From Amnibacterium flavum (GTDB taxonomy: Bacteria > Actinomycetota > Actinomycetes > Actinomycetales > Microbacteriaceae): DNA of 64,000 bases. Position 1 is the first letter of the stretch, and the number at the start of each line of letters is the position of its first letter. The stretch spans positions 1,054,001-1,118,000 of the forward strand of contig NZ_QEOP01000001.1 of the NCBI RefSeq assembly GCF_003097495.1, in the 5' to 3' direction. The notes under the pieces were generated by a model. The model did not search any database, was not told where the DNA came from, and saw nothing but the letters and a program-made list of their open reading frames with translations. This document shows positions 1 through 64,000 of the stretch, in pieces. The position numbers were made by a program, and so were the translations under genes.

Positions 1-1026
1 GGCGAGCAGCAGGCCGACCTCGTTGCCGCTCAGCTGCTCCCACGCTCCCGTCCTCGAATGCCGGACGGCGATGGCGAGCCTGTCGGCGTCGGGGTCGTTC
101 GCGACGACGAGCACCGCACCGGTCTCGCTGGCGGTCCGGATCGCGAGATCGAGAGCGCCTGCCTCTTCGGGATTGGGGAAGGCGACGGTCGGGAAGTCGG
201 GGTCGGGCTCGAGCTGTTCGGTGACGAGCGCAGGTTCGGGGGCGTTCGCGGCGCGCAGCACCCGCGACATGGTCTCCCAACCGACCCCGTGCATGGGCGT
301 GTAAACCCACGGCAGATCGGCGTCGGGCAGGAGGGCGGCGCTCGCTGTCGCAGCGACGTAGGCGTCGAGCACCGCGTCGTCCGCGACGGAGTACTCGGTC
401 GACATCGCCAGGGGAGCGGCGGAATCGGCGACGACGGCGGCGATCTGCGCGAACACCTCCGCGTCGGCGGGGGGAACGATCTGGGACCCCTCATCGGCCC
501 CGCCGAGGTAGAGCTTGTAGCCGTTGTCGCGCGCCGGATTGTGCGAGGCGGTGATCATGACGCCCGCGCTCGCGCTCAGATGCCGGACCGCGAACGCGAG
601 CACCGGCGTGGGCAGCTGCCGAGGGAGGAGTACCGCGGAGATCCCGGCGCCGGCCAGGACCTCGGCCGTGTCACGGGCGAAGATCGCGGAGTTCTTGCGT
701 CCGTCGTATCCGATGACGACGCTCGGACTGCTCTCGCGGGAGAGCAGGAACCGGGCCAGGCCCGCGGTCGTCTGCCGCACGACCACGCGGTTCATCCGGT
801 TGGGCCCCGCGCCGAGTTCACCGCGGAGACCGGCGGTGCCGAAGGCCAGCCGGGAACCGAACCGGTCCCTCAGCTCGGCTCGCGCGGGAACACGGGCAGC
901 GCCCCGAGAGCGGGCGCGTCGGAGCAGGTCGAGGAGTTCGACCGCCGTCTCGGGATCGGGGTCGATCGTGGCCCATGCGGTCGCGGCGGCGAGGAGCCGG
1001 GCGTCGGTGGGAGCCGACGAGCTCAC
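1..1026 (-). CDS. pmmB: Phosphomannomutase/phosphoglucomutase family enzyme (partial, C-terminus beyond window)
   Basis: The 342 codons visible encode the N-terminal part of an alpha-D-phosphohexomutase, which moves phosphate between C1 and C6 of a hexose for cell-wall sugar nucleotide supply. The active-site phosphoserine loop reads TASHNPARDNGYK, an early FGTAGLRG segment matches the family N-terminus, and the metal-binding loop NDPDADR is present. The GTG start overlaps the stop of the upstream purine nucleoside phosphorylase gene by four bases (GTGA), so the two are translationally coupled. The reading frame is open through base 1, so the sugar-binding and C-terminal domains lie outside the window. 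The neighbour pair with PNP is also found in mycobacteria (deoD-pmmB), which is the basis for the symbol. Confidence 0.9.
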   Translation of the reverse strand, partial: MSSSAPTDARLLAAATAWATIDPDPETAVELLDLLRRARSRGAARVPARAELRDRFGSRLAFGTAGLRGELGAGPNRMNRVVVRQTTAGLARFLLSRESSPSVVIGYDGRKNSAIFARDTAEVLAGAGISAVLLPRQLPTPVLAFAVRHLSASAGVMITASHNPARDNGYKLYLGGADEGSQIVPPADAEVFAQIAAVVADSAAPLAMSTEYSVADDAVLDAYVAATASAALLPDADLPWVYTPMHGVGWETMSRVLRAANAPEPALVTEQLEPDPDFPTVAFPNPEEAGALDLAIRTASETGAVLVVANDPDADRLAIAVRHSRTGAWEQLSGNEVGLLLA

Positions 1027-1856
1027 AGTCGCGCGACGATCTGCGAGAGGAGCACCCCGAGCCGCTGCTCCGCCGACTTGCCGGCGGCGATGACCTCCTC
1101 ATGGCTGAGGGGCTCGTCGGAGATGCCGGCGGCGAGGTTGGTGATCAGGGAGAGCCCGAGGATCTCCATACCGGCCTCCCGGGCCGCGATCGCCTCGAGC
1201 GCCGTCGACATGCCCACGATGTGGCCGCCGATCGTCTCCGCGTAGCGGACCTCGGCGGGCGTCTCGTAGTGGGGTCCGCGGAACTGGACGTAGACGCCCT
1301 CTTCGAAAGCGGGGTCGACCTCGCGAGCAACGGCGCGCAGACGCGACGAGTAGAGGTCGGTGAGGTCGACGAATGTTGCGCCCTCGAGGGGGGACGAGGC
1401 CGTCAGGTTGATGTGATCCGTGATCAGGGCGGGGGTGCCGGGAGTCCAGTGCCGCTTGATTCCGCCGGCGCCGTTCGTCAGGACCATGATCCGGGCGCCG
1501 GCTGCGGCGGCCGTGCGAACGCTGTGCACGACACGGCGGACCCCCTTGTCCTCGTAGAAGTGGGTGCGTGCACCGATGACGAGGGCGTGGCGGCCGTTCT
1601 CGAGCCGGATGGATCGGAGGGTTCCCGAGTGGCCGGGGACGCCCGAGGTGCTGAAGCCCTCGATCTCGGAGGCCGGAACCTCCGCCACGGTCTCGCCGAG
1701 CAGGTCGGCGGCCTTGCCCCACCCGCTGCCGAGCGTGAGAGCGATGTCGTGCCGTTCGACGCCCGTCGCCGAGGCGAGCTGGGCCGCGGCCCTGCGGGCC
1801 ACATCGAACGGGGAGACCGAGGGGTCGTCGAGCGATCTGGGAGCCGAGTTCGTCAT
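1023..1856 (-). CDS. punA: Purine nucleoside phosphorylase (trimeric type)
   Basis: The 277-residue protein is a complete cytosolic purine nucleoside phosphorylase that splits purine nucleosides with phosphate to base and ribose-1-phosphate. Family motifs are intact: phosphate-site GSGWG at residues 43-47, GHSG at 75-78, TNGAGG at 127-132, GPHYETPAE at 194-202 and GMSTALEA at 215-222. Length is normal for the class. Its product feeds the mutase encoded immediately downstream, whose start overlaps this stop. The start ATG has no Shine-Dalgarno sequence; instead a TAGGCT box lies six bases upstream, indicating a leaderless mRNA. It is divergent from lpdA. Confidence 0.95.
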   Translation of the reverse strand: MTNSAPRSLDDPSVSPFDVARRAAAQLASATGVERHDIALTLGSGWGKAADLLGETVAEVPASEIEGFSTSGVPGHSGTLRSIRLENGRHALVIGARTHFYEDKGVRRVVHSVRTAAAAGARIMVLTNGAGGIKRHWTPGTPALITDHINLTASSPLEGATFVDLTDLYSSRLRAVAREVDPAFEEGVYVQFRGPHYETPAEVRYAETIGGHIVGMSTALEAIAAREAGMEILGLSLITNLAAGISDEPLSHEEVIAAGKSAEQRLGVLLSQIVARL

Positions 1857-1862
1857 CCCGTC

Positions 1863-1868
1863 AGCCTA
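1863..1868 (-). promoter_or_regulatory. -10 box (TAGGCT) of punA, leaderless
   Basis: TAGGCT read on the minus strand is followed by six bases and then the ATG of punA, so transcription should begin at or next to the start codon. Inferred from spacing and from the same arrangement before many genes in this window. Confidence 0.6.
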
Positions 1869-1889
1869 CTTATTGCGAACCAGGCGCCC

Positions 1890-1919
1890 GCATCGGGTCC
1901 GATGCCCGGATCCCGGGCA
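1890..1919. promoter_or_regulatory. Two adjacent inverted repeats between punA and lpdA
   Basis: GCATCGG-GT-CCGATGC (1890-1905) is a perfect 16-base palindrome. It is followed by GCCCGG-ATC-CCGGGC (1904-1918), a six-pair hairpin just before the lpdA ribosome-binding region. They sit in the 76-base divergent gap and could be a regulator site plus a leader hairpin. Function is not known. Confidence 0.45.
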
Positions 1920-1932
1920 GGAATGGGGAAGA

Positions 1933-3378
1933 ATGAGGGGAATGGTCTACGTTTTCGAACGCAAGCAGCGGATCGGCGTGCTCGGCGGTGGCCCCGGCGG
2001 ATACGAGGCGGCCCTCGCGGGAGCCCAACTGGGTGCGGAGGTCACGCTGATCGAGCGTGCCGGCATCGGAGGATCCGCGGTCCTCACCGACGTCGTCCCC
2101 TCGAAGACCCTCATCGCGACAGCCGAGGCGGCCACCGCGATCAGCGAGTCCGAAGAGCTCGGCGTCCAGTACTTCAGTCGTACCGAGAGCGGCCGGGCCG
2201 TGCACCCCGAGGTCGCCGTCAACCTCGCCGCCGTCAACAAGCGGCTGACCGGCCTCGCACGTCAGCAGTCCGAGGACATGCGCTCGAGCCTCAAGAAGGC
2301 CGGCGTCCGCATCGTCACCGGTGAGGGCCGACTCGAGGGGCCGAACAAGCTGGTCGCCTCGACCGGCGCGGGCAAGGGTGCCCGCGACTTCGACGAGATC
2401 GAGGTCGACACCATCGTCGTATCGGTGGGGGCGAGCCCGCGGGTGCTGCCCTCGGCGATGCCCGACGGCAAGCGCATCATGACCTGGACCCAGCTCTACA
2501 CGCTCGACGAGGTGCCCGAGCACCTCATCGTCGTCGGATCGGGTGTCACCGGTGCCGAGTTCGCGTCGGCCTACTCCGCGCTCGGTGCGAAGGTCACTCT
2601 GATCTCCAGCCGCGATCAGGTTCTGCCCGGCGAGGACGCCGACGCGGCAGCCGTGATCGAGGAGGTCTTCAAGCGCGGCGGCATGACCGTTCTGTCCAAG
2701 AGCCGAGCCGACCGCGTCGAGGTCGTCGACGACGGCGTCCGCGCGACACTGTCGGACGGCCGGATCGTAGAGGGCAGCCACTGCCTGATGGCGGTCGGCA
2801 GCATCCCGAACACCGGCGGCATCGGGCTCGAGCAGGCGGGTCTGCAGCTCACCGAGACCGGGCACATCCGCGTGAATCGCGTCGCCCGCACCTCGGTCCC
2901 GTCGATCTACGCCGCCGGCGACTGCAGCACGTCGCTGCCTCTCGCCTCCGTCGCGTCGATGCAGGGCCGCACCGCCGTCTTCCACGCGATGGGCGACGCC
3001 GTCACGCCGGTCGAGCTGCGCAATGTGGCGAGCAACGTGTTCACCCAGCCCGAGATCGCGACGGTCGGCTGGTCGCAGAAGCAGATCGAAGAGGGCATCG
3101 CCCAGGGCGAGATCTACAAGCTGAATCTCGAGAGCAACCCGCGGGCCAAGATGCAGGGCGTCCGCGACGGCTTCGTCAAGCTCTTCGCCCGCACCGGGTC
3201 CGGCACCGTCATCGGCGGCGTGATCGTCGCCCCGCGTGCCTCCGAGCTGATCCTGCCGATCACGATGGCGGTCGAGCACCGCCTGACCGTCGACCAGCTC
3301 GCCCGCGCCTTCAGCGTCTACCCGTCGCTCTCCGGAGCGATCACCGACGCCGCCCGCGCGATGCACATCGTCGTCTGA
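1933..3378 (+). CDS. lpdA: NAD(P)H-quinone dehydrogenase, LpdA-type flavoprotein disulfide reductase fold
   Basis: The 481-residue protein has the fold of dihydrolipoamide dehydrogenase: FAD-binding GGGPGGYEAA near residue 18, a second Rossmann motif GSGVTGAEFASAY, FAD motif YAAGDC and a C-terminal dimerisation domain. The segment that normally carries the redox-active cysteine pair reads GIGGSAVLTDVVPSK (residues 44-58) and contains no cysteine, so it cannot act as a classical lipoamide or mycothione reductase. That is the known signature of mycobacterial LpdA/SthA-like enzymes that reduce quinones with NAD(P)H. Two in-frame ATGs compete (1933 and 1942); GGGGAAG fits either at 1-9 bases. It is divergent from punA and convergent with accA3. 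Confidence 0.88.
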   Translation: MRGMVYVFERKQRIGVLGGGPGGYEAALAGAQLGAEVTLIERAGIGGSAVLTDVVPSKTLIATAEAATAISESEELGVQYFSRTESGRAVHPEVAVNLAAVNKRLTGLARQQSEDMRSSLKKAGVRIVTGEGRLEGPNKLVASTGAGKGARDFDEIEVDTIVVSVGASPRVLPSAMPDGKRIMTWTQLYTLDEVPEHLIVVGSGVTGAEFASAYSALGAKVTLISSRDQVLPGEDADAAAVIEEVFKRGGMTVLSKSRADRVEVVDDGVRATLSDGRIVEGSHCLMAVGSIPNTGGIGLEQAGLQLTETGHIRVNRVARTSVPSIYAAGDCSTSLPLASVASMQGRTAVFHAMGDAVTPVELRNVASNVFTQPEIATVGWSQKQIEEGIAQGEIYKLNLESNPRAKMQGVRDGFVKLFARTGSGTVIGGVIVAPRASELILPITMAVEHRLTVDQLARAFSVYPSLSGAITDAARAMHIVV

Positions 3379-3486
3379 CGTCGCGGACGCCGCTCAGGCG
3401 TTCCGGCCTCATCTGACCGCGACGGGTCATGGATCAGGAGAGGTCCGCCCTACCGCTCAGTCCCTCGGCCAAGCGCGGCGCGCGGG

Positions 3487-5277
3487 TCAGTCGACGATGT
3501 CGAGGAGGACGGTACCCGAGGAGACCGTCTTGCCGACAGCGGTGCTGATGTTGGCGATCGTGCCGTCGCGGTGGGCGGTGAGAGGCTGCTCCATCTTCAT
3601 CGCCTCGAGGACGACGACCAGGTCGCCCTTGACGACCTGGTCGCCCTCGGCGACCGCGAGCTTGACGATGGTGGCCTGCATGGGCGCCTTCACCGACGCG
3701 CCGGTCGCGGTGATCACCGCGGTGCCGGCCGAGCTGCGCCGACGCGGGGCAGCGGGGCGCGCCGCCGTCGCGGCCGCAGCGAACAGGCGGCCGGGCAGAC
3801 TGACCTCGAGACGCTTGCCGCCGACCTCGACGACCACCTCGCGGCGGGGAGGCTCAGCGGGGGTGTCCTCGTCTGCGACGATCGAGCCGCTCCACGGCTC
3901 GATGCCGTTCGTGAACTCGGTCTCGATCCAGCGCGTGTAGATCGAGAACGATTCGCCGTCGGCCGGTGCGAACGCGGGGTCGCGCACGATCGCCCGGTGG
4001 AAGGGGAGGACCGTGGGGAGACCGGCGACCTCGAACTCGTCGAGCGCGCGGCGCGAACGCTCGAGCGCGTCGGCCCTGTCCGATCCGGTCACGATGAGCT
4101 TCGCGAGGAGGGAGTCGAACGCTCCCGAGACCTCGTCTCCCGCGCGGACGCCCGAGTCGACCCGTACACCGGGTCCACCGGGTGCGGAGAAGACGTGCAC
4201 GGGGCCGGGGGAGGGGAAGAAGTTGCGGCCCGGGTCCTCGCCGTTGATGCGGAACTCGATCGAGTGGCCGCGGGCGATGGGGTCGTCGTAGTCGATCGCG
4301 CCGCCCGCCGCGATGCGGAACTGCTCGCGGACGAGGTCGACGCCGGTGACCTCCTCGGTCACGGGGTGCTCGACCTGCAGACGCGTGTTGACCTCGAGGA
4401 ACGAGATCGTGCCGTCCTTCGCGACGAGGAACTCGCAGGTGCCGGCTCCGACGTAACCGACCTCGGCGAGGATCGCCTTCGACGACGAGTAGAGCTGGGC
4501 GACCTGTTCGTCGCTGAGGAAGGGCGCGGGTGCCTCCTCGACGAGCTTCTGGTGGCGACGCTGCAGGGAGCAGTCGCGGGTCGAGATGACGACGACATTG
4601 CCGTACTCGTCGGCCAGGCACTGGGTCTCGACGTGTCGAGGCTGGTCGAGGTACTTCTCGACGAAGCACTCGCCGCGGCCGAAGGCGGCGATCGCCTCGC
4701 GGGTCGCCGAGTCGAACAGTTCGGGCACCTCTTCGCGAGTGCGCGCGACCTTGAGCCCGCGCCCTCCGCCGCCGTACGCGGCCTTGATGGCGACGGGCAG
4801 GCCGTGCGCGTCGACGAAGTCGAGGACCTCGCTCGCATCCTTGACGGGTTCGAGGGTGCCGGGGGCCAGCGGTGCACCCACCCGTTCGGCGACGTGACGC
4901 GCGGTCACCTTGTCGCCCAGCTGCTCGATGGCGCTCGGGGGCGGGCCGATCCAGGTGAGACCGGCGTCGATGACGGCGCGAGCGAAGTCCGCGTTCTCGG
5001 CGAGGAACCCGTAGCCCGGGTGGACCGCGTCGGCGCCCGAACGACGGGCGACCGAGAGGATCTTCTCGATGGAGAGGTAGGTCTCGGCGCTCGTCGCCCC
5101 TTCGAGGGCGTAGGCCTCGTCGGCCAGGCTCGTGTGGAGGGCGCCCCGGTCCTGATCGGCGTACACCGCGACCGAGAGGAGTCCCGAGTCCTTCGCGGCT
5201 CGGATGACGCGAACCGCGATCTCGCCCCGATTCGCGACGAGGACCTTGGTCAGCGGGCGCAGAACGGGGCTCGACAT
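3487..5277 (-). CDS. accA3: Acyl-CoA carboxylase alpha subunit: biotin carboxylase plus biotin carboxyl carrier domain
   Basis: The 596-residue protein carboxylates its own biotin using ATP and bicarbonate, then hands the carboxyl group to the carboxyltransferase encoded at 11320-12921. It begins [19 protein letters not shown], typical of the biotin carboxylase N-domain, continues through an ATP-grasp region with [11 protein letters not shown] and the [17 protein letters not shown] catalytic stretch, and ends with a biotinyl domain in which EAMKME places the biotinylated lysine at about residue 561. Length is right for actinobacterial AccA3 proteins. The frame is open for another 220 codons upstream, but TAGGCT seven bases before this ATG and homology onset favour the start used here. 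Confidence 0.94.
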
Positions 5278-5284
5278 GCTGACT

Positions 5285-5290
5285 AGCCTA
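5285..5290 (-). promoter_or_regulatory. -10 box (TAGGCT) of accA3, leaderless
   Basis: TAGGCT on the minus strand lies seven bases before the ATG of accA3 and no ribosome-binding site is present between them. It is the same hexamer as before punA and the GT4 gene at 21730. Confidence 0.58.
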
Positions 5291-5318
5291 CGGACGCCGG
5301 GCGGGGCCCAGTTGGTGG

Positions 5319-5344
5319 GTTGCGACAAAGATCGGTGTCGCAAC
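5319..5344. promoter_or_regulatory. Perfect 9+9 inverted repeat upstream of the accA3 promoter
   Basis: GTTGCGACA at 5319-5327 and its exact reverse complement TGTCGCAAC at 5336-5344 are separated by eight bases. The repeat lies 29 bases upstream of the accA3 -10 box and between accA3 and the end of maf. Position suits a dimeric regulator of the carboxylase or, less likely, a maf terminator (no T tract follows). Confidence 0.55.
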
Positions 5345-5371
5345 GTGGGGGTGCCCACAACGCGAGGGGGA

Positions 5372-6040
5372 TTAGTAGGCGCCTTCGACCAGTCCGGCTC
5401 GGTTCCACAGCTGGTGCATCGGCAGTCCGAAACTGCCGAGCAGGCGCCGGAGGGTGGGAAGGGACAGCCCGATGACGGTGGACGGATCGCCGTCGATCCG
5501 GTCGATGAAAGGCCCGCCGAGGCTGTCGATCGTGAAGGCGCCCGCCACCTCGAGGGGCTCGCCCGATCGCAGATACGCCTCGATCTCGTCATCGCCGAGA
5601 TCGGGCACGAAGGAGACGGTCGCGGACGCGACGTGCCCGACTCCCGCACCGCGCGCGGGCGCATCGGTGCGGTTGTCGATGAGCCAGTGCCCCGAGAAGA
5701 GGGTGCCGGTCCGACCGCGCTGCCGATGCCAGCGCTCGCGCGCCACTTCGACGGTGTGAGGTTTGCCGTAGACGACTCCGTCGAGCTCGAACGCGGAGTC
5801 GCCGCCGAGCACGAACCCGTCGAGGTCGGCCGCTGCGCCGCCCGCGACGGCCTCCGCTTTCGCCTTCGCGAGGAGAAGCACCATCTCGGAGGGGGAGAGC
5901 GGTGCGTCGCGCTCGCTCTCGGCGCGTGCGACCGCCGCATCCTCGTCGACCGACGACGGAAGCGCGACGGGCTCGATCCCCGCGGCGCGCAGCAGCGCCA
6001 GGCGAGCAGGGGAGGTCGAGGCCAGGTACAGCGTGGTCAT
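5372..6040 (-). CDS. maf: Maf family nucleoside triphosphate pyrophosphatase
   Basis: The 222-residue protein matches Maf/YhdE/YceF house-cleaning pyrophosphatases, which hydrolyse non-canonical or methylated nucleoside triphosphates. The N-terminus [18 protein letters not shown] matches the family substrate loop, followed by SVDEDAA and the catalytic [10 protein letters not shown] segment where an aspartate acts as general base; [18 protein letters not shown] is the conserved C-terminal block. The ATG at 6040 is chosen because the family N-terminus starts immediately; the longer open frame upstream is antisense to the methyltransferase. A weak CAGGGT box lies seven bases upstream. It lies between accA3 and the divergent methyltransferase, as in mycobacterial accA3/maf/accD5 clusters. 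Confidence 0.93.
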
Positions 6041-6120
6041 GCCTGACACCCTGCCACGACGCCGGGGGAACGCGTGGCCGGGCACGGCGCCGAGTCGGGC
6101 GTGCCCCCCGCCGCCTGTGT

Positions 6121-6126
6121 CATGCT
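6121..6126 (+). promoter_or_regulatory. Possible -10 box (CATGCT) of the RNA methyltransferase gene
   Basis: CATGCT is followed by seven bases and the ATG at 6134, the spacing of a leaderless start. The hexamer is a weaker match (first base C), so this is tentative. Confidence 0.35.
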
Positions 6127-6133
6127 CGACGCG

Positions 6134-7399
6134 ATGTCTGCTGCAGTGACCGGTCCGAGCGACGCCGACGACGAGCTCGTCCAGCTCGATGTGACGGGCG
6201 TCGCCCACGGCGGGGTCTTCGTCGCCCGCCATGAGGGCCGAGTGGTCTTCGTGAGCGACACGATGCCGGGTGAGCACGTGCTGGCCCGCGTCACCGATCG
6301 CGGACACGACAGGTTCTGGCGGGCCGAGACCGTCGAGATCCTGCTCCCCTCCGCCGACCGTCGCGAGCACTTCTGGCCCGAGGCGGCCGTCGACCGCGAT
6401 CCGGCTGCGCGCCCCGGCGGAGCCGAGTTCGGCCACATCGCACCCCGGCGTCAGCGAGACCTCAAGCGCGACGTGCTCGTCGACAGTCTCCGTCGATTCG
6501 GCGGCATCGAGGATGCCGAGACGATCGTGCCCGCGGTCACCGAACTGCCGGGCTCGCCCGACGGCGCCGGCTGGCGGACCCGGGTCCGGCTCCAGGTCGA
6601 CGCCGACGGCCTCGTCGGCCCGTACGCCGCACGCTCGCACCACGTCGTCGAAGTCCGCGACATCCCGCTCGCCGTCGAGGCCCTCCGCGAGGCCGCGCCG
6701 CTCGGTATCCCGCACCCGGGCGCGAGCGCGATCGACATGGTCGCCTCGTCCACCGGTCAGGTCCACGTCACCGTGGGGGAGGGGAGGCCGAGCTCCGACG
6801 GCACCCTCACCGAGGTCGTCGGCGACCGTGAGTTCCGGCTCGCCCGTCACGGCTTCTGGCAGGTGCACCCCGCTGCCGCCGCCACCCTGACCCGCGCGGT
6901 CCAGGAGGCCATCGACGGCCAGGTCTTCGATCCGGCGGCCGCCAATCTCGATCTCTACGGCGGTGTCGGACTGCTCGCGGCTGCCGTCGGCGACCGGTTC
7001 GGTCCCGCGACCCGCATCACGTCGGTCGAGTCGGACGGCACCGCGACCGCGTTCGCGGCCCGCAACCTCGGTGACTGGAGCGGGGCCGCGGCCGAGACCG
7101 CGCGAGTCGACCGATATGTCGCCGATCTCGAGCGCCGCTCGGGCCGCGCCGACCGCGAACGCATCTCCCGCTCAACCGTCGTGCTCGATCCGCCCCGGTC
7201 CGGCGCGGGTAAAGCCGTCATGCGAACGCTCGGGCGACTGGCCCCGGCGCAGCTCGTCTACGTCGCCTGCGATCCCGTCGCGCTCGCGCGGGACATCGGC
7301 TTCGCGCGCGAAGCGGGGTACCGCCTGACAGCCCTCACAGCATTCGACCTCTTCCCGAGCACGCACCACGTCGAAGCGGTCGCAACCCTCGTCCGCTGA
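6134..7399 (+). CDS. Class I SAM-dependent RNA methyltransferase, TrmA/RumA-like (5-methyluridine type)
   Basis: The 421-residue protein has an N-terminal TRAM-like beta domain (residues 15-65, GVAHGGVFVARHEGRVVFV), a middle RNA-binding part and a C-terminal SAM-dependent methyltransferase domain with LDLYGGVGLLAAAVGD as SAM motif, VVLDPPRSGAG as motif IV and YVACDPVALARD holding the catalytic cysteine. These are the hallmarks of enzymes that methylate C5 of uridine in 23S rRNA or tRNA. The cysteines of the RumA iron-sulfur cluster are not apparent in the central region, so the precise target base is undetermined. Earlier in-frame starts exist at 6074 and 6122; 6134 is chosen from the onset of TRAM similarity. 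It is divergent from maf. Confidence 0.85.
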   Translation: MSAAVTGPSDADDELVQLDVTGVAHGGVFVARHEGRVVFVSDTMPGEHVLARVTDRGHDRFWRAETVEILLPSADRREHFWPEAAVDRDPAARPGGAEFGHIAPRRQRDLKRDVLVDSLRRFGGIEDAETIVPAVTELPGSPDGAGWRTRVRLQVDADGLVGPYAARSHHVVEVRDIPLAVEALREAAPLGIPHPGASAIDMVASSTGQVHVTVGEGRPSSDGTLTEVVGDREFRLARHGFWQVHPAAAATLTRAVQEAIDGQVFDPAAANLDLYGGVGLLAAAVGDRFGPATRITSVESDGTATAFAARNLGDWSGAAAETARVDRYVADLERRSGRADRERISRSTVVLDPPRSGAGKAVMRTLGRLAPAQLVYVACDPVALARDIGFAREAGYRLTALTAFDLFPSTHHVEAVATLVR

Positions 7400-7524
7400 C
7401 TCTCGGTCGAGCAGGCGCGGGATTACGCGGAACGGACGACCGTTCTGTCCCCCCGGCGCGCCGTGGCCCGGTTATCGGCGGATTCGACCGAATAATGGAC
7501 GCACCGTGAAAGGGGGGCGTGCAC

Positions 7525-7533
7525 CCGGGGTAC
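7525..7533. promoter_or_regulatory. CCGGGGTAC motif upstream of the response regulator gene
   Basis: CCGGGGTAC at 7525-7533 is the reverse complement of GTACCCCGG, found twice exactly and twice in shortened form in the gap downstream of this same operon. It lies about 20 bases upstream of a TACGAT -10-like box (7553-7558) and 44 bases before the start codon, a position suited to autoregulation by the response regulator. Confidence 0.5.
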
Positions 7534-7552
7534 GTTTGGCCCCCATCGCCCC

Positions 7553-7558
7553 TACGAT
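7553..7558 (+). promoter_or_regulatory. -10-like box (TACGAT) of the two-component operon
   Basis: TACGAT sits 18 bases before the ATG at 7577, leaving room for a short leader that contains AGGACAGGACCAGGGG as ribosome-binding region. No clear -35 hexamer was found at normal spacing; the GGGGTAC motif occupies that area, which may indicate activator dependence. Confidence 0.4.
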
Positions 7559-7576
7559 TAAGGACAGGACCAGGGG

Positions 7577-8332
7577 ATGAGTTCGGGGGAGAACAGATTC
7601 ACCGTGATCGAGACGATGGAACCGCATATCAGCACACATGAAGCCGCGTTCGCGCCGCATGAGACGCCGACCGCTCTTGTGCGTGTCGCCGCCGTCGACG
7701 ACCACGAGTCGGTGCGACTGGGGCTTCGCGCCGCGTGCATCGACGCGGGCTACGAGTTCGTCGAAGAGGCGGCGAACGTCGACGCGCTCGTCGCCGCACT
7801 CGCCGGCCGCGAGGTCGACGTGGTCGTTCTCGACCTGTCGCTCGGCGACGGGTCGGTCGTCACCGAGAACGTCAAGAAGATCCAGGCCACCGGTGCCGGT
7901 GTCCTCGTCCACAGCATCGCCGACCGTGTCGGCAGCGTTCGCGAGGCGCTCGCCGCCGGGGCAGCGGGCGTCATCCCGAAGTCGGCGGCGACCCAGACGG
8001 TCATGGCCGCCATCAAGTCCGTCGCCGGCGGCGAGGTGCTCAACAACCTCGAGTGGGCGAGCGCGATCGACGCCGACGCCGACTTCGCGAAGGCGCAGCT
8101 CGGACGCCGCGAACGCGATGTGCTCCACCTGTACGCCTCGGGGCTGCCGCTCAAGATGGTCGCGCAGCAGCTCGGTATCGCCGCATCGACGGCGCGCGAG
8201 TATCTCGACCGCATCCGCGTGAAGTACGTCGAGGTCGGACGTCCGGCACCCACCAAGGTCGATCTGCTGCGTCGCGCGGTCGAGGACGGCATCCTGCCCG
8301 GTCTCGATCCCGATGCCGTCGATGAGCGCTGA
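7577..8332 (+). CDS. LuxR/NarL-family response regulator
   Basis: The 251-residue protein has a receiver domain after a 35-residue N-terminal extension. The phospho-acceptor is probably Asp86 in VVVLDLSLGDGS, with the acidic pair VDDHES near residue 39 and the conserved lysine in GVIPKSAA. A C-terminal LuxR helix-turn-helix follows (LGRRERDVLHLYASGLPLKMVAQQLGIAASTAREYLDRI, described here by its position 176-213). It would control transcription upon phosphorylation by the kinase encoded next, whose start overlaps this stop by 11 bases. GTACCCC motifs around the operon are candidate binding sites. Target genes are unknown. Confidence 0.9.
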   Translation: MSSGENRFTVIETMEPHISTHEAAFAPHETPTALVRVAAVDDHESVRLGLRAACIDAGYEFVEEAANVDALVAALAGREVDVVVLDLSLGDGSVVTENVKKIQATGAGVLVHSIADRVGSVREALAAGAAGVIPKSAATQTVMAAIKSVAGGEVLNNLEWASAIDADADFAKAQLGRRERDVLHLYASGLPLKMVAQQLGIAASTAREYLDRIRVKYVEVGRPAPTKVDLLRRAVEDGILPGLDPDAVDER

Positions 8333-9626
8333 GGCGCCGACACAGAACGTTCCGGGGCTGCGCCGTCCGGCCAACCCCATCACCTCGAGTCAGGTCGAGG
8401 TCCTCGCGTCGACCGCGGGGAGCGTGCTCGGGATCGTCTTCGCGATCCAGACGCTGCCCGCGCTCATCAGCCAGTTCCCCTACATGATGTCGGCGGCGGG
8501 CCTGTCGATCGTCGTCGCGATCTTCGGTTCGCTGGCCCTCGCGAGCCTCGCCGCGATCTTCCGGCAGTGGACGAAGCCGATCTTCGGCCTCGTCGCCGGC
8601 GTCTACCTCGCGGCGCTCATCGCGTGGCCGTTCGTCGTCGAGACGATCGACCTCGACGACTACGCCTGGATCTTCTACCTCTGCAACGTCGCGACCGGGT
8701 GCGCGATCGTGTCAGCGGGGGAGAGGTGGGGCTGGGCGCTCGCCTACACCGTCGTGACGCCCGCCCTGCTGGGCTGGCTGCGCACGATGCCGAGCGGAGG
8801 GGGCGTCAGTGATGTGGTCGCCAGTCTCGACGGCCTCTACTGCTTCCTCATCGGGCTCGTCATGCTCGTCGTCATCGTCTCCCTCAGGCACGCGGCTCAG
8901 GCCGTCGACCAGGCTCAGGCGCTCGCGCTCGAGAGCTATTCGACGGCTGTGCGCAACCATGCGACCGAGAGCGAGCGCGTCAGGGTCGACGCACTGGTGC
9001 ACGACAACGTCCTCATCACCCTCCTCTCAGCCGCTCGCGCTCGGTCGGCCGAGACCAAGGCTCTCGCGGCTCGGATGGCGCGGAGCGCGATCACCCACCT
9101 GAGCGACGCGCAGACGACCTTCCCCGCCGCGCTCGCCGACGTGGGCATCGAGGAGCTCGCCGGGCGGCTCCGGATCGCCGTCGCGGAGCAGCCGCGCGCG
9201 TTCGACGTGCACATCAGGGTCGTCGGCAGCACCGAGGTGCCCGCCGAGGTGGCCGATGCGCTCGTCGAGGCCGCGATGCAGGCCATGGTGAACAGCGTCA
9301 ACCACGCCGATGGGGGCCAGGGAACGCCGGTGACCCGGTCGCTGCACGTCCACGCGAGCGCCGCCAAGCAGCGCATCGCGATCCGTGTCGTCGACGACGG
9401 GGTGGGCTTCGATCCCGCACGCGTCCCGATCGAGCGGCTCGGAGTGCGCACCTCGATCATCGAGCGCGTCGCCAATGTCGGAGGGAAGGCGGCCATCACA
9501 TCGGCGCCCGGACGCGGCACCGCCGTCACTCTCGAATGGCCGACGCCCGAGGGCAGCGATGTCGTCGCGTTCGACGAGCCGTCCGCCGTGCTGAGCATGG
9601 TCGAGAACGGACCCGACTGGTCATGA
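8322..9626 (+). CDS. Membrane sensor histidine kinase of the NarX/DesK type
   Basis: The 434-residue protein has several predicted transmembrane helices in the first 200 residues, then a cytoplasmic dimerisation region with the likely phosphorylated His227 in ALVHDNVLITLL, and a C-terminal HATPase domain with VVDDGVGFDP (N/G1 box) and GRGTAVTLEWP (G2). It pairs with the response regulator immediately upstream. ATG 8322 is preferred over 8313 because the closer start still overlaps the regulator stop and follows GCCGTCGATG; either is possible. No extracellular sensor domain of note is present, so the signal is probably sensed in or at the membrane. Confidence 0.87.
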   Translation: MSAEAPTQNVPGLRRPANPITSSQVEVLASTAGSVLGIVFAIQTLPALISQFPYMMSAAGLSIVVAIFGSLALASLAAIFRQWTKPIFGLVAGVYLAALIAWPFVVETIDLDDYAWIFYLCNVATGCAIVSAGERWGWALAYTVVTPALLGWLRTMPSGGGVSDVVASLDGLYCFLIGLVMLVVIVSLRHAAQAVDQAQALALESYSTAVRNHATESERVRVDALVHDNVLITLLSAARARSAETKALAARMARSAITHLSDAQTTFPAALADVGIEELAGRLRIAVAEQPRAFDVHIRVVGSTEVPAEVADALVEAAMQAMVNSVNHADGGQGTPVTRSLHVHASAAKQRIAIRVVDDGVGFDPARVPIERLGVRTSIIERVANVGGKAAITSAPGRGTAVTLEWPTPEGSDVVAFDEPSAVLSMVENGPDWS

Positions 9627-10660
9627 GAACCACATCGCGGACCACCATCCTCGCCGTCGGGGCGCTGTTCTCGGCGTACCACATCGTGCTCGGGACCTTC
9701 GCGCTCAGCGGTTCGCGCGACCCCGTCGCCGTCGTGGTCGCCATGGTCCTCTACGCGATCGCGACCGCCCTCAGCCTGTGGCCGCTCAGCCCCACGCCGA
9801 TGTCCACACCGCTCGCGGCGTTCAACGTCGGGGTCTCCGCCGCGGCGTGCTTCCTCGTCACCAGCGGGCTCGATCCGCAGGCGCCGTCCGGCTACTCCAC
9901 CTGGCACGTCGCCGCGGTCGGCACACTCATGACCATCACAGCGGTCCGTCGGCAGTACGTGTTCGGCTGGATCGGCATCGCCGTGCTCGTGCTCCAATCC
10001 GTTCTCTGGGGCGGTTTCGCCAAGGCCGCCGACATGGGCGTCATCGGCAGCATCGTCTGGGTCACGATGGCCAACATGCTCGCCTACGCCCTCGCCAAAG
10101 CCGCCCGCGATGCGCGTCAGTTCACGCTCGCCGAACGCGAGGCCGTCGACTGGCAGGCGGCGCAGGAGGCGCACCTCTACGAGCGGCAGTTCCGTCTCGT
10201 GCAGACCAGCAAGATGGCCGAGGCCATGCTCCAGCGGATCGCCCTCACCGGCGGCAACATCAGCGAGGAGGACAGGGCCGAGTGCTTCATCCTCGAGGGC
10301 GCGCTCCGAGACGAGATCCGCGGGCGAACCCTGCTCAACGACGCGGTGCGGGAGCAGATCACCGCTGCCCGACGGCGCGGTGCGAGCGTCCAGCTGCTCG
10401 ACGAGGGCGGTGTCGACGAGCTCGACGATGCCGACCTGCAGCGTGTCCTCGGCGAGGTGGCGGCAGCCCTGGCCTCGACCGATGCGGATCGGATCGTCAT
10501 CCGCACCGTTCCCGCCGAATCGGAGAACGCCGTCACCATCGTGGGAATCCGCACCGCCGACGACGGAGCCGCGAGCGCCCTGTCCGACGAGGGCGACGAC
10601 GACGAGCTCGCTCTGTGGCTCGAGATTCCGCGTAAGAGGGTCTCCGTCGACGCGTCGTGA
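9623..10660 (+). CDS. Membrane protein with a degenerate kinase-like cytoplasmic domain, third member of the two-component operon
   Basis: The 345-residue protein starts with an ATGA overlap to the kinase gene, so the three genes form one coupled operon. It has about five or six predicted transmembrane helices to residue 160, followed by a cytoplasmic helix pair and an alpha/beta region (residues 185-335). The cytoplasmic layout mirrors that of the kinase, but no phosphorylatable histidine in an H-box and no N/G1/G2 ATP-binding motifs can be recognised. I infer an accessory sensor or pseudokinase that modulates the adjoining kinase. I do not recognise a named family. Confidence 0.75.
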   Translation: MRTTSRTTILAVGALFSAYHIVLGTFALSGSRDPVAVVVAMVLYAIATALSLWPLSPTPMSTPLAAFNVGVSAAACFLVTSGLDPQAPSGYSTWHVAAVGTLMTITAVRRQYVFGWIGIAVLVLQSVLWGGFAKAADMGVIGSIVWVTMANMLAYALAKAARDARQFTLAEREAVDWQAAQEAHLYERQFRLVQTSKMAEAMLQRIALTGGNISEEDRAECFILEGALRDEIRGRTLLNDAVREQITAARRRGASVQLLDEGGVDELDDADLQRVLGEVAAALASTDADRIVIRTVPAESENAVTIVGIRTADDGAASALSDEGDDDELALWLEIPRKRVSVDAS

Positions 10661-10663
10661 CTC

Positions 10664-10709
10664 CCGGGGTCTGTACCCCGGAACCACAACATCGTCCCCC
10701 GCTCGGGGG
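10664..10709 (+). terminator. Tandem hairpins after the two-component operon
   Basis: CCGGGGT-CTGT-ACCCCGG (10664-10681) begins three bases after the stop codon, and GTCCCCC-GCTC-GGGGGAC (10694-10711) follows shortly. Both stems are seven perfect pairs. Neither is followed by a T tract, so a terminator role is uncertain; the first also contains one GTACCCCGG motif. Confidence 0.35.
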
Positions 10710-10828
10710 ACCGTACCCCTATATACAGGTCGGTGTAGAGCTGCGTTGGTTGATTTTGTGCGGATTTTGGGGCGATTTGTACCCCGGGTGTCCCCCCAAA
10801 TGCCGACTTTTAGGGGGTAGTGGGGTAC
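10673..10828. repeat. Array of GTACCCC(GG) motifs
   Basis: Copies: GTACCCCGG at 10673-10681, GTACCCC at 10713-10719, GTACCCCGG at 10779-10787 and inverted GGGGTAC at 10822-10828. A further inverted copy, CCGGGGTAC, precedes the response regulator gene at 7525. The clustering around a single two-component operon suggests regulator binding sites. Confidence 0.5.
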
Positions 10829-10845
10829 TGCACTATAGATCTTGC

Positions 10846-11002
10846 TAGGTGTCTCTCTAAGCAGACATCACCGGGCACTCGCTGACTAGGGTAAGCAAGC
10901 GAGTGATCTGGGGGCGAGTTGGGGTGAAATTCGGGTTGTTACCTCAGCTCGGGGTTTATACGAGGGCCGGTTCAGGGGTGGACCGGCCCTCATTCCCTTT
11001 TA
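10846..11002 (+). ncRNA. Candidate small RNA of about 155 nucleotides
   Basis: A TATAGAT box at 10834-10840 predicts a transcript start near 10846. Downstream lie CACTCGCT/AGCGAGTG (10876-10883 with 10898-10905, 14-base loop) and a terminator hairpin ending near 11000. The start region is preceded at 10822 by one GGGGTAC motif. No good protein frame fills the unit, although a GTG frame from 10904 cannot be excluded. No known RNA family was recognised. Confidence 0.35.
10962..11000 (+). terminator. Rho-independent terminator
   Basis: GAGGGCCGGT (10962-10971) pairs perfectly with ACCGGCCCTC (10982-10991) around a ten-base loop and is followed by ATTCCCTTTT. It is the strongest terminator-like structure in the window and lies on the plus strand, so it should end a transcript from the gap upstream of it. 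Confidence 0.65.
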
Positions 11003-11128
11003 ACCGGCAGGTTCGCGCACGGTCGGGTCGATGAGTGCCCCCTTCATTTCGCTTCGCTCAATGGGCGGGGATTTGCCCCGCGCAACAAAACGAGCGTTCC
11101 CGAGAGAGCGGGCGTCGGTGGAGAGCGG

Positions 11129-11323
11129 TCAGCCCCAGCGCTTCGACTGGTCCCATGAGCGGAGTGAGCGCTGGGACTTCGCCCAGGCGTTCGGCTCGAC
11201 GGTGGCTGCCGGTTCGGCTGCGGGACGCTCGTCGGCGGCCGCGGTGAGCACTGCCACGACGGCTGCGAGCTCTTCGTCGGTCGGGTTGCCCGACACGACC
11301 CGTACGGCGTTCTCGTCGGTCAC
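11129..11323 (-). CDS. accE5: Acyl-CoA carboxylase epsilon subunit
   Basis: This 64-residue protein starts with GTG overlapping the carboxyltransferase stop by four bases. It begins [20 protein letters not shown] and ends [12 protein letters not shown]. The [18 protein letters not shown] stretch and the W-rich tail are characteristic of the small epsilon subunits found only in actinobacterial acyl-CoA carboxylases, where they stimulate the alpha-beta complex. The middle is Ala/Pro rich and probably disordered. The gene is short enough to be missed by simple length cut-offs. Confidence 0.85.
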
Positions 11324-12921
11324 AGCGGGATGTTCCCGTGCTTCTTCGGCGGAAGGCTCGACCTCTTGGTCCGTAGGGCGCGCAACGCCTTGACGACGAC
11401 GACACGTGTCTGCGCGGGCTCGATCACGCCGTCCAGCTCGCCGCGCTCCGCGGCGAGGAACGGGCTGGCCACGTTGTAGGTGTATTCGTTCGCGAGGCGG
11501 GTCCGGACCTCGGCCACGTCCTCGCCGGCCTCCTCGGCCCGCTTGATCTCGCCGCGGTAGAGGATGTTGACCGCGCCCTGACCGCCCATGACGGCGATCT
11601 CGGCGGTGGGCCAGGCGTAGTTGAGGTCGGCGCCCAGCTGCTTGGAGCCCATCACGATGTAGGCCCCGCCGTACGCCTTGCGGGTGATGACCGTCACGAG
11701 CGGAACGGTGGCCTCGGCGTAGGCGTACAGGAGCTTCGCGCCGCGGCGGATGACGCCGGTCCACTCCTGGTCGGTGCCGGGCAGGTAGCCGGGCACGTCG
11801 ACGAGGGTGAGGATCGGGATCGAGAACGCGTCGCAGAACCGCACGAAGCGCGCGGCCTTCTCGCCGGCGTCGATGTTGAGCGTGCCCGCCATCGCACTCG
11901 GCTGATTGGCGATGATGCCGACCGAGCGGCCCTCGACCCGGCCGAAGCCGACGACGATGTTGGGCGCGTAGAGCGGCTGGGTCTCGAGGAAGTCGCCGCC
12001 GTCGACGATGTGCTCGATGACGGTGTGCACGTCGTAGGGCTGGTTCGGGCTGTCGGGGATGAGCGTGTTCAGGCGACGGTCGGCATCGGTGATCTCGAGC
12101 TCGGCCTCGGCCTCGTAGACGGGCGCATCCGACATGTTGTTGTCGGGGAGGAACGCGAGCAGGGTGCGCGCGTAGTCGAGGGCGTCATCCTCGTCGCTGG
12201 CCAGGTAATGCGCGACGCCCGACCGGGTGTTGTGGGTGAGCGCGCCGCCGAGCTCCTCCATGCCGACGTCCTCGCCGGTGACGGTCTTGATCACGTCGGG
12301 GCCGGTGACGAACATCTGGCTGGTCTTGTCGACCATGATCACGAAGTCGGTGAGTGCGGGGGAGTAGACCGCACCGCCGGCGGCGGGACCCATGACGATC
12401 GAGATCTGCGGGATGACGCCCGACGACGCGGTGTTGCGGCGGAAGATCTCGCCATATTTGCCGAGGGCGACGACACCCTCCTGGATGCGCGCGCCGCCCG
12501 AGTCGAGGATGCCGATGATCGGCACACCCATCTTGAGGGCGTGATCCATGACCTTGATGATCTTCTCGCCGGCGACCTCGCCGAGCGAACCGCCGAAGAC
12601 GGTGAAGTCCTGCGAGTAGACGGCCACCTGGCGTCCGTGGATGGTGCCGAGACCGGTGACGACGGCGTCGCCGTACGGACGCTTGTTCTCCATGCCGAAC
12701 GCGTGGGTGCGGTGGCGCACGTACTCGTCGAGCTCGACGAACGAGCCGTGGTCGAGGAGCTGCTCGATGCGTTCGCGGGCGGTCTTCTTGCCCTTGGCGT
12801 GCTGCTTCTCCACGGCAGCGGCGCCGCTGGCGGTCACCGCCTCGTGGAAGCGGTTGCGCAGATCCTGCAGCTTGCCTGCGGTCGTGTACATGTCGGGGGC
12901 CGAGGGGCGTTCGTCGCTCAC
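11320..12921 (-). CDS. accD5: Acyl-CoA (propionyl-CoA) carboxylase beta subunit, carboxyltransferase
   Basis: The 533-residue protein transfers the carboxyl group from biotinylated AccA3 to acetyl- or propionyl-CoA, giving malonyl- or methylmalonyl-CoA for lipid synthesis. Both crotonase-like halves are complete: the N-terminal oxyanion region around [14 protein letters not shown] and [15 protein letters not shown], and the C-terminal half with [16 protein letters not shown] and [13 protein letters not shown]. Length matches the family. The GTG start is used because TATGGT lies six bases upstream, a leaderless arrangement. The epsilon subunit is coupled downstream; biotin ligase is 0.9 kb away. 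Confidence 0.95.
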
Positions 12922-12927
12922 CGGTTC

Positions 12928-12933
12928 ACCATA
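12928..12933 (-). promoter_or_regulatory. -10 box (TATGGT) of accD5, leaderless
   Basis: TATGGT on the minus strand is followed by six bases and the GTG start of accD5. No ribosome-binding sequence fits between. Confidence 0.58.
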
Positions 12934-13017
12934 CCTTTCAGGCAGTAGGGGCTCCCGTTGACCTTTCCGACAAAACCGGGCGCCGTTCTCCGGCGAACCG
13001 GGGGATGCCCCGCCGTG

Positions 13018-13776
13018 TCAGGCCGACCGGCGGCGCAGGTGGAGTCGGCGCAGCAGACCCCACCAGGTCACCCGGAGCATCGCCTCGGCGACGATCGAGC
13101 GGCTCATCTTCGATACTCCGCTGATCCGCTCCCGGAACTCGATCGGCACCTCGGTCACCCGGGCGTCCGAGTCGACGGCGCGCAGGGTCATGTCGATCTG
13201 GAAGCAGTAGCCGCGCGAGTGGACGTCATTGAGGTGCAGGGCGCCGAGCAGCTCGGCGCGGTAGGCTCTGAACCCCGACGTCGAGTCGCGGGTCGGGATG
13301 CCGAGGGCGACGCGAGCGTACGTGTTGCCGCCCCGGCTCAGCGCCTGGCGTGCTGTCGACCAGTCGACGACGCGGCCGCCCGGCACCCAGCGCGACCCGA
13401 TCGCGAGGTCGGCACCGCCGAGGGTGACGGCGTCGAGGAGGTCGCCGAGCTGTTCCGCGGGGTGGGATCCGTCGGCGTCCATCTCGATGAGCACGTCGTA
13501 GCCACGGCCGAGGGCCCACTCGAATCCGCTGAGGTAGGCCCGACCCAGACCGTCCTTCGTCTGCCGGTGCAGCACCGATACGCGTTCGGAGGCGGTGGCG
13601 ATGCGGTCGGCGAGGTCGCCGGTGCCGTCGGGCGAGCCATCGTCGACGACGAGGATGTCGAGGCGGGGATCCGCCGCGAGGACCAGATCGACCACCGTCT
13701 GCAGCGTCTCCACCTCGTTGTAGGTGGGGAGGACGACGACGGCGCGGAGAAGGTCGGGGGCAGCCTCGTCTGGCAC
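13018..13776 (-). CDS. Polyprenol monophosphomannose synthase-like GT2 glycosyltransferase
   Basis: The 252-residue protein is a soluble, single-domain GT2 enzyme similar to DPM1/Ppm1: VVVLPTYNEVETL at the N-terminus, VVDDGSPDGTGD for nucleotide binding, EMDADGSHP containing the metal-binding DAD, and SGVSKM near the C-terminus. Such enzymes attach mannose (or a related sugar) from GDP-mannose to polyprenyl phosphate on the inner membrane face, giving donors for extracytoplasmic GT-C transferases. A GtrA flippase-like protein at 15221 and a DUF6541 membrane protein at 21959 are possible partners. No membrane domain is fused here, unlike mycobacterial two-domain Ppm1. The start is GTG with a TAGTAT box six bases upstream. 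Confidence 0.88.
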   Translation of the reverse strand: MPDEAAPDLLRAVVVLPTYNEVETLQTVVDLVLAADPRLDILVVDDGSPDGTGDLADRIATASERVSVLHRQTKDGLGRAYLSGFEWALGRGYDVLIEMDADGSHPAEQLGDLLDAVTLGGADLAIGSRWVPGGRVVDWSTARQALSRGGNTYARVALGIPTRDSTSGFRAYRAELLGALHLNDVHSRGYCFQIDMTLRAVDSDARVTEVPIEFRERISGVSKMSRSIVAEAMLRVTWWGLLRRLHLRRRSA

Positions 13777-13782
13777 CCCGCA

Positions 13783-13819
13783 ATACTAGGGCCGCGCGCG
13801 ACGAGGCCTGGGATACCGT
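13783..13819. promoter_or_regulatory. Divergent leaderless promoters of the GT2 gene and birA
   Basis: Only 49 bases separate the two start codons. TAGTAT (13783-13788, minus strand) is six bases before the GTG of the GT2 gene and TACCGT (13814-13819, plus strand) is six bases before the ATG of birA. Both transcripts would be leaderless and their -35 areas must overlap the opposite promoter. Confidence 0.6.
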
Positions 13820-13825
13820 GACCGC

Positions 13826-14599
13826 ATGGAGCTTCCCCGTTCACGCGCCGCATCTAACCGCCTCGAGTGGCTGGCGAGCGCGGCGTCCACCAACGACGAG
13901 CTGACCTCGCGGGCGGTCGGACCCGCGGCGGCCGAATGGCCCGGGGGATCGGTGATCGCGACGGACACCCAGACGGCGGGCCGCGGTCGGCTGGGCCGCG
14001 TCTGGACCGCACCGGCCGGTACGTCGCTCGCGGCGTCGGTGCTCGTCCGGCCCGACATGCCCGTCGCGGCCTTCGGATGGCTTCCGTTGATCGCGGGCGC
14101 CGCGATGACCCGCGCCCTGCGCGCGCTCGGGGCCGATGCCGAGCTCAAATGGCCGAACGACGTGCTCATCGGGGGACGTAAGGTGTGCGGCATCCTGTCG
14201 GAACTGCTCCCCGACCTGACCGGCGCAGTGGTCGGCGCCGGCGTGAACATCTCGATCAGCGCCGACGACCTCCCCGTCGACACCGCCACGTCACTGATCG
14301 TCGAAGGGGTGGACGCCGACATCGACTCGGTGCTGGGCGGGTTCCTCGAAGACTTCCTCGCAGGCGTCGCGTCGCTGGCCGCAGCCGGAGGCGACGCCGA
14401 TGCCGGCGGCATCCGGTCCGACGTCGCCGCCACCTGCGGGACCATCGGTCGCGCGGTCCGCGTGATCATGCCGGACGGCGAAGAGGTGCTCGGCGAGGCG
14501 ACCGGCATCGACTCGTCGGGTCGGCTCGAGGTGGCCCGTGGCGACGCGCGGATTCCTCTCGCCGTCTCCGCCGGGGATGTGACGCACCTGCGGTATTAA
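13826..14599 (+). CDS. birA: Biotin--[acetyl-CoA-carboxylase] ligase
   Basis: The 257-residue enzyme activates biotin as biotinyl-5'-AMP and attaches it to the lysine of the AccA3 biotinyl domain. Motifs are intact: GRGRLGR at residues 52-58 for the adenylate-binding loop, KWPNDVLIGGRKVCGI at 108-123, and a C-terminal SH3-like cap. There is no N-terminal helix-turn-helix, so this is a group I ligase that does not repress biotin genes. Its neighbourhood with carboxylase subunits matches its substrate. Start ATG follows a TACCGT box by six bases, implying a leaderless mRNA. Confidence 0.94.
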   Translation: MELPRSRAASNRLEWLASAASTNDELTSRAVGPAAAEWPGGSVIATDTQTAGRGRLGRVWTAPAGTSLAASVLVRPDMPVAAFGWLPLIAGAAMTRALRALGADAELKWPNDVLIGGRKVCGILSELLPDLTGAVVGAGVNISISADDLPVDTATSLIVEGVDADIDSVLGGFLEDFLAGVASLAAAGGDADAGGIRSDVAATCGTIGRAVRVIMPDGEEVLGEATGIDSSGRLEVARGDARIPLAVSAGDVTHLRY

Positions 14600-14605
14600 T
14601 GAGTC

Positions 14606-15196
14606 ATGGCGGCGGGGGCGAGGCGGGAGAGGTCTGCTGCCGCGGGTTCCAAGCGGACGTTCGACCCGAGCTCCATCTCACGTAATGCCGGGGGCGAGCA
14701 GTTGGTGGCGCGGCTCCATTCCTCGGCCCGGCGACTGCTCCTCCCCGCGATCCTCGTCATCGTCGTCTGCGCCGCGACCGGGTATCTCACCGGGAACCTG
14801 CCCGAGACCTGGCAGAACATCGCCCTCCCGGTGGTGGCGGTCGTGATCGTGATCCTCGGAGGTGTCGCCCCGTTCATCGCCTGGGCGAGCCGTGTCCACG
14901 TGATCACCACCCGTCGAGTCATCTCCCGGTCGGGGGTGTTCACCCGCACGCGTTCCGAAGTGCTGCACCACCGCAGCAACCGGCTCTCGCTCCGACAGGG
15001 ACCGCTGCAAGCGCTGTTCGGCAGCGGCGACATCACCGTCTCGGTCTCCTTCCCCGAAGGTCGGGAGTTCCGGATCCGGGACATCCCACAGGTCGACCTC
15101 GTGCACGCCGCCCTCGAGGACCTCGCGGAGAACGCCTCCGTCGTCCCGCCCTCGACCCGCGCTTCCGAGGCGACGCGCCGCGCTTTCGACCCCTGA
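14606..15196 (+). CDS. PH-domain (bPH/YdbT-like) membrane protein
   Basis: The 196-residue protein has a basic N-terminus, two predicted transmembrane helices (residues 42-62 and 70-95) and a C-terminal bacterial pleckstrin-homology domain containing VITTRRVISRSGVFTR and GDITVSVSFPEG. Such proteins are widespread in Actinobacteria next to birA and purK. The molecular role is not known. It starts six bases after birA, so both are probably cotranscribed, and converges on the GtrA gene. Confidence 0.82.
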   Translation: MAAGARRERSAAAGSKRTFDPSSISRNAGGEQLVARLHSSARRLLLPAILVIVVCAATGYLTGNLPETWQNIALPVVAVVIVILGGVAPFIAWASRVHVITTRRVISRSGVFTRTRSEVLHHRSNRLSLRQGPLQALFGSGDITVSVSFPEGREFRIRDIPQVDLVHAALEDLAENASVVPPSTRASEATRRAFDP

Positions 15197-15220
15197 GGTC
15201 AGCGGGTCGCGTCTGCCCTG

Positions 15221-15745
15221 TCAGCGCTTCGACGCGGACCGTCGCGGGTGGTAGACCCAGTGCCGGTACAGGGTGAACCGCAGGAGCGAACCCAGCAGCA
15301 GCCCGATCACGTTCGAGGAGATGTTGTCCGCCAGCAGGCTCGTGTAGCCGAGCACGTAGTGCGACACCCACAGGCAGAGCAGGCCGACGCCCATGCCGGC
15401 GAGGCTGACGACGACGAACTCGAACGCCTCCACCGCGCTGTCGCTGCGCCGGTGCGGGCCGAACGTCCAGTAGCGGTTGCCGATCCAGTTCGCGACGATC
15501 GCGAGCGTCGTCGACGCGACCTTCGCCAGGATCGGACCCTCGTGCAGGATGCTCGGGGCCAGGATGGTCGCGCGCAGCAGGTTGAAGACGCCGAAGTCGA
15601 TGACGAACCCGACGCCGCCGACGAGGGCGAACTTCCACAGCTGATCGAACAGCGCGACCGCCGAGGTGCGCAGACGCCCTCGGGGCACGGCCTCCTCGGT
15701 CGCCACGGCTGCTCCTGTCGGGAAGGGTTCGGGGTGCTCGCTCAT
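15221..15745 (-). CDS. GtrA family membrane protein
   Basis: The 174-residue protein has four predicted transmembrane helices and the GtrA signatures FALVGGVGFVIDFGVFNLL near residue 38 and ANWIGNRYWTFGPHR after helix two. GtrA-like proteins help move polyprenyl-phosphate-linked sugars across the membrane. The likely partner is the DPM1-like GT2 at 13018. A 30-residue cytosolic N-terminal tail precedes the first helix. The 3' end lies 24 bases from that of the convergent PH-domain gene. Confidence 0.9.
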   Translation of the reverse strand: MSEHPEPFPTGAAVATEEAVPRGRLRTSAVALFDQLWKFALVGGVGFVIDFGVFNLLRATILAPSILHEGPILAKVASTTLAIVANWIGNRYWTFGPHRRSDSAVEAFEFVVVSLAGMGVGLLCLWVSHYVLGYTSLLADNISSNVIGLLLGSLLRFTLYRHWVYHPRRSASKR

Positions 15746-15829
15746 GCGGGAGGATGGACGAGCGGTTTCGATCGCGATCCGGGGAAGTCTAAGTCAGTCC
15801 GGGCATGGGGCATCGAGAAGGGAATCGAC

Positions 15830-16939
15830 GTGAGAGTCGGAGTCATCGGCGGAGGTCAGCTCGCACGGATGATGATCCCTGCAGCGGTCGAGCTGGGGAT
15901 CGACATCGCCGTGCTCGGCGAGGCGGACGATGTGTCGGCGCGTCAGGCGGTCACGCAGGTCGGCGACTACCGCGACCTCGACACCGTCCTGGCATTCGCG
16001 GCCACCGTCGACGTCGTCACCTTCGATCACGAGCACGTCCCTCAGCCGCTCCTCCGCGAGCTCGAGGCCCGAGGCGTCGCGGTGCGGCCCGGAGCCGACG
16101 CCCTTCTCTACGCGCAGGACAAGCTCCTGATGCGCGAGCGCCTCACCGCCCTGGGGCTACCGGTCCCCGACTGGCAGCGCGTCACCACAGCCGAGCAGAT
16201 CGATCGCTTCGTCGCCGACCACGGAGGACGCGCGGTTCTCAAGACCCCTCGCGGCGGGTACGACGGCAAGGGGGTCCGCATCGTGCACGGCAGCGCCGAC
16301 GCCCAGGACTGGTTCGACGACTTCGACGCCCTGCTCATCGAGGAGGCCGTCGATTTCACTCGCGAGCTGGCGCAGCTCGTCGCCCGCAATCCCTCCGGCG
16401 AGACCGTTCTGTGGCCGGTCGTCGAGACGGTGCAGCAGAACGGAGTGTGCGCTGAAGTGATCGCGCCGGCGCCCCGTTCCGCCGGCCGTGTCTCCGACGT
16501 AGCCGCCGAGATCGCGCTCGCCGTCGCCGGCGGGCTCGGCGTGACGGGCGTTCTCGCCGTCGAACTCTTCGAGACGGCGGATGGTCGGGTGCTCGTGAAC
16601 GAACTCGCGATGCGTCCGCACAACTCGGGTCACTGGACGATCGACGGGTCGACGACGAGTCAGTTCGAGCAGCACCTGCGCGCCGTGCTCGATCTGCCGC
16701 TCGGGCTCACGGGGTCGCGCGACGCGTGGAGCGTGATGGTCAACATCCTGGGCGGCCCGCAGGACGGCACCCTTCCCGATCGTTATCCCGCCGCGTTCGC
16801 CGCGCAGCCGGGGGTGAAGTTCCACAGCTACGGGAAGACCCCTCGGCCCGGTCGCAAGGTGGGGCACGTGACGGCGGGCGGGGACGACCTCGACGATGTC
16901 GCCTACCGTGCGCGGGCGGCGGCGGCGCAGTTCGACTGA
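15830..16939 (+). CDS. purK: N5-carboxyaminoimidazole ribonucleotide synthase
   Basis: The 369-residue ATP-grasp enzyme converts AIR, ATP and bicarbonate to N5-CAIR in purine synthesis; PurE at 18155 then rearranges that product. It begins VRVGVIGGGQLARMM, has KTPRGGYDGKGV for ATP binding, and VNELAMRPHNSGHWTIDGS as the conserved C-terminal metal/phosphate block. The GTG start is supported by AAGGGA seven bases upstream and by immediate onset of the family N-terminus; the longer upstream frame is antisense to gtrA. Confidence 0.95.
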   Translation: MRVGVIGGGQLARMMIPAAVELGIDIAVLGEADDVSARQAVTQVGDYRDLDTVLAFAATVDVVTFDHEHVPQPLLRELEARGVAVRPGADALLYAQDKLLMRERLTALGLPVPDWQRVTTAEQIDRFVADHGGRAVLKTPRGGYDGKGVRIVHGSADAQDWFDDFDALLIEEAVDFTRELAQLVARNPSGETVLWPVVETVQQNGVCAEVIAPAPRSAGRVSDVAAEIALAVAGGLGVTGVLAVELFETADGRVLVNELAMRPHNSGHWTIDGSTTSQFEQHLRAVLDLPLGLTGSRDAWSVMVNILGGPQDGTLPDRYPAAFAAQPGVKFHSYGKTPRPGRKVGHVTAGGDDLDDVAYRARAAAAQFD

Positions 16940-17000
16940 CGCGCCACCACGCAGCCGGTTCCCCGCCATCTCCCGTTCACGTGTGAGCATTGATCAGGTG

Positions 17001-18131
17001 ATGAGCCGACCGATCGAAGGTGCGGAACGGGACCGTCTGTCCTGGGTCGACGCCGGTCGCGGCGTGAGCATGCTGCTCGTCACCGTGTTCCACGTCACCT
17101 TCGTGATGGACGGGGCCTTCGGTCCGCGGGTCGGCATCTGGCCCGCCATCGACGACGCACTCGTCCCGCTGCGGATGCCGCTGTTCTTCTTCATCTCCGG
17201 TCTGCTGGCCGCGCAGGCGGTGAGGAAGCCCCTCGACCGCACCCGCCGACGCACGTCGGGTCTCGTCTACCTGTACCTGCTGTGGTCCGCGATCCAGGTC
17301 GTGCACCTCTTCTATTCGCTCCCGGGTCGAGGCGCCTCAGCCCCCGACATCTACGACGTCGTCGCCAGCTTCCTCTTCCCGACAGGCCTCTGGTATTTCT
17401 GGGCGCTCGTCGTCTTCTTCCTCGTCAGTCGGCTCCTGGTCGTCGTCCTGCGGGACCGATCGATCTGGGCGCTGCCCGCCATCGCGGCCCTCGCGGTCGT
17501 GTCACCGCTCGTCGACCAGGCCACGGACGGGATCATCAACTCCGAGTTCGGTGCCGTCTTCTTCGGTGCCGCCTGCGCGAACTTCGTCTGGTTCTACCTC
17601 GGGCTTCACGTCCGGCACGGTGCGTTGGACTTCGTCGCGCACGCCACCTGGCGGAAGGCGCTGGCCGCGAGCGTCGGCTACGTCGTGCTCTATCTCGTCG
17701 TTGCAGCACTCGGCCTGGCGACGGAACTGCGCTGGCTGCTCTCGGCCGTCGTGCTCTACGCGGCTCTGCAGCTGCTCGGCCTCCCGAGCTATCGCGGTCG
17801 GATCGGTCGCTCACTCGCGGCGGTCGGCCGGCGCACGCTTCCCGTCTACGCCTCGCAGTGGATCGCGCTGCACCTGCTGGCGAAGCTCATCGTCGAGTAC
17901 CCCTCCCTGGCCCCGCTCGGCCCGCACGCGGTGGTCGCGAGCATCGCCACGCCGGTATTCGCCCTCGCGATCGTGGCGCTCACCTGGTGGATCGGGGGAC
18001 TCGTCCTGCGCAGCCCGCTGAGCTGGCTGTTCGACCCTCCGCAGTGGCTGGTCCGGCCGCGGGGAGCACGCAGCCGGAGAGATGACGTCTCCAGGCACAC
18101 CGAGGAGGGCGCGCCGAAGGGGCGTTCATAA
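17001..18131 (+). CDS. Acyltransferase 3 family membrane protein
   Basis: The 376-residue protein is polytopic (about ten predicted helices) and opens with [20 protein letters not shown], the arginine- and histidine-containing first-helix motif of acyltransferase-3 enzymes that O-acetylate or O-acylate cell-surface glycans. [12 protein letters not shown] is the matching second motif. Substrate unknown; the surrounding wall-polymer genes suggest a wall carbohydrate. It is inserted between purK and purE in the same direction. GTG codons at 16983 and 16998 are alternative starts. Confidence 0.83.
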
Positions 18132-18141
18132 ACGGACCGCC

Positions 18142-18147
18142 TACCAT
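18142..18147 (+). promoter_or_regulatory. -10 box (TACCAT) of purE, leaderless
   Basis: TACCAT is followed by seven bases and the ATG of purE. It lies just after the acyltransferase stop, so purE may have its own start of transcription in addition to readthrough. Confidence 0.55.
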
Positions 18148-18154
18148 TGCGGTC

Positions 18155-18745
18155 ATGTCCGACGAGAGTCTGGTCGCGCCGTCGCGCGTCGAAGAAGCAG
18201 TGGTGTTCCCTGCCGCGCTCGGTGAGTCCGACGACCTCGGCCCGGTGGTGGGCGTGGTCATGGGTTCCGACTCCGACTGGCCGGTCATGCGTGCCGCCGC
18301 CGTCGCGCTGCGGGAGTTCGGCGTGCCCATCGAGGTCGAGGTGGTCAGCGCCCACCGCACACCCGACAAGATGATCAGCTACGGCCGTGAAGCGGCGGCC
18401 CGCGGACTCCGAGTCATCGTCGCGGGAGCGGGCGGGGCGGCGCATCTGCCCGGAATGCTCGCCAGCGTCACGACTCTGCCCGTCATCGGTGTACCCGTGC
18501 CGCTCTCCACACTCGACGGCCTCGACTCGCTCCTCTCGATCGTGCAGATGCCCGGCGGCGTCCCCGTCGCGACGGTCTCCATCGGCGGCGCGAAGAACGC
18601 CGGCCTCCTCGCGGTTCGCATCCTCGCCGCCGGCGATCCCACCCTCACCGGCAAGCTCGAGGCGTACATGCAGACGCTCGCCCAGCAGGTGGAGCAGAAG
18701 AACGCTGCCCTCCAGGCGGGACTCGACTCGACAGAGGGCTTGTGA
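18155..18745 (+). CDS. purE: N5-carboxyaminoimidazole ribonucleotide mutase
   Basis: The 196-residue class I PurE rearranges N5-CAIR (made by PurK) to [17 protein letters not shown] near residue 32, the catalytic SAHRTPD and [12 protein letters not shown] are all intact, with a C-terminal helix as in the octameric enzyme. A 30-residue N-terminal extension precedes the core. Its stop overlaps the GTG start of the LCP gene (GTGA), coupling purine synthesis with a wall-assembly protein, a pairing also seen in other Actinobacteria. Confidence 0.95.
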
Positions 18746-20166
18746 GCGGCGCGTCCGGGTACGTGACCGCGCCGCGGTCGGGGAGCGCCCGCACCTCCGG
18801 CACGCACCCGACCCTCGGAGCCGGCAGCACACTGCGCCGCCCCAGTCCCGTCACCCAGAGCGTGATGACGCGACGTGCGTGGTTCCTCGTCGTGCTCAAC
18901 CTGCTGATCCCGGGATCGGCCCAGGCCCTCGCCGGCAGTCGCAAGCTCGGTCGGTTCGGTCTCCGCGCGACCCTCTCGCTGTGGCTGCTCGTCGGCATCG
19001 CCGTCGTCGTGTACCTGCTCTGGCCGGTGGTCGTCTTCAGCGTCGCCACCAACCCGATCGGCCTGTGGGTGGCGCAGGTGCTCCTCGTCGCCTACGCGAT
19101 CCTCTGGATCGTCCTGACATTCGACACGCTCCGCCTCGTGAAGCTGGTGCGCATCAAGGGCTCGATGCGTCCGGCGGTCGCCGCGTTCTCGATCGTCACC
19201 CTGGTGGTGCTGACCGGCACCGCCGCTTACGGGGCCGTCGTTGCCGGCACGACCCGCGACACCATCGGCAACGTGTTCGCCTCGGCGCCTCCCGAGCCGC
19301 CCATCAACGGTCGCTACAACATCCTGCTGCTCGGCGGAGATGCGGGCCCCGACCGCGACGGGCTCCGACCCGACAGCGTCTCCGTGATCAGCATCGAGGA
19401 CGCGACCGGCAAGGTCAGCATGTTCGGGCTTCCTCGCGACCTCACCAGCATCCCGTTCTCGGCGGACTCGCCGATGCTCGCGAACTACCCCAACGGCTAC
19501 GGGTACAACGACACCTGCGACGTCGACGTGTGCATGCTCAACTCGATCTACACCGAGGTCGAGCTGAAGAGCCCCGACCTCTACCCCAACGCCGTCGCAG
19601 AGGGCAGCGAACCGGGAATCGAGGCGATGCGCGACGCGGTCGAGGGTGCGCTCGGAATCCAGATCCAGTACTACGTCCTCATCGACATGTACGGCTTCGA
19701 GCAGCTGATCAACGCGCTCGGAGGGATCACGATCGATGTCAAGGAGCGCCTGCCCATCGGCGGCAGCGAGGACCTCTCCGATGTCGGCGCCTGGATCGAA
19801 CCCGGCGTTCAGCACATGGACGGCAACACCGCCCTCTGGTACGCCCGCTCACGGCACGGGACCAGCGACTACGACCGCATGTCGCGGCAGCGCGAGGTGC
19901 AGGAGGCGATGATCCAGCAGATGGATCCCTCCAACGTGCTGGCCAGGTTCCAGGACGTGGCGGCCGCGGGTTCCGAGGTGGTCAAGACCGATATCCCTCA
20001 AGGCACGCTCGGACGCTTCGTCGAACTGGCGCTCCTCGCGAAGGGGCAGCCGATCACGAACGTCGACTTCGTTCCGCCGCTGATCGACCCCGAGGCCCCC
20101 GATTACTCGCTGATCCAGCAGATGACGGCCGACGCGATGGCGCTCACTCCGGCGGAGGGGGACTGA
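18742..20166 (+). CDS. LytR-CpsA-Psr (LCP) family glycopolymer ligase
   Basis: The 474-residue protein attaches polyprenyl-linked wall polymers to peptidoglycan at the outer membrane face. It has a Pro/Ser-rich N-terminus, about four predicted helices to residue 180, and an extracytoplasmic LCP domain with [33 protein letters not shown] and [20 protein letters not shown], which carry the pyrophosphate- and metal-binding arginines and aspartates. Multiple N-terminal helices rather than one are unusual relative to the classic LCP layout. It is the natural candidate to ligate the rhamnose/galactofuranose polymer made downstream in this window. Confidence 0.92.
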
Positions 20167-20569
20167 CAGCACGGGCTCGCGCGGCGTCGCGGCACGGATC
20201 GCGGCAGCATCGGTTGCGGCAGCGACGATCGGGCTGCTCGCGGGATGCGTCATCGAACCGCCCGGCAACGGACTCGTTCCCACGTCGGGTGCGCCGGTCG
20301 AGCGGAGCACGCAGGATGCCGAGAGCGCGGGGCGCGCCGAGACCTTCGCGCCTCCGGTGGAGTGGACTGACGAGGAACTGATCGGCGCTTGCAAGGCGGC
20401 CGACGACGGTCTCGACGAGACCCGCTCATGGGACGACTATTCGTCCGATCCCGAGGTCGTCAACACGGGCGACATGTGGACCGTGACGATCTCAGCGCTC
20501 GACGGCAGCGATTCACTCATCTGCGAGGTCACGGGCACTCCCGAGTCGTCGACGGTCAGCTTCCGCTGA
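20159..20569 (+). CDS. Putative lipoprotein lacking a canonical start codon
   Basis: The frame from 20162 encodes a clear lipoprotein signal: an arginine, a hydrophobic Ala-rich helix and lipobox LLAGC, followed by an acidic domain ending GTPESSTVSF. The only in-frame ATG/GTG/TTG is a GTG at 20357, well inside the mature domain. The codon at 20159-20161 is GGG; a T at 20160 would give GTG and would be silent in the overlapping LCP gene. So either a start-codon mutation, a sequence error, or initiation at a non-standard codon is likely. I give the span from that codon. Function unknown; the acidic C-terminal part may be small and secreted. Confidence 0.55.
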   Translation, partial: GTDSTGSRGVAARIAAASVAAATIGLLAGCVIEPPGNGLVPTSGAPVERSTQDAESAGRAETFAPPVEWTDEELIGACKAADDGLDETRSWDDYSSDPEVVNTGDMWTVTISALDGSDSLICEVTGTPESSTVSFR

Positions 20570-20593
20570 CCGAGCCGGCTCGCGTGCCGCCGA

Positions 20594-21730
20594 TCAGAGG
20601 TCGGCGTGCAGCTGCCAGACCCGCTCCGCCGAGTCGCGCCAGCTGAACGCCTTCGCGCGGTCGAGCCCGGTGATCGCCAGGCGCTCCAGCGCGGTCGCAT
20701 CGCCGACGGTCGCGGCGATCGCCTCGGCGAGACGCTCGGGGTACGACTCGGACGGGAAGCGTTCGACCACGACTCCGGCATCGCCGACGACCTCGAGCAG
20801 GGCGGGCGCATCCGAGTGGATCAGGGGCGTGCCGAAATGAAGCGCCTCGATCGCGCTGAGACCGAAACCCTCGTGCAGGCTGGGGGCGATGTAGACCGTC
20901 GCGCGATCGATGACCACCGCCAGCTCGTGGTCGGGCAGGCTGTCGATGTGTCGGATCGCGCCGGTCGGCGCTCCGGATTCGACGATCGCCTGGTCGACGG
21001 TGCGCTCACCCCAGGCCGGCGGGCCGACGAAGATGACGGGCAGGTCGTGGAAGTCGGGCAGCGCCGCAGCCGCGAACAGGGCGTCGACCGCCTTGCGCGG
21101 TTCGAGGGTGCCGACCGTGAGCACATAGGACGAGGGCAGCGCGAGTCGCTCGGCGATCTCGTCGGCATTGTCGGGCAGTGTCAGATTCGAACTGACCGCA
21201 CCGCCGATCACGCGAAGCCGATCGCCGAGGCCGAGCCGGTCGGCGAGCTCGTCGGCCACGGCGTGTGTCGGGACGACGATCGCGTCGGCGTGACGACGGG
21301 CGCGGCCCGCCATCTGCAGCACCCATTTCGACTGGACGCTCGAGGACTGCGGGTACAGCCAGGGCGCCGCGTCGTGGATGGTCACCACGGTCTGCTCGCC
21401 CGGGCTGCTGGCCCGATCGTGCCGGGTCAGGGGGGCGAGCAGCGACGGGGAATGGACCATGCCGCCGAGCGGCCGGGTGGTGAAGCCGTGCTGCCACGCG
21501 GCTCGCACTTCGCGGCGGGGGAGCGCCAGCTTGTGCAGTCCGCTCAGACCGGGGAGCAGCTCCTCGAGCCTCTCGTACTCGGCCGCGGTGGCCGCCGCGA
21601 CGATGCCTTCGATGTTGCAATCGCGGGGAGCGTGCTCGATGAGCGCGCGCGTGAGTTCCTCGCTGTATCTCGCGATGCCACGCGGAGATGCCTCGAGGAT
21701 GTTCTCGAGCACGACGCGCAGAGTCACCAT
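20594..21730 (-). CDS. GT4-type glycosyltransferase (GT-B fold)
   Basis: The 378-residue protein has a C-terminal GT-B nucleotide-sugar domain with VLTVGTLEPRKAVDALFAA and IAPSLHEGFGLSAIEALHFG, the EX7E motif of GT4 retaining transferases. The N-terminal half includes GIARYSEEL and VTIHDAAPWLYP, typical of mannosyl- and rhamnosyltransferases for surface glycans. Substrate unknown. The ATG at 21730 is selected because TAGGCT is seven bases upstream and the family N-terminus follows. The gene converges on the lipoprotein gene with a 24-base gap. Confidence 0.88.
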   Translation of the reverse strand: MVTLRVVLENILEASPRGIARYSEELTRALIEHAPRDCNIEGIVAAATAAEYERLEELLPGLSGLHKLALPRREVRAAWQHGFTTRPLGGMVHSPSLLAPLTRHDRASSPGEQTVVTIHDAAPWLYPQSSSVQSKWVLQMAGRARRHADAIVVPTHAVADELADRLGLGDRLRVIGGAVSSNLTLPDNADEIAERLALPSSYVLTVGTLEPRKAVDALFAAAALPDFHDLPVIFVGPPAWGERTVDQAIVESGAPTGAIRHIDSLPDHELAVVIDRATVYIAPSLHEGFGLSAIEALHFGTPLIHSDAPALLEVVGDAGVVVERFPSESYPERLAEAIAATVGDATALERLAITGLDRAKAFSWRDSAERVWQLHADL

Positions 21731-21737
21731 CGAGAGG

Positions 21738-21743
21738 AGCCTA
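21738..21743 (-). promoter_or_regulatory. -10 box (TAGGCT) of the GT4 gene, leaderless
   Basis: TAGGCT on the minus strand is followed by seven bases and the ATG of the GT4 gene; no ribosome-binding site lies between. The 215 bases further upstream, before the DUF6541-like gene ends, are AT-richer and carry a small hairpin CGGCAT-AGAA-ATGCCG near 21861-21876. Confidence 0.55.
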
Positions 21744-21958
21744 CCGGCGGGGTCTTGGCAAGCCCCTGCGACGAGCGGATGATCCTGTCGCGACCGGAGG
21801 ATGATCCCTCCGCGGCGATGGCAGTATGTCGTGCCCTTGAACGTGCCGCGGCCTGTCTCCGGCATAGAAATGCCGTACCACAAGGAAAGGCCGATATCCG
21901 AATTGAGTACAAATGAGTTTGGGTGTCTGTTAAGTTATTCAAGAGTAGGGCGTCGGCG

Positions 21959-23977
21959 TCAGAGAAGCGGCCCGCAGGCGTCGATCCGGTACAGCACCGT
22001 CGACCCCTCGGTGAGGACGGGGACGAGGGTGGCCGACGCGACGGCGCGGTCGATTCCCGCGTAGAGGGCGGCCTGCGGATCGGTGCCGCCCCACAGCTTC
22101 TCGGGATCGGCGATCACGTAGCGGACGCGGAGGTTATCGAGCGCTTCGCAGACGTCGGGCGAGGTGCCCGCCTCGTCGAGCCGGGTGGCGACGATGTCGC
22201 GGTCAGCGCCCCACACTCCGACGAGATGGGGGAAGACGGGTTCGCGATGTCCGATGGCCCAGACGAGGGAAGAGCCGTCCCACGGGTTGCTCAGCACGCG
22301 CTGATCCGCGGGAACGATGCTGGCAACCTGCTCGAGCAGCGCGATCTCGTCGGCGTCGATGAGCGTGCCCGCCTTCTCGCTCTGCGGCAGGGCGAACGTG
22401 CGGCCGATCTGCTCGCTCATGACCGACAGAGTCGGGCCGAACCAGGAGAGCAGCACGGTCGCGGCAAGAGCGGCCGCCGCGATCCGGGGACCGTGCCGGA
22501 TCCCGCGCCGTAGCCACTCGAGGGTCAGCACGATGAGCGGGATGCTCAGCAGAGGGAGCACCGAGATGAGCCGGTACTTGTCCTTGTACCAGGCCGCGGT
22601 GAGGATTTTCGCGAGGTCGTCGTTGGATCCGGCGGCCAGGCAATACAGCACCCCCATGACGAGCACGCCGAGTACAACGGGCAGCGCGCGGCGACTGCGG
22701 AACGCCAGCACTGCTCCGGCGAGCACAGCGGCAGCGAGAAGGATCGCGGGAGGCAGCGGGAGATCTCCCGGGGCCGACAGCGGCGCCGCGGTCAACACCT
22801 GGATGGCCGACGCGAGCAGATCCTGGTGCGCGGTCGCGGGCCCGCCGGTCAGCCGATTCGAGATGGGGTCGTTGACGAGGTCGTAGGCGCGCACGAGGAT
22901 CACCCCCGCCGCCGCAACAGCGATGACAACGGCCGCGATGGGGATCGCCACGACGGCCATCGCCGAACGCCGGCGTCCCGCCCGCCGCAGACCCTGGCTC
23001 GCGAGCACGATGACCAGCACCGCGAGCGGCACCGCCAGTGCCACGAAGGTGATGAGAGTCCGCGGATGTGCGAACACCGCGGCGACCACCCACACCAGCA
23101 GGAGTGAGGCGGGGTAGACACTGCGCCGGAACGCCGGGAGCACGCCGCGCGCGAACGCGACCCGGTTGAGCGGCACCGCGAACCAGAGGAGCGCGAGGCC
23201 GGCGGGCAGCAGCGCGGTGGCGAGGCCCGTCGGGTACAGCGTGCCCCAGCTGAGCAGCAGGTAGGGGAAGGCGGCGAAGCAGGTCGACAGGGCGACCGGG
23301 ATGAGAAGACGCCAGCCGGGCAGAGCATGCCGGCCGACCACCGCACGGGTGAGCAGCACCACTCCCGGAGTCCACAGCGCGCCCGCCACTGCGATCCACA
23401 CCGCTCCCGTCGCGGTCGCGACAGGTACGAGCGCGATCTGGGAGGTCAAGGCAACCAGCGAATGCCAGGCGGCGGGATAGAAGTCGATCGAGGCGCTGTC
23501 GGGGTTCGTCAGCCGGTACAGCTCGAGGGATGACGCCCGTCCGGTGTCGAGGATCGAGGCGGCCGCGTTCAGGTGGAAGACCGCGTCATAGGTCTGACTG
23601 ATCGCGCCCACCGGGGTGTCCCGGTAGGCGATCACGCCGACGACGATGAGGGCCACCAGGGCGCCCGCGCTCAGAACGAGGGCGTCATGAGAGGAACCGC
23701 GTGCCCAGGCGGGAGGCGTCCTCTTGCGCATCAACAGCCGGGTCGCGATCGCAGCCACGAGGGCCAGCACCAGCACGGACCACCAGCCGAACCACACCCC
23801 GACGAACTCGCTCAGCACTCCGACGACGCCGACCGTCGCAATGGTCAGCGGAGCGGCCAGCGCGACCAGTGCGATGCCTCGAATACTCGCAGCCCCCGCG
23901 ATCAGCAGGCCCGGCGTGACGAGCACCACGACGGCGACGAAGGTCGACCAGACCACGGAGGGATCGAGCAGAGTCAT
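21959..23977 (-). CDS. Large polytopic membrane protein, DUF6541-like (possible GT-C transferase)
   Basis: The 672-residue protein has about 14 predicted helices followed by an extracytoplasmic C-terminal domain of about 190 residues. An early loop after the third or fourth helix contains YDAVFHLNAAASILD, whose acidic and histidine residues resemble the first-loop catalytic motif of GT-C glycosyltransferases; the C-terminal part contains NPWDGSSLVWAIGHREPVFP. I infer a transferase using polyprenyl-phosphate sugars for a wall glycan; this is unproven. ATG 23977 is chosen over GTG 24010 because a TAGCGT box at 24015-24020 would start transcription downstream of the latter. Confidence 0.75.
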   Translation of the reverse strand: MTLLDPSVVWSTFVAVVVLVTPGLLIAGAASIRGIALVALAAPLTIATVGVVGVLSEFVGVWFGWWSVLVLALVAAIATRLLMRKRTPPAWARGSSHDALVLSAGALVALIVVGVIAYRDTPVGAISQTYDAVFHLNAAASILDTGRASSLELYRLTNPDSASIDFYPAAWHSLVALTSQIALVPVATATGAVWIAVAGALWTPGVVLLTRAVVGRHALPGWRLLIPVALSTCFAAFPYLLLSWGTLYPTGLATALLPAGLALLWFAVPLNRVAFARGVLPAFRRSVYPASLLLVWVVAAVFAHPRTLITFVALAVPLAVLVIVLASQGLRRAGRRRSAMAVVAIPIAAVVIAVAAAGVILVRAYDLVNDPISNRLTGGPATAHQDLLASAIQVLTAAPLSAPGDLPLPPAILLAAAVLAGAVLAFRSRRALPVVLGVLVMGVLYCLAAGSNDDLAKILTAAWYKDKYRLISVLPLLSIPLIVLTLEWLRRGIRHGPRIAAAALAATVLLSWFGPTLSVMSEQIGRTFALPQSEKAGTLIDADEIALLEQVASIVPADQRVLSNPWDGSSLVWAIGHREPVFPHLVGVWGADRDIVATRLDEAGTSPDVCEALDNLRVRYVIADPEKLWGGTDPQAALYAGIDRAVASATLVPVLTEGSTVLYRIDACGPLL

Positions 23978-24169
23978 CGGCTTCCGGAAATGCGTGGCGG
24001 GACGGGTCACCCACGCTACCCGATGCGTCGGTGCCGCCGCGGATCGCCGCGACAGCAGCGCGCGAGTCCGTATGCAACTCTCCGCGTATCGGGTCAGGTC
24101 AACCCGCCAATCGGCAAAGGCTCTTGTCAGGACCCTGCAACTGCCACGCGACCAGCTTTCATCCGAGCG

Positions 24170-25126
24170 CTAGTCGCCCGCGACCAGAAAGACCTGGATG
24201 CCGTAGACGAAGATGGCTGTGCCCTGACCCGGGCCGTTGTTCGATTCGACCGTGAGAGAGACGACTTCGGCCGTGGCGGCTGTCGCACTCGCCACTTGAG
24301 TCTGTCCCTCGGCGGTGTTGATCGTGTCACCGGGCTGAAGGTCCGCAGCTGCGGCCGGGCCGTTCGGCGTTGTGAGACATGTCGTCGGAGTGACCGCAAT
24401 GGTGGCGCCCCCAACCGACGTCAGCTCCACGACAGGTTGGCTCGTCGAAGCGCTGACAGCTGACACCGTGACGCCGTCGCCCCACGGTGTGGAGAGGAGG
24501 AGGCCCGGGGTCAGGCTCTCCACCCTCGACGAGGCGCCATCGACGCGCTTCGCCAAGGCATCGGCGGCGATCCCGTTCGACGCGCAATGGGTCGCGTCGC
24601 CGTCATCGATGAACAATGCGACGTCGTCGAACGACTCGGGGATCGAGGCATCAAGGCTGTCGTCGAACGACGCGAGATCGGTGTTGGCAGTGGTCCCTAG
24701 GGTTTTCGCGCGATATCGCACGGTGCCAGCCGACGCGTCGTACGAGGGTTCGTCGAGTGTCACGGCGAGCGTCTGTGCGTCGCTGTCGCCGTGGCGCAGC
24801 ACGATCGCCGCATTCGGTGCAACCGGCGCCCAGTTGAAGGTGGAGATGAACTGGTCTGTCGGGAGGCTGCCGGCATCGCGCGTCGGCCTGTCCGCGAAGT
24901 AGACGGTGTGGTCCTCGACGCCTGTGAGGACCAGGTCGTAGTAGTCATCCGAGCTCGGGAGGAAAGTCCCCGACGTGGCCTCCTGCACGAACAGGTAGTT
25001 CGCGCTGTCGTCGGCGTTGGAGGCGGCTTCGTAGCTCGAGCCCTGCTCACTGGTGGACGACATCGCACATCCGGACAGCACCATTGCGACGACAGCGGCG
25101 GCAGCCGCCACCCCGATGTTCCTCAT
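24170..25126 (-). CDS. Lipoprotein with a C-terminal Hint-like domain
   Basis: The 318-residue protein has a lipoprotein signal with lipobox LSGC near residue 18. The central part (residues 40-165) contains YLFVQEATSG and VYFADRPTRDAGSLPT, found in a family of secreted bacterial proteins of unknown function. The C-terminal 110 residues resemble a Hint (hedgehog/intein) fold: ELTSVGGATIAVTPTTCLTT, AAADLQPGDTINTAEG and EVVSLTVES. The usual catalytic N-terminal cysteine and the TPxH histidine are not evident, so self-splicing is unlikely. GGGGGA six bases before ATG supports the start. It begins an accessory patch with SDR, NTF2-like and MarR genes. Confidence 0.78.
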   Translation of the reverse strand: MRNIGVAAAAAVVAMVLSGCAMSSTSEQGSSYEAASNADDSANYLFVQEATSGTFLPSSDDYYDLVLTGVEDHTVYFADRPTRDAGSLPTDQFISTFNWAPVAPNAAIVLRHGDSDAQTLAVTLDEPSYDASAGTVRYRAKTLGTTANTDLASFDDSLDASIPESFDDVALFIDDGDATHCASNGIAADALAKRVDGASSRVESLTPGLLLSTPWGDGVTVSAVSASTSQPVVELTSVGGATIAVTPTTCLTTPNGPAAAADLQPGDTINTAEGQTQVASATAATAEVVSLTVESNNGPGQGTAIFVYGIQVFLVAGD

Positions 25127-25248
25127 GACATCCCCCGTTGATGCGCGCACGTGGACGCACCCGTCGACGGTGCTGGCGGCGAACGAACCCCAACCAGCCC
25201 CGGTTCGAGGGGCCCGTCGGATGGAGAGGGCGACGAGTGCTGTCGCCC

Positions 25249-25273
25249 AGGACAGTACCAGTGGTACTGTCCT
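25249..25273. promoter_or_regulatory. Perfect 25-base palindrome, probable operator
   Basis: AGGACAGTACCA (25249-25260), a central G, and TGGTACTGTCCT (25262-25273) form a perfect palindrome 34 bases before the NTF2-like gene. Size and symmetry fit a TetR- or MarR-type dimer. The only regulator gene nearby is the MarR gene at 26676, which reads in the opposite direction beyond the SDR gene. Confidence 0.7.
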
Positions 25274-25306
25274 GAAGGACGGTTTCCAACCGAAGAAGGC
25301 AAAATG

Positions 25307-25663
25307 ATGAGTAAGGAACTGAAGAACGACGAACTTCCCGCTGCGGTGCACGGGTTCGTTGAGGGCTGGCAGGGAGGCGATGCGGACAACGTGCACGCGT
25401 TGTTCGCCGAGGCTGCTGTGGCCTCGGACCAGGGCGAGACCTTTCGCGGGCCGGACGAGATCCGCCGCTGGATCGACGGCTCGATTCATCTCTTCACGAC
25501 AAGCCTGACCTTCCTCGGAGCACGTGAGGTCGACGGAATGGTGGGGGCGTCGTATCGGCTCGAGGGAAACTTCCCCGGCGGGGTCGCGGAACTGGAATAC
25601 CAGTTCCGCTTGAACGATGAGGGGCGGATCGTTGAGCTCGATTTCGCGCCGGCGGCTGCGTAG
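25307..25663 (+). CDS. NTF2-like/SnoaL-like family protein
   Basis: The 118-residue protein has the small cone-shaped fold pattern of the NTF2-like superfamily: GFVEGWQGGDADNVHALFAEAAV, a beta strand with FRGPDEIRRWI, and LEYQFRLNDEGRIVELDF at the end. Members act as isomerases, dehydratases or ligand-binding proteins. Two adjacent ATGs exist (25304, 25307); GAAGG is seven bases before the second. It is followed 36 bases later by an SDR gene, so the two probably form an operon under the 25-base palindrome, handling a small hydrophobic substrate. Substrate unknown. Confidence 0.8.
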   Translation: MSKELKNDELPAAVHGFVEGWQGGDADNVHALFAEAAVASDQGETFRGPDEIRRWIDGSIHLFTTSLTFLGAREVDGMVGASYRLEGNFPGGVAELEYQFRLNDEGRIVELDFAPAAA

Positions 25664-25699
25664 CTCGTCCGCGCCTGACTCGGGTGAGTAGAGGGGAAG

Positions 25700-26491
25700 A
25701 TGCGTATGTCGCTCTCAGATCACGATCGACTGGATGGTCGTCGAACTCTGGTGACTGGTGGAACGAAAGGGGCCGGTGCCGCGGTTGTTCGGCGATTGCG
25801 GGAGCTCGGCGCCGACGTCTGGGTCTCCGCTCGGTCGATGCCTGAGGGCTTGGAACGCCCAGACCGATCCATCAGCGCGGACACCGCCACCAAGGCGGGC
25901 ACTGATCGTGTCGCGGCCCAGATGGAGAAGGCCGGTGGCGTCGACATCGTCGTGCACGTTGTTGGAGGATCGTCCACGCCGGCGGGCGGGTTCGAGGCGG
26001 TGCCCGAGGAGCAGTGGATCACCGAACTCCAACTCAACTTCCTCGGCGCCGTGCGTCTGGACCGCGCGCTGATTCCGGCCATGGTCGCTAAGGGGTCAGG
26101 AGTCGTCGTGCACTTCACGTCGATTCAACGACAGCTGCCTCAGTGGGAGTCGACACTTCCTTACGCGGCCGCGAAAGGAGCGCTGCGCACCTACAGCAAG
26201 GGACTCGCCACCGAGCTCGCGCCGAAAGGTGTTCGTGTCAACGCGATAAGTCCGGGTGGCATCAGGACAGAAGCCACGGAAGTGTTCTACGACCGGATCG
26301 CCGAAGCCAACGGAATCAGCAGGGAGGCCGCGGCGCAGCGCGTAATGGATTCCCTCGGAGGCGTGCCCTTGGGGCGGTTCGCCGAGACGGATGAGATTGC
26401 CGACCTCGTTGGTTTCCTGGTCTCTGATCGGGCGTCGGCGATCGTCGGCGCCGAGGTCGTGATCGACGGCGGAACGGTGCCGACGATCTGA
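25700..26491 (+). CDS. SDR family NAD(P)-dependent oxidoreductase
   Basis: The 263-residue protein is a classical short-chain dehydrogenase: TGGTKGAG nucleotide motif near residue 19, VHVVGGSS in place of NNAG, catalytic Ser in [11 protein letters not shown] with Tyr and Lys in YAAAKG, and the [10 protein letters not shown] motif. It ends with [10 protein letters not shown], typical of the family. The replaced NNAG motif is found in some divergent SDRs. SD GAGGGG precedes ATG 25700; ATG 25706 is an alternative. Coupled in context with the NTF2-like gene and the MarR regulator, it may act in detoxification. Confidence 0.9.
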
Positions 26492-26675
26492 CACCTGATG
26501 CGGCATAGACGCCGGTCAGCCCTCGTGTGGTTGGCCGGCGGCTCGTCTTCCCGTCGCAGGGCAACTCGAGCAAGCGACCAGGGCCAGCATTCATACGCGA
26601 CAGCGACGCGGGTCTCCGTCGATAACCCGGTATTGCCTGGGTGCGATGGCGCCGCGATGAGCCGCAGCGGTGGTA

Positions 26676-27206
26676 CTAAGGCTTCACGGGGAGAAGGCCC
26701 CGTTCCAGCATGCGATCCGCTGACGTTATCGCGTCCTTCACGAACCTCTCGGTGAGAGCCGTGTAGTGCTCGATATCGGCGGGTGACCACGCTTCCAGCA
26801 CTTCGGCGATCATGCGATCGCCGAGTGCGTACACGCCACGTGCCGCCTCCTCTCCCGCGGGAGTGAGGCTGATCAGGGTGGCACGCCGATCGGAAGGGTC
26901 GGCCGAGCGCTCTACAAGCCCATCGTTCTCGAGCCGGCGCACGATCTTGCTCACGTACGACGCCCCAGTGGCGAGGACCTCGGACAGCGCGGTCGGGCGC
27001 ATCGGTCCCCAGGCGAGAAGGTGCCGGAGGGTTGCGTGAGAAGGCTGGTCGATGCTCTCGCCGCTCTTCGCGAGGATCTCCCCTTGCAGGGCGGGAGAAT
27101 CCCACAGCAGGATCAGCGCGCTGAGGTTCGCCAGCAACTCCGACCGGTACGGGAAACTGCTCGCCTGCAGCGGCAGCGAACCCGGGCTCACAGCGCTGCT
27201 TTCCAT
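26676..27206 (-). CDS. MarR family transcriptional regulator
   Basis: The 176-residue protein has the MarR winged helix-turn-helix: LRHLLAWGPMRPTALSEVLATGASYVSKIVRRLENDGLVERSADPSDRRA (described by position, about 58-107), including the wing DPSDRRA, followed by a C-terminal dimerisation helix pair. It is a likely repressor of the convergent SDR/NTF2 operon through the palindrome at 25249, though its own promoter lacks a copy. TAGAAT lies six bases before the ATG, so its transcript is leaderless. The 184-base convergent gap to the SDR gene shows nothing recognisable. Confidence 0.9.
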   Translation of the reverse strand: MESSAVSPGSLPLQASSFPYRSELLANLSALILLWDSPALQGEILAKSGESIDQPSHATLRHLLAWGPMRPTALSEVLATGASYVSKIVRRLENDGLVERSADPSDRRATLISLTPAGEEAARGVYALGDRMIAEVLEAWSPADIEHYTALTERFVKDAITSADRMLERGLLPVKP

Positions 27207-27212
27207 GGCTCG

Positions 27213-27218
27213 ATTCTA
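27213..27218 (-). promoter_or_regulatory. -10 box (TAGAAT) of the MarR gene, leaderless
   Basis: TAGAAT is close to the consensus and is followed by six bases and the ATG. The strength of the hexamer makes this one of the clearest leaderless promoters in the window. Confidence 0.65.
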
Positions 27219-27544
27219 CCGAAATTGCACTGTGGGACACTATCTCTCAGCGCGTTGCGCCGCACGGTGTTGCCCCGGCGATGGTAAGGGACGCGCGCGA
27301 TAGCGAATCCAAACGGCACTTCAGGCTCAAGGCTTCGATCGACCCAGGACGCACATCGGTGCGTGTCCGTGAGGAGATTGCGTTCTCGCTGCATCTCGCA
27401 CGAGCTCGGGCAGCCGCCACGGACAACGGTCGGCCTCTCGAGCGGCACTCGCTCGCCGACCATCTGCCATCCCCTGACAGCGGGGATGGTTGAATGGGTG
27501 ACGCGTCCGCCGGGCGTCTTCGACGTGTCAGGACCGGGAATCGA
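27219..27544. other. Gap between the MarR gene and the galactofuranose operon
   Basis: About 330 bases with no convincing gene. It contains the perfect hairpin listed at 27467-27489 and possible upstream promoters for the plus-strand glycosyltransferase operon. Short open frames here lack a ribosome-binding site and show no protein-like composition. Confidence 0.5.
27467..27489. promoter_or_regulatory. Perfect eight-pair hairpin before the GT2 gene
   Basis: CCATCCCC (27467-27474) and GGGGATGG (27482-27489) flank a seven-base loop. It lies 55 bases before the selected start of the GT2 gene and its 3' arm contains a GGGGA that could serve an alternative ATG at 27494. It may be an operator or a leader hairpin. 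Confidence 0.45.
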
Positions 27545-28507
27545 TTGACTCAGCAGCACGTGAGCACCGTCGTGGCGGTCGTGGTCGCCTACAACCGTCG
27601 AGAGCTCCTGCTGGAGTCGATCCAGGCCCTGAAAGAGCAGACCCGGCCCCTCGACGCGATCATCGTCATCGACAACGCGTCGACCGACGGAACCGCCGAC
27701 GCGGTCCGTGCGGCGGCACCCGAGGTCGAGCTCTGGGAGCTCGAGCGCAACACCGGGGGAGCGGGCGGCTTCGCCGTCGGTCTCGCTGCGGCCCTGCAGA
27801 ACCGCGCCGTCGACTGGGTCTGGGCGATGGACGACGACACCGTCCCGACGCCCACGGCGCTCGTCGAACTGCTGCGCGTCGCCGAGAGGGCGCCGGCTGA
27901 CACCGACCTGCTCGGCTCCCGGGTCGTCTGGACGGACGGGCTCGACCACCCCATGAACACGCCTCGACCGAACCCGTTCGCGCGCGCCGCGCGCCGCGCG
28001 TCCGCCACCCGCGCGGGCGTCGTCGATGTGCGCACCTCGTCGTTCGTGTCGATGTTCGTCCGCGCCGACGCCATCCGTCGAGTCGGTCTGCCGATCGCCG
28101 ACTACTTCATCTGGAACGACGACTTCGAATACTCCGCCCGGCTCGTGCGCGGCCGCCGTGGTCTCGCCGTTCCCGCGAGCGTCGTCGTCCACAAGACCAA
28201 TGTGCGAGGTTCCACCGACGCCGACCCCGGAGCGCGCTTCTTCAATGAGGTTCGCAACAAGGTGTGGCTCTGGCGGTTCTCGTCCGCGCTCTCGCCCCTC
28301 GAGAAGATCGTCTACGGCGCCTCGACGATCCGCCGGTGGATCCGCACCGTGCGCCTGTCGAGCGACCGGCCGACCCTCCGCGACGGGTTCCGCACCGGAT
28401 GGTCCGACGGCTGGCGTTCGCGTCCCCGCCCCAACTCCATCGTGCTCGCCGACCTCGGCCGTGCGACCGAAGCGGTCCGCGCCGTCGAGGAGGCCGCCGT
28501 CCGATGA
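27545..28507 (+). CDS. GT2 glycosyltransferase, GlfT1-like (galactofuranosyl- or rhamnosyltransferase)
   Basis: The 320-residue GT-A enzyme contains VVAYNRRELLLES, IDNASTDGTAD, NTGGAGGFAVGL, WAMDDDTVP (metal-binding DDD) and WNDDFEY (catalytic acidic motif), the set seen in mycobacterial GlfT1 and related galactofuranosyl/rhamnosyl transferases. It is followed by a second GT2 and UDP-galactopyranose mutase, which would supply UDP-Galf. Start is uncertain: TTG 27545 with AGGA 11 bases before, ATG 27494 with GGGGA seven bases before, or GTG 27560. It ends in an ATGA overlap with the next gene. Confidence 0.85.
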   Translation: MTQQHVSTVVAVVVAYNRRELLLESIQALKEQTRPLDAIIVIDNASTDGTADAVRAAAPEVELWELERNTGGAGGFAVGLAAALQNRAVDWVWAMDDDTVPTPTALVELLRVAERAPADTDLLGSRVVWTDGLDHPMNTPRPNPFARAARRASATRAGVVDVRTSSFVSMFVRADAIRRVGLPIADYFIWNDDFEYSARLVRGRRGLAVPASVVVHKTNVRGSTDADPGARFFNEVRNKVWLWRFSSALSPLEKIVYGASTIRRWIRTVRLSSDRPTLRDGFRTGWSDGWRSRPRPNSIVLADLGRATEAVRAVEEAAVR

Positions 28508-29337
28508 GCACGCCGCCGTTCTCCCTGCTCCTCCCCGTCTACCGGGGCGACCACGCCGCCTACCTCAAGCGGGCGTTCGAGTCGTCGGTCACCGAGCAGA
28601 CCCTCGTCCCCGACGAGGTCGTCATCGTCCGCGACGGCGCCGTGCCCGAGCCGCTCGCGGCCGCGATCAGCACGATCGTCGACTCGAGTCCCGTGCCGGT
28701 GCACCTCGTCGAACTCCCGCAGAACCGTGGCCTGTCCCGGGCGCTCACCGCCGGCCTCGAGCGGTGCAGTCACGAGATCGTCGCCCGCATCGACGCCGAC
28801 GACGAGAGCCTCCCGCACCGCTTCGAGAACCAGCTCACCGCCCTGATCGACGGGTCCCTCGACCTCGTGGGCGGCGGCATGTTCGAATTCGCCAGCGACT
28901 CCGGTGCCGCCCTCGGCCTGCGGATCCCCCCGCATGGCGCCGCGATCGCCGACTACGCGCGCTTCCACGACCCGTTCAACCATCCGACGGTCGTCTACCG
29001 GCGCGAGGCTGTCCGCAAGGCCGGGGGATACCGCGAGGACACCCCGCTGATGGAGGACTACTCGCTGTTCGCCCGGATGATCCACTCCGGCGCCCGCGTC
29101 GACAACCTGCCCGAGCCCGTCGTCCGATACCGGGTCGATGCCGGCGCGTACAAGCGCCGCGGAGGGTGGGCTCAGCTGCGCGCCGAACTCCGGCTCCAGC
29201 GCGAACTCCGCTCGATCGGGTTCACCACGAGGCGGCAGGCCCTGCGCAATATCCTGGTGCGGGGCGGCTACCGCCTCATCCCGCTCGGCATCCGGCGTGC
29301 CGCCTACCGCCGTGTCTTCGTCAGGGGCCAGCAGTGA
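28504..29337 (+). CDS. GT2 family glycosyltransferase
   Basis: The 277-residue GT-A protein has FSLLLPVYRGDHAAYLKRAF, a DQ-less but typical VVIVRDGAVPEPL segment, ARIDADDESLPHR (DAD metal site) and PLMEDYSLFARMI (acidic catalytic motif). The set is typical of WcaA/GalNAc-type capsular transferases that extend surface polysaccharides in the cytosol. The ATG overlaps the stop of the GlfT1-like gene, and glf follows 40 bases later, so the three are probably one operon. Sugar specificity cannot be read from the sequence. Confidence 0.87.
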   Translation: MSTPPFSLLLPVYRGDHAAYLKRAFESSVTEQTLVPDEVVIVRDGAVPEPLAAAISTIVDSSPVPVHLVELPQNRGLSRALTAGLERCSHEIVARIDADDESLPHRFENQLTALIDGSLDLVGGGMFEFASDSGAALGLRIPPHGAAIADYARFHDPFNHPTVVYRREAVRKAGGYREDTPLMEDYSLFARMIHSGARVDNLPEPVVRYRVDAGAYKRRGGWAQLRAELRLQRELRSIGFTTRRQALRNILVRGGYRLIPLGIRRAAYRRVFVRGQQ

Positions 29338-29368
29338 GTCCCTCCACCAGCGGTCGTCGTCTCCATGA

Positions 29369-30532
<1,164 letters not shown>

Positions 30533-30601
30533 CCCGGGGGCCGCGGCACCCAATCGGTTAGGGTCGAGCGTGTCTGGGCCCCGGTAAGGAAACCGGATGG
30601 C

Positions 30602-30607
30602 TAGCAT
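30602..30607 (+). promoter_or_regulatory. -10 box (TAGCAT) of the lipoprotein gene, leaderless
   Basis: TAGCAT is followed by six bases and the ATG at 30614, giving a leaderless start for the two-gene secreted-protein operon. Confidence 0.58.
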
Positions 30608-30613
30608 TCAGGC

Positions 30614-31117
30614 ATGCGTGCCCGTCGAGTTCCCGCCTCCGTCACGCTCGGCACTGCCGTACTGGTTGCCGGCCTGCTGAGCGCGTGCACCCCGGACACC
30701 GACGCCCCGCGGTCGCCGACTCCGCCGAGGTCCTCCCCGTCCGCATCGAGTTCGCCGAGTCCGTCGCCGACGCCCACCGAGCCCCCTACAAAGCCCGTGC
30801 CGCCAAGTGTGGATCCGGACCCGCAGAGCGCCCCCGTTCAACTGCTCGACGCGCGCTTCGACGCGGATGCCTCAGCCATCGTCGTGTCGGCCGTCATTCC
30901 CGACCGTGTGGCCGAGGGGTCCTGCCTGCTCACGATCACCTCCGCCTTCGGGGTCGACGGCGTGACCGCACCCGCCGTTCCCGACGCCTCCGTGACCTAC
31001 TGCGCCTCGGTGACCGTGCCGGTTGCCTCCGCGTCCGAGGGGCCGTGGTCCTTTGAACTCCGCTACACCGATGACACGTCGTCGGGCTCGATCGCCGGAA
31101 CGGTGGACTCCCGATGA
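30614..31117 (+). CDS. Small putative lipoprotein
   Basis: The 167-residue protein has a signal peptide ending in lipobox LLSAC near residue 25, then a Pro/Ser/Thr linker of about 45 residues, then a small C-terminal domain with two cysteines (GSCLLTITS and VTYCASV) that could form a disulfide bridge, a beta-sandwich-like composition. Its stop overlaps the start of the next gene by ATGA, so both are coexported. I do not recognise the family; a surface-anchored partner of the downstream repeat protein is a reasonable inference. Confidence 0.8.
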   Translation: MRARRVPASVTLGTAVLVAGLLSACTPDTDAPRSPTPPRSSPSASSSPSPSPTPTEPPTKPVPPSVDPDPQSAPVQLLDARFDADASAIVVSAVIPDRVAEGSCLLTITSAFGVDGVTAPAVPDASVTYCASVTVPVASASEGPWSFELRYTDDTSSGSIAGTVDSR

Positions 31118-33180
31118 ATCGCTTACCGCGATTGGCTGCGGCCACGGTCGGCCTGCTCGCTGTCATCGCGGGCCTCCTGAGCGCAGCTCCGCCGGCACTG
31201 GCTGCTGATGCTTCGCAGTTCGACCCCGGCAACATCATCAGCGACTACCGCTTCTTCGACGGCGGCGCAATGTCGACCGAGCAGGTCCAGCAGTTCCTCA
31301 ATTCGAAAGTGAGCCAGTGCCGAGCTGGGTACACCTGTCTGAAGGACTACCGGCAAAGCACCTGGACGCGTCCCACCGACCCCATGTGCAGCGCATACAT
31401 CGGCCAGGCCAACGAGACCGCGGCCCAGATCATCACACGAGTCGGCCAGGTCTGCGGTGTCAGCCAGCGTGTACTGCTCGTCCTCCTCGAGAAGGAGATG
31501 TCGCTTGTCACCGACACGTGGCCGGAAGCATGGCAGTACGAGAAGGCCACCGGCTACGCGTGCCCGGACACCGCTCCCTGCGACGCCGAGTTCGCCGGCT
31601 TCTACAATCAAGTTTACAAAGCGGCGTGGCAGTACAAGCGTTATTCGAATCCCCCGGGCACCAGCCGAACCTACACCTGGTTTCCCGTCGGACAGGTGTC
31701 CAACGTGCGGTTCCACCCGCGGGTCGAGTGCGGGACGAGCCCTGTCCTCATCCGCAACCAGGCGACCGCCGGACTGTACTACTACACCCCCTACCAGCCG
31801 AACGCCACGGCCATGTCGAACGTCTACGGCGGGCAGACCGATGGTTGCTCCTCGTACGGGAACCGCAACTTCTGGCGCCTCTATACGGACTGGTTCGGCT
31901 CGCCCACGAACCCTGTCGATCCGATCGGCTCGGTGGACGCGATCACTCCTGCGCCGGGCGGGATCACGGTGCGCGGATGGACCCTCGACTTCGACACGAC
32001 CGACCCCATCGCCGCCCACGTCTATGTCGACGGGGTCGGCGTAGCTACCCGGGCGGACCGAGCGCGTCCTGACGTCGCCTCGGTCTACTACCGCCCCAAT
32101 GCCGCGCTCGGTTTCTCCCTTGACGTACCCGCGGCGCCCGGAGCGCACCAGGTCTGCGTCTTCGGCATCAACGTAGGACCCGGCGGCAACTCACGTCTCG
32201 GCTGCTCCACCGTCGTCGTCTCGGACGGAAGCCCGTTCGGCAGTGTCGACGACGTCTCCGCCGTGGGGCCGACGGTGTCTGTCGGCGGATGGGCTATCGA
32301 CCCCGACACCGCCGCCGCGATCCCCGTGCATGTGTACGTCGATGGCGCCGGATATCCCCTTCAGGCCGACGGCGCACGGCCCGACGTGGCGGGCGTGTTC
32401 CCGTCCTATGGCACCCGCCACGGGTACGCGGCATCATTCACGTTGGCGCGAGGGCCACACCAGATCTGCGCCTACGCCATCAATCAGGGCGCGGGTCGGA
32501 ATGTGCTTCTCGGCTGTCGAACCGTGCAGGTGACGGTCACGGGTGAAGACCTCGGACGGTCGCCGGTGGGCAACATCGACGCGGTCACCGCCAATCGCAA
32601 CTCGCTTACGGTGTCGGGCTGGACCCTCGACCCGGATACAGCGAACGGCATCGACGTCACGGTGTCGGTCGACGGCGTCCCATCGACCATTCGGGCCGAT
32701 AGGTCCCGGCCCGACATCGCCTCGGCGTTCCCGGGCTACGGAGGAGCGCATGGTTTCGAGACCACCATCGCTGCCGCGCCCGGCGTTCGCAACGTGTGCG
32801 TGACGGGCATTAACGCCGGCACGGGCCCGAATGCCAATCTTGGCTGCCGGTCGGTGCGCGTGCTCGCTTCCGATCCCATCGGGTCCATCGACGTGGCTCG
32901 TGGCGGTATCGGTGTGGTGGAGGTGTCCGGCTGGGTCGCGACCCCCCAGGTCCCTACCCCCATCTGGGCTCACGTCTATGTGGGGACCAGCGGCCTCCCG
33001 GTGCTCGCCGACCTCCCGCGGCCCGACGTGCAGGCCGCCGTCGCCGGAACGGGACCGCAGACAGGCTTTCAAGTGACCGTCCCGTCAGCCACGGGGCCGG
33101 TCGATGTGTGCGTCTACGCGGTCGACCCGGGTAATTCCGTCCAGTCGGTCATCGGATGCCGGAGGGTTGTCGTCCAGTAG
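31114..33180 (+). CDS. Secreted protein with lysozyme-like N-terminal domain and four C-terminal repeats
   Basis: The 688-residue protein has a signal peptide cleaved after PALAA (about residue 30). Residues 32-265 form a domain with FDPGNIISDYRFFDG, LEKEMSLVTDTWP and NRNFWRLYTDWFG, common in actinobacterial secreted proteins; the glutamate in LEKEMSLV and the fold pattern suggest a lysozyme/glucosaminidase-like wall-binding or wall-cleaving domain. Residues 269-688 are four repeats of 102-110 residues, each with a GxxD start, GW-x-DPDT, VYVDG, RPDVA and xGCR-like end. It overlaps the lipoprotein gene by four bases. Function is not established. Confidence 0.82.
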   Translation: MNRLPRLAAATVGLLAVIAGLLSAAPPALAADASQFDPGNIISDYRFFDGGAMSTEQVQQFLNSKVSQCRAGYTCLKDYRQSTWTRPTDPMCSAYIGQANETAAQIITRVGQVCGVSQRVLLVLLEKEMSLVTDTWPEAWQYEKATGYACPDTAPCDAEFAGFYNQVYKAAWQYKRYSNPPGTSRTYTWFPVGQVSNVRFHPRVECGTSPVLIRNQATAGLYYYTPYQPNATAMSNVYGGQTDGCSSYGNRNFWRLYTDWFGSPTNPVDPIGSVDAITPAPGGITVRGWTLDFDTTDPIAAHVYVDGVGVATRADRARPDVASVYYRPNAALGFSLDVPAAPGAHQVCVFGINVGPGGNSRLGCSTVVVSDGSPFGSVDDVSAVGPTVSVGGWAIDPDTAAAIPVHVYVDGAGYPLQADGARPDVAGVFPSYGTRHGYAASFTLARGPHQICAYAINQGAGRNVLLGCRTVQVTVTGEDLGRSPVGNIDAVTANRNSLTVSGWTLDPDTANGIDVTVSVDGVPSTIRADRSRPDIASAFPGYGGAHGFETTIAAAPGVRNVCVTGINAGTGPNANLGCRSVRVLASDPIGSIDVARGGIGVVEVSGWVATPQVPTPIWAHVYVGTSGLPVLADLPRPDVQAAVAGTGPQTGFQVTVPSATGPVDVCVYAVDPGNSVQSVIGCRRVVVQ
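31918..33177 (+). repeat. Four tandem coding repeats of about 310-330 bases
   Basis: Repeat starts are 31918, 32230, 32560 and 32872. Each encodes a beta-rich unit starting DPIGSVD or SPxGxxD, with GWTLDPDT-like, VDGxxxxxRADxxRPDVA and CxxxIN-xGxGxNxxLGC elements. The last unit is most divergent, having lost the DPDT motif. They look like surface-exposed beta-sandwich modules. Confidence 0.85.
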
Positions 33181-33351
33181 CGAGATCGGGACGCGCTCCG
33201 GTCAGGTGACCTCCCGGACTCCCAAGCATGGCGGTTCCCACCGACCGCACGCGGGTCCTTCCAATCGGGACCCTGCCGGGACGCGCGCGTTCATTTGTCG
33301 GTCAGCTGCGGTCGAATCCCTCGGGGCGCCGAGTAGATGCCTCGAGAGAGA

Positions 33352-33413
33352 AGCCGATTAGCCGATGCAGCGAGTAGCCGATTGCGCGCGACGTCGCCAG
33401 CCTCTCGGGCTGG
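33352..33413. repeat. AGCCGAT direct repeats and a small hairpin in the convergent gap
   Basis: AGCCGAT occurs at 33352, 33360 and 33376, and CCAGCC-TCTCG-GGCTGG (33397-33413) forms a six-pair hairpin. They lie in the 281-base gap between the secreted repeat protein and the convergent membrane protein gene. No T tract follows the hairpin, so terminator function is doubtful. Nothing else is evident in the gap. Confidence 0.35.
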
Positions 33414-33461
33414 GAGGGCCGCACGCCCATCCGACCCGACGCCGATGTCGGAGCTACCTGG

Positions 33462-35336
33462 TCACTGCCCCATCCAGAGGGCCTTCACCTCTTGCTCGCC
33501 GTCCGCTGTCGCAACCCACCCCACTCGCACGGGCGCTGTGAACTCGACTCGCGCCGACATCACATCCGCTGTCAGGACGGCGGGTCGGGAGGCGAAAAAG
33601 ACGGTGCCACCAGCCGGAGGAAGGTCCTCGTCCGCACTGATGACCGTCTCGTCGCCGTCCGACCGGGTGAGGACGAGCTTCGCGTCGACATCGCCGGTGA
33701 CGTCCGCCGCTTGGGCGATGAGGGCGATCGCCGCCACCGAACGATCTGCAACCTCATCGGGAATGTCGAGGTCGAGCACATAAAGCCCGTTCCGTTCTTG
33801 GGGCACCGGTTTCATGCCGACACCCGCGGTGACGGAGCCGTACAGCATCTGGCACCCTCTGCCGTAGGCCGGCCAGCCGAACGGCGCCACGGGGATGCAC
33901 ACGACTGGGTCGGCGGTCGTCAGCTCGGGCGCCACTTCCTGCCACTGCAGGACGTCTCCCAGCGGAGCCGTCAGCGGCTGGCTGATGCGAGAGGCGTATG
34001 TTCCCCATCCGGTTGCCACGAACCAGACCACGAAGACGGCGACGCTAACGGTGCGGATGGTCGTGGGAACCCCCGCCTCGTTCCAGCTGTGCCTGGTCGC
34101 CGCGAGCAAGGTTGCGATGAGGGAGCGGACAGGGCGGGCTTCCACGATCTGCGACACAATGCCGCCGACAATCACTATGGCGCCGAAGACGGCGACGATG
34201 ACGCGTCTGTCGTAACCGCCGAGCGACAGGAAGGAGCCATCGGGGACGAACCAGTTGGGGAAGCTCACGGCATTCAGCAGCATGGTGGCCGCGACGAGCG
34301 AGACCCCGACGAGGACGAGGGCTCCGGCCCTCGATCGGAGCCCCAGCACGCAAGCGAACACCAGCGCGAGCAAGCCGAGACCGATTAGGGGCAGCCATTC
34401 GATTGGGAAGGGGGTGATGGCACCGAGAAGGAACCGGGGAAGGAAGCCGAGAGTGTAGATCACGGCCGCCCACACTTTGTCGATCAGGGTGGAGTCAGCG
34501 TCGGTCTGCAGGAGGGATCCGCCCGAGCGCGCACTCAGGGCGAGGCGGACGACCTGACCAGCTCCCGCCAGCAACGACACGATCATGATCCGCCGGAAGC
34601 GGCCCCTGCTGAGCAGCCCCGCGGCGACCACGGCTGGAAGGACTGTCAGCACTGCGGGCTTTGAGACGAGGAATAGAGGGGTCAACCATGCCCAAGCCGG
34701 CACATTCCGGCGCGGTTGAACGAGTGCGAGCGCGGCGAGGAAGGCAACCGGCACGACGACGAGATAGGTGAAGTTGATGTACGTGCGCACCTCAAAGTCG
34801 ATGACCATCAGGCACGCCGCAGCGATGAGGAAGCGGAGCACGTCGCTTGCGATGACGGGTCGGAACGCGGGGAGCACGATCACACCGACCACCATCGCCG
34901 ACAGGATCAGTGCCGTGAAGGTGTAGAAATACGGGATCGATGTCGGCGGCAGATCGAGGAAGTTTCCTACGAGACCGACGATACGTTGTGGCAAGGGGAT
35001 GTAGCCAGCGTCGGTAGCGAGTAGCTGTGTGCGGAGAGACGACGATTCCGCGTTGGCGTAGTAATTGGTCGCCATCTCGGCCCACATCTCGCCACCCAGA
35101 ACGAACCGTGGCGAGAAGATCACCTGGTGAGCGAGGTAGAGCGGCGGGAGCAGAGCGAACAGGAGCAGCGGCAGCCGGGTGGGGCGCCGGTCGTCCTGTG
35201 GATTGGAGAGGCCGAAAAGCCACCGTCGACCGATCTCCGCCCTGGTCGAGACTATGGCGCTGATGTGCGAGACACGGGAGAGGGTGGTCATGATGGCTCC
35301 GCGGTCGGACTGGGGGGAGAGACGTGGTGCGCTCAT
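33462..35336 (-). CDS. Polytopic membrane protein (possible GT-C-type transferase)
   Basis: The 624-residue protein has about 12 predicted helices from residue 40 to 470 and a C-terminal extracytoplasmic domain of about 150 residues with CIPVAPFGWPAYGRGCQMLYG. The loop after the first helix contains GGEMWAEMATNYYANAES, acidic residues placed like those of GT-C enzymes. It is the last gene of the coupled operon that starts at 42547; its ATG overlaps the HAD stop by one base. I infer transfer of a polyprenyl-linked sugar outside the membrane. No named family recognised. MTTLSRV at 35291 is an alternative start. Confidence 0.75.
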   Translation of the reverse strand: MSAPRLSPQSDRGAIMTTLSRVSHISAIVSTRAEIGRRWLFGLSNPQDDRRPTRLPLLLFALLPPLYLAHQVIFSPRFVLGGEMWAEMATNYYANAESSSLRTQLLATDAGYIPLPQRIVGLVGNFLDLPPTSIPYFYTFTALILSAMVVGVIVLPAFRPVIASDVLRFLIAAACLMVIDFEVRTYINFTYLVVVPVAFLAALALVQPRRNVPAWAWLTPLFLVSKPAVLTVLPAVVAAGLLSRGRFRRIMIVSLLAGAGQVVRLALSARSGGSLLQTDADSTLIDKVWAAVIYTLGFLPRFLLGAITPFPIEWLPLIGLGLLALVFACVLGLRSRAGALVLVGVSLVAATMLLNAVSFPNWFVPDGSFLSLGGYDRRVIVAVFGAIVIVGGIVSQIVEARPVRSLIATLLAATRHSWNEAGVPTTIRTVSVAVFVVWFVATGWGTYASRISQPLTAPLGDVLQWQEVAPELTTADPVVCIPVAPFGWPAYGRGCQMLYGSVTAGVGMKPVPQERNGLYVLDLDIPDEVADRSVAAIALIAQAADVTGDVDAKLVLTRSDGDETVISADEDLPPAGGTVFFASRPAVLTADVMSARVEFTAPVRVGWVATADGEQEVKALWMGQ

Positions 35337-36049
35337 CACGCCCCGAAGACCGCTTCGACCTCGCGCTCGATCTCGGCGAGACGGGTCCACCGGGTGACAC
35401 GATCGGACGGGACAGGCTCGCGGACGAAGCCTCGGCCGGTTCCGATGGTGCCCCGGGCCATCAGTTCGTCAACCGGGGCGTCGATGTCTCGGTCGCCGAC
35501 GAACCACACCGTCTCGCGAACGGATTCCGGGAGTCGGTCAAAGAGGAGCTCGAACGGCAACAGGCTGGCCTTCTCCTCGCGCGTCTCCTCGGAGCACACG
35601 ACGTGATCGAAATGCTTGTCGAGGTTGAAATAGGTGAGCTTGCGGAACTGGATTTGGGCGGTCAGGTCCGTCACCATCGCGACGGGGATGGTGTTGTAGC
35701 GGAGCGTCTGCAGCAATTCAACGGCCCCCGGGCGCAGCTGCGCCGTCAGCAGGAAGGTCCGCCAGTACTCCTGCTCCATAGAAAGCGCTGCGAGCGGCTC
35801 GCTCCTCAGACCTACGAGTTCGAGGAATTCGTGGCAGTAGAGCAGCCGGCTGTGGCTGCTGGCGACCGAGCCGAGGCGTCTCTTGACGTTGGCACGCGCC
35901 GTCGCGAAGAGTTCGGTAATACCCGCAGCCTTGAGCCCCAGCTCGGTCGCCGCGTATCGCTCGAGGGCCGCGCGGCCGGCGCGGTCGCACGGCGCGTATT
36001 CGTAGAGCGTGTCGTCGAGGTCGAAGATGACCAGCTTCGGTGCGCTCAT
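35336..36049 (-). CDS. HAD superfamily hydrolase
   Basis: The 237-residue protein shows all HAD motifs: I, FDLDDTLYEY with nucleophile Asp10 and Asp12; II, VTD in VAMVTDLTAQ; III, a lysine in REEKASLLPF; IV, WFVGDRDIDA. A helical cap lies between residues 15 and 95. It should dephosphorylate a small phosphorylated metabolite. The ATG overlaps the stop of the kinase-fusion gene by four bases, suggesting they act on the same intermediate. Substrate unknown; in sugar and polyol activation pathways such phosphatases act before nucleotidyl transfer. Confidence 0.88.
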   Translation of the reverse strand: MSAPKLVIFDLDDTLYEYAPCDRAGRAALERYAATELGLKAAGITELFATARANVKRRLGSVASSHSRLLYCHEFLELVGLRSEPLAALSMEQEYWRTFLLTAQLRPGAVELLQTLRYNTIPVAMVTDLTAQIQFRKLTYFNLDKHFDHVVCSEETREEKASLLPFELLFDRLPESVRETVWFVGDRDIDAPVDELMARGTIGTGRGFVREPVPSDRVTRWTRLAEIEREVEAVFGA

Positions 36050-38169
36050 TTGCGTGAGGGGCCTTCCGTTCGGTTGCGCCGCCGCTCGAGCATGGCGAGC
36101 ACGACGATCAATTGCATAACTCCGCGAGTTTTCCCTAGCCACTGCGGCGCACCCACGAAGAGTTCGCGAGACCGCTTCACGAGTTGGCTCGCCACCGCCG
36201 CGGTGTCGGCCGGGTCAAGCAGCTCGGGGTAGGTCGTGAAACGAATCCGTCCGGGCTGATCCTGGTATTCGATTGTTGACGCGACGCCGGCGATAGCGGA
36301 TAGCGAACGCTGCAGCTCTTCCGCGAACGAAAGGTCGCGGAGTTGAGCGATCAGGCGTAGTTCGTGGTGGGTGGAGCGCACCGCGTCATCCTCGGGGAGG
36401 GCACTGATCGGCTCGATGCGGAAGACGATGTCCGCGAGTTCCGCCTGTGGAGTCACGAACCGATCAGCGTGCTCATAGCGTCGCTCAATCGAGCTGACGA
36501 CGGTTTCCAGGCTCTGCCCGCGCTCGCCGACGTCACGATTGATCTTGAGCTGGCGACGGAGGCGTTCGTCCATAGAGGTGAAGACGGTAAGGTCGGCGGC
36601 TCGTCTCACATCAGCGGATACAAGGGCGTGGAGACCATTGATCACGACCAGTTCACGGTGATGCACCGGGCGTTGCTTCGTGAAGCGGCCGCGGCTGTGG
36701 TCGTAGTGCTTGGCCCAAACGCCCCGACCCCGCATGAGGCTCAGGGCGTCGCGAGAGAGACCGCTGAGATCGTTGGTCGCGGGGTGGAGGTGGGTCGTGT
36801 TCTTCCAGACGGGGGCGCCGCGTTCGTAATGGTGATAATCGTCTCCCATCACGAAGGCGGTCGCGTCCTCGCCGAAGACATTCGCGAGCGAGATACAAAG
36901 CGTGTCCTTGCCTGTGCCGCTGTCGCCGGCGATCGCCACGGAGAGTGGCGCCGAACTAAGGGCGTATAGGTCGTGGCGGGCGCCGTAACCCCGGTACACC
37001 ATGAGGAGCGCCACGGCGCCGATTGCGACGGTCGCAGTGGCGAGAACGGGGCCTAGGACCCCAGAGTTCATCACAAAAGAGCCGACCTCCACGAAGTCGC
37101 TCGGCTGCACCGGATCCGCTGCCCGGTAGTCGGCTCCCGATGCGCGCAGAGCGACCGTGACGGTCGCGGCCGCCCAGAACAACCAGGTCACCAGAGTGAC
37201 TCGATAGCCGCTGACCACCACCAGGATGGCGAGGATGGGGACCGACCAGACGAACCACCCTGGGCTCGCCGGCGTCAGAAGAGTGGTGGCCGTGAGGGCG
37301 ATGCCGATGAGCATCACGAGCAAGTCCGGATTACTGCGCTTCTTCGTGTACTGCAATCCAAGTATCGCGGCATAGACCACGGGCAGCACCACGATCGTCA
37401 GACCGGGGCCGAGATCGACGGCATACTCGACGACCGAGAGGAGCATCGGCGTCTCAGTCACCATGATCCTGTATCCGGGCAGGAAACTCGGGAGGGCGGC
37501 GAGAAGCAGACCGGGCGTCAGTCCAAGTACATAGGGGAGGGTGTATCGCCGCCATCGAGCGTTCCGCAGGAGGAAGATGAGCACCAACGGCGGGACGAGC
37601 GCGGAGGAGAGCTTCGCGGCGATAGCCAGTCCAATGAACACGCCAGAGCGCCGCCAGCGCCGGTCGCGCAGGTCGAGCGCACTGAGCAGCATCAGCAGCG
37701 TGGGGACCAGGTCCAGCTGGCCGTGCACGTAAGTGGCGTAGATGACGATCGGAGCGATGATGAAGAGGGTGGTCGCCGCACGACCGCCATTACGCACGCG
37801 ATGACGGAGCACGACGCAGATGAGCACGTCGGCTGCTAGGAGTCCTAGCGCGATACCGATCTGGATCGAGAATGACGACGGCAACCAGAGGGTGATGCCG
37901 GTCCAGAAGAGGAACCACAGGAACATTACAGGGCCGTACGGGAACGCCTGCGGGTCACCCCCCTGTGACAGATAGGTCTGCCACGGGTCGATGCTGGGCT
38001 GCTGCCAGAAGGTGGCGAAGAACGGCGTGAACCACGCCGACTGGATCTGAGGGACGAGGAACAGGATGAGGAGAACACGCACGGCGGCGCCACCGGCGGC
38101 GACCAGGAAGAAGAGCCTTTCCGGCCGGACGGACCGGAAGGCGACGAGGACGCCGCTCAGTTCCACCAC
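36046..38169 (-). CDS. GT-C-like membrane protein fused to a uridine kinase/phosphoribulokinase-like P-loop domain
   Basis: The 707-residue protein has two parts. Residues 1-400 carry about 11-12 predicted helices with features of DUF2029/mannosyltransferase-like GT-C proteins (FYPY-like PYGPVMFLWFLF and a long periplasmic first loop). Residues 405-700 form a P-loop kinase: GDSGTGKDT at 415-423, MGDDYHHYERG (base/substrate lid), and INGLHAL and FTSMDERLRRQLKINRD further on, as in uridine kinase and phosphoribulokinase. GTG 38169 is chosen because AGGAGG is seven bases upstream. A membrane transferase fused to a soluble kinase is unusual and ties phosphorylation to a membrane step; the substrate is unknown. 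Confidence 0.8.
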   Translation of the reverse strand: MVELSGVLVAFRSVRPERLFFLVAAGGAAVRVLLILFLVPQIQSAWFTPFFATFWQQPSIDPWQTYLSQGGDPQAFPYGPVMFLWFLFWTGITLWLPSSFSIQIGIALGLLAADVLICVVLRHRVRNGGRAATTLFIIAPIVIYATYVHGQLDLVPTLLMLLSALDLRDRRWRRSGVFIGLAIAAKLSSALVPPLVLIFLLRNARWRRYTLPYVLGLTPGLLLAALPSFLPGYRIMVTETPMLLSVVEYAVDLGPGLTIVVLPVVYAAILGLQYTKKRSNPDLLVMLIGIALTATTLLTPASPGWFVWSVPILAILVVVSGYRVTLVTWLFWAAATVTVALRASGADYRAADPVQPSDFVEVGSFVMNSGVLGPVLATATVAIGAVALLMVYRGYGARHDLYALSSAPLSVAIAGDSGTGKDTLCISLANVFGEDATAFVMGDDYHHYERGAPVWKNTTHLHPATNDLSGLSRDALSLMRGRGVWAKHYDHSRGRFTKQRPVHHRELVVINGLHALVSADVRRAADLTVFTSMDERLRRQLKINRDVGERGQSLETVVSSIERRYEHADRFVTPQAELADIVFRIEPISALPEDDAVRSTHHELRLIAQLRDLSFAEELQRSLSAIAGVASTIEYQDQPGRIRFTTYPELLDPADTAAVASQLVKRSRELFVGAPQWLGKTRGVMQLIVVLAMLERRRNRTEGPSRK

Positions 38170-38774
38170 CAATCCGCCTCCTGTCGCTCCCATTCAGCGG
38201 GGCGCTTCGTGCAGACGCCGTGCAGGGGCACCCGCGCCTCTCTGAGAAGCGCCTCGATCATCGGGACCTCGGCGTCGAGGTCGCGGCCTTGGAGCTCGGG
38301 GCTAACGAGCATCAAACGGAAGCCGTGCTCAACGAGCCGGCGGAGGTCGCCGGGGCTCGGCCAGCGTCCATGGAAGGAGTCCACCCACACCCAGTGCGGT
38401 GTCGGGTCGAGAGCAAGCGCCGTTTCGACCGATTCGTACTCGGAGACTCGCACCATGGTGCGACGTTCGCCGCGGCGCAAGGTGCGCACGAGGAACGGGA
38501 AGGACTGGTCGAGATACGCCCACTCGCTGAGGCCGCGGGCAGCGAGGATCTCCTCGATGCGCGACTCGAGCCCTTCCTCCTTCGTATTGAGAACGATGAA
38601 GCGGTGGTGATACGAGTCCAGCCAGGTCTCGAAGCTCGGGCCCGTCGTGAAGGCGTCGTGGACGAGGACCAGCTGGTCGCCGTCCGCATGCAGATCGATC
38701 TCCACCCCGAAGCGCGGGTCGAGGTTGTCGAGATCGGCCGGATCGTTGACCCTATGCGAGCAGATGATGGTCAC
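38157..38774 (-). CDS. Glycerophosphodiester phosphodiesterase-like (TIM-barrel) protein
   Basis: The 205-residue protein opens with VTIICSHRVNDPADLDN and has GVEIDLHADGDQLVLVHDAF, which correspond to the HRG, ExD and HD motifs of GDPD-like enzymes; later strands WVWVDSF and LMLVSPEL fit the barrel. The canonical HRG is HRV and the length is on the short side, so activity on glycerophosphodiesters is not certain. GTG overlaps the previous stop (GTGA). In this operon it could hydrolyse or transfer a phosphodiester-linked polyol. Confidence 0.72.
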   Translation of the reverse strand: MTIICSHRVNDPADLDNLDPRFGVEIDLHADGDQLVLVHDAFTTGPSFETWLDSYHHRFIVLNTKEEGLESRIEEILAARGLSEWAYLDQSFPFLVRTLRRGERRTMVRVSEYESVETALALDPTPHWVWVDSFHGRWPSPGDLRRLVEHGFRLMLVSPELQGRDLDAEVPMIEALLREARVPLHGVCTKRPAEWERQEADWWWN

Positions 38775-39487
38775 AACGACTTCCTCAGAGCGAGGCTGAA
38801 ACCTACGGTTCGCTTGATGAATTTCTTCTTCGCCGACCAATCGGTGTTCCACGACGACGAGCCGAACTTCCGGGGCACGAAGAGCACGGGGACGCGGCGG
38901 ACCTGGAAGCCGCGCCTGCGTGCGGTGTAGAGGGCGAAGAGGTCAAGGCTAAAGTCGTCAGGCGGTGTTCCCCATACGTCGATCAATTCCCGCGAGAACA
39001 TCGTCGGCTGGGCGTTGATGTCGTTCAGCCGCGACCGCAGCAGCAGGCTCTCGAAGATGGACATCCCAATTGTGAAGGCCACGTCCACAGCAGGTCGGCC
39101 GAGTCGACGGCCCTTGACGATCGTCCGTGCGCCTGGCTCGAATCGGTCGAGGGCTCGGAGCGCGTCCGCCGGGTCGGCCTGCAGGTCGGCGTGTGTCCAA
39201 CCGATCACGGGTGCGTCGCACACTCGCAGCCCCGACACGATTCCGAATCCGTAACCGCGGTTGACAGCCACCTGCACCCAGCGAACGCCCCCGCCCTCAG
39301 CGGCGGAGCCCGCGGGCCCGAGCTCGCGTTCGAGGACGGCCGCGGTGTCATCGGAAGACCCGTTGTCCACGAGGACGACCTCGCCCGACCCGGCATGAGC
39401 CGTGAAACGGCACCGTGTCAGGAGTTCGGGCAGCCCGGCGGCCTCGTTGTAGCACGGGATGACGAGGGAGAATCGTGGGGCGCTCAC
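38771..39487 (-). CDS. DPM1-like GT2 glycosyltransferase
   Basis: The 238-residue protein starts FSLVIPCYNEAAGLPELL, has VDNGSSDDTAAV and a metal-site region GWTHADLQADPADAL (DLQ in place of DAD), and RKFGSSSWN near the C-terminus, similar to polyprenyl-phosphate glycosyltransferases. It lacks a membrane anchor. GtrA is encoded directly upstream (GTGA overlap), the pair recurring in polyprenyl-phosphate-sugar flipping systems. It probably makes polyprenyl-phosphate-linked sugar for the GT-C-like proteins in the same operon. Confidence 0.85.
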   Translation of the reverse strand: MSAPRFSLVIPCYNEAAGLPELLTRCRFTAHAGSGEVVLVDNGSSDDTAAVLERELGPAGSAAEGGGVRWVQVAVNRGYGFGIVSGLRVCDAPVIGWTHADLQADPADALRALDRFEPGARTIVKGRRLGRPAVDVAFTIGMSIFESLLLRSRLNDINAQPTMFSRELIDVWGTPPDDFSLDLFALYTARRRGFQVRRVPVLFVPRKFGSSSWNTDWSAKKKFIKRTVGFSLALRKSL

Positions 39488-39918
39488 ATTGACTCCTTAT
39501 CAGGGGCGGAGTGGTCGGCGGTATCGCCAGGCCTGGCGAAGACGAATAACGACATGCCGATGAAGTTCCAGGCGGCCGACGTTCCGGTGGCGACGAGGAA
39601 GGCGAGCGACGCGACCGCGACCGAGTCGGGATCGATCGAGCGCACCCACGCGTTGAGCAGGACGTTGATGAGGAGGGCTGTGAGGTAAACCAGGACGAAG
39701 AGGAGCTCGCTCCACCGGCTCCGTCTCCGCCCGAAGGTGAAGCGCCAGTTCGCGAAGTAGGCGAAGACCGCGCCCGCGATGAAGCTCATTGCCTTTGCGG
39801 GATCGTACCCGAGTCCGGTGGTGGACAGCAGGGCGTAGACCCCCGCATCGATCAGCACCGTGGTACCGCCCACCAGCAGAAAACGGAGGAACGGTCCGAG
39901 CTGTCCTCGGGCGGTCAT
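39484..39918 (-). CDS. GtrA family membrane protein
   Basis: The 144-residue protein has four predicted helices with FLRFLLVGGTTVLIDAGVYALL and AYFANWRFTFGRRR, the GtrA hallmark. Its start overlaps the nucleotidyltransferase stop by ATGA and its stop overlaps the GT2 start, so it sits in the centre of the coupled operon. It is the second GtrA in the window (the other at 15221), matching a second polyprenyl-phosphate-sugar route. Confidence 0.9.
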   Translation of the reverse strand: MTARGQLGPFLRFLLVGGTTVLIDAGVYALLSTTGLGYDPAKAMSFIAGAVFAYFANWRFTFGRRRSRWSELLFVLVYLTALLINVLLNAWVRSIDPDSVAVASLAFLVATGTSAAWNFIGMSLFVFARPGDTADHSAPDKESM

Positions 39919-41570
39919 CGACTCCCACCAGGGAAGGCGACGAAGTCGCGGAACTCCGCGTCGAGTTCGGCACGTTCGAGCGGGTCGACCAACGGGTCGG
40001 CCGCGAGCGCGTAAGGGTGATGCGACCACTTGTGGAAACAGGACTGCCAGTATCGCGCCGACTCATACTCGGCCGGGGTGCCGACCGCGATGAAGGAATC
40101 AGTATTGAAGGCTACGACCGGGCGACCCGCCCTCAACTGACGGGAGATGAGGCTGTCGAGGTAAAACTCACCCCGTACTCGCTCATCGTCGGCCATCAGT
40201 TCCTCGATCATTCCGATGGCGGACGACGCGGAGCCGAAGGTGAAGGTACCGATCACGACTCCCGCCTTGTCCGAGCCGGGAACCTCCTTTAGCCAGATGT
40301 CGTTGATCGCGCCGTCATCGCCGGCGACGGCCCAGCCGTACTGGCCCGGATTGCGCGCCGCGGAATGGTAAGGGCGGGCGAGCCAGACCACCAACCCGTC
40401 CGGTCCAGCGAGCTCGACAGCGCGGCGGAGAGCGGCGCTCCGCCCTGTGGGGATGGCGTCGCACGCGCCGACGGTGACGGGACCCGTCCCGGTCACCGCG
40501 CGCAGCCCGTAGAGAGCGGACTCGGCCTGACCGCGGGTCAGTCCTTCCAGCTCAACCAGGGCGGCACCCAGGCGGGACGCGAGGCGACCGAGCAGTCCGG
40601 AGTCGGGCAGATCCTTGCGGGTCACCACGACCGTCTCCTTCCCGGGGAGACAGGCGAGCGCATGTTCGAGCACCGTGCGGCCCGCGAGAGGTAGCACTGG
40701 CTTTGGCAGGGTATAACCAGCGTCGCTGAACCGTTTGCCTGCGCCCGAGGCGAGAACAACGCGGCTCGCCTCGCTCATCTCAGTGCCGATCAGACGGTCG
40801 GAGTTCCAACGGGCGATCGCCCGGCTCGACTCGCGGTACTCCTCGAAGTCCTGCGGCGTTCCCCACTGCATGAAGTGCTGTAGGTGCATGACCTCGACGT
40901 GTCCGCCCTGCGCCAGCAGAGGCTTGTAGGTGAGGCTCACGTAATACTCGCCACCGAGGAGGAGTTCCTCCTCTACCTGCTTCTCGAGTGATCGGAGCAA
41001 GAGAGCTCCCGAGGCGAAGCCGTACGTGCCGGAAGACGCGTACTCGCTGCGGGGATCGTCAGTCCAGGGCTGCTTCTCCTGAATGTCGATCGCCCGCTGC
41101 CCCTTCGTCTTGACGTACGCGTAGGACGTCGAGTGGGCCATGTGCGGGTGGAAGCCCGAGTAGACCGGGATCACTCCGTCGACCTCGCCCGAGAGCAAGC
41201 GCTGGGCCAGGGGTGCTGGATCCCAGAAGACGGTGAAGTCGCAGTAGTTGACGACGACCGGCTTGTCGAGAGCGATGTGATCCCGGGCCTGCAGGATCGC
41301 ATCGCCGGGCCCGGCGCCCTTGCCCTCGAGGCGGACGACGGTGGCGCCCGGTCGCCGGGCAAGTAGGCGTCGCTCCAGGTCGAGGGCCGGGTCGTCCAGA
41401 TGCGTCGAGTTGCAGATGAAGACGACGTCGTCCCAGCCCGGGTACATGTCGATCACGTGGTCGACAACGGTGATGCCCTCGGCCTCGAGGAGGAACTTCG
41501 GCACCGTGTAGCCGGCCGCGGTGAATCGGGAGCTGATACCGGTCATCGGGATGACGAGCTGGGGGGTCAT
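39915..41570 (-). CDS. Tandem two-domain nucleotidyltransferase
   Basis: The 551-residue protein carries two nucleotidyltransferase domains in a row. Domain 1 (residues 1-255) begins VIPMTGISSRFTAAGYTVPK; domain 2 (about 265-540) begins VVLASGAGKRFSDAGYTLPK. Both have the G-x-(R)-F...PK pattern of sugar- or polyol-phosphate nucleotidyltransferases, in which domain 1 has lost the second glycine. The C-terminal tail reads YALAADPLVDPLERAELDAEF. Two active sites in one chain suggest either two substrates or a catalytic/regulatory pair. It is coupled to the aldolase-like gene (ATGA) and is the likely activation step of this pathway. Confidence 0.82.
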   Translation of the reverse strand: MTPQLVIPMTGISSRFTAAGYTVPKFLLEAEGITVVDHVIDMYPGWDDVVFICNSTHLDDPALDLERRLLARRPGATVVRLEGKGAGPGDAILQARDHIALDKPVVVNYCDFTVFWDPAPLAQRLLSGEVDGVIPVYSGFHPHMAHSTSYAYVKTKGQRAIDIQEKQPWTDDPRSEYASSGTYGFASGALLLRSLEKQVEEELLLGGEYYVSLTYKPLLAQGGHVEVMHLQHFMQWGTPQDFEEYRESSRAIARWNSDRLIGTEMSEASRVVLASGAGKRFSDAGYTLPKPVLPLAGRTVLEHALACLPGKETVVVTRKDLPDSGLLGRLASRLGAALVELEGLTRGQAESALYGLRAVTGTGPVTVGACDAIPTGRSAALRRAVELAGPDGLVVWLARPYHSAARNPGQYGWAVAGDDGAINDIWLKEVPGSDKAGVVIGTFTFGSASSAIGMIEELMADDERVRGEFYLDSLISRQLRAGRPVVAFNTDSFIAVGTPAEYESARYWQSCFHKWSHHPYALAADPLVDPLERAELDAEFRDFVAFPGGSR

Positions 41571-42547
41571 CGCTTCAGGCTCCTGCGCCACTTCTCGGCT
41601 TCCCAGTTGATGAGTGAGTCGACCTCGGATGCCGTCAGGGCTCGCGCTCGCGGGGCGTCGCTCAACCGCGCCACATCGACGATGCTGATGGCGATCTCCG
41701 CCTCATCTTGGCCGAGGTCGTCACGTAGCCATACCGCTCCGTCGTCGGTGACGATCGCCGCGGCGTCGTCGGCCTCGTCGCGCGTTGCGAAGGGGTGCGG
41801 CCCGAGGAAGACCGCCTCATCGGGCGTCAGCGCGCCGAGACGCAGGAGACGGGACGCGCCCTCACCGACGGTGCCCGCGGGGTGCAGGAGACGCCAGCCC
41901 TCGGGCGTCCCAGAGGAGTCCACCGGGGAGGAAGCGGGGGGTGCGGCTGACGCGAATCGTGCGTGCACGGCCCTGGTCACTGCGGCCGCGGTCGCCGCGT
42001 CGTCGGCGGCGGTGACGACGCCGTGATTGACGAGGAGCAGGGCGAGGGGGCGCTCGGATCCAGTGCCGCTCCCGAGTGCCGCCATTACTGCGCGGGCGAG
42101 TTCGAGTCCGGGCTTCGCGTACGGCACGACGAGCAGGTCGAACCACCCCTCGGAGGAGATGGGATGGCCGTCCAACGACAGGCCCCACGCGATGGCGCCC
42201 GTGCTGTGAGTGTGGAAGACGAAGGCATGCGGCAGGAGGGCGTGAAGCGCGGTCTCAATGGATGGACGCAGACCTGAGTCGGCGTAGTCGGCCCGTACGA
42301 GATGCCCGAATGACTCAGTCTCGAGCACGGCCGCCCGAGTCTCCGCAAGGCGCAAGGGCACGAAGATCGGCCGTGCGGTCGCCTCCGCCAGGCGAGTGCC
42401 GGAGGCCTTGATCCAGAGGGTGTTGTCGACCTTCACGGAGAGGTTCCCGCCGGCGCCCTGCACGAGGCGGAGATCGTGCCCGATCTCCAGTGCGAAGGAC
42501 TTCATGTCCTCTACTCCTCGGGGGAGCATGTCGGTGCTGTCGCTCAT
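41567..42547 (-). CDS. Class II aldolase/adducin family protein
   Basis: The 326-residue protein contains LVQGAGGNLSVKVDN, IKASGTRLAEA, HTHSTGAIAW (zinc-binding histidines) and LLLVNHGVVTAADD, the motif set of class II aldolases such as RhaD, AraD and FucA. The C-terminal 100 residues extend beyond the basic fold. It is the first gene of the coupled minus-strand operon. Reaction unknown: aldol cleavage, epimerisation or dehydration of a sugar phosphate. A GAGAAT box seven bases upstream of ATG suggests a leaderless start of the operon. Confidence 0.82.
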   Translation of the reverse strand: MSDSTDMLPRGVEDMKSFALEIGHDLRLVQGAGGNLSVKVDNTLWIKASGTRLAEATARPIFVPLRLAETRAAVLETESFGHLVRADYADSGLRPSIETALHALLPHAFVFHTHSTGAIAWGLSLDGHPISSEGWFDLLVVPYAKPGLELARAVMAALGSGTGSERPLALLLVNHGVVTAADDAATAAAVTRAVHARFASAAPPASSPVDSSGTPEGWRLLHPAGTVGEGASRLLRLGALTPDEAVFLGPHPFATRDEADDAAAIVTDDGAVWLRDDLGQDEAEIAISIVDVARLSDAPRARALTASEVDSLINWEAEKWRRSLKR

Positions 42548-42554
42548 GAATCCA

Positions 42555-42560
42555 ATTCTC
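42555..42560 (-). promoter_or_regulatory. Possible -10 box (GAGAAT) of the aldolase operon, leaderless
   Basis: GAGAAT on the minus strand is seven bases before the ATG at 42547. The hexamer deviates in the first base, so confidence is limited; TAGAGA two bases upstream is an alternative reading. The adjacent 116-base gap after the ABC gene shows no clear terminator. Confidence 0.4.
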
Positions 42561-42663
42561 TAGGCGGGACCTCGCCGGGCGGAACCGACTGCTCGTATGC
42601 GTTCGGGAGGACGTGTTGCCGTGGCAACGATTCTTCCATGCGAGAGAACCGGCCTCCCGGACT

Positions 42664-43905
42664 TCACTCCGGCGACACGGCCATCGTCGTGATGGTGGAC
42701 CGTGCTCGCACGGTCCCGGACTGGTCCGGGTCCTCCGCGACGGAGAACATGGCTCCCTGCCAGAAGATATCCCACTGCTTGTTCTCGCCGTTCGAGATCT
42801 CGGCGTTGACGAAGTACTGCCCCCCAGCGAGAGGCAGCTCATGGATCTCGTAGCGGATGACCGAGACCCCGGCGGGCGCAGCGGGATGCGGAGTGTGTGA
42901 GCGAAGGGTACCCGCGCCGTAGACCTGCTGGCCGTGGGGGGTGTCGATGCTCATCGAGCTGTTCCATTCGCCCGTGGGTTCGGAATGCTCGACGGCTACC
43001 TCGATGACGACGCTTTCGCCGCCGTCGAGATTCTTCAGCACGCGCCCTTCGGTATTGCGCACGGTGATGCTGCGGATCTTGGACGAGGCGGGCTCTTCCT
43101 CCTCGGCTGGATCGTCGAGAGTGAGCTTGCGTTTCTCCTCGAGAATTTCGCGGTGCACCTTCGTGGCCTCGGTCGCGGAGCCGACAAACGCGATCTCACC
43201 GGCCCTCAGCACCACTCCCCGGTCGCAGATCTCCGTGACCTGGGCCGCCGAGTGCGAGACCAGCACGATGGTGCGCCCCTCTTGCTGGAACTGCCGGATT
43301 TTGTCCATGCACTTGCGCTGGAACGCCTCATCTCCGACAGCAAGGACCTCGTCGACTAGGAGAAGGTCCGGATTGGTATGCACGGCGACGGCGAAAGCGA
43401 GGCGCACGTACATGCCGGACGAGTAGAACTTCACCTGGGTATCGATGAAGTCGCCGATCTCGGAGAAGGCCAGGATGCTGTCGAACTCCGCATCGGTCTC
43501 TTCCTTCGACAATCCGAGGATCGACGCGTTCAGGTAGACGTTGTCGCGGCCGGAGAGATCGGGGTGAAACCCCGCACCGAGCTCTAGCAGGGCAGCGATC
43601 CTCCCTCGTCGCCGCACTGACCCGGACGTCGGGTCGATGATGCCGCCGATGACCTTGAGCAGCGTGCTCTTTCCCGAGCCGTTCGTGCCGATGAGACCGA
43701 TGGTCGAACCGGCCTCCACATCAAACGTGATGTTCTTCAGGGCGTCGAACTTTTCGCGGTGGGCGCGCCCGCTGCGCCCCAGCGTCACAATGCGCTCCTT
43801 GAGCGAATTATCCCGTCGCAGCACAAACGTCTTGGAGACGTTGTTGACCTCCACGATCTTGGGGCCCAGGGGCATGACTTCCGAGTGGTCGGTGATCCGC
43901 GTCAT
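42664..43905 (-). CDS. ABC transporter ATP-binding protein with C-terminal Wzt-like substrate domain
   Basis: The 413-residue protein has an ATPase domain (residues 10-250) with Walker A GTNGSGKST, signature YSSGMYVRL, Walker B LLLVDEVLAVGD and H-loop VLVSHSA, typical of polysaccharide/teichoic acid exporters (TagH, RfbB, Wzt). Residues 290-413 form a beta-rich domain like the Wzt carbohydrate-binding part, with FVNAEISNGENKQWDIFWQG. ATG 43905 overlaps the permease stop. It provides energy for export of the wall polymer built by the glycosyltransferases upstream. Confidence 0.93.
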   Translation of the reverse strand: MTRITDHSEVMPLGPKIVEVNNVSKTFVLRRDNSLKERIVTLGRSGRAHREKFDALKNITFDVEAGSTIGLIGTNGSGKSTLLKVIGGIIDPTSGSVRRRGRIAALLELGAGFHPDLSGRDNVYLNASILGLSKEETDAEFDSILAFSEIGDFIDTQVKFYSSGMYVRLAFAVAVHTNPDLLLVDEVLAVGDEAFQRKCMDKIRQFQQEGRTIVLVSHSAAQVTEICDRGVVLRAGEIAFVGSATEATKVHREILEEKRKLTLDDPAEEEEPASSKIRSITVRNTEGRVLKNLDGGESVVIEVAVEHSEPTGEWNSSMSIDTPHGQQVYGAGTLRSHTPHPAAPAGVSVIRYEIHELPLAGGQYFVNAEISNGENKQWDIFWQGAMFSVAEDPDQSGTVRARSTITTMAVSPE

Positions 43906-44813
43906 CACAGCTCCTGAGCGAAGTTGCCCTGCAGGCGGGAGAAGACGCGCTGGCATCCCCATAGCAGCAATAGCCCGACCACGATGGCAATGCCCATTCG
44001 CAGAGCGAGGTCGGCAGGGTAGTCGCTGGGGGTGCCGGCCACCCAGAACGCCCGGTGGAACCCGAGGACGGCGATCGTCACGGGGTTGGCCGAGTAAACA
44101 TCAAGCAGCCACTGCGGAAGGCCCAGCCTGTCGATGACCTGCTGCACCATCGTCCAGCCGTAGACAATTGGCGACGACCACAGGGCCAGCATGAGCAGGA
44201 TTGAGGTCAAATACTGCACGTCACGGAGATAGACGTTGATTGCCGAGAGAAGGATGCCTAGGGAGACGGCGTAGATCACCACGATGAGCACGGCCGGCAG
44301 GAAATACAGCAACCCCATGGACAGAGGCGCCGAGTCCAGGATCAGGCAGGCGGCCACGAGCACGATGAGCTGCACGCCGAAGGTAACCAGCGCCGATCCC
44401 GCGGTCGCGAGAGGGAAGATCTCGCGGGGTACGTAGACCTTCTTCACCAATCCCGAATTGGCAACAATCGATCCAGTCGCGGCGCTGAGTGTCTCCGAGA
44501 AGAGACCGAAGATAGTCAGTCCGGAAAAAATGTAGATGGCGAAGTCCGGGATTCCACGCGCCGCTCCGAGTATTTGGCCGAGGACCAGCCAGTAGATCAG
44601 CAGCTGAACGAGTGGATTGATGAGGGTCCAGAGCATGCCGAGGGCGCTGTCCTTATACCGCGCCTTGACATCTCGCCGAACAAGCAGGCCTAGCAGGGCT
44701 CGATGGTCGATAACGGCCTTCAGGGTCGTCCACGAACCACGGGATGCGCTAGCGGTCGGCACGAGGGGTTCGTCGGCGAGCCTCGCGAACCTCTGGAGTG
44801 CTCTATCGCTCAC
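43905..44813 (-). CDS. Polysaccharide ABC exporter permease (ABC-2 type)
   Basis: The 302-residue protein has six predicted helices and motifs of O-antigen/teichoic acid permeases: RDVKARYKDSALGMLWTLINPL at the N-terminus and PVTIAVLGFHRAFW near the end. It pairs with the ATP-binding protein encoded downstream with TGATG overlap. GTG start; SD GGAAGGA lies ten bases upstream and a TAGGAT box (44850-44855) falls in the 45-base gap after the GlfT2-like gene, indicating an internal promoter. It would move polyprenyl-diphosphate-linked polymer across the membrane. Confidence 0.93.
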   Translation of the reverse strand: MSDRALQRFARLADEPLVPTASASRGSWTTLKAVIDHRALLGLLVRRDVKARYKDSALGMLWTLINPLVQLLIYWLVLGQILGAARGIPDFAIYIFSGLTIFGLFSETLSAATGSIVANSGLVKKVYVPREIFPLATAGSALVTFGVQLIVLVAACLILDSAPLSMGLLYFLPAVLIVVIYAVSLGILLSAINVYLRDVQYLTSILLMLALWSSPIVYGWTMVQQVIDRLGLPQWLLDVYSANPVTIAVLGFHRAFWVAGTPSDYPADLALRMGIAIVVGLLLLWGCQRVFSRLQGNFAQEL

Positions 44814-44858
44814 GCGGGGTGTGTCCTTCCGTTCGCCGTCCAGTGGACGATCCTACAG

Positions 44859-46679
44859 TCATCGAACTTCCGGGGAGCCGCCGGTCGGACCAGCGGACCC
44901 GAAGATTCGATGCCACGTCGCCGCACTCGCGAGGGCGGGTGCGCGATGCGAATAGGCCCGGCGCAGAGCAGGCCATCGGACTGCAAGGCGCAGGTACAGC
45001 CGGAGCGAACGAAGGGCCATGACGAGTGCTCGACGGCGACTCCGCCGGAGAGCGAAGTGGCCCGTACCCGATGCTGTCTCGAGGGCAGCCGAGTCGAGCC
45101 GTCCGAGCGTGTGCCATTTGCCGTCGGCTGCGGCCACGACGGGAGGAGGGGTCACCGGGGGGCGTCCTACCAGCTGATTCAGCAGCACAGACAGGGCCGA
45201 GCCCCGCGCTATGCCTGTCGTACCCTTGCGGACGGTCTCCAGCGCACCGGGAACGACCGCCTGCCCGAATCGAGTCAGGATCTCGAGCACGTCGCGCCGA
45301 CGCACAGCGATTGTGTCGACGAGGTGGTGCGGCCCCGTCAGCAGGTCGGTGAGAGCGAGCTGCCGCACTGCCACGGAGCCGTACTGCATGCAAACGAGAT
45401 GGTTGGCGTCCTGCGCCGCGAGCTCGGCAAGCACACGCAGTGGACGACCGCCGTGCAGGAGTGCCACCACGAGCCGGTTGCGCACGTGGTAATAGACCTG
45501 CCAGTCGAGCCCGTTGTCCTTCGACGTCCATGGGACGTGCCACAGCGCGGCGCCCGGGAGCGTCACGGTGCGGGTGCCGTGGTCCGCAGCCCGAAGTCCG
45601 AACTCCGCATCATCCCATTTTATGAAGAAAGGTAGCGACAGGCCCACGCGCCGTATGAGGTCGAGTGGGATCAGGCAGAGCCACCACCCGTTGAAATCCA
45701 CGTCCAGTGAACGGCTCAACTCTGGTCGCCGACCGGGCGTGGCCGCGGCGACGTCGAGCGGGGAGAGTTCCGGCTGAACGGGGCCCCACCACGCCCGATC
45801 CCGATCGACTCTCTCTCCCCAGCTGTGCAGCAGGCTTGGGCGCCTCAGATCCAGCATGTGCGCGCCGACCATCGTCGTGTCGACCGCGTGTGCGGCGAAC
45901 GACGACATGCGCGAGATGGATTCCGGCTCGAGGACAACGTCGTCGTCAATCAGGACAGCGTGCCGGGCGTCGGTGCGAAGCGCTTCGAGCATCCCTCGGC
46001 TGTAGCCGCCTGAGCCGCCGAGATTGGGCTGCCTGATTACGGTCAGGCGCTCGCCGAGTAGCTCGGAGGCAGACGGGAAGCCCGAGCCCGTCCGGACGTC
46101 CTGTGTTCCCTGGTCGACGACGAACACCTGCTCCACCGACGCCATGAGCGCCTCGTCCGCCGCGATGTCGGAGAGGAGTCGGGCGCAGTCGTCCACGCGG
46201 TCGAAGGTGGTGACGCAGAGTGCGAGCTGGCCGGCGCGGCGCGGCGCGCCCTCGACGGACCAGCGTGGTGCGGACACAGTGATGGTGTCCGGACCGGCGG
46301 TCGCCTCGAACCACAGCCACTGAAAGTCCCCGATTTCCACATCGAGATTGAGGGGACCGGTCGTTACCTGCGTATCGGCTACCGTGTGGATCTGTCCGGC
46401 GCTGTCCGTCACCCGCACCTCGACGCGCCCGGGGCCACTCGTCTCGAGTGAGAGTCGCACTCGGGTCGACGCGGCGTGATCCCGCCAGAGCATGGCGGGA
46501 AAGGCGCCGAAATAGGTGTCGGTGGTGACGTGCCCGCCCGGTGGCAGGGCGAAGGAATCACGCCCATGCGGTACCGCGTCGCCCCGAAAGTAGAGGTCCG
46601 GTTCCGACTCGCGCGAGCTGGACGGCATACGGCAGCGCCAGACGGGCGTCCAAGTCGCGGGGACATCGTCCGTCGTCAC
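44859..46679 (-). CDS. GlfT2-like galactofuranosyltransferase (GT2)
   Basis: The 606-residue protein resembles mycobacterial GlfT2: an N-terminal beta-rich domain (residues 25-160), a GT-A domain with CVTTFDRVDDCARLL, NLGGSGGYSRGMLEA, LIDDDVVLEPES (DDD), WDDAEFGLRAADHG and LWHVPWTSKDNG, and a helical C-terminal domain. The latter motifs match the DDD/DDA/H catalytic set of polymerising galactofuranosyltransferases. It uses UDP-Galf from Glf at 29378. GTG start overlaps the stop of the GT2 gene upstream by four bases. Confidence 0.9.
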   Translation of the reverse strand: MTTDDVPATWTPVWRCRMPSSSRESEPDLYFRGDAVPHGRDSFALPPGGHVTTDTYFGAFPAMLWRDHAASTRVRLSLETSGPGRVEVRVTDSAGQIHTVADTQVTTGPLNLDVEIGDFQWLWFEATAGPDTITVSAPRWSVEGAPRRAGQLALCVTTFDRVDDCARLLSDIAADEALMASVEQVFVVDQGTQDVRTGSGFPSASELLGERLTVIRQPNLGGSGGYSRGMLEALRTDARHAVLIDDDVVLEPESISRMSSFAAHAVDTTMVGAHMLDLRRPSLLHSWGERVDRDRAWWGPVQPELSPLDVAAATPGRRPELSRSLDVDFNGWWLCLIPLDLIRRVGLSLPFFIKWDDAEFGLRAADHGTRTVTLPGAALWHVPWTSKDNGLDWQVYYHVRNRLVVALLHGGRPLRVLAELAAQDANHLVCMQYGSVAVRQLALTDLLTGPHHLVDTIAVRRRDVLEILTRFGQAVVPGALETVRKGTTGIARGSALSVLLNQLVGRPPVTPPPVVAAADGKWHTLGRLDSAALETASGTGHFALRRSRRRALVMALRSLRLYLRLAVRWPALRRAYSHRAPALASAATWHRIFGSAGPTGGSPEVR

Positions 46680-47575
46680 CTTCCGCGCCTGTTCTGTCTC
46701 CAGCGCCGGGCCCGGTCGACAGCGATATCAACGGGGTTCTTCCTCATATCGAGCTGTCGCGCCACCTCGTCCTTCACGAGACGGGCGAGAAAAAGGGGTA
46801 GGCCGGGCCCGTGAGATGCTACATAGGCGCGTAGCGCCTCGTCCCGGACGAGGCGGTCGTATCGCTCATGGTCGCCCGCGAGCTCGAACACACTGTTGCC
46901 GGCCGCCCCGTGTGCACCAACCCGCTGCATCCAGAACGCAAGCGGCCGCCCATCGAGCAGCGCCACGTTCTCGACGGCGAGAATCCGCAGGTAGAACTCC
47001 CAGTCCTCGACGGCGTGAAGATCTTCGCGGTAGAGGCCAACCTTGTCGTGGACGGCTCGGCGGTAGAGGAACGAGATCGGCACGGCACGATTGGACTGGA
47101 GGAATTCGCCGTAGCTGATCTGCTCGAGCTGGGGCCAGAAGGACGCGCGGTCGACCTCTGACCAGATACCGTCGCGCTCGACCTCGTACACGATCTCCGT
47201 GCGAACCATCACACCGGCGTCGGCGGGATGCGCGTCCAGATGGGCGACAGTCTTGGTCAGGAACTCCGCGTCCCAGAGGTCGTCGTCGTCATGAATGACG
47301 ATGTAGTCCGAGACTGTCGCCTCGATGCCGGCGTTGGCGGCGGCGGATCGACCGCGGCCAGTCCGGTGGTGCATCACCTCGACGGGGATGCCCGTGGACC
47401 TGGCGCGCGCGACCGCGAGATCCACGGGCTCGGGGTCGCCGCCATCGTTGACGATCTGGATGGTCCAGCCGGAGTGGGTCTGCGCTGACACGTCGTCGAT
47501 GGCGCGACGGAGGAAGTCTGGCCGGTCGACGGTCCGTATGATCACGGCGACGCTCGAGTGCGAGCTGCTATCCAT
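46676..47575 (-). CDS. GT2 family glycosyltransferase
   Basis: The 299-residue GT-A protein contains VAVIIRTVDRPDFLRRAID, IVNDGGDPEPVDLA, VIHDDDDLWDAEFL (DDD metal site) and EDWEFYLRI (acidic catalytic motif). It likely adds one sugar during wall polymer synthesis. ATG 47575 is supported by GAAAGGGGC seven to eight bases upstream, and the family N-terminus follows; a longer frame upstream covers the divergent promoter. Only 80 bases separate it from the divergent gene at 47656. Confidence 0.87.
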   Translation of the reverse strand: MDSSSHSSVAVIIRTVDRPDFLRRAIDDVSAQTHSGWTIQIVNDGGDPEPVDLAVARARSTGIPVEVMHHRTGRGRSAAANAGIEATVSDYIVIHDDDDLWDAEFLTKTVAHLDAHPADAGVMVRTEIVYEVERDGIWSEVDRASFWPQLEQISYGEFLQSNRAVPISFLYRRAVHDKVGLYREDLHAVEDWEFYLRILAVENVALLDGRPLAFWMQRVGAHGAAGNSVFELAGDHERYDRLVRDEALRAYVASHGPGLPLFLARLVKDEVARQLDMRKNPVDIAVDRARRWRQNRRGR

Positions 47576-47643
47576 ATCTGCCCCTTTCCAATCGAGACCG
47601 CCACAGGCCCGTCGCGGTCGTCGGGCCATGCGCGGGCTGAACC

Positions 47644-47649
47644 TATAAT
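47644..47649 (+). promoter_or_regulatory. Perfect -10 box (TATAAT) of the CgeB-like gene, leaderless
   Basis: TATAAT is followed by six bases and the GTG at 47656, so transcription should start at the GTG. This is the only perfect consensus -10 in the wall-polymer region. No convincing TTGACA-like -35 is visible. Confidence 0.7.
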
Positions 47650-47655
47650 CCACGA

Positions 47656-49827
47656 GTGGACCGTCGATTGCGCGCGCTGTGGCGCCGAGCCCGCGGGTCG
47701 CGCCTGCTCTCGGGGCTCACGCGGCTGGGTGACCGCCTGTGGTGGTTCCGGACCATCTTGGCCGCCGACGTGGTCGATCTCGAATTCGTTCGCGCACAGC
47801 TCGGACCTAGGACGGGACGTCGGCGCGCGGTCGCGCGGTACGTTCTCGGCGAATGGCGACGGGGACTGGCGGTGAATCCTTTGATGAGCGAGCGAACGGT
47901 CTTGCGCCTCCTCGCCGACGACGAGAGCGTGCCACCCCTCTACGCCTATCTTGTCTCAGAAATGGGAACAGTGCCGGTCGGTCCGAACTGGGACGCTCTT
48001 GCCTATGTCCAGCTCCATCCCGAGTCGGTTTCCAGCCCCGGCGGTCCTCTCGGGCACGCATGGCGCGCTGCTCGTCGGGACGGGGTCGTGCGGCTTGGGG
48101 CGGGTGCACAGGCCATGTCAGTCCCGTGGGCTGATGTGGCATCGGTTGCCGCGGAGGCTGCCCGTGCCTCAGCGGACGCGCGCACCCTCGTCCTGGGTGG
48201 CCCGCCTCGCATGCGCCCGCGCCGCTCCGCCGTCATCGAGATCGCGGGGGACGAGGCTGACCCCGGTGCGGCTTTTGACCTCGTGCTGGACCTCGAAAGG
48301 GACCCCGACTACCACGAGGTGGTCCTCGAGGTGGCAGGGCCATCGGCCGACGTCTGGGCGCAGACGGCTCTGTTGTCGAGGTGGCTGCCCGGACTGCGCT
48401 GCCGCCTCTCGGCCACGCGCGATGTCGACGCTCTCCGCGGGCGTCTGCCGTCAGGGGATCTCCTGGTACGTGGCCCAGGCGCTGAGATGTCGGTTGACGA
48501 TCTGCGCGCCCTGGCTAATGCAGGACGGACGGGTCTCTGCGGCCCCCTATGGGTAGGTCGCGACGGCGTGGTCGTCTCGGCGGGACGGGTAGGGTTCCCC
48601 GACGGACCCGGCGAGCTGTTATCTGGTCTCACCGTGGATGATGCCAGGCGTGCGGGGGCCGAGCTTGAGGTGGAGGGTATCTCCTCCCCCACCTACGCGC
48701 GGCCCGGCGTGATCACAGAAGGGCCACGGGTTCTCACAGCGCTTCTCGTTGTCGCTGACGCGGGGATCGCGACTACCGCGACAGACGCCCGAATATCTGG
48801 CGGTGGGACCGTGTTCGGGGACATGCTGGTCGGTGGCGCGGGGCTGGAAAGGGTGCCTTCCTCGCGGGGGGCGCCGCGCTATCGACGGCCCTCCAGTCTG
48901 ACGACCCTCGAAGATGGGCGCCGCGTTCCTTCTCTCCGTTGGGCGGTCAAGACAGGCGCCCCTGTCGGGCGAAGGGGCGAGGTCTGGGGGGACACGCATT
49001 TCGCTCGCGGGATCGCCGCTGCCCTTCGGCGACTGGGCCAGCAGGTCGTAGTAGACCCGCGACCTGCTGCTCATCGTTCCACGACCTATCTGGACGATGT
49101 CGTACTCACTCTTCGGGGGCCTTATCCCATTGACCCGCCGGAGCAGAGTCGATCGCTCCTGTGGGTCATCAGCCATCCGGACGAGATCGGGGTTGCCGAG
49201 CTGCGCGGATTCGGGCGGGTGTTCGCAGCATCGGAACCGTGGGCACGGCGCACGTCGCGCGAGTCGGGTATTGCCGTCGGGACTCTTTTACAATGCACGG
49301 ACCCGAGCCTTTTCCGACCGTCGGGTCGTCAACGGGGAACCGAAATGTTGTTCGTCGGCACTGCCCGGGGACTCGCGCGGCCGTCCGTCGTCGCCCCTAT
49401 CCGCGCCGGCTTCGACGTAAGCGTGTATGGGCCGGACTGGCGCCCGTTCATTCCCGCCCGTTACATCAGGGGCGTCTCGCTTCCGTACGGCGACCTACCC
49501 GGCCGCTACGAGGAGGCCGACCTCGTGCTGAACGACCACTGGCCGGCTATGCAGAGAAACGGCTTCATCGCGAACCGTCCCTTCGATGTCGTGGCCGCAG
49601 GTGGTCGCGTTGTCACCGACAATGTCGAGGGGATTGAGGAGATTTTCGGTGGCGCCGTGCGCACCTTCGCTGACGACGCCGACCTCGTGTCCATGCTGTC
49701 CGCTGACCACGATTCGCTATTCCCCGGCGCCGCGGAGCTCGCGGCCATCGGAGAGCGGGTGCGGCGGGCGCACTCGTTCGACAGCAGGGCAGTCTCTCTG
49801 CTCGAGGCAGCGTTGGGGGAGGCTTGA
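47656..49827 (+). CDS. Glycosyltransferase with CgeB-like GT-B C-terminal domain and large unassigned N-terminal region
   Basis: The 723-residue protein has an N-terminal 450 residues that I cannot assign; it is rich in Arg/Ala/Asp and includes a beta-rich half. From residue 480 the GT-B domain appears: VISHPDEIG, FVGTARGLARPSVVAPI, VYGPDWRPFIPARYI, LNDHWPAMQRNGFIANRPFD and FGGAVRTFADD, typical of CgeB/GT1-like transferases in rhamnan and capsule loci. It is leaderless from a TATAAT box and divergent from the GT2 at 47575. It sits next to four RgpF genes. Confidence 0.8.
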   Translation: MDRRLRALWRRARGSRLLSGLTRLGDRLWWFRTILAADVVDLEFVRAQLGPRTGRRRAVARYVLGEWRRGLAVNPLMSERTVLRLLADDESVPPLYAYLVSEMGTVPVGPNWDALAYVQLHPESVSSPGGPLGHAWRAARRDGVVRLGAGAQAMSVPWADVASVAAEAARASADARTLVLGGPPRMRPRRSAVIEIAGDEADPGAAFDLVLDLERDPDYHEVVLEVAGPSADVWAQTALLSRWLPGLRCRLSATRDVDALRGRLPSGDLLVRGPGAEMSVDDLRALANAGRTGLCGPLWVGRDGVVVSAGRVGFPDGPGELLSGLTVDDARRAGAELEVEGISSPTYARPGVITEGPRVLTALLVVADAGIATTATDARISGGGTVFGDMLVGGAGLERVPSSRGAPRYRRPSSLTTLEDGRRVPSLRWAVKTGAPVGRRGEVWGDTHFARGIAAALRRLGQQVVVDPRPAAHRSTTYLDDVVLTLRGPYPIDPPEQSRSLLWVISHPDEIGVAELRGFGRVFAASEPWARRTSRESGIAVGTLLQCTDPSLFRPSGRQRGTEMLFVGTARGLARPSVVAPIRAGFDVSVYGPDWRPFIPARYIRGVSLPYGDLPGRYEEADLVLNDHWPAMQRNGFIANRPFDVVAAGGRVVTDNVEGIEEIFGGAVRTFADDADLVSMLSADHDSLFPGAAELAAIGERVRRAHSFDSRAVSLLEAALGEA

Positions 49828-49850
49828 AGGGACGTCCTCAGTCGTCCGGA

Positions 49851-49856
49851 TAGACT
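49851..49856 (+). promoter_or_regulatory. -10-like box (TAGACT) before the rgpF pair
   Basis: TAGACT lies about 48 bases before the ATG at 49905, so this transcript would have a normal leader; GGGCGGGG precedes the start codon as ribosome-binding site. Confidence 0.4.
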
Positions 49857-49904
49857 GACTTCCGGCGGGAGTGCGATACGGCTTCGTGCCGGGAATGGGC
49901 GGGG

Positions 49905-51812
49905 ATGACGGCAGGACTTGAGTCGCGACGTCTGGTGGTCTACGCGATCGACCCGATTCGGACACATCTCGATGAGCATGTCGTCAACGCACTCAGGCAC
50001 CTGGAGGCGCTGGGGAGCGTCTTGGTTTCGGCTCCGCGCAGTCTCCCCGTAGCTGACAGGGACAGGCTGGACTCGTTGGTCGATCACGTCACCGAGTCGC
50101 CGTCCTCGGTTTTTGCATCTGAGACTTACGGCCAGATCATCAGTGACTCGGGCCTCGAGGTGAGTCGATACAAAGAGGTCGTCCTTACCGGCGATGGCTG
50201 GTTCGGTCCCGTCGCTGACTTCGGTCCCACTGTTGAGCGCATGGCGTCGTCGGGCGCGGACGTCTGGCAGCTCGCGGAGAACCTTCATGACAACCCCGAA
50301 GAGGACTTCCCCGACGAGGGATTCGCATCTAGGTCTCGCCCCTGGATCTGGACAAGCGTGAGCCCTTCGCTTCTGAACTCGCCGATATGGCGTGCAGCAT
50401 GGTCCGAGGCAGGCGATGACGACGAGGCCTTCGAGCAGCGTTTTGGTCGTGCGTTGGCTGCTCGGGGTGCGCGGCTGGCCTATGCCTTCCGGGCCTCCGC
50501 TTTTGCGAGCGGTGACCCGCTGCTCTACGACGCGGTCAGGATGATCGAGGCCGGCTGCCCGGTGGTCGGGCGCCGCCAATTCGAGATGTTCCCCGCTTTC
50601 CTCGACCAGCGCGCTATCGTCGGCCGCGACACTCTGGACGCCGTCGCAGCGACGGGATATCCCGTCGATCTCATCCTCGGCGCGCTGGTGCGCTCAGTCC
50701 CTCCTCGAGCGCTCGCAACCAACCTGGGGATGCTCGAGGTGCTTCCGGACAAAACCTCGGCGGATGAGGGCGCCATCGCCGCTCTGAGGGTGCTGGCAGT
50801 CGTGCACGTCAGCGACGTGGTCGCATCAGCCGACGTCTTCGAGCGATTGGGCAACCTTCCACCTGGCTACGACCTGCTAGTGACGGTTTCCGATGGCATG
50901 ACCGCCGCCCGGCTACAGCAGGACATCGAAATGAGCGGTGACATCGGCTTCGCCCGTCTTGAACTCCGCGTGGTCCCTCCCAGTCCCGGCCGGGACATGA
51001 GCGACTTCTTCGTCGGATGTCGCGACGTGCTTCTCGAGGGCGGTTACGACATCGTCGTTAAGGTTCATTCACGCCGCATCTCGCGCAAGACGATGAACGT
51101 TCGTCGTTACTTCCGGCGCTACCAGGTGGAGAACCTGCTCAACTCGCCTGAATACGTGCGCAACCTTCTCACCCTTTTCTTACGCGAGCCTGGCCTCGGT
51201 CTGGTGTTTCCACCGATGATGCACATCGGCTACGGCACGATGGGCAACGGATGGGCGGGTTTAAGCGGTGCCGTCGATCGTTTGCTGCGCGAGCTGAAGG
51301 TGACCACACCAACCGACTCGGGTTCGCCGCTCGCGCCGTACGGCGGGATGTGGGTCGCCCGTCCAGAGGCGTTGCGGCGGATGCTCTCCCGACGCTGGAA
51401 GCATTCCGACTATTTCGCCGCCTCGCGGGCGCTCGAGCTGGCCCACGCTCAGGAGCGCACAATAGTCTTAGCCGCTGCCGAGGACGGCTTCCACGCGCGA
51501 ACTGTGCTCACCGCCGAACACGCGAGCATTAGCCACACGGCGCTGGAGTATAAGGTCGACGCGCTGTCGCCTCAGCTCCGTGGCTACCCTCTCGACCAGA
51601 TTCGATTCCTCCGTCGCATGGGGTCCATGTCGTTCGGCGGGCCGATCGCGGTCGCGCGCATGTGGCTCACGTTCCGTTACCCGAGGGTGTCCCGCCTTCT
51701 CTCCCCGATTTACACCCTCGCCCGCCGCGCTTATCAGTTGGCGCGTTTCGCGCGTCGGGCCGTGCGGATCGTTTTGAAGCGGCTGGCCGACAGCGAAATG
51801 GAAGTGCGATGA
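49905..51812 (+). CDS. RgpF-family rhamnan synthesis protein, copy 1
   Basis: The 635-residue protein belongs to the RgpF family of rhamnose-glucose polysaccharide biosynthesis. The C-terminal half is intact with VVKVHSRRISRK, GRDMSDFFVGCRDVLLEGG and VFPPMMHIGYGTMGNGW. The N-terminal half is divergent: LTGDGWFGPV instead of LTNDTWYGP, and no HFWGxTEH motif. The end reads SISHTALEYKVDALS, closest to copy 4. It overlaps copy 2 by four bases (ATGA). It probably acts as a glycosyltransferase on rhamnose units supplied by RmlABCD. Confidence 0.85.
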   Translation: MTAGLESRRLVVYAIDPIRTHLDEHVVNALRHLEALGSVLVSAPRSLPVADRDRLDSLVDHVTESPSSVFASETYGQIISDSGLEVSRYKEVVLTGDGWFGPVADFGPTVERMASSGADVWQLAENLHDNPEEDFPDEGFASRSRPWIWTSVSPSLLNSPIWRAAWSEAGDDDEAFEQRFGRALAARGARLAYAFRASAFASGDPLLYDAVRMIEAGCPVVGRRQFEMFPAFLDQRAIVGRDTLDAVAATGYPVDLILGALVRSVPPRALATNLGMLEVLPDKTSADEGAIAALRVLAVVHVSDVVASADVFERLGNLPPGYDLLVTVSDGMTAARLQQDIEMSGDIGFARLELRVVPPSPGRDMSDFFVGCRDVLLEGGYDIVVKVHSRRISRKTMNVRRYFRRYQVENLLNSPEYVRNLLTLFLREPGLGLVFPPMMHIGYGTMGNGWAGLSGAVDRLLRELKVTTPTDSGSPLAPYGGMWVARPEALRRMLSRRWKHSDYFAASRALELAHAQERTIVLAAAEDGFHARTVLTAEHASISHTALEYKVDALSPQLRGYPLDQIRFLRRMGSMSFGGPIAVARMWLTFRYPRVSRLLSPIYTLARRAYQLARFARRAVRIVLKRLADSEMEVR

Positions 51813-53755
51813 AAACAGCCGAGCTCGTCAGCTCTCCCGCTAAGCCGGCCTACGACTTCCCGGCCGGGGGGCGCCGACTTCTCGTTTACGTGGTCTACGA
51901 CCCGCGCGGCGACGTGGAGGATTACATTCCGTTCGCGTTGGAGGCTCTCCGCGGCTACTGCGGGCACGTGCTCGTGGTCGTGAACGGCGAGCTCACCGAC
52001 GTGGGCCGGGCCAAGCTCGAGCCTGTCAGCGACCGCATTCTCGTCCGGGAGAATCGCGGGTATGACGTCACCGCATACAAGGATGCGATCTTCTACCTCG
52101 GGGACGAGCTGGAGGAATGGGACGAACTGATCCTCGCCAACGACACCTGGTACGGGCCGATCCGGGACTTCGAGCCCCTGTTTGAGCGAATGAATCGTCG
52201 TCCGCTTCACTTCTGGGGCATGACCGATCACGCGCGTGTCGAGCCCAACCCCTTCACGCAGGTCGGATATCTGGCGTACCACCTGCAGTCCTACTGGGTG
52301 GCGGTCCGGGCGCCGATGCTCCGTTCCGAGGAGTGGGCGGCCTACTGGCGCGATCTACCGGAACTGGTGACATACGCGGATGCCGTCGTCAAGCACGAGG
52401 CGGTTTTCACCGAGCACTTCGTCGACCGCGGCTTCATTGGAGAAGTCGCCTACCCGACCCTTACCGATCGCATCGAAAATCACGCCGTACTCTACGCCGA
52501 GCAGCTCCTCGAGGCTGGCTGCCCTACGCTCAAACGGAGGCCGTTCTTCCAGTGGCCGGTGTACCTCGATCACCTGGCAGTGGTCGGCAGGTGGACGCTC
52601 GATGCCGTCAGAAGGTATGGGTATCCGATCGAACTCATCTACTCGGATCTGGCCCGCAACGTCGAGCCGCGCATCCTCAATGCGGACGCGGCCATGCTGG
52701 AGGTGCTCCCCGACACCGACCTCGGGCGTTACGACGCGGACGCGCCGTTCCGTATTCTTGCCGCCGTCCACATTTTCTACCCGGAAATGACCGGTGAAAT
52801 CCTCTCGAGGCTCGAGCACCTTCCCGGCCCTTTCGACTTGATCGTGACTACTCCGGAGGTCGACCGGGCCGAGATGATTCGCGAGGAGTTGACGAAGCGT
52901 CATCCGCGCGGATCGGTCGAAGTACGTGTGGTTGCCTCCAACAATGGTCGCGATCAAGCCGCTTTCCTGATCGGCTGTCGGGACGAGCTTCTCGGCGGCC
53001 GGTACGACCTGGTGGTCAAGCTTCACTCCAAAAAGACTCCGCAGGACGCCGCGAACGTGGGCAGGCACTTCAAGGAGCAATTGTTCGACTCACTCCTGCG
53101 CTCGCCCGGCTACGTGGCCAATCTCGTGGCTCTGTTCCAAGAGGAGCCTGGGCTGGGCATTGTCTTCCCGCCGATGGTGCATATCGGACATCCGACGATG
53201 GGACATTCGTGGTGGGAGAACAAGCCCGCGTTCGTCCAGCTGGCTGCGCGGCTCGGCATTAAGGTCCCCGTTGACGCCGGGTCTCCTCTTGCGCCCTACG
53301 GCTCGATGTTCATCGCTCGGCCGGCCGCACTTACGCCGCTCCTCGAGGCCGATTTTACGTTCGAGGAGTTCGGCGGACCAGAGGCCTACCAGGACGGTGG
53401 CCTTGCCCACGTACTGGAGAGGCTACCCGTGTATGCCGCGGGGGAGCGCGGATTCCATGCTCGTACAGTGGCCTCGGCACGCTATATCGGCACGAGCTAC
53501 ACCGCGCTCGAATACACCATGGACCAGATCTCGAGGACCCTTCCGGGGCGGCGAACCATGGATCAGATCGAATATTTGAACAAAGCAGGGCCGTTCGACT
53601 GGGGCACGACGAGCGACTTCGTGGAGGTCTTCGCGCGGGTCGCTCCTGCCGCACTAGGTCGCCGGGTCCGCATGGTATTCGGTCTCGCACAGAAGGTGCG
53701 TAGAAGGATTGGTTGGTTGCGCGGGTCCCTCGCCCGACGAAACCAGCGACATTAA
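51809..53755 (+). CDS. RgpF-family rhamnan synthesis protein, copy 2
   Basis: The 648-residue protein is a canonical RgpF-type glycosyltransferase: RENRGYDVTAYKDAI, LANDTWYGPIRDF, HFWGMTDHARVEPN, FDLIVTTPEVDRAEM, GRDQAAFLIGCRDELLGG, VVKLHSKKTPQD, VFPPMVHIGHPTMGHSWW and SPLAPYGSMF are all present. Both halves look functional. The ATG overlaps copy 1 by ATGA. It converges on copy 3; the 227-base gap between has no recognisable terminator. Closest relative within the window is copy 3, to judge from DGGLAHVLERLPVYAA. Confidence 0.9.
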   Translation: MKTAELVSSPAKPAYDFPAGGRRLLVYVVYDPRGDVEDYIPFALEALRGYCGHVLVVVNGELTDVGRAKLEPVSDRILVRENRGYDVTAYKDAIFYLGDELEEWDELILANDTWYGPIRDFEPLFERMNRRPLHFWGMTDHARVEPNPFTQVGYLAYHLQSYWVAVRAPMLRSEEWAAYWRDLPELVTYADAVVKHEAVFTEHFVDRGFIGEVAYPTLTDRIENHAVLYAEQLLEAGCPTLKRRPFFQWPVYLDHLAVVGRWTLDAVRRYGYPIELIYSDLARNVEPRILNADAAMLEVLPDTDLGRYDADAPFRILAAVHIFYPEMTGEILSRLEHLPGPFDLIVTTPEVDRAEMIREELTKRHPRGSVEVRVVASNNGRDQAAFLIGCRDELLGGRYDLVVKLHSKKTPQDAANVGRHFKEQLFDSLLRSPGYVANLVALFQEEPGLGIVFPPMVHIGHPTMGHSWWENKPAFVQLAARLGIKVPVDAGSPLAPYGSMFIARPAALTPLLEADFTFEEFGGPEAYQDGGLAHVLERLPVYAAGERGFHARTVASARYIGTSYTALEYTMDQISRTLPGRRTMDQIEYLNKAGPFDWGTTSDFVEVFARVAPAALGRRVRMVFGLAQKVRRRIGWLRGSLARRNQRH

Positions 53756-53982
53756 GCCGGGGTCCCTGCCGGCCAGGTTGTCTTCGGGCTCCCGGGCAAC
53801 GGTGGGGGCTTCGATTCCGACGGGGATTTGCAGGGCGCCACGTTCCGGTCCGTCTCTCGGGGATTCCGACTCGATCGAGGATCAGACCCATTGGATAGCG
53901 AAGAAGCCCTTCGAGAGCGCCGGTCTCGCGGTGAGAGGCGAGCGGGACATGCCTGGATGACGCCAGCCGCGCTCGGCGCTCC

Positions 53983-55887
53983 TTAGGGGCGCCCGGCTGC
54001 TTCGCGGCGTCGTTCGAGGATCCAGCGCCGCAGCTTGATGATGGGCCGCAGCACGCGGCGCACGCGGGCTCCCGTGCCGGGGCGGTTCAGGCGCAGGTAG
54101 ACCCGCGCGAAGTCGCGCAGTCGACCCGTGCCGAGGTGCCCGGACGCGCGGACGAACTCGATCCGCTCGGCGTCGTCGGCGCCCGGCAGGGTGAGCCGGA
54201 ACTCGCCGAGCAGGTTCTCGAGCGAGCTGTGGCTCACCGCGATGTACTCGCCGCTTGCGACGGTGCGCGTGTGGTAGCCGAGCTCGGCCGCCGCGTAGCT
54301 CGGCACCCGCTCGAGCGTGTGCGCGAGGCCACCGTCGCGGTACGACTCGGCGCCGCCGAAATCGGAGTACTTCCACGGGTGCTGGATCAGCAGCCGCAGC
54401 GCCTCGGGGCGCGCGACGTACATCGATCCGAACGGGGCCAGCGGTGACACATCGTCGAGCGGAACCGAGATGCCGAGGCGCGCGTTCATGCGGCGGACTG
54501 GCTGTTTGTTCGCCCACCACGCCTTGCCGAGGGTGGGGTAGCCGATGTGGATCATCGGCGGGTACACGATACCGAGGCCCGCCTCGCGCTGGAAGAGCGC
54601 GACGAGGTTCGCGGCGTACCCGGGGGAGCCGAGCAGGTTGGTGTACTGCTGGTGCTTGAAGTGACGGCGGATCGCGAACCTGTCCTGGACGGTCTTCTTC
54701 GAATGCACCTTCACGACGATGTCGTAGAGCCCGGAGGTCAGCAGATCGCGGCAGCCGATGAGGAACGCGCTCTGGTCGCGTCCGTCGTTCTCGACGACCC
54801 GGATCTCGACGCTGCCGCGCGCGGTGCGGGCATCGAGGGAGCCCCGGATGGCGGCGGCGCGTCCGGCATCGGGGGTGGTGACGACGAGGTCGTAGTCGCC
54901 CGGCAGCGTGTCGGCGCGGTCGAGGATCTCGTCGGTCATGTCGGGGTAGTAGATGTGCGCCGTCACAAGAGTGCGCAATGGGCGGCTGGCGTCGTAGGCG
55001 ACGTCGACGTCGGGCAGGACCTCGAGCATCGCCGCGTTCGTGTTGAGCACGCGCGGCTCGACCCGGCGCGAGAGATCCGACCAGACGAGGCCCATAGGGT
55101 ATCCGCGGCGCTCGAGCTCGTCGAGCGTCCAACGGTCGATGGTCGCATGCCGGTCGAGGATCCACGGGCCGTGGAAGAACGGCCGGCGTTTGAGCACGGG
55201 AGAGCCGTCTCGCAGCAGCAGGTCGGCGTGGAACAGCGAAGCGTTCGGAGTGGGGTAGGCGCTCGCCGGGTATGCCGCGACACCCGTGAAGCCGAGGCGG
55301 GTGAAGTGGCCGGTGAACGGGATCTCGTGCGTGAGGACCGCGTCGTTGTAGAGGCGCAGCGGGCCGAGTTCGCGCCAGTAGGTGCTCCACTCGGCGCTCT
55401 GATGCAGGTCTCGGCGGGCGGCGATCCAGTAGGACTGCAGGTGCGCCGGCAGTACGCCCGTTCCGGTCAGCGGGTTGGGGGTCTCCTCGCCGTGCTCCGT
55501 GATGCCCCAGAAGTGCACGGGTGTCGCGTCCATCCGCTCGAACAGGTCGTCGAACGAGTCGACCGGCCCGAACCAGGTGTCGTTCGTGAGGACGACCTCG
55601 TCGTAGTCGGCGAGAGCCGCGCCGATGTGATCGAGCCCGGCACGCTGGGCGGCGATGTCGAAGCCCTCGTTCGGGCGTACGAGTACCTCGTCGGCCACGC
55701 GGGACAGGGCTGCCCGCGCTTCTCCCGTGACGGTCCCGTTCGCGACGACCAGGACTTTCGCACTGTGCGCGCGCAGGGCGGCGAGGGCGTGCAGCACGTA
55801 CTCGGCGACCTCGCCGCGCTCGTCGTACATCGCGTAGATGACGAGCCGCTGCCCGCCGGACGGGAACATCGGGGCGGCGGCGGTCAT
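53983..55887 (-). CDS. RgpF-family rhamnan synthesis protein, copy 3
   Basis: The 634-residue protein is a canonical RgpF: NEGFDIAAQRAGL, LTNDTWFGPVDSF, HFWGITEHGEETPN, YDLVVTTPDAGRAA, GRDQSAFLIGCRDLLTSG, VVKVHSKKTVQD and VYPPMIHIGYPTLGKAWW. It ends with a basic segment LRRWILERRREAAGRP that could bind membrane. The ATG overlaps copy 4 by four bases, giving the second rgpF pair on the minus strand, tail-to-tail to the pair on the plus strand. Confidence 0.9.
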   Translation of the reverse strand: MTAAAPMFPSGGQRLVIYAMYDERGEVAEYVLHALAALRAHSAKVLVVANGTVTGEARAALSRVADEVLVRPNEGFDIAAQRAGLDHIGAALADYDEVVLTNDTWFGPVDSFDDLFERMDATPVHFWGITEHGEETPNPLTGTGVLPAHLQSYWIAARRDLHQSAEWSTYWRELGPLRLYNDAVLTHEIPFTGHFTRLGFTGVAAYPASAYPTPNASLFHADLLLRDGSPVLKRRPFFHGPWILDRHATIDRWTLDELERRGYPMGLVWSDLSRRVEPRVLNTNAAMLEVLPDVDVAYDASRPLRTLVTAHIYYPDMTDEILDRADTLPGDYDLVVTTPDAGRAAAIRGSLDARTARGSVEIRVVENDGRDQSAFLIGCRDLLTSGLYDIVVKVHSKKTVQDRFAIRRHFKHQQYTNLLGSPGYAANLVALFQREAGLGIVYPPMIHIGYPTLGKAWWANKQPVRRMNARLGISVPLDDVSPLAPFGSMYVARPEALRLLIQHPWKYSDFGGAESYRDGGLAHTLERVPSYAAAELGYHTRTVASGEYIAVSHSSLENLLGEFRLTLPGADDAERIEFVRASGHLGTGRLRDFARVYLRLNRPGTGARVRRVLRPIIKLRRWILERRREAAGRP

Positions 55888-57737
55888 CGTCGTCCTCCGC
55901 GGACCCTGTTGCGCAGGCCCATCAGGCGGCCGGCCACGCCGGGGTGGTTGAGCGAGAGGTAGGTCTTCGCGAGGGCGCGCAACCCGGCTCCGCCGCGCAG
56001 ACCGACGCGCTGGAGCATCTGAATCTGGTCGAGCGGGTAACCCCAGGTCGAGGAACCGAGCTGGTCGACCTTGTACTCGAGCGAGGTGTGGCTGATGGAC
56101 GCCTGCCGTGGGTCGAGCACCGTCCGGTGATGGAACCCGAGCTGGGCGGCGGCGGGCACGAGCACGGAGCCGAGAAGGTGCGAGCCGACCCCGGAACCGA
56201 CGAGTTCTTCGTCTGATAGCAGGAGTCGGAGGGCCGCCGGGCGCGCGATCCAGGATCCGGCGTCGGGGGCGAGCGGGTATTCGCCGTCGCTGGGCACGCG
56301 GATGTCGAGGCGTTCACGGAGTGCGCCCAATCGGCCGAAGTCCACCTGTTGAGTCGGTTCGGGCGAGCCGATCCCGACCGTCGGCGGCAGCACGATTCCC
56401 AGTGTTGACTCGGCCTGGAAGAGCGCCAGCACATTGGATGCGTGGCCGGGTGAACCGAGCAGTGAGTCGAGCGCGTGGCGGGCACGGTAGCGATCGGAGT
56501 TGAACCGCGGGTCGTGGCGCGACAGGGCTGTTGCGTTGACCGCCAGCACCAGGTCGTAGTCCTGCTGGGCGATGAGGTCGCGGCAGGCGTCGAGCACGCT
56601 CTCGGTGGCGCTCGCGGAGTCATCGGCGACGACGACTTCGACGTTGCCGGGCACCGTGCCGCGTGCGAGCCGGGCGGCGGCCTCCTCGGCGACGGCAGCG
56701 GAGGTGGTGACGACCAGGTCGTAGGGAATGGGAAGGGATCCCAGGCGCCTGAGAGCGTCGTCGAGCGACTCGGTGTCTTCCGCGTGGATCACGGCGAGCA
56801 GGTGCGGCGGACGTACGCGATCGAACCCGGTGTCCACGTCGGGCAGCACCTCGAGCAGACCCGCGTCGGCGTTGAGCACCTCAGGTGCCGTGGTGCGGGC
56901 GAGGTTCGACATCGCGAGTCGCAGCGGGTAGACGCCGTGGCGGGCGACCTCCTGGAGCGTCCAGCGACCGATGACGGCGTGACGGTGGAAGTAGGCGGGG
57001 TAGTGGTGGAAGATCCGCCGTTTGAGCAGGGGGCAGCCGTCGGCGATGAGCACATCGGCGAGCAGGATGGAGGCGTTGCCGGGGCCGTAGGGTTCGGCTG
57101 GGAATGCGGTTCCGGAGGTGAAGCCGGCGTTCTCGAAGTGCTCGGTGAAGCGCAGTTCGTGCAGCGAGACAGCATCCCAGTAGCTGTTCATGGGCGGCAG
57201 GTCGCGCCAGTAGTCACGCCAGGCGTCGGACGAGATCATCGAACGGCGGGCGGCGATCCAGAACGACTGCAGGTGGCGGGGGAGTGCGGCGCTGACACCG
57301 GGGATGGCGGCCTCTGCCGGGTGCTCCGTCATGCCCCAGAAGTCGAGCGCTCGAGCATCCATCTTCTCGAAGACGGGGGCGAACTCACGAACGGGCCCGT
57401 ACCAGGTGTCGTTGGTGAGGACGACCTCGTCGTACTCCGCGATGGCGTCGCCGAGGTGGTCGATGGCGTGCTTCTCGGCCCAGATGTCGAAGCCCTGGTT
57501 CTCGCGGACGAGCACGGTGTCGGAATGCGCCATGAGGACACGGTGCCCGGCCTCTTCTACCGTGCCGTTGACGACGACGAGCAGGTGGGCGGAGTGCGCG
57601 CGCAGCGCGTCGAGGGCGAACGGGACGAAGTCGTCGACCACGCCCTGCGGGTCGAAGAAGACGTAGATGACGAGGCGTCGGCCGTCAGCGGGGAACGCGG
57701 TCGGACCGGTCGGCGGGGTCGTGGTGAGGTCGCTCAT
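55884..57737 (-). CDS. RgpF-family rhamnan synthesis protein, copy 4, degenerate C-terminal half
   Basis: The 617-residue protein keeps the N-terminal RgpF motifs (ENQGFDIWAEKHAI, LTNDTWYGPVREF, DFWGMTEHPAEA) but has lost those of the C-terminal half: VHSKK is replaced by VNATALSRHD and GRDQ by SASATES, and the VxPPMxHIG block is VLPPTVGIGS. The tail SISHTSLEYKVDQLG resembles copy 1. The frame is uninterrupted, so it is expressed rather than a pseudogene; catalysis in the C-terminal half is probably lost. It may support copy 3 as a partner. Confidence 0.85.
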   Translation of the reverse strand: MSDLTTTPPTGPTAFPADGRRLVIYVFFDPQGVVDDFVPFALDALRAHSAHLLVVVNGTVEEAGHRVLMAHSDTVLVRENQGFDIWAEKHAIDHLGDAIAEYDEVVLTNDTWYGPVREFAPVFEKMDARALDFWGMTEHPAEAAIPGVSAALPRHLQSFWIAARRSMISSDAWRDYWRDLPPMNSYWDAVSLHELRFTEHFENAGFTSGTAFPAEPYGPGNASILLADVLIADGCPLLKRRIFHHYPAYFHRHAVIGRWTLQEVARHGVYPLRLAMSNLARTTAPEVLNADAGLLEVLPDVDTGFDRVRPPHLLAVIHAEDTESLDDALRRLGSLPIPYDLVVTTSAAVAEEAAARLARGTVPGNVEVVVADDSASATESVLDACRDLIAQQDYDLVLAVNATALSRHDPRFNSDRYRARHALDSLLGSPGHASNVLALFQAESTLGIVLPPTVGIGSPEPTQQVDFGRLGALRERLDIRVPSDGEYPLAPDAGSWIARPAALRLLLSDEELVGSGVGSHLLGSVLVPAAAQLGFHHRTVLDPRQASISHTSLEYKVDQLGSSTWGYPLDQIQMLQRVGLRGGAGLRALAKTYLSLNHPGVAGRLMGLRNRVRGGRR

Positions 57738-58051
57738 CCAGGAATGCGTGAGGGGTGCAGCCGGGAGCGTCGCTCCACGGCGAAGACGAAGCCGCGCATG
57801 CAGCCAGTCTCGCGCATCCCGCCCGCACCCGTCGACTCAGCGTGTGCTCCTCCCGTGAATCTTCGGACGTCGAGTAGGCCCGCAGGGCCGTACCGAGACG
57901 GCTCGAGCAGCGGCGAAGCCGCGTATCGAGAGCAACAGCCCAATATCAGCCGCTGTGAACGTGTAGTCAGCGGCAGGTTCGGCGGTGGCAAGGCGTCAGT
58001 GGTCGAGTGAGCCGCTGGTGCCTGGGCTGGGACGATGACACCGTATGAAGG
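57738..58051. other. Gap with tandem REP-like hairpins
   Basis: A 314-base gap before the small membrane protein gene. It contains the two REP-like hairpins at 57869-57933 and a possible partial copy near 57989 (TGGTCGAGTGAGCCGCT). No gene was found. Confidence 0.5.
57869..57933. repeat. Two tandem REP-like palindromic elements
   Basis: Two units share the plan TCGAG(T/C)A-G...hairpin...(C/T)G-TA(C/T)CGAGA. The first has GGCCC-GCA-GGGCC (57877-57889), the second GCGGC-GAA-GCCGC (57910-57922) within CTCGAGCA...GTATCGAG. Similar TCGAGTA-hairpin-TATCGAG repeats are common between genes in Microbacteriaceae genomes. Copies elsewhere in this window were not found. Confidence 0.6.
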
Positions 58052-58144
58052 ATGAAGAGGGCTTCCTATGTCTTCCTCGGTGCGGTCGCACTGGCGATCG
58101 TCGCACTAGTCATCGTCGCTGCACTGGTGGAACGCTATAGCTGA
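58052..58144 (+). CDS. Predicted 30-residue single-helix membrane peptide
   Basis: The frame encodes MKRASYVFLGAVALAIVAL followed by VIVAALVERYS, that is, a positively charged N-terminus, one hydrophobic helix of about 22 residues and a short polar tail. This is far from the random composition of shadow frames. The immediate upstream sequence GAAGG abuts ATG, so the ribosome-binding spacing is poor and translation remains unproven. Next gene starts 75 bases later in the same direction. Function unknown. Confidence 0.5.
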   Translation: MKRASYVFLGAVALAIVALVIVAALVERYS

Positions 58145-58207
58145 GTTCGTGGACGACTCCGCGCTCGCGCCCGTTCGTCGTGCGTGGATCCAAACCGCCA
58201 TCGTCGC

Positions 58208-58213
58208 TACGGT
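58208..58213 (+). promoter_or_regulatory. -10 box (TACGGT) of the DUF4440-like gene, leaderless
   Basis: TACGGT is followed by six bases and the ATG at 58220, with no ribosome-binding sequence between. Confidence 0.58.
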
Positions 58214-58219
58214 CGAACG

Positions 58220-58591
58220 ATGTGGGAAGCCGAGTCAGCCGCGTTCGCATTGGTCAAAGAAGCCGAGCAGGCTCTCCTCCGGTCCGCCGTGCGCGGGGAT
58301 AAGGAGCAGCTTGCTTCGCTGTTGTCCCCGGACTTCGCAGAGATCGGGCGTTCGGGACGGCGTTGGACGTCCGACGAGATCGTCGAAGCCTTGGAGGCCG
58401 AGGAGCCGCGGCCGGCGCCCGGGACCTCGGAGTGGCTGTACAACCAGCTCGGACCCGACCTGGTGCTCGTCCAATTCCGCGTCCATCGCGCAGAGGGCGA
58501 TAGCCGGCATACCTCGCTGTGGGACACCAGCGGCCACGACGGCTCGGTGATGCGGTTCCACCCGGGAACGCCGGTCCTGCCGAGTGGGTGA
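58220..58591 (+). CDS. DUF4440/NTF2-like small protein
   Basis: The 123-residue protein contains EAEQALLRSAVRGDKEQLASLL, SPDFAEIGRSGRRWTSDEIVEALE and HTSLWDTSGHDGSVMRFHPG, the pattern of DUF4440/RNase-H-inhibitor-like NTF2 proteins with conserved tryptophan and histidine. Cytosolic. ATG 58220 is preferred to GTG upstream because of the leaderless -10 box. Likely a stand-alone gene; role unknown. A cupin gene follows in the same direction. Confidence 0.78.
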   Translation: MWEAESAAFALVKEAEQALLRSAVRGDKEQLASLLSPDFAEIGRSGRRWTSDEIVEALEAEEPRPAPGTSEWLYNQLGPDLVLVQFRVHRAEGDSRHTSLWDTSGHDGSVMRFHPGTPVLPSG

Positions 58592-58611
58592 AGCCTGCCG
58601 ACCGGAGTTTG

Positions 58612-58617
58612 CAGAAT
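58612..58617 (+). promoter_or_regulatory. Possible -10 box (CAGAAT) of the cupin gene, leaderless
   Basis: CAGAAT is followed by six bases and the ATG at 58624. The first base deviates from consensus. Confidence 0.45.
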
Positions 58618-58623
58618 AGATAC

Positions 58624-59007
58624 ATGATGAACCTCTTCGGAACCGACATCGCCGCCGAACTCGAGCTGGTCGAGAAGCACTGGACCCCGCGGGTCGTCGG
58701 GCGGGTCAACGATCAGTACATCAAGGTTGCGAAACTGCTCGGGGAGCTCGTCTGGCACGCGCACGACGCGGAGGACGAGATGTTCCTCGTCGTGTCGGGT
58801 CGGCTCCGTATCCAGCTCGAAGGCGGATCGGAAGTCGTCCTCGAGCCAGGGCAGTTCTACGTTGTGCCGCGCGGAGTGCAGCACAACCCGATCGCCGAAA
58901 AAGAGGTTCAGATCGTCCTCATCGAAACGGTCACGACCGCCCACACGGGAGACGTGACGGTCGAGGGAACAGTGCCCATCGACCAGCAGGTCGGCGACTT
59001 CAGCTGA
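58624..59007 (+). CDS. Cupin domain protein
   Basis: The 127-residue protein is a single-domain cupin: GELVWHAHDAEDEMFLVVSGRLRIQLEGG holds motif 1 with two histidines and a glutamate for metal binding, and VVPRGVQHNPIAEKE is motif 2 with the third histidine. A beta-barrel of normal length. Cupins of this kind are sugar isomerases, dioxygenases or binding proteins. Two adjacent ATGs (58624, 58627) are possible. It converges on the small hypothetical membrane gene on the minus strand with a two-base gap. Confidence 0.87.
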   Translation: MMNLFGTDIAAELELVEKHWTPRVVGRVNDQYIKVAKLLGELVWHAHDAEDEMFLVVSGRLRIQLEGGSEVVLEPGQFYVVPRGVQHNPIAEKEVQIVLIETVTTAHTGDVTVEGTVPIDQQVGDFS

Positions 59008-59009
59008 TC

Positions 59010-59372
59010 TCAGCTGCTACGTCGGGGCAGGAGGTCCTCTTTGCGTGCTTCTCCGGCAACTGCCAACACGACACCGCCTATGCCGAAGATCCAGAGCAGA
59101 CAGCCCCCGATCGTGAGAGCTGGAGGCGGGTAGACCGTCCTCGTCTGGCCAACCGGGTTGGTGAAGATACAGGTGACTCCCGCGGGGAAGAAACGAACGT
59201 CGGGCTCGCTCTTCATCACCGAGAGTCGCTCGGGGTAGCGGTGTTCGCACACCATGGAGGCGGGTTCATGGAATTCGCCCACGGCTGCGACCCCGGTCGG
59301 CGTGATCATCACAACGAAGAGGAGGGCGCAGATCGCTGCCCAACGACGGTAGAGCGGGCGTCGCGAGCGCAA
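59010..59372 (-). CDS. Hypothetical protein with two predicted transmembrane helices
   Basis: The 120-residue protein has a basic N-terminus, a helix at about residues 11-30, an extracytoplasmic loop of about 55 residues with two cysteines (VCEHRYPE and VTCIFTNP) and a second helix near residue 88 followed by a charged tail. TTG is the only start that includes the first helix and it lies six bases after the stop of the 42-residue gene, so they are probably coexpressed. No family recognised. The loop cysteines could form a disulfide. Confidence 0.6.
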
Positions 59373-59377
59373 AAGGC

Positions 59378-61485
<2,108 letters not shown>

Positions 61486-61490
61486 CAGTC

Positions 61491-62888
61491 ATGGAGTTCG
61501 GCGCGAAGCTCACCATCGAAGAGACCCCGATCCCCGGGCTTCTCGTCGTCCGCATCCCCGTCCACGGCGACTCCCGGGGCTGGTTCAAGGAGAACTGGCA
61601 GCGCGAGGCGATGATCGCCGCGGGACTGCCCGACTTCGGGCCCGTGCAGAACAACATGTCCCACAACGTCGAGGTCGGCATTGTCCGCGGCATCCACGCC
61701 GAGCCGTGGGACAAGCTGGTCTCGGTCGCCCACGGGCGTGTGTTCGGCGCCTGGGTCGACCTGCGCGAAGGCGACAGCTTCGGCTCGGTCTTCACCACCG
61801 AGATCGACCCGTCCGTCGCGGTCTTCGTGCCCCGTGGTGTCGGCAACTCGTTCCAGACGCTCGAACCCGAGACGGTCTACAGCTACCTTGTGAACGACCA
61901 CTGGAGCGCCGACGCGCAGTCGCGCTACACGTTCCTCAACCTCGCCGACGAGACGGTCGCGGTGCCGTGGCCGCTCCCGCTCGACGAGAAGAAGATGTCC
62001 GCGAAGGATCTCGCGCATCCGCGTCTCGCCGACGTCACGCCCATGGAGAGCAAGCGGACCCTCGTGACCGGCGCGGGTGGGCAGCTCGGCCGCGCACTCC
62101 GCGAAGTCCTCCCCGACGCGCACTTCGTGACCCGCTCCGAGCTCGATCTGACGGATTCCGCAGCGGTCGACGCCTGGCCCTGGCGCGATTACGACCGGGT
62201 GATCAACGCCGCCGCGTACACGAAGGTCGACGAGGCCGAGACTCCCGCCGGGCGCCTCGGAGCCTGGGCGGCCAACGCGACCGCCGTGGGTCGCCTCGCC
62301 CGCGTCTCGGCTGAGAATCAGATCACCCTCGTGCACGTCTCGAGCGACTACGTGTTCGACGGCACCCACGAGGTGCACACCGAGGAGGAGGCGCTCGCGC
62401 CGCTGGGTGTCTACGGGCAGTCGAAGGCCGCGGGCGACGTCGCCGTCGCAACGGTCCCGCGGCACTATCTGCTGCGCACGAGCTGGGTCGTCGGCGACGG
62501 AGGCAACTTCGTGAAGACCATGGCGAGCCTCGCCGAGCGCGGCATCGACCCGTCGGTCGTCGACGACCAGGTCGGGCGCCTCACCTTCACCGCCGACCTC
62601 GCGGCCGCCATCGTGCACCTGTTGTCGACGGACTCGCCGTACGGCACCTACAACGTGTCGAACTCCGGCGCGCCTCGCACCTGGGCCGACATCGCGAGCC
62701 GCGTGTTCGAGATCCTCGGCCACGACGCGAACCGGGTCACGGGAGTCTCGACCGAGGAGTTCTTCGCGGGGAAGTCCGCCGCGCCGCGTCCTCGGAACAG
62801 CGTGTTCGATCTCTCCAAGATCGAGGCGACCGGTTTCTCGCCGCGCGACGGCGACGTCGCCCTCGTCGACTATCTCGGTGCCCGCTGA
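61491..62888 (+). CDS. rmlCD: Fused dTDP-4-dehydrorhamnose 3,5-epimerase and dTDP-4-dehydrorhamnose reductase (RmlC-RmlD)
   Basis: The 465-residue protein combines both last steps of dTDP-L-rhamnose synthesis. Residues 1-180 are a cupin-like RmlC with RGWFKENWQREAMIAAG, NNMSHNVEVGIVRGIHAEPW and YLVNDHWS. Residues 187-465 are an RmlD SDR with LVTGAGGQLGRALREVL, INAAAYTKVDEAE, HVSSDYVFDG and YGQSKAAGD. In the RmlC half the catalytic histidine of the canonical GVxRGLH motif is in RGIHAEPW. Fusion guarantees equal amounts of both enzymes. It ends 101 bases before the DUF4012 gene. Confidence 0.94.
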   Translation: MEFGAKLTIEETPIPGLLVVRIPVHGDSRGWFKENWQREAMIAAGLPDFGPVQNNMSHNVEVGIVRGIHAEPWDKLVSVAHGRVFGAWVDLREGDSFGSVFTTEIDPSVAVFVPRGVGNSFQTLEPETVYSYLVNDHWSADAQSRYTFLNLADETVAVPWPLPLDEKKMSAKDLAHPRLADVTPMESKRTLVTGAGGQLGRALREVLPDAHFVTRSELDLTDSAAVDAWPWRDYDRVINAAAYTKVDEAETPAGRLGAWAANATAVGRLARVSAENQITLVHVSSDYVFDGTHEVHTEEEALAPLGVYGQSKAAGDVAVATVPRHYLLRTSWVVGDGGNFVKTMASLAERGIDPSVVDDQVGRLTFTADLAAAIVHLLSTDSPYGTYNVSNSGAPRTWADIASRVFEILGHDANRVTGVSTEEFFAGKSAAPRPRNSVFDLSKIEATGFSPRDGDVALVDYLGAR

Positions 62889-62941
62889 CGCCCGACGGCC
62901 GGTGAGACCGGGGGAACGTCCTCCCCAGTAGGAGGGGAACC

Positions 62942-62960
62942 ACCCGGTCAGACCGGGTTT
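62942..62960 (+). terminator. Terminator-like hairpin after rmlCD
   Basis: ACCCGGT-CAG-ACCGGGT is a seven-pair stem with a three-base loop followed by TT and CC. It is weak in T content but positioned 54 bases after the rmlCD stop and before the promoter of the next gene. Confidence 0.45.
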
Positions 62961-62977
62961 CCGCAGTGCCGCGCCGC

Positions 62978-62983
62978 TATCGT
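62978..62983 (+). promoter_or_regulatory. -10 box (TATCGT) of the DUF4012 gene, leaderless
   Basis: TATCGT is followed by six bases and the GTG at 62990, giving a leaderless start. Confidence 0.58.
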
Positions 62984-62989
62984 GTCAAC

Positions 62990-64000
62990 GTGAGCGCAGC
63001 CGAACCCGTGTCCTCAGGCGCGCCCGCCGGGGTCATCGCCGGCGCCGAGGGCCGAGGCGGACGTCGTCGACGGCGTCGTCTGATCCTGCTCATCATCGGC
63101 ATCGTGCTGCTCGTCCTGGTCGCCGCCGTCGCGTGGCTCGGGTTCCGGGTGATCCAGGTCAAGGACTCCCTCGAGCGCGCGCAGGGGCTCATCGGCGATC
63201 TGCAGTCGCAGGTGGCATCCGACCCGGGGAGCCTCGTCGGCACGGTCGGCGAGATCACCGACGCGACCGACCAGGCGCGAGCCGGATCGAGCGATCCCGT
63301 GTGGCGGGTCGCGGAGATCGTGCCGGTCCTCGGCCGCAACCTCACCGTCGTGCGCGAACTCGTCGGAACCGTCGACGATCTGGCCGACAACGCGCTCGAA
63401 CCGCTCGCAACGGTCGCCGGTCAGCTCGACTCGAGCGCTTTCAGTCCGGTGAACGGACGCATCGACCTCGCGCCGATCGCCGACGCCGCCGTCTCGGTCG
63501 CGGCAGCGGACGACGCCGTGCAGACCGCGCGGACGACGGTGAACGGGATCGACGCCGACGGCACCCTCGAACCTGTGGCATCGGCGCGCGACCAGCTCGT
63601 CGGGGTCCTCGGCGACGCCGCCTCCCTGACCTCGGGCCTTCGCGCCGCCACCCAGCTGCTCCCTCCGATGCTGGGTGCAGACGGCCCGCGCAACTACGTG
63701 CTCATGATCCAGAACAACGCCGAGGCGCGCGCGCTGGGCGGCAACCCGGCGGCTCTCGTGCTGCTGACGGTCGACGACGGCGCCATCTCGATCACCGGGC
63801 AGGGGTCGAGTCCCGACTTCCGCGCGGACCGTTCGCTGGTCCCCGATCCCGCGATCTACGACGCCTACTACCCGCATTTCCCGAGCTTCATCACCGACAT
63901 CACCACCCGCCCCGACTTCCCGACCGCAGCCTCGCTCGCGAAGTCGTTCTGGGAGAAGTACAAGGGCGGGACGGTGGACGGGGTCCTCTCGCTCGACCCG
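62990..64000 (+). CDS. DUF4012-domain membrane-anchored protein (partial, C-terminus beyond window)
   Basis: The 337 visible codons start with a disordered basic tail ending in RRRRRRL, one predicted helix (about residues 31-50), then an extracytoplasmic alpha-helical region (DSLERAQGLIGDLQSQVAS and similar) and the start of a DUF4012 domain with NYVLMIQNNAEARALGGNPAAL, which is the hallmark of the family. The protein continues past base 64000. The topology is of a wall- or envelope-anchored protein in actinobacterial polysaccharide loci; function is unknown. GTG start is supported by a -10 box six bases upstream. Confidence 0.85.
   Translation, partial: MSAAEPVSSGAPAGVIAGAEGRGGRRRRRRLILLIIGIVLLVLVAAVAWLGFRVIQVKDSLERAQGLIGDLQSQVASDPGSLVGTVGEITDATDQARAGSSDPVWRVAEIVPVLGRNLTVVRELVGTVDDLADNALEPLATVAGQLDSSAFSPVNGRIDLAPIADAAVSVAAADDAVQTARTTVNGIDADGTLEPVASARDQLVGVLGDAASLTSGLRAATQLLPPMLGADGPRNYVLMIQNNAEARALGGNPAALVLLTVDDGAISITGQGSSPDFRADRSLVPDPAIYDAYYPHFPSFITDITTRPDFPTAASLAKSFWEKYKGGTVDGVLSLDP

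Follow-up and report, generated by a model that had tools for sequence, protein, structure and literature searches.

A cassette of eight ORFs occupies the minus strand of the Amnibacterium flavum window at positions 33462–42547, the window being the whole 64,000-nucleotide stretch of contig NZ_QEOP01000001.1 that was analysed (Table 1). All eight frames were confirmed, and inspection of the start codons gives overlaps of 1–16 bases between neighbouring genes at their likely starts, in agreement with the head-to-tail operon of a preliminary description made from the sequence (overlaps of 1–14 bases). The overlap is 4 bases at the starts of genes B (nucleotidyltransferase), C (GtrA), D (GT2), E (GDPD-like) and G (HAD). 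It is 10, 13 or 16 bases for gene F, depending on the use of GTG 38166, GTG 38169 or TTG 38172, with 37 bases resulting from the alternative start ATG 38193; gene H overlaps by 1 or 4 bases (ATG 35336 or GTG 35339), and its alternative start, ATG 35291, leaves a 44-base gap. No tRNA was found within positions 25000–60000 of the window. The end of a polysaccharide ABC exporter lies 116 bases upstream of gene A, outside the cassette.

Table 1. Genes of the cassette and the adjoining exporter, with positions in the window
Feature	Position	Strand	Match or start
Gene A, class II aldolase/adducin family (long form, RhaD-like), first gene	41567..42547	-	PF00596
Gene B, tandem two-domain nucleotidyltransferase	39915..41570	-	PF12804, two stretches; ATG 41570
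Gene C, GtrA family membrane protein (presumed flippase)	39484..39918	-	PF04138; ATG 39918
Gene D, GT2 glycosyltransferase (presumed polyprenyl-phosphate loader)	38771..39487	-	PF00535; GTG 39487
Gene E, GDPD-like phosphodiesterase, presumed cytosolic	38157..38774	-	Predicted GDPD fold; GTG 38774
Gene F, GT87-like membrane domain and phosphoribulokinase-like kinase	36046..38169	-	PF09594 + PF00485
Gene G, HAD phosphatase, nearest model ribulose-1,5-bisphosphate 5-phosphatase	35336..36049	-	PF00702, NF053830; ATG 36049
Gene H, GT-C-like membrane protein ending in a CBM-like domain (presumed acceptor-specific transferase)	33462..35336	-	Predicted fold
Polysaccharide ABC exporter: ATPase with Wzt_C domain, and permease; outside the cassette	42664..44813	-	PF00005, PF14524, PF01061

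The family assignments made at first reading hold, and the Pfam matches (Aldolase_II, two stretches of NTP_transf_3, GtrA_DPMS_TM, Glycos_transf_2, GT87 with PRK, and HAD) all score above their cut-offs. Gene A gives 74.6 bits against 22.2; among NCBIfam models it comes closest to bifunctional aldolase/dehydrogenases (75.8 bits, a score far under cut-off), and the haloarchaeal Ru1P aldolase model NF053831 gives 24.4 bits against a cut-off of 300, compared with up to 75.8 bits for RhaD-type models. The aldolase residues E102, H116, H118 and H179 (alignment numbering) are kept in 74–75 of 76 sequences. The NTP_transf_3 match of gene B (73.5 bits) falls in two stretches that prove to be two whole domains, and the tandem nucleotidyltransferase proposed earlier can be refined in that only the second domain retains both acidic positions, which we take to be metal ligands. 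In domain 1, G13, R17 and K27 are present in 77/80 sequences (the other three have gaps) and Ser214 in 79/80; in domain 2, G278, G280, R282 and K292 are invariant (80/80) and D474 is found in 79/80. Gene E has no Pfam or NCBIfam match, and its earlier designation as GDPD-like is borne out by a predicted structure with a TIM-barrel GDPD fold, in which the HR, ExD and HD active-site residues are kept. Known relatives of this fold act on phosphodiesters, and gene B has a weak match to IspD (18.9 bits), as might be expected if the cassette made a polyol- or glycerol-phosphate substituent, the aldolase supplying a polyol or sugar phosphate, gene B making a CDP-polyol and gene E editing or recycling the phosphodiester; we consider this quite improbable, the IspD score being under the cut-off of 27 and NTP_transf_3 matching far better.

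The membrane arm consists of gene C (PF04138, 66.7 bits against 26.1), gene D (PF00535, 58.9 bits against 23.3), half of gene F (PF09594, 33.7 bits against 25) and gene H. The NCBIfam matches of gene D are weak and all under cut-off, several of them being polyprenyl- or dolichyl-phosphate sugar transferases. Gene H has no Pfam match, and Foldseek alone returned no match at E<=0.001; its predicted structure has a GT-C-like fold followed by a CBM-like domain, and on that model the GT-C transferase component of three-component glycosylation would also be present in the cassette. A GT2 enzyme, a GtrA protein and a GT-C protein point to delivery of a glycosyl group, not of a polyol phosphate.

The eight coupled genes are a genuine conserved cassette. 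Loci were collected with the GDPD-like gene as bait and the best 80 of 152 confirmed ones were analysed, some of them on short contigs; the bait is present in 80/80 by construction. With score thresholds that were chosen post hoc, after the first results, GT2 was found in 75, the two-domain nucleotidyltransferase and the kinase in 74 each, HAD in 73, the aldolase in 72, GtrA in 50 and membrane gene H in 13 of these 80. Among the 57 loci with at least 7 kb on each side of the bait, the nucleotidyltransferase is present in 56, the aldolase, kinase and HAD in 55 each and GT2 in 54; the long loci without some member other than GtrA or H are L017, L023, L027, L073, L084, L086 and L089. Gene order mostly follows one of two arrangements, which recur in dozens of distant genomes. 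A GT87–kinase fusion of the gene F type occurs in 73 of the best 80 of 152 loci, and in 37 cases among these 80 loci the HAD gene immediately precedes the aldolase gene on the same strand. The preliminary description named co-occurrence no higher than that of random neighbours as a refutation, and the set clearly survives this test: against the 72–75/80 of the core members, each of 38 other called genes of the window was matched in 0–9 of the best 80 of 152 loci. These controls came from a codon-usage gene caller, in which a wrong frame would falsely give 0, but Pfam matches back up those controls that are exporter, rhamnose or glycosyltransferase genes. No neighbour cluster from outside the cassette was found in more than 10 of 84 loci, so that the conserved set includes no reductase, a point against polyol synthesis; CDP-polyol activation of the teichoic type was rejected on this and on the IspD score. 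A separate alignment of 79 of 107 listed neighbour genes served only as input for a Pfam scan. The pairwise distances of the seven core families are correlated (r 0.58–0.94; for each of the 21 pairs, 0/300 permutations as high), a comparison that includes shared host phylogeny, for which it was not controlled, and that leaves out L093, L081, L061, L022, L031, L066, L092, L080 and L024 as fragments or split frames.

The distribution of the cassette is sparse. It was found in 0/298 other sampled genomes of the family and 0/395 of the phylum, the first 4–10 candidates per genome having been scored, so that a rare miss is possible, and the nucleotidyltransferase was found in 0/295 other sampled genomes of the class. 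Besides the host, the only actinobacteria named in the record titles of the best 80 of 152 loci (from which labels of MAGs were also taken as given) are Herbiconiux and Blastococcus, and the synteny expected earlier in other Actinobacteria is thus not supported; a conserved actinobacterial wall operon was rejected on the three genome samples. In E. coli the cassette is present in 2/5426 genomes, on plasmids only, and the best 80 of 152 loci come from many bacterial groups and from plasmids, with part of the pathway also found in viral contigs. The cassette is a rarely carried unit that has probably moved horizontally across very different bacteria. Relatives of the exporter ATPase lie near 6, and of the permease near 4, of the best 80 of 152 cassettes, so the exporter next to the cassette in A. 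flavum is not the rule. A general tie to ABC-exported polysaccharides was rejected on this count, the case for a link to rhamnan or galactofuranan is weak, and the tailoring of a rhamnose/galactofuranose wall polymer suggested earlier is not supported.

The kinase domain of gene F and the HAD phosphatase bear on the identity of the sugar. What had been called a membrane–kinase fusion is indeed a fusion, now more closely described as a domain of the GT87 type linked to a kinase that resembles phosphoribulokinase (PF00485, 98.7 bits against 22; phosphoribulokinase model NF005655, 156.1 bits, under its cut-off of 236). The Glu before GLH, presumably catalytic in phosphoribulokinase and present in three aligned PDB kinases, is replaced in 78/78 cassette kinases (by Ser in 69, Asn in 4, Thr in 4 and Gly in 1). 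Gene G (PF00702, 66.5 bits against 26.4) has as its top NCBIfam model the RuBP 5-phosphatase NF053830 (141.6 bits against a cut-off of 330; next model 58.5), and of the HADs of the genome it is the best match to this model (141.5 bits; runner-up 69.1). For each of the four seed HADs the RuBP 5-phosphatase model gives a match (best E 4.3e-56; next model 9.7e-34), as does phosphoribulokinase for each of the four seed kinases (1.1e-60; next 1e-26). No RuBisCO match was found in the A. flavum genome, and the kinase therefore hardly serves carbon fixation; a Calvin-type role was rejected on this and on the loss of the Glu before GLH. The likeness to phosphoribulokinase and RuBP phosphatase suggests a pentose or pentulose, though both scores are under curated cut-offs; a five-carbon sugar taken from the pool of ribulose phosphates is the most likely identity. 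Polyprenyl phosphoribose synthase belongs to the UbiA family; the genome has four UbiA matches, none of them within the window, and a PRPP/UbiA pentofuranose route was rejected on this ground. The literature on xylulose and the papers on fructose in Campylobacter jejuni HS:1 offer a chemical analogy without a testable sequence link, and a search among the carriers for a polymer whose structure is known was without result. Polysaccharides that contain a ketose are listed in PMC8707391 for Devosia submarina, E. coli O95 and Yersinia enterocolitica O:10.

The departure of the kinase site from phosphoribulokinase, and an aldolase nearest to the RhaD type, would also suit a sugar that is not five-carbon, with gene A joining DHAP to an aldehyde to give a larger or branched ketose phosphate, or with a pathway of the heptose kind that runs through an isomerase, a kinase, a phosphatase and a nucleotidyltransferase. 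The annotation of the S-SM2 phage cluster includes phosphoheptose isomerase genes, and a look-alike, judged by eye, stands beside 3/84 cassettes. We regard this as unlikely, though less so than the other alternatives, since the conserved set is without such an isomerase, RuBP phosphatase is the best-E model for the seed HADs, and the kinase is of the PRK family and not of the GHMP type to which heptose kinase belongs; the GmhA/HddA/GmhB/HddC pathway was rejected on the PF00485 kinase and the rarity of the isomerase look-alike.

We think it rather probable that this is a mobile accessory glycan-decoration cassette, which would make an unusual activated sugar, carry it across the membrane on a lipid and attach it to a surface molecule. 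Products A, G, E, B and the kinase domain of F would jointly make one nucleotide-activated sugar, which the GT2 enzyme D would pass to polyprenyl phosphate and the GtrA protein C would flip; the GT87 half of F, or H, or both, would then transfer the sugar, on the outer side of the membrane, to an acceptor that is exported or lies at the surface and that the CBM-like part of H would probably bind. All substrates, the sequence of the reactions, the polyprenyl carrier and the acceptor are inferred, the sugar and the role of E being the least certain. The families for the full route that was outlined beforehand, from a sugar phosphate through kinase and phosphatase, activation, polyprenyl loading and flipping to transfer outside, are all present as judged by sequence or predicted fold; of that earlier interpretation, the route, the synteny and, within the literature searched, the novelty are supported, and the polyol or phosphate substituent, the wall-polymer tailoring and the spread in Actinobacteria are not.

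Two viral contigs (L166 and L167) carry the soluble arm without the membrane parts: the 14.7 and 16.8 kb covered contain neither GtrA nor GT87 nor the GT2 of the cassette. The soluble enzymes adjoin a TAGT-family glycosyltransferase gene in L166 and a thymidylate-synthase-like gene in L167, and because these are DNA-modification-type genes, a nucleotide sugar is favoured over a polyol phosphate. The viral DNA with the soluble half is partly T4-like. The L166 kinase matched five unannotated phage records (28–32 % identity) and its aldolase none in the phage collection, where relatives of gene B occur in 16 Synechococcus phage records; a PHROGs search gave just function-unknown families or weak matches. 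Genes A and B are the most widely kept pair in viral contigs, A being present in 52 of 68 nucleotidyltransferase-anchored loci and the kinase in just 11. This pairing speaks against a catabolic route (Ru5P to RuBP to Ru1P to DHAP and glycolaldehyde, its final two reactions being those of haloarchaea) that only happens to move alongside genes for glycosylation, as do the fusion of the kinase to GT87 and a dedicated nucleotidyltransferase, needless for catabolism. The operon does pair a HAD resembling RuBP phosphatase with a class II aldolase, the two often directly adjoining as noted above, in parallel to the haloarchaeal pair in the excerpts of PMC9700705, and we give such a route very little chance. 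More speculatively, in a scheme that we would call a long shot, the PRK-like kinase and HAD would move a phosphate from position C5 to C1, where one B domain would activate it; the anomeric oxygen would then close a cyclic phosphate, E would open this ring so that the phosphate stays at the anomeric carbon, and the other B domain would activate it there, giving an activated ketopentose of the ribulose or xylulose type; the same module would serve bacterial surface glycans and T4-like phage DNA hypermodification. If true, the scheme would account at once for the tandem nucleotidyltransferase and for the phosphodiesterase.

Extracytoplasmic three-component glycosylation (GT2, GtrA and GT-C) with its own donor-synthesis arm is our best reading, and a reasonably probable one. 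The cassette shares with the GtrB/GtrA/GT-C systems of Salmonella and Shigella a GT2-family enzyme, here a presumed polyprenyl-phosphate sugar synthase, together with a GtrA-type presumed flippase and a GT-C-like transferase, but unlike three-component systems it has its own five-protein donor arm and a kinase–GT87 fusion. In the excerpts of PMC11127046, on the pentofuranose variant with GT136 (Citrobacter youngae), a CBM is reported for the GT136 enzyme, EmbA-C and AftD, comparable to the CBM-like domain beside the GT-C-like fold of H; the donor of that variant comes from PRPP via polyprenyl phosphoribose synthase, whereas the window has no UbiA match. The donor-synthesis arm is apparently undescribed and, as stated in the preliminary description, no pathway with this combination was found in the literature searched. 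It constitutes a nearly complete donor pathway with a candidate for every step except the phosphodiesterase, and solving it would extend the known sugar nucleotides by one, along with the enzymes that make it, and explain a membrane transferase family. The non-carboxylating pentose bisphosphate pathway of haloarchaea, as excerpted from PMC9700705, shares a RuBP-phosphatase-like HAD adjoining a class II aldolase, with RuBP as presumed intermediate, although the cassette has a PRK-type kinase instead of R1P kinase and R15P isomerase, adds a nucleotidyltransferase, phosphodiesterase and glycosyltransferases, and scores under the curated cut-offs. Capsule-type modules (e.g. P. alcaligenes pMRCP2) contain distant relatives of B and E together with HAD (~22–33 % identity), those in L095 and L097 lying near an ABC exporter; unlike the cassette, these modules lack, over the stretches covered, any gene annotated as an aldolase or a PRK-like kinase. 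Phages RB69, NP and Thanatos, none of whose records is among our phage-collection matches, have arabinosyl- or pentosyl-cytosine DNA, and their activated-pentose route is described as unclear or incompletely characterised in the excerpts of PMC6024577, PMC13390438 and PMC12838424. In the same excerpts the gene sets of these phages are proposed to make an activated pentose, there for DNA, a parallel to the soluble arm of the cassette. Solving the donor pathway would also provide a ready test of whether phages use surface-glycan chemistry on DNA.

The cassette is a coupled eight-gene minus-strand operon, as the preliminary description proposed, and more firmly so than could then be known. Its seven junctions overlap by 4, 4, 4, 4, 10-16, 4 and 1-4 bases (starts were picked from overlap and from the position where relatives start), and the Pfam families Aldolase_II, tandem NTP_transf_3, GtrA, GT2, GT87 plus PRK, and HAD are matched over cut-off; the GDPD-like gene and the last gene (H, GT-C-like) have no Pfam match. 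A polysaccharide ABC exporter does adjoin the operon, ending 116 bases upstream, and elsewhere in the window are RgpF rhamnan-synthesis proteins, dTDP-rhamnose enzymes and a UDP-galactopyranose mutase. A large DUF6541 protein (415 bits) lies near the galactofuranose gene. At 0.656, the G+C fraction of the cassette is below the 0.696 of the window's first 20 kb, though the adjoining polysaccharide region is low too (0.649).

Coordinates of the cassette and of other features discussed
Feature	Sequence	Coordinates	Strand	Remark
Eight-gene cassette	window	33462-42547	-	open frames with coupled junctions
DUF6541 protein	window	21959-24010		
GT2 gene	window	13018-13776		highest control gene
Whole cassette	L098, E. 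coli plasmid NZ_CP145712	4986-17325		
PRK-like kinase	L135, viral contig	3403-4845		N-terminal domain phrog_13607
Methyltransferase gene	L012	11242-12057		
Methyltransferase gene	L076	3050-3862		
Distant module	L095, P. alcaligenes plasmid	5995-9151		

The eight-gene set is a unit. When plasmids were searched with tblastn, all eight genes were found on an E. coli IncR plasmid, and the set without H on Azospirillum brasilense p5 and, split into two blocks, on Hirschia baltica pHbal01. These plasmid cassettes served as seeds for a scan of genome contigs with the GDPD-like protein as bait, and the best 80 of 152 confirmed relatives were analysed. Among these 80 loci the nucleotidyltransferase is present in 74, GT2 in 75, GT87 in 76, the PRK kinase in 74, HAD in 73, the aldolase in 72, GtrA in 50 and H in 13; for the 57 loci with at least 7 kb either side of the bait the numbers are 56, 54, 55, 55, 55, 55, 39 and 10 respectively. 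The commonest order within the best 80 is NT-GtrA-GT2-GDPD-GT87/PRK-HAD-aldolase (20 loci); the same order with no GtrA match and the order aldolase-NT-GtrA-GT2-GDPD-GT87/PRK-HAD occur in nine loci each, and two loci match the window, in which H follows the latter. Carriers named in the record titles of this set include Herbiconiux, Blastococcus, Lysobacter, Pseudomonas, Erwinia, Rugamonas, Nitrosospira, Geobacter and Nitrospira, together with acidobacterial, planctomycete, cyanobacterial and Wallbacteria assemblies and others. The expected co-occurrence was borne out by blastp against the same 80 loci, in which cassette genes have relatives at 70-80 loci (GtrA 49, H 13) versus 0-9 for each of 38 other window genes, the highest being a GT2 gene (nine). 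Relatives of the exporter ATPase and permease occur at only 6/80 and 4/80 loci, and the earlier assignment of the operon to a wall polymer is unsupported. Pairwise distances of the seven core families correlate (r 0.58-0.94), which fits joint inheritance and, equally, the shared host tree.

The cassette is rare and mobile. Sampling of the family (298 other genomes, of which five belong to the genus) and of the phylum (395 others) gave no further carrier, nor did 295 other genomes of the class with the nucleotidyltransferase as query; in E. coli it is present in two of 5426 genomes, plasmid-borne both times. On plasmid NZ_CP145712 (L098) the whole cassette is flanked on both sides by IS26 transposase genes. 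A broken AIDA-repeat protein gene adjoins it there. The acceptor may be a surface protein. The L098 DNA recurs in one more E. coli record, which comes from Aquarana catesbeiana. Two contigs of one Pseudomonas piscis MC042 assembly (L042 and L046) have identical family scores and positions, so that either the cassette is duplicated or the assembly has produced an artefact.

With the nucleotidyltransferase as query, a scan of viral contigs yielded 68 loci, many of them truncated. The aldolase is present in 52 of these and the kinase in 11, with GT2 in five, the GDPD-like gene in four, HAD and H in three each, and GtrA and GT87 in two each. Two of these (L106 and L150) may be bacterial DNA, since they contain the entire bacterial cassette. 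In L166, genes for the GDPD-like protein, the aldolase, two separate nucleotidyltransferases, the kinase and the HAD are followed by those of a TAGT-family glycosyltransferase and of a member of a T4 baseplate family; L167 has the same soluble genes, except that HAD was not detected, adjoining a thymidylate-synthase-like gene and a helicase. Only one of the two contigs is clearly T4-like, and we would guess that L167 is also. The viral proteins can be aligned to those of the window at 22-33 % identity. We call the soluble arm a donor pathway mainly because it is found on its own, with no membrane arm, and the polyol-phosphate reading advanced earlier is thus unsupported; the natural product in such phages would be a putative nucleotide sugar for DNA modification. 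In the cyanophages S-SM2 and Bellamy, an unannotated protein that, judging by eye, we take to be a glycosyltransferase lies between this nucleotidyltransferase and a short aldolase. The kinase of L135 has a different N-terminal domain where its bacterial counterpart is fused to GT87.

The kinase, the HAD and a known operon point to a cassette sugar of five carbons. All four seed kinases match phosphoribulokinase, the NCBIfam model with the best E-value (1.1e-60; uridine kinase next, 1e-26), and all four seed HADs match the haloarchaeal RuBP 5-phosphatase model (4.3e-56; next 9.7e-34). In haloarchaea this HAD shares an operon with a class II aldolase whose substrate for cleavage is ribulose 1-phosphate (PMC9700705). 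Against this, the kinase and HAD scores are under the curated cut-offs, and the RuBP phosphatase model also matches weaker HADs in 14 of 14 control genomes. The Glu that precedes GLH in solved phosphoribulokinases is missing from all 78 kinases of the cassette, in which Met, Ile, Leu, Val or Ala also takes the place of a Lys close to the substrate loop; both residues presumably have roles in phosphoribulokinase. The substrate is therefore probably a relative of Ru5P and not Ru5P itself.

The GDPD-like enzyme has a GDPD fold in its predicted structure and conserved residues, although no obvious place in the plain route; we infer only that it might open a ketose cyclic phosphate. Two Wallbacteria loci (L023 and L027) have the aldolase, nucleotidyltransferase, GT2 and GDPD-like genes, but no kinase or HAD close by; elsewhere, too, no convincing kinase was found. 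A methyltransferase gene is present in 10 of 84 loci (L012 and L076, for example), in most cases between the nucleotidyltransferase and GT2, and its putative product possibly methylates the sugar or lipid-linked sugar. Distant nucleotidyltransferase and GDPD-like relatives accompany HAD in L095, L096 and L097, one with a cupin gene; no annotated aldolase or PRK kinase was present in the stretches viewed.

Searches of open-licence PMC articles other than preprints with combinations of the family names returned no description of the set. We regard the donor arm as an apparently undescribed variant. The membrane arm (GT2, GtrA, GT87 and H) may be compared with three-component glycosylation, the lipid-linked donor of the cassette being presumed.
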